From Watersipora subatra (lineage: Eukaryota > Bryozoa > Gymnolaemata > Cheilostomatida > Watersiporidae): a DNA stretch of 64,000 nt. The DNA is taken from positions 4,960,001-5,024,000 of the forward strand of contig NC_088711.1 of assembly GCF_963576615.1 (NCBI RefSeq), in the 5' to 3' direction. A model generated the notes under the pieces. It was not told the origin of the DNA. It saw nothing but the letters and a program-made list of their open reading frames with translations, and did not search any database. A program made the position numbers and the translations under genes. Shown here one piece after another: positions 1-64,000 of the stretch; position 1 is the stretch's first letter, and every line of letters starts with the position of its first letter.

Positions 1-999
1 GCTTTATAATGCCCCTGCTATAAAATATTTTTCGCCTACCTCTAGGAAACACGATGCTTTTCCGTTATGTTTTCGTCATGATGAATTTTTTTTGCTACAC
101 GATATCAACAATAACTTCTCTCGTAATTAAAATTTGGCGATTTGTGTACTGATTATATACGTTATTAAGAGATACGTTGCTCGCCATGGCGAGTTCAGTG
201 GTATCCGTTATGGTAAAAATGGATTCGCAAACGGATAAATGGTAAAATTTTAATCAAAAGTTAGAAGTTTACTAAAATACATACTAAAACTTCCTTCAAG
301 TATGTGTTTAGCAAACAAAATTCATTTAAGTTAGATTCAGCGTTTATATTACCCGTCTGATCGAAGGTAAAAACCCTCTACGTAGTACGTTGTAATGTTA
401 TATTATCTTGCAGATCATAGCCACAAAATGCACTAAAGTCATTGTAGGATTGTAGGTAACCATAGTTACTAAGGTTAACATAGTATTTTGGTACTATTTC
501 TAATGACGATGGTTTTTACCAGGAGGTGATTGCATTAGAGTAGACTGTGACTATTAATGACTATAGGTTTCTATACCATTCTATATGCGTCTATAGCCTA
601 TGATATTAGCCAATTTTTGCATGCCAACACTAAGACAAACTGAAATCATATAATTGAATACCAAATAATTTTTGATTGTAATCATAGCGAAACAGACTAT
701 ATTTAGCCATTACTAACTGACGATTTCACATTTACATTTAAACACCTTCACATTTTTATTTTTCTAGTTTCTAATTTATTTCAACGAAACGCTTCTTTCA
801 AGTTATGAAATTTTAAATTTACAGTGGTTTGAAAACCTTTACAGTTGTTTTATTTTTTTTATTTAGCTGTCCTGCACAAAACCTTTTTTTCATGATATGA
901 AGTTTGAAAGTTACAGTCGTTTGACAAAGTTTGAAATCCTTCACAGTTGTTTTTATTTTCTCTCTTAATTTATTTCAACTATACAAAAGGTCACAAAAC
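1..999. other. AT-rich intronic sequence, no gene seen
   Basis: Presumed intron of the carbonic anhydrase gene. It contains repeated wording near 740-1020 (TTTGAAAGTTACAGTCGTTTG-like phrases), probably old copies of the composite-repeat flank. No exon was recognised. Confidence 0.4.
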
Positions 1000-1125
1000 A
1001 CTTCTCTCATGATATGTAGTTTGAAAGTTAGAATGGCAAATGTTGCTATATGTTAAATAAAAATCATTTTTCTGTCCAAAAACCTTTTTATTACTCGGGC
1101 AAGGCCGGATAGTACAGCTAGTATA
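1000..1125 (+). repeat. Composite-repeat end module, partial
   Basis: TTGAAAGTTAGAATGGCAAA through ACTCGGGCAAGGCCGGATAG matches 6465-6575 closely. It lies 100 bases before the first carbonic anhydrase exon in the window. Confidence 0.65.
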
Positions 1126-1232
1126 TAGGTATATATATATATATGGCCATAGAAATGTCACCAAGGTGTATGTCCATTATTGCGTGTGGTTTCTCTTTCA
1201 TGTTGAAATATCTCTCTTTGTATATATTCCAG

Positions 1233-1399
1233 TTTCCTTCCAAGGTGAATGCACCAAGATGGCCAACTCTCCTTGCTATATCACTGGCGCACATGGTTGG
1301 TTGGAGAAATATTCTTTCAACCATTTGCATATGCACTGGGGTGAGACATCAGAAGAAGGCTCTGAACATACCATTGATGACCAGCGATTTCCAATGGAG
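1233..1399 (+). CDS. Carbonic anhydrase exon a (zinc-ligand exon)
   Basis: Reads SFNHLHMHWG then GSEHTIDDQRFPME, covering two zinc-binding histidines and the buried Glu. The donor is GTAGGT at 1400. The acceptor is uncertain: AG at 1231-1232 follows a good pyrimidine tract and is preferred, but AG at 1243-1244 keeps the same phase, and 1257-1258 would give a start in phase 0. Confidence 0.88.
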
Positions 1400-4300
1400 G
1401 TAGGTCACACTTTACCCTCACAGTGTAAAATATGAACATCTAGTTTTTAGTCTGTGTTTGGCTAGAAGCTGTGTCTGCTAGATTGTTGCATCTAGAGCTT
1501 CGCTGTTTATTTATTATTATTTATTATGTAGAGCGTCGCCATTTCCAAGAATTACCAAATGACTCGATATTGCTAATTGGTAATATCGAGTCGTTCTATA
1601 TCGTGAATCGTCTATTTATAAACGATTTGCGGTATATCGTGATACCATTATTATAAAAAAACTTGTAAATTTTTGTTAATATTTATTTATAAATTTTAAT
1701 TTGAAAAGAAACTGTTTTGTGTTTGTGATAACTAGAAACATATCTTTCATGAATATGCGTTTGGAAGGCCATGAAATGAGCGTATTATAAGGCTAGAATG
1801 CCCAGCATCGCTGTTCCAACGTTCTAGCATCAACGTTCCAGCATCGCTCACTCTGCAAATCGTCAGGTGTGAGATAAATCACCATTACACAATTATAGCC
1901 GTTTATACCATCGACAATATCTCTTTAAATGCTGGCGATATTCAAATCGTCTGCCGTATAACCGCCACTAAACAATTAAATCGTCATATCGTGAAGCTCT
2001 AATTGCATCTCTATCAAGTGATGAGTATCATAAACTATGAGATACTGTAAGAAGGTTATATTCAGCAATGAGTTGATTCTGATGAATCAAAGTATGTTTC
2101 CTATAGCAAGCTAAATAAACAGCAATATCAACTTTCAGTCTCACTGTAGTTGTGAAACAACTGCAAACATTCTTTCAAGTTACTCCAAATATGAGACAAA
2201 ACTGGGTTTTATTGTCTGATTTCCTATTATTTGTCTGTTTCTTGAACTGACAGCGGAAGATTGATAACCAATAATATAACGATATTGTTAATAGTTTTAT
2301 TACGTTCAGTAAATAGCAGTAACGAACCGTATTTTAAGTGACTTTACTAAACGCCTATGCATCATCTCCTTTCATCTAGTCATGTTGTACAAAAAGTAGC
2401 CTAAAATGTTGAAGCGTTATTTGATGACACAATCTTGACTTCAAGGGATCCAAAGGGCTCCAACTTAAAATCAGTCAAATTAGTCCGGAACATGTCCATC
2501 TAGGTGACTTAGGAGTGTTTATTTGGGTTCATTAGCTGTTACTGGTGCACTCCGTTAGATTCTCTTTACATGAATAACATTGATGAGCTCAGCTCCAACA
2601 CTGCTACGAGTTGTTAGGTCTAATACTACTGTACCAACCACTTGAACTATGCACAAAGTGAAACATAGACATTGAAATAGAGGATGTTTTAACGTAAATT
2701 AAAATTGCATGCTGACATGTCATAAAACTGCTGTTATAGCACTTTGAATTTTTCTTGAAGCAAATGTGTCAAATTGATATAAGTTATAATGAGTTAGTTT
2801 TTCAATTATTTGAGGGGAATCCCTAATCCTTTCTCCTCAACTTTCTTAGTCCCTCTCGTTGCAGCTGCACATTGTTCATTGTCTTGGAAATCTCTCCCTA
2901 CCTGAAGCTGTTGAGCAACCCAAAGGTCTGGCTGTGCTAGGATTTGTTTATGAGGTACACATAGTTTCACATGTGTATATGTTAATAACTGTATGCACTT
3001 ACCCGCATGAGAGTATGTATATACCCATAATTGAATGTAGAGAGTTGCGCATTTATTAAATTCAAACCAGTTACCTTTTCAACATCCTGTGTTATGACTC
3101 ATGTGTTTCTTATGTGATATTTTATCCAAAGTAAAACAGGCAGAGTGATGATGACTTTCAGCAAAATAAAAGAACAGTTAAATTATTACTGACGTAACGT
3201 AAACTCCAAAAGCTATGCAAGTATTATTTTAGCTAGTTTTCTGCTATAGGCCAACTCCTGAACAGACTCCAAATCATCATTAATTACATGTATATGGCAC
3301 CAAAAATTGATTTTTACTAAACTGAAATCATCATAACGTTTTTAAAGCACATCAATTATATCAATACTTTTATCATATATTTCAGTACTTCAGAGTCTTG
3401 GCTTTCGAATGAGCCTATATTCAATACACAAAGAATAATACAACTATGAAAAAAGGGGTATCAAAAGTACGCCTTGCGATAAAAAACACTTGGTTGTGGT
3501 TCCCACAATGTGATGTCATAATTAGCATTTAGCCTTAGGTCGTCGATCCCTTTCGCTGCCATTGAGGCTGCGCTTTTCTGTGACAATTGGTGCTCTAAAA
3601 TCCAGAGAGCGCTAATAATAAACTAGGATTCTAGATAATCAACAATGCTTGGGGATCGTGCTAACGCCTGACAAATACGAAAACATGTTCTGGGTTAACA
3701 GATTTCGAGTGATTGTTAGAGTTTGCTTTTTTCATCCTTTCGTTCATTTTACACATTTATAGTAATTATTATCTCATTGTTTTATTAGATGGCATTGTTT
3801 GTCCCATACAGAAATGCAGAGGAAATCGACCCCGAGCTGCTTGCGATGCAAGAGGTGGCTTTCATGTTGCTTTCTAAATATGATTATGCTTCAATAAATA
3901 TACTGTTGTTGATAAAGGTAATGAAATCACATCGATTAAATTGTGACCTGCAGTGGCGTGGCTCTAGGACTATATGTAAATTGTACTCTCGCGAGATCAC
4001 GCAATACTTGAAATTAATTAGCCTCAGTCGTGCTCCTCAACATCACAATAAAAAGAGAGGGCTAGTGCATAATATCATCAGGAAAATATTGTATGGTGCT
4101 TGGAATCTGAGCTATTTTTCATAGAACTAATCTGTACATGAAGAGCTAATGACACCGATTCCTTTGTCATCTTCATTGGTTCTCTGGAGTTATCCTACCT
4201 CCGCCTGCCACTAGCGTCATTATCGTAGTTGATAAATAAGCGGTAAGAGCACACAACACCGAATATGAAAATTGTGACGTCATAATTTGCGAGCCTGTAC

Positions 4301-7300
4301 CATTGAACATTTCTGTGGTAGAGCTCTGGAGAATTCCTATAAACACCAACCAATGTCTGTCTCACCATGTTAAACAATGGCTCATTTGAAAGCCAAGATA
4401 TTGAAGAACCTGAATAAGCTGAAATAGTACTGATATAATTGATGTGCTTTGAAGTTCATTTCAACTGGGGCTCCAACAAAACTCCAACTGGCACACCCTT
4501 TCTAATGATCATACCTCTATGTGTAATGATGTCAATTCAGGTCTGAGTTTATACTTTTAACAGATGTTTATGCGGTTCGGCCATTGACAATTAGAGTTAG
4601 TGAATTCTTCAAAACTTAGAAAAAAATCAGTGGAAAGATTAACCTAATCACATCTATGATCCAATGTCCAAACTTTTCTCCATTTCCATTTGGTCTCTAG
4701 TTTAGCAGAGTGCAGAGTGGTATTTCATCAGCTCCTACATACCTTGGACAAGATTTATGAAATGTTTATGTATACAGTCTTTGGTATTCGTGACTGTTAC
4801 TATAACTCTCCTACACTTACATGTATATGCCTATCGGCATGGTTAGTGATTTTATATTTGAAGTTGTTTTCTCAACAGAGTTATGCTAGTGCATTGGGAC
4901 AATTAAAGAAGAATTGCATTTCGCCTATCTTCCCATATTGTGCAATCCGAGCGGCATTATTAACAATCATGGTGATGATGATTATGTGTCATATCGCTGT
5001 TCCTTCACTTATTAAAATGGTTAAAGGGAGTTCTAGTTCATATAAGCCTAACATTATTCGTCCTGGTGTTACAGATATCAGAGGAAGACAACGAAGCGTA
5101 TACTCCTCTGCTGGATGCTATCAGGCATGTAACATATAAAGGTAGGAACATGTCCATCACCTAACTGTAATTTTCTAAACATCGGGGATGCGAGGTTGGC
5201 TAAATTTGTTTGAAAAACAGTTTTATGCGGAATTGCTCTAGGGCATCACCTTTAACTTGTACACATAAGTGGAGTAAATAAGAATGCTAACGAATGATCT
5301 CTAGTACTTAATTAAAGTAAGATAATCCCTACAATTTCTGGTGTTTAGATATATCTTCGTTGGAACCGAGGCAATGTCTACTTGTGTATTGGGTGTTTGT
5401 AAACATATATGGACATAGAGAGCCCCAACAACATAGACCAACATTTACATAGACCAACATAGATGTAGCACCAGCAAGAAATGTGTCCTGTTACTTTGCG
5501 ATATAATTGTGATAAGAGGCAAGCAAACTTGGTCAACCGTTCGAATACATTATATGAATAATTTATTACTGGGTTTAATCATGACTAGCACCAAAAAAAA
5601 TTCTAATGAATGTGGATTCCACTGCAGATGAAGAGAAGGAGGTTGTCAGCTCTCCATCTCTCACTTTGGCTAGCCTACTACCTCCTGTCTTGGAGAGCAG
5701 TTACTTCTACTACTCTGGTAGTTTGACGACTCCCCCATGCAGTGAAGTTGTTCAGTGGACCGTCTTCTCTTATCCAATACCAATCTCTGAGCGCCAGGTA
5801 AGTACGAGCAACTGCGACAGGACAGTTGGCAGCAGAGCTGGAGTAGACCATATTTTATTTTGGGTCAATAAACAGATCATCAATAATAGGTTGTATATTG
5901 GTCAATACAGTAGATGCTCCTATAACGTAAACCTTTTATCTAAATTTCACTGAACTTAAAAAGTTTATGTAAAGTTTTTGCATCATACTACGTAAAATAT
6001 CCCACATAATGTAAAGCGTCAAGGCGTTGCAAGTTCTTAAATTCGATTTGAATAACAAGCGTCCCATAGTTGGCCTTAAAAGTACCATTTTCTCTCTTGC
6101 CGCACTTGGGAGAGAAAATTATGTATAAAGGTGTCTGTTATCTATTTCTCAAAGTTGGTAGGATTGATCGTCCGGCTATAGATCTTAAAATCTTGGAATA
6201 AATATTCCATACTGAAGAAGATTTGATCACGGACCCTGCTGTTCACCAGTCTGATGCCTTACCCACTAGACTACAGAAATCGAATAGCTAGCATGCCAAT
6301 ATAAGTCATTATATGAGAGCAAATACCTAACTGTTTTGCGTATGACGCTGGTCATAGCATAACGTCACGAGAAGCTGTTTGCTCACATTATTAAACTGGC
6401 TAATAGCGAGCAACTCTCACTACTTTTCATTGTTTATAAAACAAAACACTTTTTTCATGATATGTAGTTTGAAAGTTAGAATGGCAAATGTTGTTATATG
6501 TTAAATACAAATCAATTTTCTGTCCAAAGACTCTTCTATTACCCGGGCAACGCCGGGTGGCACAGCTAGTATATATATATACTAGCTGTACTACCCGGCG
6601 TTGCCCTGGTAATAAAAAGTCTTCGGACAGAAAATTTGTTTTTATTTAACATATACAACATTTACCATTCTAGCTTTTAAACTATATGGAGATGTATTCA
6701 CCAAATTTTAATTTCGGGGAAGATTATTATTGATATTGTTATGCGGAAAAAAATTAGCCCTAGTACAACAAAGACGAAAAAGCATTGTGTTTCATAGAGT
6801 TAGTAGAATTCATAGAGTTTCAATTAACACGTTATTTAGCGCAGAAATACCTATAAATTAATGCACTATTATCAGAATTAAAGAAACGTGGTGCAGCTGG
6901 GAAAAAGTCTTCAGAGCAACTGAAATAAATTAGGAGAGCAAAGAAGTGTCGATGTGTGATAAATAGCAAGTATGTAAATTACAAAACATATAACTTTGTA
7001 ATGATATAATTAATACAAACTGTACAAAAGCCAATACAATTGTTATTTTGTTTAAATCAATACAACAATCGCCAAATTTTAATTTCCAGAGAATCTATTG
7101 TTGATATCTATTGTTGATTGTTGATATTAGCCCTAGTACAGCAAGGACGAAAAAGGACGTACGTATACCCTATGTAGTAAGAGCGAAGAAACGTAACAGC
7201 TTTTGTAGTCTCTGGGTTAGAGGACTGGATTGCAAAGCTGCGGTTGTGATCTTCACGAGTTCAAGTCCAGCAAAACGGGAAATTTTAATTACAAAATTTT

Positions 7301-8001
7301 AATAGCTATAGCTGGACATACCTAAGGACGACAGAAGACAAACTTTGAGAAATACATATATAGAAGTATACATATTTGTTCTCTTTGCGACTTATACAAA
7401 TATTCTTTATTTTTCTCTTTGCTGTCTGAAAAGTGAAAAATAAATCGATTTAAATGACATTGAAGGTGTGTGCTGCCCTTAATGTAAAATTACAGTAGTC
7501 ATGGACCCTGAATCAAGTGAAAGTGATTGGAAAAAAGGGATACAAAGCAATAACACAGCAGTTACTGTAGCCATTATATTAAAAAGTTGAGTTTAATTTT
7601 TTGTTCTGAAGGGTCAAAGGGGTGAGTTTAAGAAGATCTTGGAGCGGATTAGGCTATTTACATGTATTATACTGTCCCTTTAATGTAACATTCCTATAAA
7701 GTAACATTCTAGGAATGGATTATCTACCTTACAAGGGTGTTTGCTGTATAACATAACAGTCGGTGTTGATGTAAATAGATAAGGTAGCGTGCAGCCATTA
7801 TTATGGAAGTTCTTATCCAGTGTTTGGTCAGATTTATTGACGAGCCAATTTCATTTTTAGATGCAGGTGTTTCGATCGCTGCAAAGATGTTCTGGAAAAG
7901 GATGTGTGGAACCCATGTCCGGTAATTGGCGTCCTCTGCAGGAGTCCTTTGGAAGGCTCATTTACCAGTCTACATCAGTGGATTTTCTGGACAGCAAATA
8001 G
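1233..8001 (+). CDS. Alpha-carbonic anhydrase, partial gene (five 3' coding exons)
   Basis: Encodes the C-terminal two thirds of an alpha-carbonic anhydrase, a zinc enzyme that interconverts CO2 and bicarbonate. Exons are 1233-1399, 2865-2954, 5075-5141, 5628-5797 and 7861-8001, all joined in frame by GT-AG introns. Zinc ligands equivalent to human CA2 His94 and His96 (HLHMHWG) and His119 (LHIVH) are present, as are the Glu of GSEHT and the Thr of SLTTPP. Exon junctions (PME/LHIVH, FVYE/ISEED, TYK/DEEKE, SERQ/MQVF) fall where introns interrupt vertebrate CA genes. TTPPC carries the Cys typical of secreted or membrane CAs, yet the last exon shows no membrane segment, so a secreted enzyme is my inference. 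Exons with the N-terminus, any signal peptide and the His64 region lie upstream of the window. Family assignment is firm; subtype is not. Confidence 0.93.
2865..2954 (+). CDS. Carbonic anhydrase exon b
   Basis: Ninety bases in phase 0, beginning LHIVHCLGN (third zinc histidine) and ending GLAVLGFVYE. The acceptor follows a long pyrimidine run (ctctcgttgcag) and the donor is GTACAC. The usual VHWN of the family is VHCL here. Confidence 0.93.
3325..4475. repeat. Diverged inverted repeat pair within carbonic anhydrase intron
   Basis: AAAGCACATCAATTATATCA...TCTTGGCTTTCGAATGAGCC (about 3345-3415) recurs inverted at about 4378-4455. Between the arms is an open stretch (3789-4124) without recognisable homology. 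It may be a degenerate inverted-repeat element or two independent copies. Confidence 0.45.
5075..5141 (+). CDS. Carbonic anhydrase exon c
   Basis: A 67-base exon reading ISEEDNEAYTPLLDAI, matching the EEDNPA segment of the family. It starts in phase 0 directly after FVYE and ends in phase 1 at a GTAGGA donor. This junction excludes the open stretch at 3789-3917 from the mature frame. Confidence 0.92.
5628..5797 (+). CDS. Carbonic anhydrase exon d (active-site Thr)
   Basis: A 170-base exon carrying YFYYSGSLTTPPCSEVV, the most conserved block of alpha-CAs, with the Thr199-equivalent and the Cys found in secreted forms. It begins in phase 1 after actgcag and ends CAG/GTAAGT in phase 0. Confidence 0.96.
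6120..6575 (+). repeat. Composite repeat copy 1: inverted tRNA-related head plus CCGGGCAACGCCGGG end
   Basis: On the minus strand, 6215-6290 carries a perfect box A (TAGTCTAGTGG) and box B (GTGATCAAATC, 6220-6230) of a tRNA-derived SINE, followed by a tail with CTATAGCCGGACGATC and AACTTTGAGAAATA. On the plus strand, 6440-6575 is the second module, ending ACCCGGGCAACGCCGGGTGG. The same two-module arrangement recurs at 6.6-7.4, 27.4-27.8 and 40.7-41.3 kb. Confidence 0.68.
6576..7370 (-). repeat. Composite repeat copy 2, head-to-head with copy 1
   Basis: The GC-rich end module is inverted at 6579-6690, and a tRNA-related head is on the plus strand at 7200-7370 (box A-like TAGTCTCTGGG, box B GTTCAAGTC at 7259-7267, tail TATAGCTGGAC and CAAACTTTGAGAAATACATA). 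Mirror image of copy 1, the pair meeting at an ATATATATAT centre near 6575. Confidence 0.65.
7861..8001 (+). CDS. Carbonic anhydrase terminal exon
   Basis: Starts MQVFRSL after ttttag and contains MSGNWRPLQESFGRLIY, the C-terminal NxRPxQ...GR block of the family, then 11 more residues and a TAG at 7999-8001. There is no hydrophobic tail, so no GPI or membrane anchor is visible. Confidence 0.93.
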   Translation: MQVFRSLQRCSGKGCVEPMSGNWRPLQESFGRLIYQSTSVDFLDSK

Positions 8002-8413
8002 CCAATATATTCTTTGTAGCAACTTATGTTGGTTTCAGTATTACATACATGTATGTATGTGCTTTTGATTTCTTATGTTTAATTTACCAGTGCAGTTTAC
8101 TCCTCAGACACGATTTCCACACTTCCAATTTTGTAATCTCATAGTGATCTTTCAACTTGTAAGGAGCCTTTTGTAAGCATTTTTGTTTCATGGGCTCCGT
8201 CATATTGTTTGTTTTCGAATATTTTCATCAAACCTAAACCGAGGAACTGAGTATATTTTTATTTAGAACTGATAGACAAAATTATTTTTCAAATTTATTC
8301 TTTTCATCAAATCTCTACTCTAACATTTTACAGATAACTATTGTGATACTCATCTTGGTGTGGTTTTTCATGTCATAATAATAACCAAATATTTTATGCA
8401 GATATAAAGCAGC

Positions 8414-8419
8414 ATTAAA
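8414..8419 (+). terminator. Possible polyadenylation signal of the carbonic anhydrase gene
   Basis: ATTAAA about 410 bases after the stop codon is the nearest plausible signal. No canonical AATAAA was seen closer. This assignment is weak. Confidence 0.3.
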
Positions 8420-9445
8420 TATTTATTGTATTTACTTTATTGTGATCATGCCTTGCAAACGTTTTTTACGCTTCAACTTATTTCATACCATTTGTTGCAA
8501 GCTGATGTTGTATTTTAATAACATGGGTAATAGTGAAACAACACTGACACATTTTGCTTTAGACACTGTAACCATTAGCACGAGTTTTTTCATGAGCATA
8601 TAGGCCAACGTGTCGAGACGTGTGGCCAACGTGTCTTTACAAAACCTTGCTGAATTCCCGAGTGACCATGTGAGAATAAAAGTCGACCTTATCTAAAACT
8701 CAAGTGTTACCAAAGAGTCAAGTGAAAGTTAAGCGTACACCAGCTTTGGCTATCCAGTCGATACAAAGTTTTCAGGATTGGCTGCCAGATAGCTATCACA
8801 ATAAGCATATGAAAGCAAATACAGTATGACCATGATGAGCATTCCTCACATTTTAGGCTTGACTCTTACCTTTCGATGTCTAATTATGCAACTAACTGCG
8901 ATCAGAGAGATTGCGTACATCATTTCAATAAACAACAACGCAATCACCAATAAACTGAAAAAGAAACCATATACATGGTAGTCGTGTAAACATTTCCTCA
9001 TGCATCCCAATGCTCTGAGAATTAAATACTAGACTATTGAACATGGTACCCTAAAGAAGCAGTGTATGTGTCACACACATTTTCAGAGGTAGTAATAGAT
9101 TAGTATGTGAAAAAAGACCATCACTGTTAGCTACAATTTATATGCAAGTCTACATGTGTGAGTGCAAACTGTCACTATTACATCACCTGATCACAATATT
9201 TAAGCCTGGTATGTAGGAGTAGTTTTAGTTTTACGTATACAATGATGACTTGCTAGAAAAAGATCACTAGTTACTTGCTACTTATTTTGCTATTGCAATG
9301 TTCAACTGCTTACAAAATTGTATTCAACTTGACAGCAAAGGCTAGCGTACATGTACCTAGAGGAGAGTGGGAAGGTTTAACACATCAACATGCTGATCAG
9401 AAGTTTACACCATGAATTTTGTAGAGAAGTAGTGCTTGAAGACGC

Positions 9446-9451
9446 TTTATT
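9446..9451 (-). terminator. Possible polyadenylation signal of MGST3-A
   Basis: AATAAA on the minus strand about 350 bases past the stop codon. It is a plausible 3' end, but unsupported by other evidence. Confidence 0.35.
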
Positions 9452-9799
9452 GATAATCATACCCGATTCTAATTGAATAGCTTAAACTAATGAAAGTGAA
9501 GCTATTGATGACATGAAAGGGCAAAGAAAACAAATCATTATGTAAAAGGAATTGTAAACTATACTATACAGGGTAGTTATTCTATGTCAGTAACAAAGGC
9601 TACCTATATTGCTGAGTACATCAAAAATCTGCTTTAGTCTCTGGCTTTGAATAGAAAGAATTGCAAAGCAACAAAAATTGACTACACCAACGGAATTGAA
9701 ACAGCTTCCACACGCTTACACCAAAAATATATGTCCAAAATTCTTGCAAAAACAGTCATTTGAAATACTGCTAAGCAGTTGAATTAGATTACAAGCCAG

Positions 9800-9936
9800 T
9801 TATTTCATGAAATATGGACGGAATCCGGTGAGACCGCGGTTGAGACGGAGGCCAAAGATAACAGTACAACCAAGCATCACCATGTGAGCTAGAGCAGCGG
9901 GACCAAAGCCCCTCTGTCTTTTCCCTGACTCTGCAT
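9800..9936 (-). CDS. MGST3: MGST3-A coding exon 4
   Basis: Starts in phase 1 after tgtattacag and reads GKRQRGFGPAALAHMVMLG, matching the SKRSRGALG...LLGL region of human MGST3. The stop TAA lies at 9802-9800. Confidence 0.9.
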
Positions 9937-12900
9937 CTGTAATACACAGGGAATAAAAACAGGGGAACCGACAAATAGTTGCTCTATGTACACTATCACT
10001 CATCCATCTATATATGTATAATGAACAACTTATCGTACACAGTGGATATGGTGCATATTATGAGAGTTTTGCTAGATGAATATTATATTACAGGTATATA
10101 ATAATATGCTGTATTATATTACAGGTATATAACAATATGCTGTATTAATTATATTACAGGTATATAATAATATGCTGTATTATATTACAGGTATGTAATA
10201 ATATGCTGTATTATATTACAGGTATATAATAATATGCTGTATTATATTACAGATATATGATAATATGCTGTATTATATTACTGGTATTATTACAGGTATA
10301 TAATAATATGCTGTATTATATTACAGATATATAATAATATGCTGTATTATATTACAGGTATATGATAATATGCTGTATAACTGCATTATATTACAAGTAT
10401 ATAATAATATGCTGTATTATATCACAGGTATATAACAATAGGCTGTATTATATTACAGATATATAACAATATGCAGTCAACCCCTGAATTACAATCACAT
10501 GCACCAATAAATCTTTTGACATATGAAAAGTTTGAGCAAATATTTGACTAGTCCTACAAAATAATTTCGAATATAGAACGTCCAAAGTTTTACAAAGCAG
10601 TGTAAACCAATACATATGTAGACAATACATATGTGGACAATACATATGTAGACAATGCATATGTACATAGACAGCTCTCAATAACATACATGTAGTTTGG
10701 TTTTATGGAGCTCCACTAAAATCAAACAGCGCTTCAGACTTTCATTTAGTTTTTAAAAATTTAAGAATACCAGTGTGAGTAGCAGTGGTAAAAAAGGAAT
10801 GCCATGTTTACCTTAGAATTAATACAAAGAATAGTAAAAAGATGTGAACAGAAATCTTCAGATCAATTCGTTACCCAAACTATTAAGGTCTTGTAATTAT
10901 CCCAAGGACGAAGGTTAAAGTGCTGCGAAGAAAATAAAGTTTGAAATGAGAGAAAATGGAGAAGCTTGCCACAATAATAAAACAAAAATTAAAATGCATG
11001 AAATATAGAAGCAAAAAAAGTTACATTAATAAAAGATTATGTAATCTTCATTAGACAAGCACCATATCTCTATCACCGACTCTACCTACAAACCATTTAT
11101 CTCCTGTATCAGCAAGGCACCCCAATTCATCTGTCTTTAATGTCCACTTCAAGTCTTAATTATAAACCTCTCTTTACCAACTATCTCTTTATAGGGTGTT
11201 TCTTACATGTAATCTATATTTTTACATTTAGTTTTTTCTACAGTTCCATATAATGCATTTTTAAAAAATCCTCCATGCAATTACTGAAAGTATCCACCGT
11301 AAAGTTGTTTAGCTGTAGAATGAATTACATGCAATTACAATGTATTCTTATAACAATATGCGTCTTGACATACAATTGTTTCAATGCATGAAGTGAATGT
11401 TGGAACAGATTAACTTTGTTTGTCAGGGTTTGACTGCAGATTCAAAGAGCAGCAGTTGTGTGAATACGATAAAATATAACTGAGCTAATAATAATAATAC
11501 GTAGTAACAAACTGATATTTTAAATAAAGCAATTATTTATATCGATGACGAATGTACCGGCTTCAGTTGAACACTTTTATTCCCTGGTGGAAGTCTAGAC
11601 AGGCAGACTTTCACTCAACTACCCATTACACCAGGAAAGGTATGATAACAGCTTACACTTGTTGTATAAGAACATTATAGACAGATGAGTTGACACTCGG
11701 AAAAAGTTGGGGATCCTACAAATCTGTACAAGGAATAAGTCCAAGATTAAATGAAAAGTTTAGACAGATACATCTAATAAATTTCTCAGCACAACCTTGT
11801 AAAGGTCTCCAAACTCACATGATACATTACCCTGGTTTTTACGCTGCTCAAGAAATTGATAAGCTATAAGCTCAAAACACCTACTTTTGATATAAGCATC
11901 ACAGAAGATCTTGCGGCTGATTAGCCATGCAACACCTGCTCCAGCACAGACACGCTGAAACATAAAAGATACCATGACACTTCATTTTGTTGATGTCCCA
12001 AAATGACACCACAGCGAACAATAGCGCATTGCACTATTATCACAGAAAATAGGAAATGGTAGCTCGCTCCAGAAGCGCTTCTATCAAGTTTTCTTCTCAC
12101 ATGGCATGTTTAGAGGCTCGAGCTAATCTGGCCAACTGTGCTCCTGAGTGAGCCATGTAATAAAGACATATAATACCCAGCATGCACCTGCTGCTGCAGC
12201 TAACTCTGCTCCAGGTACAACAACAGTATTTCTACTTGCATATATACTATTTAATACATAAAGAGGCAGAATATTCAACAAACATACTAACCGGAAACTC
12301 AAGTCCACCGAGAAGCATGGTAACGGTGAAAAATGGATAGTTTTCAAGGTAGTTCAAATGGGCCCTCATTGTGCGGTTGAACTCTGGATGCTCCTCGCTG
12401 TAGGTTTGTGGAGCCTGGAGGGGAAAAAGTAAGAGTTTCATAGCCAGGATTAATATTGATTCAACTTTGTAGCAACATTCACTCGGTTCATGTGGTAACA
12501 ACTAGATGTGTAGGCGTTTGCATAAATTAACTAGTGACACGTGACATGCAAGAGCAGTTGTCCGCATGATGTGTTAGTTGAATAACATGCCTAAGTTAGA
12601 AAAGCAGCAATTCAAGGTATACTATGTGCATCTGTTGCACATATCATCTGGTTATTAGAACATAGCTTAAAATGTAATAACTAAATAATAATAAAAAATA
12701 AAACATGGTACAATTAATACATTTTGTGTAACTTGCAATTAACAATTAGCCTAAATTAAAAAAAATCTTCCTGGTTTTGATCAAGACTATCTATGGGTGT
12801 CCTAGTATTAATTCTATCATGCAGACCAATAAGTGCTGAAAAGATGCAGAGAGAGTGTTGTCAAAATTGGTCCCTTTTACAATTTTTCAAGCTTTCATTT

Positions 12901-15900
12901 TGTGGAATTCAAGTGGAACAAACTAAATGAGCCTCACCAATAGGCAGCGCACACGAAGAGAGGATTAGCCCGACTCTACTGACAGCGAGAAAATTCTAGC
13001 TAAATGAGGTGGTGTTGAAATTTCCATTGAAAGCAAAGGCTGTGGTACCCAAAAATATCGAGACAGCGCTTGGGCAAGTGAGATTGATACCGAAACTAAG
13101 TTCATTGCTTCCATGTTTATTGTGCAAAAAATTATTCAGCTTCTGGATTGTGAGAAACCACGTTTGTGAATTTCAATGACCTGAATTATTAAGAGAAACA
13201 AGGATGTTTTTGGATTCCCTGTGCATAGGAGGTACACATAGGGGGACCAGGTACAACCTGATCATCCAGAAGTAGTCGTCTCAAAACACTAGTGGGAAGC
13301 ACCTGCTTCAAAGTGCTAGTTGAAAACTAGAGGTTTAAGATCACCAGTCTAGAGACGCCTGAGACACCCAGTCTAGAGACGCCTGAGACCCCCCAGTCTA
13401 GAGATGCCTGAGACCCCCAGTCTAGAGACACCTGAGACCCCCAGTCTAGAGACGCCTGAGACCCCCAGTCTAGAGACGCCTGAGACCCCCAGTCTAAAGA
13501 CGCCTGAGACCCCCAGTCTAGAGACGCCTGAAATCACCTGTCTAGAGACGCCTGAGACCCCCAGTCTAGAGACGCCTGAGACCCCCAGTCTAGAGACGCC
13601 TGAGACCCTCAGTCTAAAGACGCCTGAGACCCCCAGTCTAGAGACGCCTGAGACCACCAGTCTAGAGACGCCTGAGACCACCAGTCTCGAGATGCCTGAG
13701 ACCCCCAGTCTAGAGACGCCTGAGACCCCCAGTCTAAAGACGCCTGAGACCCCAGTCTAGAGACGCCTGAGACCCCCAGTCTAGAGACGTCTGAGACCCC
13801 TAGTCTAGAGACGCCTGAGACCACCAGTCTAGAGACGCCTGAGACCACCAGTCTAGAGACGCCTGAGACCACCAGTCTCGAGATGCCTGAGACCCCCAGT
13901 CTAGAGACGCCTGAGACCCCCAGTCTAGAGACGCCTGAGATCACCAGTCTAGAGACGCCTGAGATCACCAGTCTAGAGACTCCTGAGACCCCCAGTCTAG
14001 AGACGCCTGAGACCACTAGTCTAGAGACGCCTGAGATCATCAGTCTAGAGACGCCTAAGATCACCAGTCTAGAGACGCCGGAGCAGCAGTGAGCAGTGAC
14101 TCAGCAACAATCATGCATGAATGGTGTGACATTAAAAATCAATCAGCTCTTTTTCATTAGCTTGAAAACTGTTGACTATCAGATATTTGAATCTGAAGAC
14201 CTTTTGATAGCAAGCTCACACACCGAAGAGTTTATAATTATTCAATCCTGCAAGCTAGCTAAGAAAAATCTCAAACAAACTTATTTCAGTTCACATAACA
14301 ATTGTTTTACTCTTTTTGATGGTCACCCTTTCAGGTTCAATCAAATAACTATTGCATACATCCAGGCCCGATTAATCAATTGGCTGCTAACAAGTGATAG
14401 ACTCAGTGTTACGAGATTGCCTGTATTTCCTTTCTCATAAATAATATTGTAATTCTGTTTTTTTTATTATTCAAAAAGAAAACATGTCTAGCTACATTTA
14501 TTTATTAAAATAATGTTGCTATGTAGAAGTAAAGAAACTTTGAGTAAAATAAAAAACATTGCTTCAAATCACTAAACGATTCTAAAAAGTACTAGTTACT
14601 TAAAGGTTGACTTTCAACAAAATTCACATTACAGTTATTTGGTATCATAAGATGCACCATGTCTTACTCTGTTGTGTTGTACTGTAGGTGCAAAATATAT
14701 GGAAATGTGATTACAAGCTCTTAAAAGCTCAAAAACGAACATTTAATCGTAGCCACACGAGACTGCCGTGGTTTAAAATTCTCTTTCCAAAATGGCTCAA
14801 ATGAGACGTAGTTGTTACAGGATGGTTTCTGTTTACACTTTCATGCAACCTCATTCGTCGAAAGATTGTCACAAATATACTTCACGCATTCAATAAAACT
14901 ATGTCTATTGTTCTTACGCGTCTGTTTTATCGTCATTGTAATGCTGTCACTTTTAGCACTGATATCTTATAACTTACCGTAAAAATTCGTTAAACTTTTT
15001 AACCTTAGCTCGAAGGAGTACATATCATTGTCTGATAATCATGACGAGCCTGTTGGTCACCTGTGATAATCAAAAAGTGCTGCAAAAATTATTTGCGAAG
15101 TATTGGGTCACATGATCATATTACGACTTGACGATTAGATAATGCCGAAACATAACTGTAAAGTAGCGAGCATCTATAATTGATACAGGGTCTTCGGTAA
15201 AACCCGAAGTGTTTGTCATAAACTAGTGCTACGATAAGTTTTATATTGAGCTATTTATTGGCCTTTCAATTCACGTGAGAACATCAGCTGACAAGACGAT
15301 AATCAAACTGTAATGAATACGGCAGAGAAATAAAGAGATTCCAATCTACGGCGGCTTTTCGTTTTTGAGCCTTTAAGAGCTTGTGATCACCTTTCCACAT
15401 ATTTGGCACCTACAGTACAACACAACAGAGTAAGATATGGTGAATCTTTTGATACCAAATAACTGTAATGTGAATTTTGTTGCAAGTCAACCTTTAAGAC
15501 ATGAAAAGCAAACCCGACATAAATACTACAAGTTTAGGTTGTAGAACTATTTGTTAAGATAAGCAGTGAAAAAATTATGAAGATCTATGCGCTACAAGCC
15601 GAGATAATTGTGATTATGTAAAACAGGGTCGGTCAACTTCCAATTGTATTCAGCTGCTATTGAGTAAGTATTATTGTCAATATGCTTAATTGTAGCAGCA
15701 AGTAGTAAGACTGCTTGAAAGTAAATCGTACTACATAAAAGTTTACTCAACTACCAAAAACTGCTATCACAGCGGTCAGACTAAGTTAGATAGTAAAAAC
15801 TATCACCATTATTTGATGTCTTACTCACCCTTTATTCAATGTCTACGTAGTACCTACCTGTAAGTAAATCTTGTAATCATATCAGCTTTTGAGACTTATC

Positions 15901-16810
15901 TAGAGCTAGTAGTAAAGTGATAAAGCTGAAGAGTTAGAATATAATATCGAAATTATAATGATAATGCTGAAAAACGATCCTCAAATTTTGCGGATATGGT
16001 TTTGATTTTTCCTCACCAACTTAAGAAAAAAGCCTTATTGGTCTGTTTTGAAAGCTCCAACCTTTATCTAGCTGGTACTCATTTCAAAGCCTAGAATGTG
16101 TGCTTTGAGAATATTGCAAGAGAATTACGATAGAGCCAGCGACCTTTAAATAAATTGCTTAAACAGTAGCTCTTGAATAATTAGGTGCAGGAGATAACAA
16201 CTTCTTCCTAGCAAAAACTGAACATAATCATCTTAGCTGCCCTTTCCACCAAGCAACTCGCGTAAAACTCAACATCAGCAAACTATTATACCGAGTACAC
16301 ATAAAAATACCAACTTTGTAGCAACCTTCACTCGGTTCATGTGGTAACAACCAGATGTGTAGGCGTTTGCATAAATTAACTAGTGACACGTGACATGCAA
16401 GAGCAGTTGTCCGCATGATGTGTTAGTTGAATAACATGCCTAAGTTAGAAAAGCAGCAACTATGGTTGCTGTACCAAAGATTAATAAGTACCATAGAATC
16501 TAATTAAAATAGTTGAAAGCTCAAAGGATGTGATAGCTTATGTAACATGTGAGTGGTGCTAGCAGCCGACTGAGGATAGAACAACATTGAAAAACTCACG
16601 CCTTTTATAATACATACATGTACATTGCTATGCACTGCAATAATTTTAGTAATCTTAGATTGTGTCTACCTTGATGCCATACTTCTCACGGGCTTTTACA
16701 ACCAGAAATATATGACGAAGGTTCATCAAGCTTCCACCAGCCACAGCCAACACTACATAGCCATAGTCCTGGGGAAGAATCTCTCTTAAAAGCTTTGCTC
16801 CTAAAGACAT
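9800..16810 (-). CDS. MGST3: Microsomal glutathione S-transferase 3, copy A (complete, 4 coding exons)
   Basis: A MAPEG-family integral membrane protein of 156 residues. Family members conjugate or reduce lipophilic substrates with glutathione in ER and outer mitochondrial membranes. Coding exons in transcript order are 16670-16810, 12292-12414, 11885-11954 and 9800-9936 (141+123+70+137 nt, phases 0, 0, 1). Seen: N-terminal LPQDYGYVVLAVAGGSLMN (TM1), the MAPEG signature RAHLNYLENYP, then GAGVAWLISRKIF and AHMVMLGCTVIFGL (later membrane spans). Length matches human MGST3 (152). A splice acceptor about 20 bases before the ATG implies a 5' UTR intron. The first intron is 4.2 kb and packed with repeats. 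A second copy lies 11 kb upstream on the same strand. The C-terminus ends FMK, unlike the human tail. Confidence 0.93.
10080..10475. repeat. AT-rich 31-bp minisatellite
   Basis: About 12 imperfect copies of a unit built from TATTATATTACAGGTATATA plus ATAATATGCTG, with small indels. It lies in intron 3 of MGST3-A. Confidence 0.9.
10607..10675. repeat. 15-bp repeat (ACATATGTAGACAAT)
   Basis: Four tandem copies with one-base variants, next to the minisatellite at 10.1-10.5 kb. Confidence 0.75.
11885..11954 (-). CDS. MGST3: MGST3-A coding exon 3
   Basis: A 70-base exon reading RVCAGAGVAWLISRKIFCD, the third membrane span, ending in phase 1 before GTAGGT. The same 70-base length occurs in copy B. 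Confidence 0.9.
12292..12414 (-). CDS. MGST3: MGST3-A coding exon 2
   Basis: Exactly 123 bases, phase 0 on both sides. It begins APQTYSEEHPEFNR and contains RAHLNYLENYP followed by the hydrophobic FFTVTMLLGG. The acceptor follows tttttcccctccag and the donor is GTTAGT. Confidence 0.93.
12462..12610. repeat. 149-bp direct repeat, left copy
   Basis: Nearly identical to 16311-16459: only about two to three differences seen (CATTCACTCGG versus CCTTCACTCGG; ACTAGATG versus CCAGATG). It begins 48 bases upstream of MGST3-A exon 2 on the minus strand. Confidence 0.88.
13341..14088. repeat. 24-bp minisatellite with a TCTAGA in most units
   Basis: About 31 copies of a 24-base unit (CCAGTCTAGAGACGCCTGAG plus four bases). 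Because 24 is a multiple of three, long frames are open on both strands, giving spurious octapeptide repeats (TPETPSLE forward, SGVSRLGV reverse). Most units start CCCCCAGTC, others CACCAGTC or ATCACCAGTC, and these variants cluster, indicating local unit duplication. It lies in intron 1 of MGST3-A. Confidence 0.92.
14600..15497. mobile_element. TTAA-flanked inverted-repeat element, copy 1
   Basis: Begins TTAAAGGTTGACTTTCAACA and ends with the inverse; the arms are about 140 bases. The ends coincide with TTAA at 14600-14603 and 15494-15497, the target of piggyBac and Kolobok elements. The interior has no ORF of note. It lies in intron 1 of MGST3-A and is inverted relative to the copies at 26 and 42.5 kb. 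Confidence 0.8.
16311..16459. repeat. 149-bp direct repeat, right copy
   Basis: Partner of 12462-12610, same orientation, 3.85 kb away, and 211 bases from MGST3-A exon 1. The two copies bracket almost the whole of intron 1. Confidence 0.88.
16670..16810 (-). CDS. MGST3: MGST3-A coding exon 1
   Basis: ATG at 16810-16808, 47 codons, ending YGIK before a GTAGAC donor. The next upstream in-frame ATG lies beyond the splice acceptor that falls just before this exon, so MSLGAKLL is the preferred start. Confidence 0.9.
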
Positions 16811-17523
16811 CTTTATCTGATTGTCGAGTCTACAATGCAAGGTTTTAATATTGACATGATGGACAGCTCAAACCTAGCCACACATTGAGGTTCCTACACA
16901 TAGATGATATGCATTTGGGGTATGTGAAGTGTTTGTAATGGTTAGTTAATATTTTTAATTGCCCAAATCATGCTTGTCATGTAATTAAAATATTATCGAT
17001 CCTACCTTCTATCCTACCAGGTTTCATTATTTCAACGTACTTTGCTTGCAGATTTTTATCACTAAAAAATATTTTATTTTCGTGATATGTATGTTTAAAA
17101 CAAATGCCCTTCTTTAACATGCTTGCGCATATTTATTTTTTCCAAAATCTATTAGAGTCTGCACTTCTATGAACCTTTTGTAGAGAGATCAGTCGTCACA
17201 TAATAAACTGAACTCATATCATGAAAGCTTGTTACTGAAAGTTGTAACAGTGCACCATGCTTATTGATAGTAGCGTGTTTACGATGCAAAAAAGTGGCAA
17301 CAACTTTAGCTTAACTTTTTTGTTAATATTGAACTATTCTATGTTTATCAACTTCATGCATTTCTTCAAAAGTTTATCAACTCCACTAAAATATTGTTAA
17401 AAATAAGCTGAATTAATCAGTATTTATTCGCTCTTTTAATGTAATAATTCGACCTCACAATTATTATCGATATTACAACCCTAAAAAAGATATATAAGAG
17501 GAGAAAATGTCACAGGATTGAAA

Positions 17524-18420
17524 AGATGCTAACATCACACTTATATTTAAAAAAGGAGATAGTAAGGACTGTGGGAACTATCGAGGTATCTCTCTTCTGT
17601 CAATTGCTGAAAAGGTTACAACCTCTGTACTATTCATCGAGATCAATAGTGTGACATCGCCAAATATACTGTCTGAGACAGTGTGAATTTCATGAGGGAT
17701 GTAGTACAATAGATATGGTGTTTAGCTTCCGTCAAGTACAGGACAAATTTCTAGATCAACCGGTCAGCTTTATAAGTTGATACAGATCAATCAGTCTGTA
17801 ACAAGTTACAAAGCTTCTGCATCTACCACCGAATCCTACAAATGTCCTGCTAGACACAAGCCGAGCACTCAATGTACAGTTATCAGATACCAGGTAGTAC
17901 CGTATCCAGTAATGACAAAACTAAGAAAGAACTTAGTAGCAGAATTAGAGCTGCCAGGGTTTCCTTTGGAGTCGTTTGTGGTATAACCACCCAAACTAAG
18001 TGTAAGGTATAGAGCGGTAGTCTTAAAAGCCCTATTATATAAATCTGAGACCTGGACAGTATACGAAAGACAAGTGAAGAGACTGCACGCAGTCATGATG
18101 AGGCAAATACGCAGCATAACGAATCTCACACGTAAGGATATGATCTAGAACACTGACATCCTAGGATGGACTGGGAGACATTCTGGTAGAAAAAAGCCTA
18201 ATATGGCTGACACATATGCACAGAATGGGTCAAGAGCAATTGTCATGACAACTACTGTATTCACAACGCTATGAGAGAAAGAAGAATCAGGGCAGATCCA
18301 GAATGAGATACAAGGATGTAGGTTGCTAAAAATGACATGAAGTTGAGAAAACCAGACACAAACAGATGGCAAGAGAAGACACAAAACAGACCTGTACAGA
18401 AGTTAATGGTGAAGCCTAAA
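17524..18420 (+). mobile_element. Decayed LINE reverse-transcriptase remnant
   Basis: Broken frames still read [20 protein letters not shown] followed by GISLLS near 17524-17620, then ALLYKSETWTVYERQVKRLH near 18020-18100. Both are hallmark blocks of LINE reverse transcriptases and their C-terminal region. Most of the palm domain is missing between them. It is a different lineage from the element at 19-21 kb and lies in the opposite orientation. Confidence 0.75.
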
Positions 18421-19083
18421 CCATGTGAGTCATTGTCGAAATGACCTACTGCAGGAGTGAGAGAGATTACAACTCGGATTGCCGTACTTACAGAAGTAGA
18501 TTTTGTTGAAGCTTATAAGACAAGCAGGATTGTCACAGTTTCAAAGCTTAAGTAAGAGTTTTTGAGTGAGCTAGAGTTTAGTCAAGGAGTAGGTGAGAAA
18601 AACCATTAGTATGTTCATGATGTTTTCAATGGCTCAATATAAAATATGAATAGGGTTTCTCAAGTGGCCATAAAATTTACATTTGACTGAAGATGGTTTA
18701 GCCTACTTCTATGCAATAGTAGGTGAAAATATTTTTTTGCAACCAGGGTTTCTCAGTCTACAATTATAAACTGGTGTAGTAAGGACTAACGAGCCAAACT
18801 TTAGTCTACACATGTACAATTTTAACTATTAATTAAAGTGTTGCGAGTAAAACCTGCACATGCTTTTTAGTACTACCACTCATCAATCTGGCTGCCAGCC
18901 TCCCACTAATCATTCATATTTGTTCTTCCCGATAAACCAGTCTTCTTGGTCTTGGTCAATCGAACCCTAAGACCTCGATCCCCGAGGAAAAAAAGGGCCA
19001 TCATGTACATATCTAGATCTAGTTCAAATGTTTTCAATAAAAGTCAAGTAATATTCAAAGTAAAAACGACTATAAAAAGTGCG

Positions 19084-21309
19084 TTAAAAATTTCCTCGTA
19101 GGTCGCGAGAAGTTCTCGGTAAAAAACTGTTATGATAAAATGTTTTGCTGGCTGGAACAGCCCTAGGTACGTCATTGGATACCGATCTGGTATGATGTGA
19201 GTGTGTGTCATTGTGTATATTGTTAAAATTATTGACTAAAGACTCATGCACACCGCTGGAGAGAATTTTTATAAGTAAAACCATTCGAGCCGACTTCCGT
19301 CTGTTCTTAAGCAATTCCAACCCTAACTTGTCTCTGGCCATAGTTACGCTTTCCACCCCTTTAAGATCCGCAATAAAACGCACAGCGCGCCTCTGGACAT
19401 TTTCCAGTTGTGTTTCATGTTTTATGAGGTATGGATCCCATACCTCACAAGCGAATTCCAAAACGGGCCTGCACAGACTAAGATATGCAATTTTTTTGAC
19501 GTTTCTGGGTGCTCCGTGTAATACTCTCCTCAACATCCCTAACCTTTGATATGCTCTAGAGGTAATGTCATCTATGTGTATGTCCCATTTAAAGTCATTA
19601 GAGACATTCACTCACAAGTATTTAAAAGATTCCACAATCTCCAAGTGTACGCCATAAAGGGTATACGATAAATTAACTTGGTTGATTGGTGGCTTCCAGC
19701 CAAACAAAACTACCTGGCATTTTTTAACATTAAACTCCATTTTCCATGTGTTAGCCCATCGCTCAAGAGATAAAAGATCTTGCTGAAATAAAAGCGTATC
19801 ACTAGGCGTTGTAATTGGACAGTATAAGAGAGCATCATCAGCAAAAAGGCTTATAGAAGAATGTTGAAGAGAACTTCCAATATCATTAACATAAACTAAA
19901 AACAGTGAGGGGCCCAAAACAGAACCCTGGGAGACTCCGGATGTAACTGCCAAAAAGCTTGAGTTACTTCCTTGGATAACCACTCTCTGAAATCGATCAA
20001 ACAAAAAATTTTCTATCCATTTGATTATTGACTTGTCAATTGTAGTACGAAGCAATTTGTCAATTAACAGACCATGGGAGACTTTATCAAAAGCCTTGGA
20101 AAAATCCAAGACTGCTGCATGTACTGATGTTTCATTATCAACAGCCGCCATTATTTCATTTGATGTAGAAACAAGCTGAGTAGCACAGGAGAGTCCTCTC
20201 CTGAACCCATGTTGGTCAGGGCTTAAAAACTCCTCAAGTATTGGGCTTATATTGCTAAGAATAATATGCTCTAAAAGTTTGCATGATATACATGTCAAAG
20301 ACACCGGTCTAAAATTTCCAGGGAGCTCTTTGTTCCCTTTTTTAAAAATTGGTACAATATTTGCAGTTTTCCAGATGTCTGGCAAAACTCCAGTATCCAA
20401 AGAGTATTGAAAAATTAGTGTTAAAATTTCAGCGGTATTATTTATATCAATACTAAGATCGTTTTTTGTCAAGCCATCTGGCCCCGGAGCTTTGCCATCT
20501 TTAAGACCTTTCAACATTACTATGACACCATCTTTAGAAACAACTATCTGACTTTTTGCTACCCCATCACTATAAAAAGTAGGCCTGTGGTCTGTTTTTG
20601 AAAATACGCTTTGGAAAAATGTGTTAAAAATCTCAGCTGTCTCTGAGCAAGACTTGTCCTTAAAAGCTGACGTACCGCTACCACCACTCCGGCCACACTT
20701 TCTTCGGTAAAAAGAATAAAAAGGCTTACTGTCCCCCTTGCTTAGCGGTTCAAAAAGAGTTCTAATATAATGCTCATGTTCCATTGTTCTGAAAACCTTT
20801 TTGTTTGTTCGTCTGAGTATCTTGTACTCTTCAAGGTCCTCTGGCAAGCCCGATCTTTTAGCTTTATTATACATCTTTTTTTGTTGCGTAACAGCTGTTT
20901 TGGCCTCTTTATTAAACCACATAGGCTCATTTGGTTTCGAATTTTTGATCTGGTATTTGGGAACAAACCTTTCAATTGCCATCTGTAAATCACTCTGAAA
21001 ACAGTTCCAAATCACATTTATATTTGCATTATCCCTAATTAGATCTTTTACTTTCACCAGTGTATTATCCAGATGTTTTATGACAGCTGGGGTATTAGCC
21101 TTTTTGTACAAATTTAAAAACTTTTTTGAGTTAGCAAGATGGCTTTGGACTGACTGGAGCTGTAACTCCACCATGAAATGGTCACTCAGGCCAGGCTCAA
21201 CAATATTCAGATTGTCAACCAGCTTCTCATTATTAGTAAGAACAAGGTCCAAGATATTCCCTCTAACGTGAGTCGGCTGTGTCACCAATTGGTGGAGCCC
21301 ATAAAACAA
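19084..21309 (-). mobile_element. Non-LTR retrotransposon (CR1/jockey-like), 5'-truncated, one nonsense codon
   Basis: About 740 codons are open on the minus strand except for one TGA at 19614-19612. The order is: end of an APE-type endonuclease (THVRGNILDLVLTN, GLSDHF), reverse transcriptase (FRPVSL, DFSKAFDKVSH, GVSQGSVLGP, catalytic FADD), thumb (WKMEFNVKKCQ, ESFKYL), then a C-terminal segment (RPVLEFACEVWDP, QRRAVRFI) ending TAA at 19086-19084. The TGA sits where relatives usually have Gly (YLGV), so it looks like a single recent point mutation. The 5' end is cut inside the endonuclease. No poly(A) tail is evident. Clade placement is by motif impression only. Confidence 0.9.
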
Positions 21310-21312
21310 AAC

Positions 21313-21344
21313 AGCTAGGTGCCAGTAAAATCTGGCACCTAGCT
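21313..21344. repeat. Perfect 13-bp hairpin at LINE 5' junction
   Basis: AGCTAGGTGCCAG and its exact inverse are separated by TAAAAT, directly upstream of the truncated retrotransposon reading frame. Confidence 0.85.
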
Positions 21345-21801
21345 AATTATTCATTCCTTTAGCTCTGACCAAGTTTTTAGAAGACAATAAGAATCGTTTC
21401 GTTAGTGGATTTTTCCGTTGAGCCCTGACAGCTAACGCAGAAAGCAAACAGAATATAATGCAAATTCTAGATACAAAACAAATTACAGAGGTTGATGAAG
21501 CCGGTTATTAACCAAACTTAGCTGCACAACAATATAAATGAAGTGTTCAAGTTGTGATAGCATATGTATAACACTATGCACTAAATCGGTACTCTTGACT
21601 TCGTAAAACTTAGCAGTTAGCTACTTTTCGTACAATGGCCAACACCAATGCTCATTTTCCGTTACGATGACACAGAATATGCCGATAATAGATAAGTTGT
21701 AACAATTAGCAAACCTAGCTAAATAAAAGGATAAAAAGTTGCAGTTTACTGATTTTGCTAACTGGTTGTCCCTTCATACTTACCAGACGTAATAAGTTAA
21801 A

Positions 21802-22215
21802 TTATCTAATATAATCAAGCAGAAGTATTGCAATGGTGATGCAATTTATCTTGTGATCTAGATCTTTCCAATGATGCAACGGTGAATGAAGCTCGCAGCA
21901 CCTAATAAAGAAAGCGAACGAATAGTGAACCGCCTCAACAACTGAAGATGGTTCGACGAAATTTGCGACAACAAAGTAAATCAAACAAAACAACTTTTCT
22001 CCAATCGTTTGTGGCGTAACCATGAAGCGCTTAAGCGTTTTGAGCATTAAATTTCCGCCGGCATTTCGAGTACCTAGATAACAGAAGATAAACCAAAATC
22101 CAATAAAGGAGTTGCCTACTTCACATAATAAATAGCACAAAAATTTGTGAAGGCAACTCCGTTGAAATGTTTTCATAAGCCGACGCAAACCATACTCCGA
22201 TCCCAGGAGGCTCAC
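21802..22215 (-). other. Open reading frame of 137 codons, hydrophobic, unrecognised
   Basis: The frame is open from an ATG inside the left inverted repeat of the 22.2-kb MITE. The product would be rich in aromatic and aliphatic residues (CEVGNSFIGFWFIFCYLG, LFCLIYFVVANF, INCITIAILLLDYI), resembling several membrane segments. I recognise no family, no splice sites stand out, and the ATG lies in a transposon end. It may be chance. Confidence 0.2.
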
Positions 22216-22524
22216 TCTCTTCTATTCATCCCCAAGGGCTAGTCTGAGATGTTATAAAATGAACCCTTTCCACTGACTTACACATTAATAAAAAACTACC
22301 CCTTATTACTCCATCACCACAGATTAATTGCCCCTTTTATGCTCATGAATACCCCTTTCCGCTGCGTGGAACTCAATGAGCCAACAGGTTTGGCCCCTAT
22401 CTATTACACCCAACTAAATAACATACTCTTTTTTATGAAAACACTTTAGAGTGTCTGGTCCCCAAAAGTGTACTTTTTTCGTCAAGCCATTGGAGATGAA
22501 TAGAAGAGAGTGAACCTCCTGGGA
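22201..22524. mobile_element. Short MITE with 33-bp terminal inverted repeats
   Basis: The first 33 bases (22201-22233, starting TCCCAGGAGG) and the last 33 (22492-22524, ending CCTCCTGGGA) are inverse copies with two mismatches. The interior of about 260 bases is noncoding. Confidence 0.72.
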
Positions 22525-23149
22525 CTTTGACACAGCCTTTCTATTTGATCAGTTAGTCTGAATACATGTACCTATAAAACTATGTTTTTAAATGTGACAG
22601 TGTCCTCACCTACAAGATAGTAAGCCATTCTACAATGTAATAGCCGATCCAGTCGTGTTGCAGTGAAGTGATAAGGGATAAGTGAGTAAGGATAGATATG
22701 GAATGTTGATGATTAAAATTTAATATTGTTAGCATTCACCTTGGCAGCACAGGTTGCGCTTCTGTCATCACATAAATTTTGTAACATCAATCTGCCTTCG
22801 CCAACCATGTAAATAACTGCTACAAGTAACTTTACATCTACAAAAAACCTTTGAGTATTTCAAAGGGCAACTCGGCCATACTAACAGCAGCTACCCAACA
22901 TGAACATCAGGTTTGAAAAACCCTCAACACAATCATTAGCTATGAAGAGCAAAGAAGAATCTTGTTCGGTCAGCAACCATTCACTTCAACTTGTAATGCC
23001 ACTGGTTGCTAGGTCTACACTGTTGGATTAGCATATAATTAGCAAAAATTGGTGAACCTCTGTTTAGCATCAACAAAACTACTGAAAGCCATGCACAGCT
23101 TCTCTTTGCACCTAAGCAACCAACAAAGCTCTACAGAAATAAGCTGGTA

Positions 23150-24470
23150 ATAACTAGTTACCTTCATTTGAATGCCATGGGGCTCAATTTTCCAACCCTT
23201 TTTTAGAGCGGAGCTTTATTAAAGGTGATTTTCAAATAAAGGGTGGCGTTGTATTTTTCAAAAACCTTGTCAGAATATTAAAAAGATAAATTTAACCTTT
23301 TCCCAAGTGAATCGAATGTTGCAGTTTGCAGTTTTCTTCCAGCGGAGTGACATTAACCCTTCTGGATGCAAGAGATTTGCTAACTTACCTCCAACTTGTC
23401 GTATCCGAACTTGGTGAATAAATATGCATGAGGAAGCTGATACATGTACATGTCTCAACCAGTCGATATTTATTGCTTGCAATTAATTTACGATGATCTT
23501 ATAGCCTGCGTTGCAATTTTTTGGAGCTTTCAAGTTTTGTTATTTCATATTAGATTTGAAGACATATTTTCATTTTATAACTATATTTAAACAGGTTGCA
23601 TGAAAGCTCATTGCACTCATTGATATGTTTTCTACAGTTGGCAGTCAAAGCTGGCTTTTTATGTGCAATAGAACAGAAGTTCTGAGCGTCAATCCATTGT
23701 AAGCTGAGTTCAGATTGCCACAATCATGCTATTAAATAATATGCTACAAAGCTGCAAATTTGTTTTATAATAATAATAATCTACCAAATGCTACTAATTT
23801 ATATTGTAGAACAAGTGGCAGACACCACTATTATAATACATGCAGAAAAAAATTTACATTTTTAAAACAAAAATATTTGCATCATTTGCTTGGCAGGTTG
23901 CGTTCTGATTGTTGCTTTCATATGGAACCATTTCATCTTCTAGATGTTCAATACCTTCCAGTGTCCGCTGACCTGAACTCTTCTGCACTGCTGAACTAGT
24001 CGATATTAGCGTCTAAACAATTTTTTAATAAAGAGAATCTTTGAAAAAAAAAGATTTTTGAAAAAACTATTTGAAAAAACTTTGCAAAAGTAACAATAAA
24101 CTTTTAGCTAGATGCAAGCCTATCACAAGCCATTCAAAGCACCATCATTACTAAAATGAAATGTTTTCTACATACGTCGAAGTATCAAGACCGTATTAAA
24201 AACATGGAACTATTACTGTATTAGCCTGATACAGTTACTAATTATTTCCATGGCGTTGCAATCAAAGTTTTTAATGAAAAAATCTAGATTTGAAACGAAT
24301 TTAGGAATAACAACGAACGAACTAATTGTTATTGATGTAATCGAATCATTAGGACATTTTTGTGGACACTTTTCTATAGATCACTTGCTATCATGAGCTG
24401 GCATGTACATGTATATCATGAATAGTCACAGGTCAAACAGAAGTGGCGTTTAATTAAAGGGTGGCACTTT
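23150..24470. mobile_element. Non-autonomous element with iterated GGCGTTCAAATA words, copy 1
   Basis: A region of about 1.3 kb opening with GAATGCCATGGGGCTCAATT and closing around AAGTGGCGTTTAATTAAAGG. It aligns colinearly, with moderate divergence, to 24590-25945 (shared blocks: GCTAACTTACCTCCAACTTG, GCAGTCAAAGCTGGCTTTTT). No transposase was recognised. Confidence 0.7.
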
Positions 24471-24589
24471 ATTTTTCAACTCTTCTTCCATGGTGACATT
24501 CAAATAAAAGTGGGGTTCAAATATGGTTTTCAAAATAATTAATAATCAATGTGCACCGCTCCCAACTAGCTTTAGACTTGCACCCCACA

Positions 24590-25945
24590 ACCATTATCAC
24601 TGAGACACTGTAAAACCTATTTGACTGCCATGGTGATCTATTTTCCAACCCTTCCCCTATATTGGCGCTTTATTAGAGGTGACGTTCAAATAGATAGTGG
24701 CATTGTATTTTTCAAATAACTCATCAGAATTTTGGGAAGACAAATTTAACCCTTTTACGGGTAAAGTGAATGTCGCCTTTACATGCATTTTTCACTTTCC
24801 TTTGGGCAAAGTGACATTAACCCTTTTGGATGCAAGAAATCTGCTAACTTACCTCCAACTTGTCGTGGATCTCTATATAAATATGCATTGGAAGCTGAGA
24901 AGTACCTTTACCAGTTGATGTCTATTGTTTGCAATTGATCTGCCATATTATAGCCTGCGCCCTGTGTTGAAATTTGTTGGATATTTAAATTTTTCATTTC
25001 TTTCCAAATTTGAAGGCAAATTTTTATATTATAACTACAGTATATTTAACAATGTTGCATACAAGCTCATCGCACTTATTGTTATGTATGCTACAGTTTG
25101 CAGTCAAAACTGGCTTTTCATGTGCAACAGAAGAGTTATGAGCGTTGATCTATTGTAAGCCGACTTTAGATAACCACAATGATGCCATCAAGTAAAATGC
25201 TATAAATCTGCAAATTGATAAGTAATAATAATGATAATTTATCAAATGCTACAAATATATATTCAAAAACAATTGACATGAACAAACCATACTTATTAAT
25301 TTATTATACATGCGGAAACGAAAATTAACATTTTTGGAACACAAATATTTGCTTCGTTTGCTCGGCCTGTTGCGCTCTATTGTTGCTTTCATTTGGAACC
25401 ATTTTATCCTCTGGCTGTTCAATACCTTATAAAAAGTCTTCTGACCTCAACTCTTCTTCTGCACTGTTGAACTAGTTGATATTAGCGTCCAAACAATTTT
25501 TTAGCAGAGCAAAAATTTTACGCGTTGCCAGTTGAATACTTTTTGCAAAAATAATGAGAACCTTTCAGCCGCATGCGTATAGCACAAATTTTAGCTTCAC
25601 AATAGTAGTAGATTCTATTGAATTGTCTTTCCCATACGTCTAAGTATCAAGACCACATTAAAAAGGCACTACTAATAGCCTGATACAGTTTTTAATTATT
25701 TCTATGGTGTTGCCTCCAAAATTTTAACGAAAAACAACTGTGAAGCTTTGGAGTTACAAAACAGACATCGATATGAACAGAATCAACGAGAGAATTAATT
25801 GTTATTGATGTAACCAAGTGATTATTAGTACTATTTTGAGGACACTTCGCAATTGGTCACTTGCTATTATGGGTTCGTAAAAATCAAAGAATAGCAAAGT
25901 GGCGGTCAAATAGAGGTGGCGTTCAAATAGAGGTTTCACGGCAAT
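24590..25945. mobile_element. Non-autonomous element with iterated GGCGTTCAAATA words, copy 2
   Basis: A tandem neighbour of copy 1 in the same orientation. It begins CTGTAAAACCTATTTGACTG and ends with GGTGGCGTTCAAATAGAGG. Terminal and subterminal words are the same short GGCGTTC units. Divergence between copies is spread evenly. Confidence 0.7.
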
Positions 25946-26079
25946 CATTGCTATAAAATTAATAGATTTCACCTAGTAACAAAAATCAAATATGAGAGCT
26001 TGATTGAAAATTCGATAAGCAATTAATTTGGCTAAGGTTTATTGATGTTTTACTAATGGTGCTTGATCTAGAAGCTTCC

Positions 26080-26958
26080 TTAAAGGTTGACTTGCAACAA
26101 AATTCACATTACAGTTATTTGGTATCAAAAGATTCACCATGTCTTACTCTGTTGTTTTGTAAGTGCCAAATATGTGGAAATGTGATTACAAGCTCCTAAC
26201 AGCTCAAAAATGAAAAGGCGCCGTAGATTGGGATCTCTTTATTTCGATGACGTAGCCACGAAATTTGGTTATCATCTTGTCACGTATGTTCTCACGTGAA
26301 TTGAAAGGCCAATACAAAGCTCAATATAAAACTTATCGTAGTACTAGTTTATGACAAACACTTTGGGTTTTATCGAAGACCCTGTATCAAATATAGATGC
26401 TCACTACTTTACAGTTTTGTTTCGTCCTGGTCTAATCGGCAAGTCGTAATCTAATCATGTGACCAAATACTTCGCAAATAATTTTTGCAGCACTTTTTGA
26501 TTATGGTGACCAACAGGCCCGTCATGATTATCAGACAATGATATGTACTCCTTCAAGCTAAGGATAAAAAATTAAACGAATTTTTACAGTAAGTTATAAG
26601 ATATCACTGCTAAAAGTGACAGCATTACGATGACGATAAAACAGACGCGTAAGAACAATAAACATAGTTTTATTGAATGCGTGAAGTATATTTGTGAAAA
26701 TATTTCGACGAATAAGGTTGCAAGAAAGTGTAAACAGAAACCATCTCTCACAACTACATCACATTTGAGCCGTTTTGGAAAGGGAACCCAAACTACGGCG
26801 GTCTCATGTGGCTGCGATTTTCTGTTCGTTTTTGAGCTTTTAAGAGCTTGTAATCACCTTTCCACATATTATGCACCTACAACACAACAGAGTAAGACAT
26901 GGTGAATCTTTTCATATCAAATAACGGTAATGTAAATTTTGTTGCACATCAACCTTCA
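26080..26958. mobile_element. TTAA-flanked inverted-repeat element, copy 2
   Basis: Same family as 14600-15497, in opposite orientation, with the same interior (for example CTGCTAAAAGTGACAGCATT near 26610). The right TTAA is mutated to TTCA. Confidence 0.78.
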
Positions 26959-26960
26959 AG

Positions 26961-27060
26961 GTTTTATGTAGTGTACAGTTTACTTGTAGGTTTTATGTAG
27001 TGTACAGTTTACTTGTAGTTTTTATGTAGTGTACAATTTACTTGTAGGTTTTATGTAAAG
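26961..27060. repeat. About 30-bp tandem repeat, three copies
   Basis: Units of TTTTATGTAGTGTACAGTTT followed by ACTTGTAGG, abutting the right end of the TTAA element copy 2. Confidence 0.85.
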
Positions 27061-27354
27061 TATTTGATAAAGTACATCCAAATTATTAGGTTCTTTGCTG
27101 TTGAAGATTATTGTATTATATTGTTATCGGATATTCCAACTATAAGGCTAATACTATGAAGACAAATACCGATTAGATGTTCCACGTCTGATGTAAACAA
27201 CAAATGCCAAATATTGAATTATTTTCAACGAATAAAAGGCAGAGGTTGCTAATGAATGCACTGACGAGAAGATGTTCAAAGCATTAACCCAGGTCAAGAT
27301 TTTACTCCAATGTGCTAGTTGAATGCTTGGCAGTGTATGAAAAATAAAAATCTT

Positions 27355-27790
27355 ATTGCACAGAAAATGTACTTTTAATTAACATATACAACATCTACTA
27401 TTTTAACTTTTAAATTAAGGTGTTTGTTTATTTATATTTACTGTGTTTATTTCTGTGTAATTCATACGTTACTGGCTGCAGTGCCTACTACAGGTCTATA
27501 TTGATTGCAAGTCTTGCAATATTTTAAAAAGTTTTCTTCACATATGGGTACATTATTTTTCTGGTATAGTTTCATGCATTCCATAAGCTGAAGTGTTAAG
27601 CGTGAAGGCACGAAAGATTGGCAGGTGTAATAAATATGTAAAAATTTATTCCATATTATAGCCACATGGACAACAATGTGTATTGGATAAATGCCTGCCT
27701 GCAGAACTAGAGGTTTCGAGTTCAAATCTTAACTCTGTTGCCATAACTGGGCGAATAGACAGACAGATACTGAAATTTATATATAGATTT
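27355..27790 (-). repeat. Composite repeat copy 3
   Basis: 27355-27560 is the end module reversed (shares ACATATACAACAT and GCAGTGCCTACTACAGG with other copies). 27665-27790 is the tRNA-related head on the plus strand with box B GTTCAAATC at 27720-27728 and the tail CATAACTGGGCGAATAGACA. Confidence 0.65.
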
Positions 27791-28044
27791 GCCCTGGTAC
27801 ATAAAATACACTCATAAATTATAACTAATTGCTAAATAAATTGGCAACACCAGAAAGTCTGATCTAGAAAGGGAACAATATAAAGTTGATTTCCAAAATC
27901 GATAAACAATTTTAATCATGACGACAAAGCAAGATACAGTGTACTAAATCACACCACACAAGATTAATGTAATGTACTACCACCTTCATAAGCAATGAAA
28001 ATCTTCAAGCCATTAGCTAAAGCAAGGCTAGTACAAAAAAACAG

Positions 28045-28175
28045 TTATTTGCTGATGAGATCTGACAAACTATCTAGAATACTTGTCTGACGAAGTCCAA
28101 AAATAACTGTGCATCCAACCATGACCATCTGTGCAAGTACTGATGGGACAAACCCTTTAAATCTCTTTGGTGGAT
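28045..28175 (-). CDS. MGST3: MGST3-B coding exon 4
   Basis: 131 bases from phase 1, containing PSVLAQMVMVGCTVIFGLR and ending SDLISK-TAA at 28047-28045. Confidence 0.92.
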
Positions 28176-29641
28176 CTGTAATGAACGCTGGAAATTATAC
28201 TTTGGTGTTTTATGCAACTGATCTAAAAATATTTACTCATCTGAAAATAAATTGTAAGAAGTACTTCTGAGGAAGTCTACATAGTTTAAGGTTCCAATAT
28301 TTTAACAATAAACAAAAAGCACTGAAGTTTATGATAAGTTACGGATCTAGGTTATGGAGATAGTTTATGTCTGGAAACAGACTGGCCTGTTAAGATCCCA
28401 ACTCTACACGTGAGACTCACAGCCAAAGACTTAGAGTTAAATTCTTGCCATTGAAGGAGGAAAGGATAACTTTCTGTAATTTACTAGTAAGGTAGTTAAG
28501 ATATTTAGTTTTCATATAAGAACAAAAACTACAAGAGTATAGGAGTAAATCGGATGAGTTGCCTGGTTCTAGGAAGTAGTTGTATAGCTCTAGCAAGGTC
28601 ATAAAAAGGTCAGAGATAAGGCAGTGTGGTCAACTTCTCAGAGCTCATTTAATCATAAAACCAGCATTATTATCACAATTATAGCAACTTACCTTTTACA
28701 TAGATGTCAGCGTAGACTGCTCTAGCAATCAGCCAGGCAACTCCAGCAGTAGCACATACTCGCTGCAAAGAGAAAAACAAGACTGAGACACAACTAGTTT
28801 GAAACAAAGTCTCTTGAAAGATATACATCTCTAGTTTACCCAATTGCCATTGATTTATTTGCAGCTAAATGCTAGTCAAAGAAAGATAACATTACATCAC
28901 AGCTGAATTACAGTTCACACTCTTCATAAGAAAGTAAAACACTAACTGGAAACTCGAGTCCACCGAGGAGCATGGTAACAGCATAGAATGGATAATGCTC
29001 GAGGTAGTTCATATGAGCCCTCATGATGCGGTTGAAGACAGGATTCTCATCGCTGTACATAATGGGTGCCTGCAAAGAATACCAAATACGCATTTACTAT
29101 CCTGTCTAGGCTCTGTAACAGTCACACTTAGTAAAGAGGAGATCTGTTCATGGATAATCCTACACTTTGGTATGACCAGTCTAGATTCATGGAAACATTA
29201 AAAGAATTAAAATGATGTTCCATAACTTTGGCTAATCCTCAGAACTGCTATCTACTACACAAACTCTTCAGAAATCTATTAAAAGCAAACTGGAAATATT
29301 AGAACAAACATGGATATAAAGGAAATACAAAAAAATAATAAAAAGGCAGAATCTTGGTTAAGGAACAATTACAAGTCGCTGCTTGAGTGTTTAATGCATG
29401 GGCAAATAACTTGTATGGTAAATGAAAACAGTTGCATATAAGCTAAGGTTTAGTAGAATAAGGCAAACCATGCTATGGGCAAACAAGAGTGTAACCATAT
29501 GACTACCTGAATGCCATAATCCTTTCGAGCTTTCACCACCCTGAAAACATGACGAACATTTAACCAAGTCCCTCCAACGACAGCCAGTACCACGTATCCG
29601 TAGTCTTTTGGCAGCAGGTCTTGAATTTTCAACTGAGGCAT
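28045..29641 (-). CDS. MGST3: Microsomal glutathione S-transferase 3, copy B (complete, 4 coding exons)
   Basis: A second MAPEG protein of 152 residues. Exons are 29507-29641, 28947-29069, 28693-28762 and 28045-28175 (135+123+70+131 nt) with phases 0, 0, 1 as in copy A. It shares LLPKDYGYVVLAVVGG, RAHMNYLEHYP, MLLGGLEFP and AQMVMVGCTVIFGLR with copy A, so the two are tandem paralogues in the same orientation. The genes differ in introns (B spans 1.6 kb, A spans 7 kb) and at the C-terminus: B has PPKRFKGF where A has GKRQRGFGP, and ends SDLISK. An acceptor 12 bases before the ATG again indicates a 5' UTR intron. Substrate preference cannot be read from sequence. Confidence 0.94.
28693..28762 (-). 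CDS. MGST3: MGST3-B coding exon 3
   Basis: 70 bases, RVCATAGVAWLIARAVYAD, preceded by ttttctctttgcag and followed by a consensus GTAAGT donor. Confidence 0.93.
28947..29069 (-). CDS. MGST3: MGST3-B coding exon 2
   Basis: 123 bases, phase 0 on both sides, APIMYSDENPVFNR then RAHMNYLEHYP. Donor GTTAGT is the same sequence as in copy A. Confidence 0.93.
29507..29641 (-). CDS. MGST3: MGST3-B coding exon 1
   Basis: ATG at 29641-29639, 45 codons beginning MPQLKIQDLLPKDYGY and ending DYGIQ before GTAGTC. An acceptor (tctatcatcgcag) sits 12 bases upstream of the ATG. Confidence 0.9.
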
Positions 29642-30391
29642 TCTGCACTCACTCTGCGATGATAGAAAGGGCAATACAGGACCTCTTACTAGTAGCAATA
29701 GTACGAGTACTAATATCGCTATAGGTTATTGCAAATATGTCGCGCTTGTTACAGACCAGCATGGAAGCTTTGCTCATTTCAGATATATAAATGGTATGAG
29801 ATGCAAAAACTCATTCTTTATTCTTTGCAGCCCTTGCACTTGATGAACATCAGTAGGTGAACCGCAAGTTTTCTTCTAAAGGTAAATTCATGATACGAAT
29901 TAAGCATGACATGAACTCTAGTAAAACAAACATAGCTTGCACTCAAAATTAACGAAGATGCATTTTTATGGCAGTAAATGATGTATTGCATTCATAATGG
30001 CGTTCTCAATGAAAACAATATCAGCTATTTTGCAGGGCCACCAAATTGATAGAGCTGTTGATGATTTCGGTTAACAAAAAAAAAATGGTAAGAATTATAA
30101 ATGAAGCATGATGGGCATGAGACTTTGATTTGGGCAACAGCCACTTTGATATGTTGTTTTATGCTTACTTGTCAGTCTAATAGCTCGGTGAAAAAAGATA
30201 AATTGCCTCACTTTTATTGAGGATTTATAAATGTAAATCTGCAAATACCTATTGTTTAGAGTATTTATCAAACATACAATTTATTATAAAAGTATTCTAA
30301 TTAAACACTATATGCAGTGTTACAGAATAAATAGAAATTTGTAAAAAAAGAGGCACAGATGTATGCCAAGATCCACTATTGTTTTCAGCTT

Positions 30392-31266
30392 ACCGTAAAA
30401 CCCTATTTGAATGCCACTTCTAATAGAACGCCACCTCTAATAGAACGCCACGTTTAATAGAACGCCACTATAGAGAAAGGTTAGAAAATACAGCGCCACC
30501 CTTTAATTGAACGCCACCTCTATTTGAGATTCTATAATTTTTATGAACCCATTATAGAAAGTGATCAGTAGAAAAGTGCCCACGAAATGGCGCTAATAAT
30601 GACTCGGTTACATCAACAAAAATTAATTGTTTTAGTGTTGCTGTAGTGTTGGCCATGGTTTTAGTGACGGTGTACCTGAAAAGATCGATCATCACAATCA
30701 TCAGAACTACAATCTGATTCGAAGTCAATAACTACTAAATCCGACCCATTGTTTTCAGATTCATCCATAACGTGGTTTACAATCTTGCCTGAAGACTTTA
30801 CAGTGTTTTGATGATCGAAGAGAATACTCTCCAGGGACACCGCACGACGTAAAAGCAGCCATTGTTATGGCACATCAAGGTTCATTTTCTAACTCCAAAG
30901 CTCTACAGTTTTTTTCTTTAAAACTTTGAAAGTGACACCATCAAAATAATTAATAACTGTAACCGTCTAATGCTTTACTCTAAGTAGCTCCTTGTTTAAC
31001 TCCATCTGATACATTGGCTGATATGAGAAACAGTTTAGCAAAAATGCTGAAGCTGATGCCATCCATGTCGCTTCGCCCGAGTAGAGTGCACAATATAAGT
31101 GACATCCGCATCGTTTCGCCTGTAAAGTGGTTAAATTTATTTTCACAAAATTCTGATGAGCTTGTCGAAACATACAGCGCCACCCTCTATTTGAACATCA
31201 CCTCTGATACAACGCCCCTATAAGAGAAGGGTTGGAAAATACAGCGCCATGGCATTCAAATGGAGG
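30392..31266. mobile_element. Non-autonomous element with iterated GGCGTTCAAATA words, copy 3 (shorter)
   Basis: Opens CCGTAAAACCCTATTTGAAT and closes with GGCATTCAAATGGAGGTATT in inverse sense, so the ends form an imperfect inverted repeat. The left end stacks several GAACGCCACCTCTA words. About 875 bp, so internally deleted relative to the copies at 23-26 kb. Confidence 0.68.
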
Positions 31267-31269
31267 TAT

Positions 31270-33689
31270 TACAGCATACTAGAAAATGTAGCAATAATTA
31301 CTACAAAAAACAACACATAACCATAAATAAGCTATTTACAACATATTATTTCTAGCATGCTTCAAGGGTAACAATGAGAATCTAGTTGAAGTTATCTCAA
31401 ATAATCAGTAATCAAGTTATCAGCCCACGTTATCACAAACATGGAGGGTGTAGCCATCCAATGCTATCAAATATCGCACGGCTTTATAACTTTCGGTTGC
31501 TTAATAAAACGTTTCTGACATTTCATACTATTTATGATTGCTTCTACTGACAAAATACATGTGACGAAGTTAATATTTGAAGCTTTAAAGAGAAGTAACA
31601 GTGAAAAAAGTAAAAAAAGACATGAAAATGGCAAGAGCATATTGGATAGTATGCACAAACTAGAGATTTGAGAATATCATATAAGTATCAGAGGGTATAG
31701 AAAGGATTCAACAATGTCAGGTCATGAATTGCATGCCTTTACTGTTGTACATCAGGACAAAAATTATATATTTGAAGGCTTCAGTGGGAAATTTTAATGC
31801 AAATGAAAAGTAATAGTAAAATTGTTTTTGAAACCATGTACATTAGGCGAGTCACTTTTGGCGAGATCCCCATTATTCACACGAAGGTCTTGAATGAGCA
31901 TAAAAGGGACTATGTGTTAAAAAGTGGTAGCAAGACATCAGCTCATGGAACCTGCTACTAATGTAGTGGCATGAAACTTTAGAAGTATCATCTGGTAGAT
32001 ATGAAAACTGATGTCAATAACATGTGACGATAAAGAGGATTCTAAGTTAGCCACAAAGTACAAAAAAATCTTTGGAATGTCAGAGATTATTTAAATAAAT
32101 TAAATATTATGAATATTACAACACTAACACATCATACTCCTTTTTTGTAGTCGCAAAAAACGTGAAAAACATTTAAACTAACATTGAAAGTGTGTGTTCC
32201 CCAAACATCACGTAGAATTATCGTAATCACGGGATATGGACTAAGTGAACGTGATAGGACAAAAGGGAAAAGTTGTTAATCGAAACCAATAATACCAGCT
32301 ACTGTACAGTCATTTAATTGGAAACTTAAGTTTGGTTTTTCATTTTTAAAGGGCACAAGGTGTGCGTTTAGGAAATAGTAGAACGGATTAGGCTATTTAC
32401 ATGTAATTCACATTTTGTTTTCGAATCAGATTATTTATAATCTAGTAGTAGGGGTGCCTACTGTATTAAAGGTGAATATTTCAACACTGATACATCTCGG
32501 CAGCTGTTGAGCATCTAGTGAGTGTCGTATCACCAGCACCAAACAATGATAAGTGGCCTTCCATAAATGGCCATTCTTGAAATAAGGAACTGTTGGCCCA
32601 GCATTTACTCGTGCAGTCACATTAGCTTTGAAAAAAAAAGGGACTCAAACCTACTTATCCTTACAATCTACACACAAAAATTCAAACCCATTTTGCATAA
32701 TTTATATTGAATTGCTTGAGGATGGCATAATAAACAGTGCAGCTAATTTTGCATAACTAACTTTGTTGAAGTTTTGAGGTTAACATCTAAATAAAATTTC
32801 GTATGACTATAACTAGTCAGTTTACCATTTTAACAAGTTCTGGGTGTGATAGTTGTCCTGAAATGCGAATATATTTTTATCTTTCTTATGCGATATCAAA
32901 AAGCTTTCTCTCTAGCTGACAAGACCTATTTGAAACAGCCCAATTTCACTCCTCAAGTTGTTTTACTTACTGTTAAGATAAGAGTTCCAAACCTTAGGCT
33001 TGCTAACAACAGGCTTGCTATGCATATTAAACAACCTTTCCTTCATTTTGAAAAGGCGAATAATCACAATTGCCCATTTGAGTTCATGTCAAGCAGCTAC
33101 TCTTATTGTTATTATTTATAGCCTAGTGAACCTTTATTTCGGAAAAAATCATACAACCTTTCGATGTCTTGCGTGCTGCAACGCTAACTGACTAAAATAT
33201 ACATAATGGTTTAGACTACTACGACTTATCTAACTCAAAAATTAAACTATTGAAGAAACAATAAAACCAACTTCGCAGAGCGAAAAGCAGAATAAACATG
33301 CACCATGGCTACAGAAAACCAGGTATGAATAAAAGAAAAAAAATTACAGAAACTGCTATTCAGAATAATGTGGCAGCAACAGCAGCAAAATCGTATGATC
33401 TAAATGCTACTGGTGTATGGAAGCATTAGCAAAAACAGGTAGCATAATGAAGAAACGCCTAAACCACTGGAGATATACACAATAGTACAATGAAGATGAC
33501 ACCTAATACATCAGAGAACCGCCTGAAAAACAGTCATCATACACCCATCTACAAGTGGATTAAAAGCCTCTAGTGGATGTAACCCATGAGGAAAGACACA
33601 TCGATCGCTGTGTCAGAAAATCATTAAAAAGAAATTAGATCGCCATCAAACACAACCAAAACAATTGGACTAACTGTCATCATTTTCAA
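31270..33689. other. Intergenic region, no gene seen
   Basis: AT-rich, with short frames on both strands and no conserved motif. MGST3-B probably has its promoter or 5' UTR exon somewhere between 29660 and this region; no core promoter could be identified. Confidence 0.35.
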
Positions 33690-34215
33690 TCAGTACACCC
33701 CCATGACATACTTAAGACAAGTCCAGTCAATTGCTAACCCTCTGCAACACATAGAACAGAACCAGAGTGCCTAAAAACCTCGCAGACTAACAGAGACATC
33801 TATAAAAGAGAACAACTTCAACGGTCCAGCCTCTCTGTTTCCCAATGACCTACTGAGGCTCTATTTTCCCCCGCCTGCTGAGACACGCTACTCTGCCACT
33901 GGAGGCTCCCTCCCCTACCCCTGCTTACGGAGTCTCCTTCTTCATCATCGGCTGATCCCCTTCTACTTCCTTATCTCCACTATTGAGCTTCCCTATCTAT
34001 GAGCTCTTATGACTCTCGTTTGACTGTCAAGACTCCCAGCCGTACAGGACAGAGCAACCAAACATGGGGCGTAACTTTTATTAGCTATTTCAACCTTGTT
34101 TCATTAATATTGTTTAGAATTTTGTTAGTCGTATATTTTAATTGTTTGAGTTATAAAATAAAGAAGTATCCTTATTAAGAAATCTTTATTAAGAAAGAAG
34201 ATCTTTATTAAGAAA
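33690..34215. other. Relatively GC- and pyrimidine-rich block, no recognisable gene
   Basis: Composition shifts sharply from the AT-rich surroundings (long CT-rich stretches near 33830-34020). It then ends in GTTATAAAATAAAG and three imperfect copies of CTTTATTAAGAAA. It could be the 3' end of an unrecognised retroelement or noncoding RNA; no reading frame stands out. Confidence 0.35.
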
Positions 34216-35430
34216 TATCAGTATTGCTTACAATAACTTAACATCTTCGCTAGTACTTGAGCAGGTAGGAACTAATGATCAATTCAGTTCCCACAAGCTA
34301 AGCAAAGGTGCACAAGCTGAACGTAGTCAAAACAGTACAAGACGACAAAGGAAACTTAACACTGATGTTATGTGTAGATTCGGATTAGTGATGCATAACA
34401 TAATTTCTCCATATCCACCCATGACACCGTCACATAAAATTTGTTTCAATATTGTGAAAAAATGCGTTGTTTGCTTGACCCTCAAGTAAAAGTACACCTA
34501 TGTAAGATCATATTGTAAAATATAAAAAGATAGTCAGATGCTAACTCCGATTTTATCCAGATTATTATTTAAAACTAACACTTGGTGCGCGTTAAACATC
34601 TGTCCCATCTACTATTTTGCTACTTGGTAAAGCATTTGGGGGTGGATATTAGCGATGCGATGGAGTGACCGCAAACCTTCATAATCCTCGATTCTTTTCA
34701 TTGGTTTGCGGCGACTGCCAACGGAAAGTGGGACGTTGCACAACTTACTGTTGCAAAATCTTTTTCACATTTGCTATGCCATGGTCTTAAATGATAACTC
34801 AGCTAAAAACCTACTCTATGACACCGTGAAGACAACTCTAACGGTAAGCCGCTTTGATGTTGAAACCACGAGAACAGCTCTAGCGAGATACTCGAACGTA
34901 CAAACTCTATGAAAATAGTGGTGGCTCTAAGAAGGGACGTGGGAGGAATAATTCCAGAGAATTATCCTATTTGAATGTTGTCCGCATTGAACTTAGAACC
35001 CCTGGAATGGCAATCACGTGACTTTTACATTGATTGTGATACGTAATGCATGCGCCATATTGGAGAGCTAATCGTTCACTAGTTCCGTTTGTAAACAAAC
35101 GGTGAAAAATGACAGAAACATACATGTTGAATAGTTATTTTCTAGCTGGGTGTTAATGAAAACTCTTCCTACACAACGTTTAGCGTGCCCTGATAGAAGA
35201 AAACCTATTTATAACATATGGAGTGGGATATAATAAGTGATAAGTAGATGTAAAATAGATTTTCGTAGACCATATTAGTCATTCAAACTGTTGTATTACA
35301 GATGCATAAACCCAGGAAATGATATATTCAGGCAAAGAACAACTGTTCCATTATATTAAAAATTATATTATATATGCATAAACCATAATGGAGAAATTTA
35401 GCACTTGAAGTATATCGATAAAAACAACAC
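34216..35430. other. Intergenic region, no gene seen
   Basis: A 68-codon frame at 34706-34912 ends close to a GTAAGC donor-like site at 34841, but shows no recognisable domain. CCGCAAACC and its inverse frame 34670-34715. Confidence 0.3.
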
Positions 35431-35621
35431 ATATGCTCAGGTCTGCCAACCCAAGAGTGGGACAATGCGTGAGATTTGGTTTTGGGGCAATTGATGTATC
35501 AATGATAGTATATATAAAATTGTAGAAATTGGGACAAAAATCTCACGCATTTTCATTTTTTCTTTGGGGTGATTGTGTGAGTCTCACGCCCAATGCGTGA
35601 GAGTTGGCAGGTATGCATATG
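35431..35621. mobile_element. Small MITE with imperfect ends (GTCTGCCAAC ... GTTGGCAGGT)
   Basis: About 190 bases whose ends are inverse (ATATGCTCAGGTCTGCCAAC versus ATATGCATACCTGCCAACTC read on the other strand) with inner GCGTGAGA/TCTCACGC words repeated. No coding content. Confidence 0.55.
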
Positions 35622-36065
35622 CTGCCAAAACAAAAACCGTTTTCAAGATTTAAGTGCTAATAGCTCATGAATGTATGATATGTATAATACAGTATCTGTA
35701 AAAGATGGAATAAACTACTGCAACAACTAAACGGAAATTAAAAACAGTTGTATTAGAGGATAATCAAAATAATGCAAACAAGGAAATACAGGAATTAGTG
35801 TAATTAGATGATTAAACTGAAACATACACGTTACAGAAACTGTGTAAAAGGAGATTTGTATACCACTGAATGTTGAACAAAGGTGCATCAGAGTTTCTTA
35901 GAACTGAATCAGATTAGAAATAACAGCACAACAATAGCTACAGATGAATATTACAGTGATTACATTGTTACTGGCCTTTAAAAAGTACTGCTTTAGTATT
36001 TTATGCCACAAAGATGCACCTTGCAGTTTGAATGTAGGATTTTAGCATAATGATGCTGTAGGAGA

Positions 36066-36637
36066 TCATAAAACGACTGAATAAGGTTTTTCATCAATGA
36101 CGCAGTGGTTGGATATGCCATCTGCTGTGTCCGTAAGGTGTTTCCCAAGGCATAGCACATCACAAGATCCTACACTACTGATAACATACACTACACAATG
36201 AAGTGGATCTGGCTTTGCATTAATACGAAAGTATCGATCTGCAGCTAGCAGGATCCTGATGACACTGTCTGATGGAGGCACCAATCCTTCATTGTTTTGT
36301 AGCTCGAGTAGAGTATAGAGATGTCGGTACTGGATACTTGACTTAGTGGTAACCAGCGACTGACGGCCAATGTCACGTGACAGCACTTTAGTTAGCTTTT
36401 GCACAATGTAGCCAGCTATATAGACTATGTTTGTTAGCTATAACAGAAATTTCACATCTGAAATCATTGTGAGATCCACAAACTGATCAACTCCTGGAGT
36501 AGCCTGTATGATGAGAATCTGGTTTTGAGCAGTAACATTACCTGTCTTACCAGCATCTGATTTTGCACCAACTTTGCTGAGAAGTTTGCGAAAGGTAGCC
36601 TTAAACTGAGTAACAGTAGGATTATCATTCGAACCAC
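36066..36637 (-). pseudogene. P-element / THAP9-like transposase C-terminal fragment
   Basis: The minus strand reads NDNPTVTQFKATFRKLLS, then after about 45 codons an in-frame TAG (36440-36438), then VYIAGYIVQKLTKVLS and NNEGLVPPSDSVIRILLAAD to a TGA at 36068-36066. In P-family transposases the C-terminal region has the same order: an NPTxxQFK block, YIAGYVVRKL, then GGLxxPSxxV. The usual Cys pair after YIAGY is absent (SRDIGRQSL). An acceptor-like ttttttttag precedes 36637. The N-terminal THAP domain and most of the catalytic core were not found nearby, so this is a dead remnant. Confidence 0.72.
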
Positions 36638-36904
36638 CTAAAAAAAAGCATCAATTATAACAATTACATAAAATCAACAAAAATTAATGTCTTATTCACA
36701 TCATAATAGTACTCTTAAGATACAACAATACAACTAATGAAATAAACTAAAATAAAGCAGGTAAAATGCTACCATATCGCTATGTAAAATAACGTAATGG
36801 TTTGTAGTTCCTAAATATTAATATAATAAAAAATTCCAAACTTTGTTCTGAAAGAAGAAAAAATTCACTCACCAGCTTATAAATTTATCTAATCACCGAC
36901 AACA

Positions 36905-37733
36905 TACAGTCAAACTCGTACACTCAGTCAAACTCATATTCGCAAGGCTCTCATATAGATTGTTTTTTAGTTTGCTTTTTACATTCTACAATTGTTTTTG
37001 TCTCTTTATATTTATAGAAATAAATAAGCACAAATCTTGCCAATATATATAATTTAAATATGTATATATATTTGAATTATTATTATTAAATTTCTGTAAA
37101 TGAGGCACCCCAATTACTCACTTTGCCTGTTTTACAAACCCGTGTTTGTTTTGCGTAACACAACTCGAGTTCATCATAAACCCGGGCCGAGTTGCACAGC
37201 ACGGCAACTCGAGTTGTTTAACACCCAACGCGAGGCACTGTAAGGTGCCATAGATGTGACTGCCAGGACGTTTTCAGATTAAAATAGGCAAAACTTGATC
37301 GCGGTTGAAACGCTCAGTAAAAAAAGACATTTTTCTTTTGAGCGTTTTAACAAAAACAATTTTGCAGATTTAAAAAAAAGTTTATTTGAAGGTTACCTCG
37401 CTTCTCCTTGCTTTCAGAAGGCTATCCTCAAGCGGATGTTTGATAAAATTTGATTTTTTGCAAACTTTTAGAAGGGTCATTAACGAAAATATTTTGCCGA
37501 TAGCGGTAATAATGACGCTTAAGAACTACTAAAAGTTGATGTTTATCTCTATGGCTTGAAATAATGTTATTTATGAAATGATATTCTAAAGCGATAACCG
37601 TAGCCGTTGGGCAAAAAACTGTTCGAGTTAACAAAGTGTTCGAGTTAACCATGTGTTAACATGGTTAACAAATCCATTCGAGTTAATCATGTGTTCGAGC
37701 TATCCGAGGGCGAATTAGCCGAGTTCCACTGTA
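36905..37733. mobile_element. Non-autonomous Tc1/mariner- or pogo-like element
   Basis: Termini are TA-CAGTCAAACTCG (36905-36918) and CGAGTTCCACTG-TA (37720-37733); the inverted ends match at 10 of 12 bases and are flanked by TA on both sides, the target used by this superfamily. The interior has no transposase and includes repeated GTTCGAGTTAAC-like words near 37620-37700. Confidence 0.6.
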
Positions 37734-40699
37734 CATTGCATAGTCGACTGTCAACGTTATCGAGTCATTATTGGTATCAATTTGTAGAAAAAAATTCACC
37801 GGTCACATTTGATTAATTGATTCAAGTACTTAACAAATGGTTGAGTTAGTTATGCAAACGTGCCTGTCCATGAAGCTCTGATTACACTTCATAAATCCAT
37901 CTATCAGACAAGATTTCAGCACAGGTGTCAACGGGGCTATGATGTATTCAATGTTTTGCAAATCATGTTTTGCATTATCTTCAACAATATTATTTTATTA
38001 TATAATTTTTACAAGCAAAAGAATTTTCATCTCACCATAAAGCTTTTATTAAAAATATCCATCCAAATCGTGGCCCCTTACATAGTTTCAGCTCATACAA
38101 TAGGACAAATTCATCTACTGCAGCAAACTCAAACAAAACACCATGGTATATGCAGCACACATTCAAGTCTCTCTTTCCCATTTATGGCAGTTTCCACTCT
38201 GACAAAGCTGCTTCGGCTAGTGGGACCACATAAAAATCCTGTAATCAATAAAACAGATGCAATTAATAAAAGTCATTCATGGATATGTCATTCTAAAGCG
38301 TATTTACTGAAAGCTTTTAAATTGGGAGTTAGATAGATTGCGAGTGTAATTTTAAAAATGAATAAATGTTTAACAAAAGCATAAGTACGCCAAGCCAACG
38401 ATTCGAAGCTTTGGTTCTAGAAGTTAAAGATGTGCATTGATCAATCGATTGTCTTCACTTTCTACAAGTGAGAAGTGAACATCTAAAGTCAAATCATAAA
38501 TCTAATTTACTAGATAAAACTGCCAAAGAAAATTTGAAGCAAATATAGCTAAGTGAAATGATAAAAAATTATACAACGATGATTGGTGATAGCAAAGTTG
38601 TAATTCTATTAATTAGTACATGTCTTAATGAGTACTAAAATTATTACCTTTAATATATTCATCAATCTAAGCCACTGTATTGCTAGATGCTATGGATTAA
38701 AAAGAAGCCATCAAGAACTCACTGTGCATCCGTATCTCGCACTCGCGCACAGGAAATTACATTATAACTTCAAACAGGGAAATATAATCTGAATGTAAAC
38801 ACAGCAGTACATCTATAGGAGACTCAAAGTAAAAGATAAATTTACCTCCATTCTCCAATCTTCCTCTGAAGCACTTTAACCACCTGATGCTCAGAAAACT
38901 CGAACTCACCTTCGCAGTAACTTTACAGTAATTTTTACAATTCTGTTGTTCGTCAACAAAATGTGTCGATCGAGTAATTCATTAAAGTACCGATGTTAAT
39001 TAATTTAGTAAATATCGATATCCATGCAATTTAATAATAGAGTAAAATCCCTAAATTTGAGCTCACAGACAACGCGTTTTACGAGTGATAAAATTTATTA
39101 CGACCTACACTGTATATAAAAATTTCGTGCTGATGATTGGCTAATGGAGCAATCTTATATTTATCGCTCGTTGACTCTTTGCAGATGTATCGCTAGTTAC
39201 GTCATGAATGAAGCACCCGCTGGAATCTGAGCTTTTTAAAAGATGGCCTCATTCAAACGCATATATCCCTGGACAGGGATAGTCTACAAAGACAAAAATA
39301 ACATCGAATTGTAGCTGTTTTAGTTTTTTATTGGTCTTAACTTCATTAAATCGACCTTTTTGACGCAACCACATCTTTAAAGCAGGTTATTGCTAAACGT
39401 TAAAGCCTGGCTTTAGTCTGTGTTCTGCTTATATATCTGCTAAATCATTTGATTTAGACCACCCACATGGGAAACTTAGCTTTTTTCTCTAGTAATTGCT
39501 ATTTTATTATAAATGAGAGAAGTACTGGCTTTATAATAATTTAACATTGATAAATTAACATTCCTTTGTCGACTGTGTTGAGAGATTTTGAGACAAAAGT
39601 TTTTCTACGTACATGGTAGAAAGGAATTCAGCAAAAGAAAGCAGTAAGTAATAATCATAAAGCCGTTAATATTGACATGGTTGGCAATGAAACCGTATGT
39701 TGGTATTTTGTGAGAGCTAGTTTATTTATCTCTAATAACAGATTTATTTTTAAACTATATAAAAGTTATACAAACATGAGGTGCAGCATTGACCGTATGT
39801 ACCGTGTTCATATTAAAACTATTGTGTAATTTTTTATGATGTAATAATGATATAGTAATTTATATAAAGTATGTTATAGTTTTATTTTGGATAGCCAACC
39901 TATTAATAATAAAAGTAAAATTGCTAACTAAATGTGAAATTAGTTGATATTTAGAAAAAAGTTGAATCAGGGATGAGTAAGAAAGAATTTGGAATTTTTC
40001 TTTGAAAAGCCATTCTAGCTTACAGTGTATGTGTCGGTCTGTAACTATTTATAACAGCCATAGGCCTACAGACTTAAACCTTAGCTAAATTTTTATACAG
40101 AAACATCCTACATCACCTTGACAGATCATTTCTACTTTCTATATTTTATTACATTGTGGTATCATTTAAATACTTTCGTCCAATGCCAGAGTCATTTGAT
40201 GGCAAATAATGTCAGAAAGCTGACATTTGATAAATTGTTAACTTTCTCGAAACTTAACGAGTGCTAGCTCAAACATGTATAGATAATAAAATAACTAGTA
40301 TTATTTGCAGTCAGAGTGAAGACCTGAGGCAATTACCACAAATAGCTTATTAAGGGCACCACTGTGTCGGATAATAACGTTCTCGTTTACGTTCAACGGT
40401 TTTGAAAGCATTCATCGATGAAATGTTGCGTACAATCAATGCTGTCAAACTGTCAGTGCTGTTAAACTGTCAGTGCTGTTAAACTGTCAATGCTGTCAAA
40501 CTGTCAATGCTGTCAAACTTGACCATTTAACTACACAGAATACAATAGATTCATTGGGCGAATAGTCATTACATTGGTTAATATCCTCATGCTTAGAGCG
40601 CTTGCTTGGGGTTAATAACTAGCACTGTTGACCTTTAAGCGTAATGATTTAGTAATTCAGGTATTGTTTTAGTAAAATTTAGCTTTTTAGGTAAGATAT
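37734..40699. other. Intergenic region, no confident gene
   Basis: A 158-codon frame (37860-38336, plus) starts at GTG and has no recognisable domain. On the minus strand 38850-38930 reads GEFEFSEHQVVKVLQRKIGE before a GTAAAT, which looks exon-like but has no ATG and no partner. Neither is called as a gene. Confidence 0.3.
40440..40512. repeat. 17-18-bp tandem repeat (GCTGTCAAACTGTCAGT)
   Basis: Four to five imperfect copies alternating GCTGTCAAACT and GCTGTTAAACT. Confidence 0.8.
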
Positions 40700-41293
40700 T
40701 CAAATTTAGTAGGCAATTAGTCTATTATCTGTGCAGTGCCAGGCATTTGGCTAGTATATGTAAATATGAATTTCAGTGTCTGTTTGTCCATTTTTCCAGT
40801 TGTAGCAATAAATTTTTAGGAATTGAAAACCCGCTGTATACTGGATTTGAACCAGTCTTGCAGACAGGCATTAACCAATACACTGCGCTGTCTAACTAGC
40901 TACACTAGGGAATGAATTGTGCACATACTTATTACATCTGCTTATCTTTTATGGCTTCGTGCTTAACAATTCATCTAGAATACCTTGCGAAGCAATACTA
41001 CAACAAAAATATGTGCCCATTTGAGAAGAAAAATGCGTGAACTATTGCAAGACTATTACAATCAATATAGAGCTGCAGTAGGCACTGCAGCCGATACAGT
41101 ATGAATTACGCAGAAATAAACACAATACACAGAAATAAACACAGTAGGCCTACACAGAAGTAAACACAATACACAAAAATGAACAAATACTTTCATTTAA
41201 AATGGTAAATGTTGTATATGTTGATTAAAAGTAATTTTTTTGTGCAAATACCTTTTTTATTATCCGTGCAACACCGGGCATTCACCTAGTAAA
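40700..41293 (+). repeat. Composite repeat copy 4
   Basis: The tRNA-related head lies on the minus strand (box B inverse GGATTTGAACC at 40843-40853; box A region near 40880), with tail complement CCAGTTGTAGCAATAAATTT. The end module is at 40970-41293, ending GTGCAACACCGGGCATTCAC. A similar end word, GTGCAGTGCCAGGCATTTGG, also precedes the head at about 40730. Confidence 0.62.
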
Positions 41294-41338
41294 TCTATAA
41301 CAGTATCCAATATTAGTTTATGATTAGTAAAATTTACA

Positions 41339-41389
41339 AGTAGGCTTTTTGACAAGTAGGCTTTTTGACAAGTAGGCTTTTTAATAACA
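41339..41389. repeat. 16-bp tandem repeat (ACAAGTAGGCTTTTTG)
   Basis: Three consecutive copies. Confidence 0.85.
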
Positions 41390-42402
41390 TGAAGAGAATT
41401 TTAACTAACTTGCATCAATTCGATTACTATACAGTTATTATAGTCACATCTAGACTGTCCATGAGATGATAATCCTGTATACTAGCCATGAGAGGATAAC
41501 CCTGCACACTAGCCATGAGAAAATAATGCTGTATGATAACCACTGCTCACTGCAGCCTGTGGCAATTAATTCTAAGTAATGTACATATATAGACAGGCAA
41601 AGGCCTCAGCGACTGCTCAAGGCCATCCTTCCTGAAAATAATGGAGCCTTTTTTAAAAAAGTCTGAAAGCATACTTATTTTCTCTCCAATTTACTTGCTG
41701 CAAAAAGTGACGCACCACCATTGGTTAAATATCTTGGGGAGTTTTTTCAAAGAGATTAAGACTATTTAATTTTAAAGAGCATAGCTGACTGGCTGCTGAT
41801 AAGGTCTTGGTTGTACTGATATCGGACATTGCAGACTAGTACATGTGTATAAAAAAATCTCTTTGTATTCGGCTCCTTGTTGGAACAATCCTACACTGGT
41901 AGGGCATTGATTATGAGTAAAACATAACTGCTTCATTCAGCCTATTCAACGTTTGCATGCAGTTTTAGAAATTATGTTTGATATTGATTTTAGTATCAAG
42001 TGAAACTTCTCTCTTGGAATTTCCAATGTTTTCTTCTTGTCGTTTGATTGGATTATTAGACTCCCATCTTTTGCATCCATTGTGACCATTTGATGTCAAA
42101 ACCAGCAGGTGACAGGTAGTTGAATCTTTGCCGTCAAGGCTCCAGCAGTACAAGTTATAGAGAGCAATGGGTAAGATAATCTAGGTGTTCATTCTTCTGC
42201 TATGTGCCTGTATAGTTGTTAGTTGTGCAGTTGTATGGTGGCACGGTTGTACAGTTGCGCAGCTGTACATTTGTATAGTTGCGCAGTTGCACAGTTTCAA
42301 AGTTGTAAGAAGACTGGAACCTGCAATGAATGTATTGTAGACTAGAATATAATGTAACAGTTCTAGCTAGAACTAGATTAATATTGACAGTTTATGGGAC
42401 TA

Positions 42403-42500
42403 TCTAAATATGCAATCTTAGCTATCTAAATATGCAATCTTAGCTATCTAAATATGCAACTTTAGCTATCTAAATATGCAATCTTAGCTATCTAAATCCA
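42403..42500. repeat. 23-bp tandem repeat (CTATCTAAATATGCAATCTTAG)
   Basis: Four nearly identical units, followed within 60 bases by the TTAA element copy 3. Confidence 0.85.
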
Positions 42501-42557
42501 TAGTCTTGAAATAGCGTTTGCCAACAGAAAGGGAAATTTACAAAGGTGTCAACAATC

Positions 42558-43443
42558 TTAAAAGTTGACTTGCAACAAAATTCACATTACAGTTATTTGA
42601 TATCAAAAGATTCACCATGTCTTACTCTGCTGTGTTGTAGGTGCCAAATATGTGGAAATGTGACTACAAGCTCTTTAAAGCTCAAAAATGAAAAGCCACC
42701 GTAGATTGGAATCTCTTTATTTCTCTGACGTAGTCATGAAATTTACTTATTGTCTTGTCACGTGATGTTCTCACGTGAATTGAAAGGCCAATAAAAAGCT
42801 CAATATAAAACTCATCGTAGCACTAGTTTATGACAAACACTTCGGGTTTTACCGAAGACCCCGTATCAAATATAGATGATCGCTACTTTACAGTTTTGTT
42901 TCGGTTTGGTCTAATGGGCAAGTCGTAATCTGATCATGTGCCCTAATACTTCGCAAATAATTTCTGCAGCACTTTTCGATTATCACAAGTGACCAACAGG
43001 CTCGTCATGATTATCAGACAATGATATGTACTCCTTCGAGGTAAGGTTAAAAAGTTAAATGAATTTTTACGGTAAGTTATAAGATATCACTGCTAAAAGT
43101 GACAGCATTACAATGACGATAAAACAGACGCGTAAGAACAATAGACATGGTTTTATTGAATGCGTGAAGTATATTTGTGAAAATATTTCGACGAATGAGG
43201 TTGCATGAATGTGTAAACAGAAACCATCTTGTAACAACTACGTCACATTTGAGCCATTTTAAAAAGAGAATCCAAACTACGGTGGTCTCGTGTGGCTGCG
43301 ATTAACTGTTCGCTTTAGATCTTTCAAGAGCTTGTAATCACATTTCCACATATTTGGCACCTACAACACAACCGAGTAAGACATGATGAATCTTTTGATA
43401 CCAAATAACTGTAATGTGAATTTTGTTGCAAGTCAATCTTTAA
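42558..43443. mobile_element. TTAA-flanked inverted-repeat element, copy 3
   Basis: Same family and orientation as copy 2. TTAA at 42558-42561 and 43440-43443. It sits 150 bases left of the foldback element at 43.6 kb. Confidence 0.78.
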
Positions 43444-43591
43444 TTAAAGCTATACCCTCATCATATGATTAGCTAGTTTTTGGCGTGAGGCAAGCTGCCT
43501 AATCAGTAGCGTTGCTTGTAACAAGGTGCTATTATTGTGCAATAACAGGAAGTATATGATTAATTGGGAAAAGCTATGAACCACAGCCTAA

Positions 43592-44324
43592 AGGTCCGGT
43601 CACACGTAACGAATTATTCGTTCATTCTGACCGAATTCACGAGTTTCACAGAATTCACAGATTTATTAGGCTGAATATCCCATAATCGTCTGAGCTGTGC
43701 ATGCACACCGAATTCATCAACGAAACGCTTTTAATTGGCTAACCAATTTTTTTTAGCGAGCACGACTTAGTAGCTTTGACAAGTGGTATAGTCCAAGACA
43801 CGTACGACGACAGGCAATAAAAGTATCACCACGATATGACTTTATACATATGATGCAACTGCCTATACGCGCTATTGTTGGTTCTCTCTCGTTGGTTCAC
43901 CATCACCATGACAGGGACTTCTCATCGTGTATCCAGTAATTTCTTTTAAATGTTTTAGTAGCTATAAATTGTTTCTTTTTCAATTATAATAATTTCTTTT
44001 TTATGCAGCAAAAGCTTCGTCGTAAAAACAGTCGCTATCTATAGCGCATATAGGCAGTTGCATCGTATGTATAAAGTCATATCGCGGTGATACTTTTATT
44101 GCGTGTCGTCGTACGTGTCTTGGACTATACCACTTGTCAAAGCTACTGGAGTCGTGCTCGCTAAAAAAGTTGGTTAGCCAATCAAAAGCGTTTCGTTGAC
44201 GAATTCGGTGTGCATGCACAGCTTAGACGATTATGAGATATTCGGCCGAATAAATCTGTGAATTCTGTGAAACTCGTGAATTCGGTCAGAATGAACGAAT
44301 AATTCGTTACGTGTGGCCGGACCT
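43592..44324. mobile_element. Foldback (Harbinger-like MITE) with about 285-bp inverted arms
   Basis: Starts AGGTCCGGTCACACGTAACG and ends with its near-perfect inverse. The left arm (43592-43877) and right arm (44039-44324) pair almost throughout, around a spacer of about 160 bases. A direct TAA flanks both ends (43589-43591 and 44325-44327), the 3-bp TWA duplication typical of PIF/Harbinger. No transposase is present. The high arm identity suggests a young copy. Confidence 0.82.
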
Positions 44325-44799
44325 TAATGCTCAATTGCTTGAACTGCGCATTCAAGGCACAGACCTGATCTACATGGGAATGTTCTATAGCCTATATATA
44401 GCTTATCAGTTGAATTCAGATAGAGCCATAGTTCGCTAGACCCCATGCATGGGAGTCATAGGAGTCCTCATAGGAGTCCTATGTAGATGTCTATGTAGAT
44501 ATGATATGTTGAGTACTGATTAGGGCTTCCATTAAAAAACCTTCTTAGCATTGGCTATTTGCATTACAAAACAGAACATCAATGCATTATTGATATTTGC
44601 TGTTTACCGACAATCAATTTGTTTCTGTTTTTATATTCATCACTGCAAGGCTATATCACTGCAATAAAGGCATGTTTGTGAGTTGAACGCAATGCAACGC
44701 ATTAAAGTAGGTCTGAGGTCTCCTTTGGTTTTCATAATTGAATTACGTAAATTTTTTAGACTCTGTAACTGATCATGTGATGTTTTATATTGATTACAG

Positions 44800-44894
44800 A
44801 TATGCTTCAACTTTCCGGTATAACAAACTCTAGTCTGATTGTGAGAGGAAAAGTTAGATTCGCCATTTGCCGAACAGATATTACAGACTGCAAA
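44800..44894 (+). CDS. Macrodomain-PARP gene: linker exon 1
   Basis: Reads GKVRFAICRTDITDCK, aligning with KVKLSIVHGDITESK of linker 2, the strand that opens a macrodomain. The acceptor is AG at 44798-44799 and the donor is GTTAGT at 44895. An ATG at 44802 could be the initiator if this is the first coding exon. Otherwise the exon starts in phase 1 and earlier exons were missed. Confidence 0.7.
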
Positions 44895-47800
44895 GTTAGT
44901 AATAATACACTCTATTAGCTACAGCACCAGATTCTTATGGTTCAGCATTTGTTGTCCTGCTGTTATTATCATCTATATTACTAATGCTGTCCAAGCAGCA
45001 CTTGGTATTCCATGCTACATATCAGCTACTTATACTAACAAAAACATTGTTTTTTCAAACTTCTAGATAGCAAATTTATTCTGAAAAAGTTGGTTTCCTT
45101 ACCCCTGTTAGCTCAAGTGGGTCGTAATGTTTACGCAAGCTCAGGTCTCCTGCCAGACATTTAAGAGTTTGAGCAGTCAAAATCTTAGCCGTTTTAAATA
45201 GCACACTTTTTCTGCAACTGACTTGTGTTGATTGTTGCTGGTATATAAACAAGCCACATTTGATGTACAGGGGTTATTGAACCCAAAGCGCCAATGACTA
45301 CTGGGGTTACAGATTTTCTTACATGCCAGCACTTTTCAAACACTTCTCCGAGTGGGAGATATTTTGCCATTTTCCCTTTTCTTTACAGGTTATGTTGTAG
45401 GCATTGGGTACAGCTACATCTATTATAGTAACCCTCTTGTTCTCCTTGCCTATCACTATGATATCTGGCTAGTTTGCTAAGATATGCTTGTTAGTCTGGG
45501 TCTAGAGGTTCCAGAGAAGATTAGCATGGTCATTCTCATTGACCTCCTCTGAAGCTTTCCACCAGTGTTGTGGCTTATTAAGGCATCACTACTCATCGCA
45601 CAGACCTTGGTACACCAAACCTGCAACATGATTATGTATCTTAGTGTATGCAAGTCTGGCTAGCTGCTTGCATCCACTGATTATGTGTTGGATGGTCTCT
45701 GGTGCATCCTCGCACAGTCTGCATCTATAGTCATTTCTTGTGTGATAGATCTGTGTTTAGAGTTGCCTAGTTGGGAGCCCATGCCCCTGCACTGCCATGA
45801 TGAGTGACTCTGTATTGTTAATTAGGCCACCTTTGTTCAGCCACACATAATTATGTTTGCTAGAGGTCGCCGACCTCATATATTTGTCATTGGTGGGTAC
45901 ATGGAGAGGTTTGGTATGCCATCCAGGTTCCTATTAAGTTTTCAGTTCTAATGTCACAACAATAGAGTGGAATTTATCAACATTCCACCTGCTTTGCTTT
46001 TTTAGGGCGCAAATATGTCAATTTTTTCAACTAAAGGGCATCGATCCCGTCTGGTTCAAGTGCTGCCTAGTTTTTCATATGCTGCACATTGCACTTACTG
46101 CCAGTTTCGCTGACAGTGAGTCTTTGATTGGCCACAACATGTTGGTGGCTTTGTGTGAACCTCTTTAGCCAATTGGCAGTGGTGTTATGAGTACCATCTT
46201 CCTCAAATATGTCCTTTCAAAACATTGAGGGAAGAGATTTGGAAGGATCTGTAATTTGCCTTCGCAACACTCTTGGGATTCCGGTTGAATATGTTGATTT
46301 ATTTTCATGTTATCCCACTCTTTGATCTACTGCTTCAGTGGCATAGAGAGTTCTATTAGTTGCTGTTCAGCAGATTCTAGAACTTTTATGACTTCTCTAT
46401 TTGGACTCGCCAAATTAGGTCTTTTATCTTTCACTGAGTTAGCTAACTTTCTTGCGCAAGCTGTTGATCTTATTTTAAAGGCTCATCTGCCAAGTTGGTC
46501 TGGAAGTTTGATGCCTGGCTGACAGTAGTGTAATACCCACCTCATCTCTAAGGTGATGGTTTCTGTACCATAGATTAGTGTGTTAGTCTCAGTGATTGAT
46601 TCGGTTGGGATGTATTCTAGTGCTAGGTTAATATCTTTGAGCAACTTCTTAGGTACGACTTTTCTGACTGGCCGAAATGGTATCCTACCTCCATGGTCAG
46701 TAGCAGCTGAAAGCGGGTTGATTTCGTTTGTAATCTTTTGAACAACAAGTCAGGAGTATCAGGTTCAAAGTACATGCCTTTATCAACTTCAGTCAACAGA
46801 AGGAGTTTTATGTTTATTTTTGCTGCTGAGTTTAGGCCCACATTCCTCATTGGCAGAGGTCACTTAAGTTATCTGTTATCTGATTTCATCTACTTCAAGT
46901 TCTGATATCAACTGTTTCCTGACTGTTGCTCAATGTTAGCAGTCATGCGTACACATGTTGCATAAAAGTATGCGGCATGTGTGTATGATGGCGTACAGTG
47001 GTGTACATATGTACATCCCTGTACACACACACACACGCACGCGCGCACGCACACACAAACACTCTCTGATTAACATCTTAGTATAGACTAGGATGTTAGT
47101 CAGAGTATAAACTAAAATGTTAGTGAGAGTATAGGCTAATAAGAGAACAGCATAAGTGATTAGTTACAGCTGTATATAAATACTAGCTTCTAGCTATTTG
47201 TTGGCACAGCAGCGGGCGAAGCTAGGTATACATCTCTTAATAAACGCTGTTGATGATTCAGTCGACTGTTAATAATGATACTAACTAAAATGCTGTATAA
47301 CATCTGTACACATGTATATGTTCAAATTAAGACCTTTATGTAATAATAGTTCAATTCTATAGAACATTTGCTGGGAAATAAACTTTACATATGAAAACTA
47401 TCTTTTCCTAAACTATTTATCATTGCTTGCACAAAATTCTTGTTCATGAAAACTGAGAAGTTAATTGGGCATACAAAATCAAAAACCTTGCTAGACAAAG
47501 AGTCAAAGTTTAACAATATGAGATAGCATTTATTTTGTTTGTTTACGCCTTTCACACTATTGGAACTATTCCTCATTTCCTGGGTTCTATTTTTTCAAGT
47601 TTATAACTTTTTCTGGCCATACATATTTTTCTTTTTATTCTGTTTAGGAAGACGTGTTGGTGAATTTAACAAACAGCGACTTAGACTTTTCCTTAAATAG
47701 CACTTCAGCCTTACTCGCTGAAAAGGGAGGAGAAAAGTTTCAAATGGCCTGCAAAGCAGCTGGAGAGTTACAGGAAGGAAATATCGCCGTTGTTTCTGGA

Positions 47801-50800
47801 TTTAGACTGAGATGCAGAGAAGTGATTCACTGCAACCTTTCCCTGCTGCCCAGTAGGGGTGAGAGAAAAGCTGTGAGTTGTTCTAAAGTGTTTGACTCTT
47901 TTCAATTCTGAGTTTTTGTACAAAAAATCCTAAACTAATAGTTCTAACTGGTTTCCAATGAGGTCAGACATTTCAAAAATATCAAACTGTCCACAACATC
48001 TGAGGCTGTATTTGCTGTCGCAGAGTGGCATTCAATCTCATAAACTAAAACAGGCAATGGTTTATTTTGATGAAGGTAATATTCACAAAAGGGATAAAAA
48101 TCCTAAGCACGTTATCTACCTGGTCATTCCTTCCAGATACGCACAAATTATAAAAATTTGTGGATGTTACTAAGTTTTTACTTTAATACTGTTACCAAAA
48201 GCCTGAATATTATCCTTTCTGCATATTCAGTCAGTTGCCTTTCTGGCAGGTGGTTTCTCCATTTGCCAGTGACATTCTGGAACCAATTGAACACATTACA
48301 ATCATAAAACTTTTCTTTAGATATTTAATTAATCACTGAAGGCATCGAATGCTGTTAGCTTTTTGAGTAAATATGGACATGGACATGGAAATATGGACAT
48401 GGTTGCAGAAATACCAAAACATCATCAAAAAGTGTCTTGTAAAAACAGCCGCATCGCGCTATAAGTCGATCAGCATACCTGGTGGCAGCAGAAACTCGGG
48501 CTACATGGTAGGAGACCCCATCTGTCAGTGGATACTGGAGATCCTGCATGACCACTGTGACCTTCACAGAAGGAGCTCTCTCAGGAGTGTGAGAGTTGTC
48601 ATACCTGTCAGTGACTCGCTGGCTCAAGAGGTATTATGAAGCTTGAGTATTATGAAGCAATTCTTTACCAGTATAAGACAGTATCAGACAGTATAAGACA
48701 GTATAAGATTGTATAAGATAGCATAAGACGATATAAGACAGCATAAGACAGTATAAGATTGTATAACAGCACAAGGCTGTATAAAAGAGTTCAAGACTGT
48801 ACAAGATTGTACAAGAAGTGTTTTAGACAGCGTATGACAACATAAAACAGCGTTTCAGACAGCGCAAGACAGCGTTTAAGACAGCGTATGACAGAGTATA
48901 AAAGTTTATGACAGTTTATGACAGCGAAAGACATCGTAAGATACAGCGTAAAACAGTGTATGACAGCGTATGACAGCGTATGATAGCGAAAGACAGCGTA
49001 TGAGAGCATGAGACATACGCTGTCCTAAATGACAGCGTAATTCAAATAAATTCGAATGCTGTCTTACAACATCATTTGAATGAATTTTTATGTGCTAATA
49101 TTGACCAATCATTGATCTGCCTCCTCTGAGATGTGGTTTTTGTGATGCATTTCAACTGTTGCATACACTGTTGCATATTCAGCTCAATTCCATATAAAAA
49201 AATTTTTTATCATCGCATGTTTCATGTAATCAAAATTTGGGGTAATTACCTCTTTTTTCGTATTGTTAACCTTACATGTGCACATTCAGTTTTATTCCAG
49301 CTAGATGAATCTGAAGGTGTGCAACATTGTCCTTATCCAGATGAAGCAAAAAATTCATAGCATCAGGAAGAAAGAATTCCGTTTCAACTATTTGTATCAT
49401 ATACGTCTGACACTCTAGAAGTGGACATGATTTTGGTTATACTTTCTTATGAGTTGACGGATTTAAAAGGTTAACAGATCTCAAGAGGCAAATTACTGTT
49501 AGAATGAAATACTTAAGGAGAGCAAATCACCATTCATTGTCATGGAATGAAGTTGCAGAATAGTTGTTATAAATTTAAAAGAACACAGCTGCAAAAATCT
49601 AAAAACTATTTTACGATTGATTTGAAAAAACAACATATTTTTCCGACATTGAGTTTAACACGTTGTAAATAAATTTTTTTGTTTGCATTGAGCCTCATCT
49701 TTATATTAATCAGGAAAGTTCAATGAAAGCAAAACAGTATTCAAATAAATTTTAATGTGATTTTACATACTTGTAATGACAGGCTTGAATATTTGAGCAA
49801 CTGTTGCTTAAAAAATTGAGTTTTTAACAAAAGATCCATAATTATATCTGTGGTAGGATCTTTGCTAGCTCGAAGTTGGTGTTCTTAGTATTGACTGTAA
49901 TCATTCATGTTTGTTATTGATTTGCGCTCTCAACTGTGCACAAGAACTCTGAACTATTAAACGGCTTTTTCAAGTTGAAATAACTGCTAATGAAATTACC
50001 TTGCTGGTATTACAACTATTGTTAACAATCATCTGTATAGGCATCTCTTCTGGCCGCTCAAAAAGGTTCAGTGTATTAGAATCAACTAGCTTTTTGATGA
50101 ACAAAACAAGCTAGTCTATGGGCTTTTATTGCAAACGATGAATGCTACTTTTCAGTTGTCTCAGTACTTGAAAGGCTTGAAAGGCACTGCACATGTAATC
50201 CTTTTAAATGGCTGGTTCTACACGCTTCATGTCCCCACTTATGAATTAGCTAGGTGCTGGCTACAATTTAGACAGCCCTACTGGTTCTTGCTTACTTGAA
50301 TTGTTATGAAAACATCTCCCAATCATATGCAGAGCTTTGACAGCACCATGTTTGAACTGATGCCTAAAAGAATCATAGACAGACACCTGACAGAAGTGAC
50401 AGACACGACCATGATTATAGGTGACAAGGTGAAGCTCTCCATTGTCCATGGTGATATCACCGAGTCCAAGGTGAGAAGCGCTTTTATTGCCAGACATACA
50501 GGCTTGGTTAAAGCTGCTACTGTTAATTGGTTTGTGTCATCTATTTTGTCTAGAAAAAGGTAAAGGGATTTAATGAAGCTCTGTGTATATACATGAACAT
50601 GAATGTATTGAATAGCAGTCTAAAGTATTCAGAGTGTGTTCTAATTGTTTTCTAGTGTCAGTCATTCTAATAAAATGTATGTAGAAACTGAACCTATGAG
50701 CCTATCCTCCTACAACCTCCCACAACTTAATCAGAACTTACTTTAGTTGTAGTCGGGTGTTCATGATGCTGTGCGAACTACTTCAAATTGTCTTTTGTTA

Positions 50801-53800
50801 TTAATGATATCTGAAAAACAAGTTATGATTTTTTTTAGTCTTTTTAATAATGTGTGCTTTGACTTAATTAGATTTATAAATAAATTTGCATCATTCATTG
50901 ACTTTTAAAACCTAGTTGTACTATGACAATACTAGACCTACACTATAGTTTACTACACAACACTATCCTACACTGTATTACAGCATCCTAGACTATACAT
51001 GACTATACCGTACTATACCGTACTATACCGTACTATACCATAATATACCATACTATACCATACTATACCATACTATACCATACTATACCATATTTTATCC
51101 TATTATACCGTACTATGCCATACTATATCCAGAATTACTATACCGCGCTATATCGTACTGTACCATACTATACTGAGCTATATCGCATTACAGCAACCCA
51201 TATCGCATTATACCACACCAGACAGCATTAGACTAACCCATATTACAGTTAATTATATTTTACTAACTGGCACTAAATGACATTATAGTTGTAATATAAC
51301 TAAATTTTAGTCAGATATTGCCAACAGAAAGTTACATTTATGTATTGAATAGCAGTTCAAAGTGTTGCTAGACTGTTCTATTTACTTCTATTAATATACA
51401 TTAGTTCTATTAGGTTGCGTATAGAAACACCAGCATTATGGTTTGAGCTGGGACTTGAATCTGAATATACAACCTTAAAGCACCATCTTACTTTTTATAA
51501 TAATAATAACAATAATAGTGCTAGAAATTCCCCTGCTATACAGCCCATGATTAAAGTAAAATTGGAAAAAAGAAAGGGTACTGATGGTTGAGAAATGCAA
51601 TATTAGCAGTCAAATGGCACTGCAGTGCAATAGGATAACTGCAATGGTAGCTGTAATGTACTGGGTGTGGGTGTTATTATATACAACAAACAGCAATAAT
51701 GAAAGGAAAAGATTATATGTTTATATCTCTCCCCCTGCAATAGGAGAAATGCAATATTAGAAGAAAAATGTACTGATGTTATTAGAATAACCAATATTAT
51801 TAATATAGTAGTAATACAGTAATAATAGAAAACCAATGCACAATTTTGTTAACATTTCAAAACCTCACAGCTAACAATATCAAGAAGTTGTGATATTTAT
51901 ATAGATTTTTAGCAAATCTAGTTAGCAAAACTATTTAGAAAAATAGTAACAGTAACATATTGCCCAACATCAATCACTATATACTTCGATCTTGTAAATC
52001 CGAATGCTTATTCTTATAATTAAATATTGTAATAATCTCATAAGAATTGTTAAAATGAATATCATTGTCTTTTCCTTTACTTCCACTGCTTTGGACATCA
52101 GTTAGAATACCAAAGTACTCAAACGTGTCCAAAATGTCAGTCGCAGTCATATTTCAGTACTTCTACGCTAATTACATAAACCTTCGGCAATTCGACAATG
52201 CTATAGACTGGTGAAATATGCATGTTCTCTTTACATGACATGCGCATGACTTAATTGTTCTATTCTCTGTCGCTCGGCGTTTCGTTTGCCGGTCTTAATT
52301 TTGATAAAAATAAGGCTTGGCAAGTTTTAATAACGATTTTAGGCCGAATTAATCAGTCTATTTATGTATAATGCGATCAGATGGGTGAGGTTTAGGAAGT
52401 TTTCTACAAATAACAAAGACTTGGTAACAAATCTAACTAGGTTTATATGAGTTTTGTATCATTATTATGCTTAAGCGACTCCATTGAAAAATGGTTAAAT
52501 TTGTTGATGAGATTTCGGTACAAGGGTTTGCGACGGCCGTTTATGAATAATTTTCGTGAGTTGTGTGCACATATGCATTTATCATAAATTTCCCAACCAA
52601 TCGCTTCGCTCGTGTTTGGTCGAGGGAATATTCACTTAGGCAATAGTTTGATCTTTAGAAAATTACATTAACTTTTTTGTGTGAAAGAATTGTTGCTCAG
52701 TTAATTCTCCATATTGTTTCGCGGTTTAGTTGCCTTTTGCTGTTGCATTCAGTCTTCAGAGGTTCTTATTTAAAAATTTATTATTATATGTCCTTTGCCG
52801 TTTAGGATGAAGTAATTGTGAATTCTGTTGGAGCTGCCATAGACTTGTCTAGAGGTCATGTAGCCCCTGCACTAGCACGCAGAGCAGGGCCAAAGCTACA
52901 AGCAGCATGTAAAGCATTGGCTCCTTTGAAAGTAGGTGATATTGCTGAAACTGATGGCTTTCAGATGGGATGTAAGATACTTCACTGTAACTTGGCAAAG
53001 TATGAAGATGAGGCGACTAACAAGCTGGTAAAGTTTATTCACTGAGCATTTTACTTTAAATTCTGATTGGTGGATGTTGAATAAATATCATATCTGATAT
53101 GCTGACGTGACCACGATTTAATTTGGCTCAAAATGTCAATGAAGAAAAACTGGTGTGAGTGCATCACTTTCAACCTCTGAAAAGCAAACATGTCTCATGA
53201 TTGCTTTATAGAGTGCATATGCAATCTGTAACACAATCATGAACTTCAAACGGCGCTAGTATTTACGAAAGCGTTACATTTACGTTACTAATTCATTAGT
53301 ATGGCAAGGACAGCGTATTGGGTAAGCTTGCTGGCCTGTAGACTTAGAGTTTATGAGTTCGAACCTAATGCGAAGCAAATTTTTTGTTCCAAAAACTTTA
53401 TTGCTATAACTGGAGACACAAATGACAGACAGACAAACAGGTTTATATATCTGTTAACTTCCTTCATGAGTTATTCTGAGATTGGTGTAGCTTCAAGGAG
53501 TCAGTCGACTTCTTTTACAGTAACACACTTGCAATAGTGATCTGGCACCTGCCTGTCTCTCACCCGCCCAAAACCTATTGTCAGAGAGACCAATGACTTG
53601 TACATTGTCAGAATTCTCATTTCTAGCAGTATCACTAATTTCTTCTACAAAATCTGTGAATAAATTATTACTACTGTTTCAGGATCAGAACTAAACCGAG
53701 AATGGATATATGTAGAATAGTTTATTTCAACTTGTAAGTAACTAGATGTGTAAACATATATAGCTTAGTGTCGATTGGCTACCTTGTCTAGGACCTACTT

Positions 53801-56800
53801 GTGATATGTGTACTAGCTTATCCAGCATCTAATAAAAACATTAGAAAGCTCTGCTTGTCCGCTTGTATAGCCTTAGTTATCATAATTTCAATGAGTCAGC
53901 ATTGCTTATTTGATGTCTGTGTATTGATGAAAAGTGATTGAACTGCTCTGAGGTGTGTCTGAATGCTCCATCTTGGCTTTCCTCTCATCAGATGAAGTAA
54001 TGTCTCAAAAATGTCATTGCACAACAACAGCCTTTATGAAATTATGACATAGTCACACAAACCTACATGAAAATATTTTCTGACAAAGCGTGGTGCGTGG
54101 TTCTTATTTATTATGTATTATTCTTATAACTTTGTAGAAAATAAAAGAACTCATGCACAAGTGTCTAACGAAAGTTGCGATGAGTAACTATAGCTCTATA
54201 GCACTGCCTGCTCTTGGTACGGGATCTTTGGGTTACCCTGCAGAGCTTGTGGCAATGTGGATGATTGATGCTATTATCGATTACTGTGAGATGTTTCCAA
54301 GGAGCTCTCTTACAGCTGTTGACATATTCTTATACAGTTCAGACAGAAAAACTATTGAGGTTCATGGTGATGTCTTCTTTTCTTAACTATTTCTCTATTA
54401 TATCATCATTAAATTCCCCTTTCATTGTAGACTCACTCTCTTAATTAATTCATATTTATTTTTAATCATCTTTAGAGGTTTTTATATACAACTTTAGTTT
54501 GTCAAAAAAATCTTCACTTCATAGTTGTTGAAAAATATTTCAAAGCTCGATGAAAACTTTTTTATTTGCAGAGTTGTGTTTGCTTAGAAATTAATTCCAA
54601 GTTTTCCCTAATATTTAATCAAACAAATTTTTATTTTATCTTATTCTAAATGCTATTATTATCATTGATAGTTCAAGAAAGTAAAGGAATAGATTACAGC
54701 GCGGCGTTATGTAATATTTGTTAAACTATGACAAGTTCATACAAAAGTTAGCTTTACAAGAGCTACATATTCTAGGAATGTTGTTGCCAAGGTAACCTTT
54801 TAACAATGCCTAAGAGATGGTAATTGTGATAATGACTCAATATACAGTGTAGCTGTTGATAACTTGCGCATAGATATAATTTAGGACGAGTCATTTTGTT
54901 CTGCAAATTATAAATAGACCAAATGCAAAGTCACTTATAATAGAAGTTAACGCAGCTGTTAAAAATAATAGCTGTTTTCTGTTGTATTTAGGGTTTTGAG
55001 AACTTCATGAGCAGCTTTGTGTACAAGGAGGGTACAGATGAGCACCTATTAATATACAACCGAGTTCACTTGGACCTCGTCTGGCAGGATCTTACCGATT
55101 CTACCGTAAGTTGACCTTACGATATACTGTAGTTAGTCTGTAGCCTGGGACACATACATAGCTGACCTGGTGACATATTTAGTAGGTAACTATGGAAACA
55201 TACATACAGGTTTGGTGATATATTTAGTATGTTAGACTCATTTACATAAGAGTTTGCCATGGCTTTGGGAGTTGTTATCAAATTAGGTATAAAAAGTCTA
55301 TCAAAATGGAAAGAATAAACCGCATTTGAAGGATTATCTTGTGGCTGAACTTCAACTCAAAGTGATAGATGTTCCAGCTGCTTTAGATACTTGATACTGT
55401 GGGCAGAAATAATTGTGAACATATCATGTAATAGAGGTGGTATTGTGTGCAGACAATGTTTAAACATATCATGTAATAGAAATGTAACCTTGCCTATAAT
55501 AGCTAAGGGGTAATGTTATTTAATGCCGTGCATGCTCATGGCACATGTATCCTTGCAGGAAGATCTCGTGGTAATTAGCACAAGTTCTAAAGATCCGGTC
55601 GCGGAGAAAATAAAGCAGAAAGCGGGCCATGAACTGCAAAGGGTTTGTTCCAAGTTCAACACCTTGACAGTTGGTAGCATTAAAGAAACCCAAGCTTATA
55701 ATATGACCTGCAAAAACATTATTCACTTCAACTGTCCACCAAGTCAAGATGGGAACACAGATGTAAGTAACATTTTATATAATTTCCAATGCTTGTCAAA
55801 TTTATTCTGACACCGCTATGTATGAATGCTGATCTTTTTATTAGAAAATATAAGTTTTACCTCTCTAAAGGCATAATAATAAAGCAAATATAATAGCAGC
55901 AATATAATTATTATTACTGAGTAAATTTGATTAAGGAATATACATATTTTTACATAAACCAATCAATTATATAATATATTCCTTGTGCTTTTAGAGAAAC
56001 AAATATGCATAAGTGAGAACATGCATAAGTGAACTAAGTATTATTATTAATATTATTACTGTTATTTTTTGATAAGGTGGCGATATGGTGTATCGCCACC
56101 TGCTATTAAAAAAAATTAAATTAAATCTTTCAACAAGTGAATAAAACCTAATTACCAATAAAGAGTTACGTAGATTACATGATGACGACAACAAGCCCAA
56201 CGCCATGACTAGCTATGCTATTGCGTATTATGAGCCTCATCACTCTTCCAGCTTTTTTCTTTTGTTTAACTAATTTTGTTGATGAAAATAAATCACAAAG
56301 AAAAAAAAAACTATATTTCATTGCCATATTTATAATCCATGCTAAACATGACATACCTCACTAAAACACACTGTTAGTCATGAAATATCTCACTCGTGAC
56401 ACATCTCACTTGTGACACATCTCCCTTGTGACACATCTCATTTGTGACACATCTCACTCGTGACACATCTAACTTGTGACACATCTCACTCATGACACAT
56501 CTCTTTCGCGACACATCTGACTCGCAACACATCTCACTTGCAACACATCTCACTCACAACACATCTCACTTGTGACACACCTCACTCGCGACACATCTCA
56601 CTTGTGACACATCTCACTCGCGACACATCTCACTCATGACACATCTCACTCATGACACATCTTTTTCACGACACATCTCACTTGCAACACATCTCACTCG
56701 CGACATATCTCACTCGCAACACATCTCACTCGCAACACATCTCACTCGCAACACATCTCACTCGCAACACATCTCACTCGCAACACATCTCACTCGTGAC

Positions 56801-59800
56801 ACATCTCACTTGTGACACATCTCACTTGCAACACATCTGACTCGCAACACATCTCACTTGCAACACATCTCACTTGTGACACACCTCACTCGCGACACAT
56901 CTCACTTGTGACACATCTCACTCGCGACACATCTCACTCGCGACACATCTCACTCGCGACACATCTCACTCGCGACACATCTCACACATGACCCATCTCA
57001 ATCAAGATATTTGTCATGTATCGTAATACCAAAGAATGACATTTTCGGTGTATTTTGGCTTATATGTGGTATATCAACTTTTTGGAGCTCTTTCAAGTCT
57101 CTGGCTTGCGTTAATGCCAGAACTAGTTTATTAAATCTACTAGTAGTCACATATACCATAACATTTGGGATACGTATAGTGTGGTTTTGGCATATTTTTC
57201 TTTAGTTGAACAGGATTTTAATGGTAGTCTATTGACTTACTGCTGCTCTAAATTGATTATTTCTAAGCGATGCCCTTGCAACATACTTGTACCAGGTTTG
57301 TTACTCACAACCTACATGTACATGTATCTGTTGTTAAGGTACTGTTGCATACTAATCTATTTTTGGTTATAATCTAGCTAATGCAAAACAAGCATATACG
57401 CTCATGACTTGTTTCCCGTCGATTACTGAATCTTAATAAGAAAGGTCAATGTCATATGGTACGAGAGCACAAAAATCCTAAAAAATTCTCCTCGCAAGAA
57501 CAAAAACATTAAGCAGCGTCATTTCCTAATACATGGAATATGGATTAACATGGTTTACAACATATTTTCCCAAAGCAGAATTCCAAATAAATTTTTGAAA
57601 GTCAAGATAAAACTGTTTTATTGCAGGCTCTGCAAGGCGTAGTCAAGGCATGTCTAGGCATATGTACAGTGAAGAAATATCGATCCATAGCTTTTGCTCC
57701 AGATAGTTTCACAAGTGAAGACTATGCTGCAGATGTAGTTGCTGACTCCGTGCTGGCTGCTATAGCCGATTTCAGTCAGCAACATCCCCAGAGTTGTCTT
57801 ATCACCATCAAATTCTATCTGTCTCCTGACAGCACGACAACCGCTGTCAGAGAGGTGATCCTTTTCAATGGTGTAGTTTTGTATGCTTGGATTATTTCTT
57901 AAACTCTGTATGAGAATTTAGCAGAAACAAGTAGGTAAAATCTGTACATACAATCCATGTATGTTACACAGCATCTTTTAGTTCTGTCAATGACTATGAA
58001 GAAACATTGGTTTGCTCGCGATTGATTCTTGCTGCTAATACAGACCAATTGGTCTAACAGTCGACCAATCGGTTCCCCTCGCTGATTACATGTTATATTC
58101 TCTTTGGCTCTGCTCAAAAACTAAATATGAATATTGAAGCTTTTATTTTGTGAAAATTGATTACACAATCAAATATTACAGAAATCTTTCCAACGTTGCA
58201 ATACGTATTTATGAAGGTAAAAAGAAGCTAATCAGTATGGGCTGCCATATGATATTCTGTATTCTGCTTTCTAATTTTGTTGCTTCTATCTGCTACTGCT
58301 TTTTTTTGCTGACACGTATTTCAATGAGTCAACAGTTTTTGTAACAGGATTTCAAGTGGTCTGTGCGCCGTCATGGAATAAAAAAACTCTCTGACGGATA
58401 CTCCTTGGCAAACAAAACTAAACTAACAGTATGTAAAGGAGACTTAGCAGAGACATCTGTGAGTATAAGTAAATTGTTCTAGAACAATCTTCTTTCCTTG
58501 CTTCCTTTGAATAACTAATTGAAACACTACTAATACAAATGGCATTAAATTAACTTCGTAGATACATTCACCTTCTGACGATTCCATTTAATACCCTTCT
58601 TATTGTTGGCTTTTTATTTACTCAGGCCGACTTCATAATCAATTCAACAGGAAGTCACATGGCTTTGTCAGGTGGCAAGACATCTCTGGCTCTGCTCAAC
58701 AAGGCGGGTCAGGCATTGCAAGAGGAGTGTAATCGACACGCTCCCATAATAACTGGTGATATTGTGATGACCGAGGGCTTTGGACTGCCCTGTAAGCAGG
58801 TGCTACATGTCTGCTGCCCAAAACTCTGGATCAGAGGAGAAACAGAGCAGGTGGGAATCTATTTTTATGCAATTGCAGTAGTTAGAAGAGATATATTTTT
58901 ACAACTTGCATTTTTGATTTTCTTGTACAATGTTTTTTTACTTTTGATTCAATTCAGAGGTGTTTAGGAACAGTATTTCGCGAAATATAATTGTTTCCAA
59001 AACTGAAATTAGCTTCCATCTCATCCAAAAGCATGGCCAGTTCATAATATTAATGCGTTGTACTTCCCTCGCTGTCAGACTTAAAATTGTACCTGGGTGT
59101 TTAGAGATTAAGGGACCTGATCATAAGATGCCTGTCCTGGGCAGATGACACAAAAGCAGAGAGTCTTGCTTTGCCACCTATCGGTACGGGACTCCTAGAG
59201 TACCCTCCTCAATCTGTGGCCAGATGCGTGGTGCACGCTGTTGCAGATTTTGCTCGGCTGAACCGAAAGTCACTTCTGAAGAGTATTTCCCTAGTCATCT
59301 TTTCAGCTGATGAATCTGCTATTGAGGTAAGTTAACTCTTAATTTACAACTTTTTGAATATGGTTGAAGCTGGAATGGCTGGTTTGGTAGATTTATTCCA
59401 ATTCGACATTAATGATTTCTAATTATAATACATTATGTCACAGCTGAGCTTAGGGCAAAGAGACTGGAACATTTTTTTTTATGTAACAGGGTTGGTAGAT
59501 AAACCAAACACATGCATCAACAAAGTTTAATAAGAACAACAACAATGTTAGAATTACAATAATATAAATATACAAACTTTGACTTTAACTAAGTTTAAAT
59601 TCAGATCAACGTTTCTTTAGCAAGAAGTCAGCCAGGTGCTACCTACTGCTTACACCAATGTCAGTAAAAATCAGCTTTAAAATGACCATAGTATTATTAA
59701 TGCTATAATTTTTAGTTATATTGTTTTCTAATAGCACTCTCTTGTATCTGCCGCCGTTCATTACTTTGTGCATTGCGGATTTTTCTATAAAACTATTTAA

Positions 59801-62800
59801 TCTATTTACAGATAATTACTTTTGAAAATGATTCTTAATAGCTACATAAATTTACGGTGAATTGTGCTTATATACTTGACAAGTTGAAGCCAGTCATATA
59901 AAAACTAATTTACAAGTATTAGCTATGATTTTTATTATTGTCATTTAGAAGTCATGTCTGTCAGTCCAAATTCTGGTACAGTAATTGTAACGTTATGACC
60001 TTGGCAACCCAATATGACAACTAATATGACCAAACAAGTCCCGAGTTTAATCCGTTGGCTTTTCGAAGTGTAGAAATGAAGTCGCTACTTAAGATAACAT
60101 TTGGTACATAACGAGTCTTCCCATTTATTAGATGAAAGTTACAATACATACATGCACTTTGTTTGTTGGGATATAAAATCAAATAGTAAAAAACACATTC
60201 AAGTACTGATATTACAGCTAAACAAACAAAACTGGTGCATATGAAGGTCGTAGCTGAATTACGCCAAAGAGATACCATAGTAATTATTTACTAACAAGAA
60301 TGTTATCCACTAATAAATACGCCAGTTTCGATGAGCTACTGATCTTGTTGTTACAAAGAATGTTACCAGGTTAAGGTCAGTTCCGTCAGAACACACCACA
60401 TGTATTGTTGATGATACAAGCTACAGGACGCGTATAAATATGTGATAATATTTAGATATTATCACATATTTGTCTGCGTCCTGTAGGTTTAGCTATTTAT
60501 TACATGAATGTCAGTGTTGATTATTAATGTGTTCTTTTCAACAGTTCAAACCAAAAAAGCTCTGAAACAGATTGCTCAACTGATACTGTTAACTTATAAT
60601 ACATAAAACTTGCATATACAAATCCTAGTAGGACCATGCTGGAGACATGGTTGATCACATATAATGCGGTTGGTAAAAAAAAATGCTACAGTTTCTACAA
60701 TTGATCCCGATGTCTATGTAACTGAATGGTTTAGCTCCACTGTAGATTACACTGAGTACTGTGTTGACAAGTTATTTTTATAAGAGTAGTGTTCTGCCTT
60801 AAGATGATAAGTGATTTATGGCAGGACATGAATTCTTATACTGAATAAAACATAGAGTTTTCATATCTGCTTTGTCATCATTTAAATCTCAATATTCAGC
60901 AATCTTATGAGTCTATGCTGCTTTACGCTGGAAATCTAGGAGTTTTTTTTACTTTGTGGTCTTCAATTAATTAATATTTCACTTATTTCTTAAGTTTTTT
61001 GTTTGTTTTTAGGGTGTTGAACAGGCCCTTGACTTCCATTTGGAAGAACAGATAACCGGCAAGGTTGATATGACATCTACTCTGCAAGATGGAAAAACCA
61101 TTGTTGGTCTGTTGGCTATATGATGATTGGCAGCATATTTTCGTTATAGTTACTTGTTGTAAATTACCCCTTGGGCTTTCTTCAATGTTCAATGCCTAAC
61201 TCTACATATGATAATATCACTGCTACAGTGAGGCTTTTTATGATGGAGACAGAGAATGTTATTTTTCAAGATTCGATTGGTGAGCAATTATGTGAAACAT
61301 CTAGCAAAAGATATTGTCAAAAGAAGTCACAAAAACGCTGAAGGCGCAGCAAGTGTCATTAAAGTAGTGATCTACAAGGTTACGTTTAAATTAAACTGTA
61401 TTTAGCTCATTGGTTAGCTTACTAAATCTTGGCATACAGTATATTGCAGGCAACACAAGTACTATGAATATTCAGATGCAGTTGTTACATTAAGTATTCA
61501 AAAGTTTTTCTCATGAGACTTTATGTATACATTGTTAAAGACTTGGAAATTTTCTAAAAGAATATAAACTATAATTTACTATTTTTCTAAGGAAATGAGC
61601 AAATGTCTGAGAATGATTAATCAAAATGTCTGCCTATTTTGACTGCACACCCCAATTTTCCCGATGTGTAAATGAGTTTTAAGACTTCCTCTTCAGTTGT
61701 ACTGCATACACAAGGCTAATATTAAACACAATACTTTGTATCTCAAGTCTGTGAAGTCCGTTTGAGTTAAAACTTAACATTTATATGACTTTGAGCTTTA
61801 GTGACTAGTTGTAAAGAGTAGACAACCACTGACTTTTTATCAATGACACGCAGTGTGTGTCAATTCTGGGCATTCTCACTCCACAAATATTCTCACTCCA
61901 CAAATAATAATTCTCATCTCCACAAATATCATATTGTGGGCAATATCTGTGGAGTGATATTGCCCACAATCTGGGCAATATCACTCTACAAATCACCATT
62001 TGCGCAATTTAAGCAGCTTCCCATTTCCTAGTTACTTCAAATTATTAAATTTGAAGTATTAGTTTGAATTCTGCCTCAGCAAATCTTTTAGATCTACCCA
62101 ACCCTTGGGAAAATCCAGTGCACGAGTTTCGGGAATGTCGTGTTAGGAAAGGCACAAGGGAGTACAAAGATGTCATCACAGATTTGAACAAAACTCTGAA
62201 TAGACCAACAGCAACCATAATAGAGGTAAAATTTCACTGAAATACTAATAATCTCTCTCACTCATTACTGGGCAGTGACCCAAACTCAATCATCCCACTT
62301 GAGCTGTGAACTGGAGTATCACCTTGGGATTAGAGAAACTCGAGATAGTAAATCTTTAATAACTGCTGGTGTTACACTTGAATGTTCTCTATACCTGGTC
62401 TAGTCGGGTAGAGAGTATCAAGTCAATCTTTAATAACTGCTGGTGTTACACTTGAATGTTCTCTATACCTGGTCTAGTCGGGTTGAGAGTATCGAGTCAA
62501 TCTTTAATAACTGCTGGTGTTACACTTGACTATTCTCTATACCTGGTCTAGTCGGGTAGAGAGTATCGAGGAATTTGTTCTCAAAGCTCCCATTATCACT
62601 TGAATTTTCTTCATCTCAACTTTTAACCTTTCATAATAATAATAATCTGTAATCATTTTTGTGAAGAAATACTCGTTGGTGCAGCTAACAGCCCTGTTAA
62701 GATTGGCTAACATCCTTAGGAATGTCTTGTCTATCTTAACCTATAGTGGAACTAGGTCAAAGAGAAAAAAACAACACCAGCTTAAGCTGTAACAAACCTA

Positions 62801-64000
62801 TAATAATAATAATAATAATACGGCTAGTTGGTAAAGCAATAACGATAAGTAATGATATTAAATAAAGATAGCAGTTTGGTAAAGACAAGGATTCTAAAGA
62901 AGTTGTACTATGACTTTAGGTATGTATTTAAGTACTAATGGTTGATGAAGTTTAGACTTTAGGAACTTTTTCAGTTGAAAAGTATTTTGTCAATCCTAGC
63001 ATACTAAATCAACTGATGAAAATGATACTTGCCCTAACATTCAAGTATTTAACCTATATATTGTCATGATTGATCGCCTAGTGGACACGCTCCTACCTAT
63101 ATGAGCAGTGCTATGATATATTTGGTTGGAGTATGAGTTTTGATTGTTAACACTTGACTTGATGAGAATTTACCTGGTTTACATTATCTAAACATGAAGA
63201 TAATTTAGTTAACTGCTAGCATAATCATTTGTTATTTATTTGTTAACATGTCATTTGAATAAATACATGTAGTTATCATACTTCATGTATCTTTAGGTAC
63301 CTACAGTTCTGACAGTTCTGTAACTAACCGGTACTAGTCCTAGATTGTCTTTCACAGGTAAAGCGTATACAGAATCCAGAAACCTACCCACTCTATGACA
63401 CAATGAGAAAAAGTGTTGCTAGAAAACTTAATAAACAAGAGGCTGAAGTGGAGACCGCCCCACTCTGGCATGGCACAAGTGAGAGCAGTGTGTCTAAGAT
63501 TGTTAGGACCAAGTTTGACCGTGGAACAGCTGGAGGTAAGAACATGATAGAGTTAGTTATTTAATGAAGCTATATGATTGATTTTGTTTCCATCTCATGA
63601 AAGAAAGGAGTGTAAATACGCAATGGTAGTGCTAAGGGCTCTACCATTGATACCAGCTAGTATTGATACCAACTAGTATTAATTTCAGCTAGTATTGATT
63701 TAAGCTAGCATTGATTTCAGCTAACTTTGTTTGAAAAAAAACTTGTCACAGACATATCCATGATCTAAAATACCTCCATCTTGTATTTTTAAAAGCTGAC
63801 TTACTCTGGTACTTACTACCTTCAAGGCAAAATAAAAAACTTTGAATTTTATATCATGAGCTCACGAGTTCCTGGAATTGCACTCATTTTACAGATTACC
63901 AGCATCTAACTCTCTACTCAAAAACAAAATTAATGAATGCTAGTGTTATTTCTATTGGTTATTTGCTGTATTTGTAGGAAAATTGTTCGTTAGGACTAAC
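44800..64000 (+). CDS. PARP14-like multi-macrodomain ADP-ribosyltransferase, partial (runs off right edge)
   Basis: Macrodomains bind or hydrolyse ADP-ribose; the C-terminal PARP fold transfers it from NAD. Supported exons: 44800-44894, 47648-47872, 48409-48630, 50333-50470, 52806-53027, 54138-54359, 54992-55105, 55559-55762, 57627-57854, 58348-58458, 58626-58850, 59105-59326, tentative 61013-61123, then 62080-62225, 63358-63535 and 63978 onward. Four macrodomains are each split over two exons and preceded by a linker exon; nearly all junctions are phase 0. ALPALGTGSLGYP (macro 2) and LPPIGTGLLEYP (macro 4) are phosphate-loop motifs; RIQNPETYPLY and LWHGTSESS are PARP-domain motifs, with the NAD-contacting His in WHGT. 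No WWE domain was found. Vertebrate PARP9/14/15 act in interferon and DNA-damage responses; a comparable role here is inference. The N-terminus and the macro-4/PARP junction are unresolved. Confidence 0.88.
45240..46850 (-). mobile_element. Fossil retrotransposon with zinc knuckle and restriction-like endonuclease (RLE-type LINE)
   Basis: Minus-strand fragments read WLNKGGLINNTESLIMA, then the CCHC knuckle CRLCEDAPETIQHIISGC (about 45670-45722), then PDIIVIGKENKRVTIIDVAVP-like sequence near 45400-45468, which fits the PD-(D/E)xK core of restriction-like endonuclease LINEs (R2/R4/NeSL group). Stops and frameshifts interrupt it throughout. The reverse-transcriptase part upstream (46.0-46.85 kb) is barely recognisable. 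It lies in the first visible intron of the macrodomain-PARP gene, in antisense orientation. Confidence 0.65.
47018..47060. repeat. CA/CG dinucleotide microsatellite
   Basis: Alternating ACACAC and GCGCGC tracts, a possible Z-DNA-forming run in the first visible intron of the macrodomain-PARP gene. Confidence 0.85.
47648..47872 (+). CDS. Macrodomain 1, N-terminal half
   Basis: 225 bases in phase 0, EDVLVNLTNSDLDF onward, through the GNIAVVSGFRLRCREVIHC strand pair. The DVxVN start is kept, but the glycine-rich GGGVA loop is replaced by SLNSTSALL. The donor is taken as GTGAGT at 47873; a GTGAGA at 47859 is an alternative with a different phase. Confidence 0.85.
48409..48630 (+). CDS. Macrodomain 1, C-terminal half (loop degenerate)
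   Basis: 222 bases in phase 0. YKSISIPGGSRNSGYMVGD aligns with ALPALGTGSLGYPAE of macrodomain 2, but the GTG motif is lost. It ends SDSLAQE before GTATTA. Confidence 0.85.
48661..49020. repeat. Decamer-like array (GACAGTATAA / GACAGCGTAT)
   Basis: About 30 imperfect copies of a 10-11-base unit that drifts from GACAGTATAA on the left to GACAGCGTAT on the right. It starts about 30 bases after the macrodomain 1 C-half exon. Confidence 0.85.
50333..50470 (+). CDS. Macrodomain-PARP gene: linker exon 2
   Basis: 138 bases in phase 0, SFDSTMFELMPKRI through KVKLSIVHGDITESK, with the GDIT motif that precedes macrodomains. Acceptor atatgcag, donor GTGAGA. Confidence 0.88.
50945..51240. repeat. Decamer array (TACTATACCG / TACTATACCA)
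   Basis: A clean 10-base period for about 130 bases (51000-51120), with degenerate flanks. It lies in the intron between linker exon 2 and macrodomain 2. Confidence 0.85.
52806..53027 (+). CDS. Macrodomain 2, N-terminal half
   Basis: 222 bases in phase 0, DEVIVNSVGAAIDLSRGHV, then GPKLQAACKAL and VGDIAETDGFQMGCKILHC. Acceptor tgccgtttag, donor GTAAAG. Confidence 0.9.
53300..53460 (+). repeat. tRNA-derived SINE, solo copy
   Basis: The head reads GCGTATTGGGTAAGCTTGCT with box B GTTCGAACC at 53357-53365, then the family tail TTATTGCTATAACTGGAGAC and GACAGACAGACAAACAGG. It lies in the intron between the two halves of macrodomain 2. It is not a functional tRNA: no acceptor stem pairs. Confidence 0.65.
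54138..54359 (+). CDS. Macrodomain 2, C-terminal half (intact loop)
   Basis: 222 bases in phase 0 with SIALPALGTGSLGYPAELVA, the best preserved phosphate-binding loop of the four. It ends RKTIE before a weak GTTCAT donor. Confidence 0.9.
54992..55105 (+). CDS. Macrodomain-PARP gene: linker exon 3
   Basis: 114 bases in phase 0, GFENFMSSFVYKEG through HLDLVWQDLTDST, with QDLT in the GDIT position. Strong GTAAGT donor at 55106. Confidence 0.87.
55559..55762 (+). CDS. Macrodomain 3, N-terminal half (shortened)
   Basis: 204 bases in phase 0, EDLVVISTSSKDPVAEKI through YNMTCKNIIHFNC. It is 18-21 bases shorter than its paralogues, and the Asn of the usual VNAAN is replaced (VVISTSS). The acceptor is ccttgcag and the donor GTAAGT. 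Confidence 0.87.
56383..56995. repeat. 16-bp minisatellite (GACACATCTCACTCGC)
   Basis: About 38 copies, strictly 16 bases apart for most of the array. Variation is concentrated at the last positions (TCGC, TTGT, TCAT, TTGC) and at GACAC/AACAC. It lies in the intron inside macrodomain 3. Confidence 0.93.
57627..57854 (+). CDS. Macrodomain 3, C-terminal half (loop lost)
   Basis: 228 bases in phase 0. RSIAFAPDSFTSEDYAAD occupies the phosphate-loop position, with no GTG left, so ADP-ribose binding by this copy is doubtful. It ends TTAVRE before GTGATC. Confidence 0.87.
58348..58458 (+). CDS. Macrodomain-PARP gene: linker exon 4
   Basis: 111 bases in phase 0, DFKWSVRRHGIKKLS through KLTVCKGDLAETS, with KGDL in the GDIT position. 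Acceptor ttgtaacag, donor GTGAGT. Confidence 0.88.
58626..58850 (+). CDS. Macrodomain 4, N-terminal half
   Basis: 225 bases in phase 0, ADFIINSTGSHMALSGGKTS through GFGLPCKQVLHVCC. The IIN Asn and a GG pair are kept. Acceptor tttactcag, donor GTGGGA. Confidence 0.9.
59105..59326 (+). CDS. Macrodomain 4, C-terminal half
   Basis: 222 bases in phase 0, RLRDLIIRCLSWADD then SLALPPIGTGLLEYPPQ. GTG is kept and the usual Gly before Tyr is Glu. The acceptor gggtgtttag was chosen because it restores the same 222-base length as copies 1 and 2. Donor GTAAGT. Confidence 0.87.
60421..60486. repeat. 66-base near-perfect hairpin
   Basis: CTACAGGACGC...GTGATAATAT, a 4-base loop (TTAG), then the inverse to GCGTCCTGTAG. 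Arms of 31 bases with about three mismatches. It lies in the intron after macrodomain 4. Confidence 0.85.
61013..61123 (+). CDS. Tentative linker-like exon ending in a stop
   Basis: After tttgtttttag the frame reads GVEQALDFHLEEQITGKVD and reaches TGA after exactly 111 bases, the length of linker exon 4. It may be an alternative last exon. Or it may be spliced internally to the PARP exon at 62080, which needs a phase-1 donor; the only one seen, TTG/GTCTGT near 61107, is weak. Confidence 0.45.
   Translation, partial: GVEQALDFHLEEQITGKVDMTSTLQDGKTIVGLLAI
61933..61970. repeat. Perfect 15-bp hairpin
   Basis: ATTGTGGGCAATATC, an 8-base loop, then GATATTGCCCACAAT, within a stretch of CTCCACAAATAT repeats 110 bases before the first PARP catalytic exon. 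Confidence 0.85.
62080..62225 (+). CDS. PARP catalytic domain, first exon
   Basis: 146 bases starting in phase 1, NLLDLPNPWENPVHEF then TREYKDVITDLNKT. The LPxxW opening and the EYxxV helix are typical of PARP14/15-type catalytic domains. Acceptor ctgcctcag, donor GTAAAA in phase 0. Confidence 0.88.
62351..62572. repeat. 74-bp tandem triplication
   Basis: Three head-to-tail copies starting AATCTTTAATAACTGCTGGT at 62351, 62425 and 62499, with only a few substitutions. In the intron between the first two PARP catalytic exons. Confidence 0.92.
63358..63535 (+). CDS. PARP catalytic domain, second exon
   Basis: 178 bases, VKRIQNPETYPLYDTM through APLWHGTSESSVSKIVRTKF. RIQNP and HGT are the diagnostic motifs, and the His begins the catalytic H-Y-(E/I/L) series. 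It ends in phase 1 at GTAAGA. Confidence 0.93.
63640..63725. repeat. 19-20-bp repeat (CAGCTAGTATTGAT)
   Basis: Four to five imperfect copies of AGCTAGTATTGATTTC-like units in the intron before the last partial exon. Confidence 0.7.
63978..64000 (+). CDS. PARP catalytic domain, third exon (truncated by window edge)
   Basis: An acceptor tatttgtag precedes GKLFVRTN in the frame required by the previous exon. Only seven full codons are in the window, so this rests on phase agreement and position. Confidence 0.6.

Follow-up and report, generated by a model that had tools for sequence, protein, structure and literature searches.

A PARP14-like gene with four macrodomains

The window analysed here is a stretch of 64,000 nucleotides from the bryozoan Watersipora subatra (GCF_963576615.1, NC_088711.1, forward strand, 4,960,001–5,024,000), and all positions below are given within it. 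The locus very likely encodes a PARP14-like macroPARP of the mono-ADP-ribosyltransferase type, with four N-terminal macrodomains of the m2 type (M1–M4) carried by ancestral three-exon (L/N/C) cassettes. The gene anatomy, the shared junctions, the paralog tree and the duplicated cassettes at sister loci were read from the DNA sequence itself. Twelve exons are predicted to encode the macrodomains (Table 1); all are open, all lie between AG and GT, and all 11 internal junctions are in phase 0. The repeated cassette, the exon lengths and the phase regularity given in the preliminary description were thus reproduced, with the exception of the 95 nt assigned to L1, which is doubtful because an ATG in the reading frame occurs 2 nt after its proposed start, at 44802. 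The L1 acceptor at 44800 scores 0.39 bits, a value equalled or bettered by 24% of the 3,814 AGs in the window.

Table 1 Predicted exons of the macroPARP gene in the window
Feature	Position	Strand	Length (nt)	Remarks
L1, first exon of M1	44802..44894	+		DIT motif; in-frame ATG at 44802 as possible start codon; weak acceptor at 44800
N1, N-half exon of M1	47648..47872	+	225	Open frame, splice sites, profile match
C1, C-half exon of M1	48409..48630	+	222	Loop 2 GxG lost
L2	50333..50470	+	138	GDIT motif; recovered by leave-one-out profile
N2	52806..53027	+	222	Open frame, splice sites, profile match
C2	54138..54359	+	222	GTG loop 2 kept
L3	54992..55105	+	114	DLT motif; position, open frame, splice sites; not recovered by leave-one-out
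N3	55559..55762	+	204	Loop 1 five residues shorter
C3 exon	57627..57854	+	228	Length common to D1-type cassettes; loop 2 degenerate
L4	58348..58458	+	111	GDL motif; weak in leave-one-out
N4	58626..58850	+	225	Open frame, splice sites
C4	59105..59326	+	222	GTG loop 2 kept
T1, candidate exon 3' of array	61013..61106	+		3' end unsure
T2, start of PARP catalytic region	62080..62225	+		Open solely with phase-1 acceptor, weakly scoring
T3, PARP catalytic exon	63358..63535	+		Bears triad H (LWHGT); donor phase 1

In the predicted joining, four Pfam Macro matches (33.9, 61.5, 46.2 and 73.8 bits for M1–M4; cut-off 22) lie N-terminal to a PARP domain. The PARP match in T2–T3 alone scored 24.9 bits, just below the cut-off of 26.7, and rose to 53.8 bits when the frame of the adjoining fetched DNA was added. 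This frame is open to its end, 713 nt beyond the window, and holds the rest of the domain (L029:1399–1713, about window 64399–64713). The best PDB match of the catalytic domain was human PARP14 (E 3e-26). In an alignment to that protein, the H (LWHGT) and Y (GTYF) of the PARP triad are kept, and V stands opposite the L of AYPEYL, which we take to be the third triad residue of human PARP14. The third residue is therefore predicted not to be glutamate, as in mono-ADP-ribosyltransferases, in a model that joins T3 to the last frame at a guessed site; the C-terminal domain would accordingly write mono-ADP-ribose.

Like human PARP14, the gene has tandem macrodomains followed by a PARP domain, and in the PDB, M2, M3 and M4 each matched human PARP14 best, and within it the m2 domain. 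It differs in having four domains on the m2 side of the tree in place of three from clades m1, m2 and m3. PARP14 has an N-terminal part with RRM and KH domains, and a WWE domain; Pfam found no RRM, KH or WWE domain in ten upstream plus-strand open reading frames or in the T1–T3 piece. PARP15 (m2–m3 plus PARP) likewise has non-hydrolytic macrodomains ahead of PARP and lacks m1, but it has two such domains, not four, and is described as mammal-only in the accessible part of PMC10221186.

Each macrodomain is split over three exons

In a full-domain alignment built without junction information, all four domains have the L/N junction directly following column 46 and the N/C junction directly following column 121. 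Profiles made from three copies found the N and C exons of the fourth in 8/8 cases (worst E 3.7e-11; best score on the reversed window, E 0.13). Recovery of the L exons was weaker (L2, E 1.9e-5; L1, 0.01; L4, 0.3), and L3 was absent among the five leave-one-out matches listed for these exons. An open frame alone is weak evidence, as 15 of 763 AG..GT intervals of N and C exon length outside the array were open in phase 0; for a whole domain of 180–194 codons, the probability of finding no stop at the base composition of the window is 0.8e-6 to 2.2e-6.

The first exon of each cassette had been described as a linker, which does not hold: the opening strand of the core and the (G)DIT/DLT/DLA motif are encoded there, which makes these exons part of the domain and divides each macrodomain among three exons. 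The internal intron does fall at one point before a helix, as had been proposed, since residues 2–16 form a helix in an AlphaFold model of the C exon (pLDDT 80.5), which would place the N/C junction directly before it. The N-exon model was poor (pLDDT 52).

The cassette is shared with paralogs

Among the paralog loci fetched from the same genome (L010–L029), 18/18 N-half and 15/15 C-half exons have their acceptor AG in the expected column and in the expected phase, counting solely matches with E ≤ 1e-8. These exons are not independent, since close copies occur among them: the three C6 loci, C3 c/d/e and the two cassettes of C11:23.1. Matches excluded by the threshold are the m1-type ones at seven C3 loci, each partial, and a third, partial domain at C3:59608374/59608889; the L/N/C split is absent from all of these. 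Our scan sought phase-0 donors only, and each of the 18 N and 15 C exons had an open one within the expected range, some with several candidates, giving lengths of 213–225 nt (N) and 222–228 nt (C). The N/C junction occupies a single column in 19/19 aligned cassettes, the window's four included, and 4 of 12 scanned cassettes (c3a, c4D1, c4D2 and c6aD1) have a recognised L exon with a phase-0 donor. The L/N/C arrangement, at set columns and in phase 0, was thus found in the window and in the examined paralogs.

These comparisons indicate that the cassette is an old family trait, predating the window gene and common to the m2-type macrodomains of the paralogs examined. All junctions would then descend from one ancestral cassette, and the 11 phase-0 junctions of the window are therefore not 11 independent facts. 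The accessible literature on PARP14 exon structure yielded no intron positions for its macrodomains. Macrodomain matches outside the fetched set lie on C2, C7 and C9, at C4:5.72 and C3:59.81, 60.13 and 68.3, and elsewhere. A scan of IMG/VR returned one distant locus, which was left unused.

The four macrodomains belong to three types

We placed M1–M4 among their paralogs in two trees, made without the cassettes that lack a fetched C exon (the second ones at two C6 loci); the 21-row set also left out c6bD1, c6cD1, c3d, c11a2 and human PARP9 m2. M4 grouped with c4D2 and c11bD2 (96/93 and 96/92) and M3 with the D1-type cassettes (91/90 and 95/93). The length of the C exon, a character independent of the tree, supports the latter placement: it is 228 nt in 6/6 D1-type cassettes, of which three are near-copies, and likewise in the C3 exon of the window, as against 222–225 nt in the other ten paralog cassettes and 222 nt in C1, C2 and C4. 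M1 and M2 formed a pair (85/90 and 88/90) that joined the domains of the C3 loci (78/90 and 72/86). M1 and M3 have long branches, and the placement of M1 is loose, as neither M1 with the D1 type (p 0.17) nor M1 with M4 and D2 (p 0.11) was rejected. The trees suggest that M1 and M2 are probably sisters, leaning to a third type seen at the C3 loci, and that M3 and M4 belong to two older types. An arrangement in which every macrodomain falls with a distinct older type, which the preliminary description had named as refuting its own account, applies to M3 and M4 (2/4).

The C3 loci (59.6–60.5 and 69.4 Mb) carry an m1-type and then an m2-type domain. The m2-type domain has the same N/C cassette and is the nearest kin of M2, whereas the m1-type domain, for which no counterpart was found in the window, is split differently; no catalytic match was found within the 10 kb fetched per locus. 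At C4:26.75 and C11:26.94, a B-type (as M3) and then a C-type (as M4) cassette have junctions identical to those of the window, with a catalytic match downstream (E 2e-7 at C4:26.75; weak, E 0.2, at C11:26.94). These paralogs differ from the window gene in having two cassettes in the fetched DNA, where no A-type pair (as M1 and M2) was found.

Could the four domains instead be the old PARP14 macrodomains 1–3 plus one copy? The accessible part of PMC10221186 reports that three macrodomains in tandem are the ancestral state of PARP14 in metazoans, molluscs and corals among them, and an 11-row tree without M1 and M3 did not reject a grouping of M2 or of M4 with the human m1 pair (p 0.078 and 0.158). 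We consider this improbable, because M1 with human m1 was rejected (AU p 0.010) and a branch in the trees with paralogs parts all four domains from human m1 and m3 (80/86 and 87/86). Exon structure argues in the same direction: the m1-type domains at seven C3 loci cross the N/C site within one exon, and those at the six loci where both pieces were found are split after loop 1. Within the window, an m1-type profile (E ≤ 1) matched array exons only, with no m1-type domain upstream, and a single-sequence PARP9 m1 query gave one weak match outside the array (41430–41546, minus strand, E 0.043). In small sets, M2 with human m2 (p 0.17–0.26) and M4 with human m3 (p 0.21–0.36) were not rejected; as the grouping of either with the human m1 pair also survived, M2 and M4 may or may not correspond one to one to human m2 and m3.

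That the array arose by tandem duplication of one cassette after the gene split from its paralogs appears very unlikely. The junctions are shared across the four domains, and BLAST scores for M1–M2 (114 bits) and M2–M4 (108 bits) exceed those to human domains (at most 82). A small tree with human, bacterial and macroH2A domains only also weakly favoured one clade (67/75), a leaning due to the absence of paralogs. Once these were included, a single clade was rejected (AU p 0.00027 with 25 rows and 4e-5 with 21 rows), as were the pairings M2+M4 (p 0.0006, 25-row set) and M3+M4 (p 0.0019, 21-row set); M1+M3 alone was not (p 0.12). M2 is closer to a C3-locus domain (47.6% identity) than to M1 (34.7%), and M4 scores slightly higher to human m2 (81.6 bits) than to M1 (77). 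A fresh or single expansion of the array is thus not supported, also at the DNA level, where the longest intron match between window cassettes is 39 bp at 77% and the longest exon match 12 bp. Repeats of at least 25 bp comprise four two-copy families of 27–50 nt, none within exons, and DNA repeats between cassettes were discarded as a substrate for unequal crossing-over.

Two macrodomains keep the ligand loops

The D of the (G)DIT motif and the GxG of loop 2 have roles in ADP-ribose binding. All four macrodomains keep the D of the (G)DIT-like motif. M2 and M4 also keep the loop-2 GTG, which is SRN in M1 and SFT in M3, and loop 1 is shortened in M3. The residues at the position that we take to align with F926 of human PARP14 are G, L, E and L in M1–M4, and the hydrolytic m1 signature was found in 0/4. 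F926 is the loop-2 aromatic of the hydrolytic macrodomain, according to the accessible part of PMC10470015. From these residues, M1–M4 are predicted to lack the hydrolytic macrodomain that characterizes PARP14, and M2 and M4 may act as readers of mono-ADP-ribosylated targets. Splicing, binding, catalysis and any immune role are what we infer from the sequence.

The alternation of degenerate (M1, M3) and competent (M2, M4) domains does not stem from a duplicated pair, because both M3 and M4 have their partners among paralog domains and M2+M4 was rejected; an origin of M3–M4 from M1–M2 was discarded on the same grounds. The altered loops of M1 and M3 could also mark them as degenerate relics in a decaying gene, a reading we regard as highly implausible, given that none of the 12 exons contains a stop, that all have usable splice sites (for a whole domain, the probability of staying open by chance is roughly 1e-6 to 2e-6) and that the PARP frame is open throughout.

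Cassettes have been copied inside genes

In the fetched DNA, there is one cassette at six C3 loci and two at C4:26.75, C11:26.94, C11:23.1 and C6:56.79; two more C6 loci have two N exons each, the second C exon lying beyond the fetched DNA. With four in the window gene, copy number differs among relatives in the same genome, as had been anticipated. The C6:56.79 gene has two consecutive cassettes 5' of one catalytic region, whose DNA identity is 82.7% for the N exon and 72.8% for the C exon and which come out as sisters with 100/98 support; this indicates that the cassette was duplicated inside this gene. The two cassettes at C11:23.10/23.09 have identities of 91.6% (N) and 83.8% (C), with matches extending 8–60 nt into the introns. 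We took these as one gene because no catalytic match lies between them in the fetched DNA, and a duplication inside it is probable, two genes with one truncated being a possible alternative; our scan located no L exon there, so the evidence concerns N and C exons. M1 and M2 probably arose in the same way. These copies agree with the earlier suggestion that a symmetric cassette can duplicate without frame damage. It is barely conceivable that introns were gained at, or slid to, the same sites independently, which would make shared positions uninformative on duplication: the N/C site lies in a loop that precedes a helix, a place that may tolerate introns, but column and phase are identical in every m2-type exon examined and the more recent duplicates carry intron flanks along.

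Duplication of a domain flanked by symmetric (0–0) exon boundaries, with one phase at both ends, leaves the reading frame unchanged. The window unit departs from the general case in that three exons cut one fold twice: L, with the first strand and the DIT-like motif, then the N half and the C half. With both ends and both inner junctions in phase 0, such a unit could be copied in tandem within a gene without frame damage. The window gene would combine type A (M1, M2), type B (M3) and type C (M4). As the B–C pair occurs in the same order in two paralogs, it would be inherited, and the A part would be the extra. Copying inside genes would account for the C6 gene, probably C11:23.1 and probably M1/M2.

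In vertebrates, macroPARPs are fast-evolving genes of proposed host–virus conflict, and elephant and manatee PARP15 lack the first of two macrodomains; the accessible part of PMC4038475, which reports both, does not describe the unit of macrodomain gain and loss. A single genome here reveals such a unit, a three-exon phase-0 cassette found in all the m2-type domains examined, old copies standing beside more recent ones made within genes. We tentatively suggest that the cassette might be an actively duplicating module, by which macroPARPs of this lineage gain readers through in-gene copying (as separate events in the C6 family and at C11:23.1, and probably also for M1/M2). The outcome could be reader-only, possibly antiviral PARPs with varying reader numbers, and copy-number differences among species and possibly individuals. 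Because the cassette is a visible unit, the growth of reader arrays can be tested directly by counting cassettes across species and individuals.

Exon structure of the macrodomain array

The array consists of 12 exons that encode four macrodomains, M1–M4, each in the order L (first-strand exon), N (N-terminal half) and C (C-terminal half), and all four domains scored above the cut-off for Macro in Pfam. The exon lengths given in a preliminary description were borne out, and every exon is open and bounded by AG and GT. Its claims of phase-0 junctions and of a common intron position also held: 11 of 11 internal junctions are phase 0 and, in a MAFFT whole-domain alignment, the L/N and N/C junctions fall after columns 46 and 121, respectively, in all four domains. 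Phases are mixed outside the array: T2 has an open frame only in phase 1, and the 3′ end of T3 is likewise in phase 1 (T2 and T3 are candidate 3′ exons). The openness of a single exon is weak evidence by itself, because 15 of 763 AG..GT intervals with array exon lengths outside the array were also open in phase 0. Leave-one-out profiles built from the other three copies recovered all eight N and C exons (E 3.7e-11 or better), and the reversed window, used as a control, gave a best E of only 0.13. The L exons scored more weakly, and the L exon of M3 was not recovered in the window by the profile of the others. Previously labelled linkers, these exons contain the first strand and an aspartate motif (RTDIT, HGDIT, WQDLT and KGDLA), so that the macrodomain fold is split over three exons. 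The L exon of M1 has an in-frame ATG at 44802, with a weak acceptor two bases upstream, and ten upstream ORFs yielded no convincing domain; this may be the first coding exon of the gene.

Gene identity and predicted activity

A PARP domain was assembled from T2, T3 and an open frame past the window end (L029:1399-1713, approximately window 64399-64713), with a guessed join. Its top match was human PARP14 (E 3e-26); H and Y are retained and V replaces the L of PARP14. Human PARP14 and its macrodomain m2 were the top scorers for M2, M3 and M4, whereas M1 was less clear, scoring approximately 40 bits with both macroH2A1 and PARP14 m3 and 31–37 bits with PARP14 m2 chains.

According to Torretta et al. 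(PMC10470015), F926A greatly lowers the activity of m1, and m2 and m3 are stable binders. Among the human macroPARP domains tested by Delgado-Rodriguez et al. (PMC10221186), only PARP9 m1 and PARP14 m1 were active, the first domain of PARP15 being poorly expressed. The m1 signature is absent from M1–M4 (0/4), their loop 2 reads SRN, GTG, SFT and GTG, and the loop-2 phenylalanine column holds G, L, E and L. On the basis of these residues and the published activities, we predict that M2 and M4 are readers, that M1 and M3 are degenerate and that none of the four is a hydrolase.

The cassette in paralogs

Searching the W. subatra assembly (783.7 Mb, 239 contigs) with Pfam Macro gave at least 51 exon-level matches, and an M4 query gave at least 49 at E ≤ 1. 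Of 24 fetched genome pieces, 20 provided the paralog exon counts: 18 N and 15 C exons of m2 type at E ≤ 1e-8, which are non-independent, with near-copies among three C6 loci, C3 c/d/e and the C11:23.1 pair (loci are named Cn:Mb). All 33 have AG at the window's column and phase and an open phase-0 donor within the expected range; phase-0 donors alone were sought, and for some exons there are several candidates. The N/C junction occupies one column in all 19 aligned cassettes, including those of the window, and 4 of 12 scanned paralog cassettes have a recognisable L exon with a phase-0 donor. In m1-type domains at seven C3 loci a single exon spans the N/C site; six of these loci also yielded the first piece, which places the split between loop 1 and 'GGxxIQ' (approximate junction). 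Because these junctions are common to m2-type exons and m1-type domains are split elsewhere, the sequences argue that the cassette is a mark of the m2 type and that the regularity of the array is inherited.

An m1-type macrodomain occurs at six or more loci of a C3 cluster at 59.6-60.5 Mb (L010-L015). Five of these have a 512-595 aa open frame ahead of the domain, and five also contain an m2-type cassette (10 kb fetched per locus). At C3:59608374-59609011 (L010), the C half of a third macrodomain has another intron near loop 2, which suggests that a third type of domain has an exon pattern of its own.

Cassette duplication in sister loci

Cassette duplication, as proposed in the preliminary description, is supported by sequence in two sister loci. 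The C6:56.79 gene carries a pair of adjacent cassettes in the same orientation, with two catalytic matches downstream (E 6e-5 and 5e-20). These cassettes are 82.7% identical in N (214 bp) and 72.8% in C (206 bp) and are sisters in the tree (branch supports 100/98). At C11:23.1, two cassettes lie on one strand 15 kb apart, with matches (N exon, 261 bp, 91.6%; C exon, 346 bp, 83.8%) that extend 8-60 nt into introns; no catalytic match was found between them in the fetched DNA, and a clear one follows (E 8e-10). Cassette counts differ among paralogs, in line with the suggestion that copy number may vary between relatives.

Near-identical copies of the C6:56.79 exons occur at two further C6 loci. 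The resulting trio at 56.79, 56.96 and 57.89 Mb (L019/L030, L020 and L021) lies on one chromosome and represents a recent gene-level amplification; the catalytic match is from 56.79 Mb, the C6 locus with downstream DNA fetched.

History of the window array

DNA similarity like that of these pairs was not found between the window cassettes, which points to an old array. The observation of a regular array was real and well described, and its interpretation was partly right: the sequences support duplication of the cassette and unequal copy numbers among paralogs, but not a young array of single origin. A single M1–M4 clade was rejected in a tree that also contained 15 cassettes from paralogs and six human domains (AU test, p = 0.00027) and again with 21 rows and a different alignment (p = 4e-5). 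In these two trees, M4 grouped with the second cassettes of C4 and C11 paralogs (c4D2 and c11bD2; 96/93 and 96/92), M3 with the D1 (first-cassette) type (91/90 and 95/93), M1 with M2 (85/90 and 88/90), and M1+M2 with C3 m2 domains (78/90 and 72/86). Alternative placements of M1 in the 21-row set were not rejected, with p = 0.17 (with the D1 type), 0.11 (with M4 and D2) and 0.12 (with M3). A C exon of 228 nt is shared by M3 and all six D1-type cassettes and occurs in none of ten other paralog cassettes. At C4:26.75 and C11:26.94, an M3-like cassette, an M4-like cassette and a catalytic match (E 2e-7 and only 0.2, respectively) follow one another as in the M3–M4–PARP order of the window. An earlier tree without paralogs, which weakly favoured monophyly of M1–M4 (67/75), is regarded as superseded.

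The ancestral metazoan PARP14 is reported to have had three tandem macrodomains (Delgado-Rodriguez et al., PMC10221186), and the four domains might represent old macrodomains 1-3 plus one. Joining human m1 with M2 or M4 was unrejected in an 11-row tree that omitted M1 and M3 (p = 0.078 and 0.158), which slightly raised our estimate for this improbable alternative and slightly lowered that for our main explanation, still considered likely. Against the alternative, M1 with human m1 was rejected without paralogs (p = 0.010), and branches of 80/86 and 87/86 set the array apart from human m1 and m3 in the two trees with paralogs. In the tree without paralogs, a branch (80/92) separates the eight domains of the array and human m2/m3 from the rest.

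Other features of the window

Features of the window
Feature	Position	Strand	Evidence
Carbonic anhydrase exons (two), probably one gene	1061-1435, 5585-5953	+	Pfam PF00194, E 1.9e-12, 1.5e-18
MAPEG-family (microsomal glutathione transferase type) exon	12247-12501	-	Pfam E 5.6e-8
Long minisatellite, 24 bp x 31	13344-14083		
Retrotransposon reverse transcriptase ORF, 576 aa	19612-21342	-	RVT_1 E 2.2e-37; LINE-like by eye
Segment resembling the MAPEG exon	29450-29725	-	By eye; no match in Pfam
THAP9 transposase C-terminal domain, weak match	36066-36437	-	E 0.008, below cut-off
Macrodomain array	44802-59326		
Long minisatellite, 16 bp x 38, in the intron between the N and C exons of M3	56387-57000		
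T2 and T3, PARP catalytic region	62080-62225, 63358-63535	+
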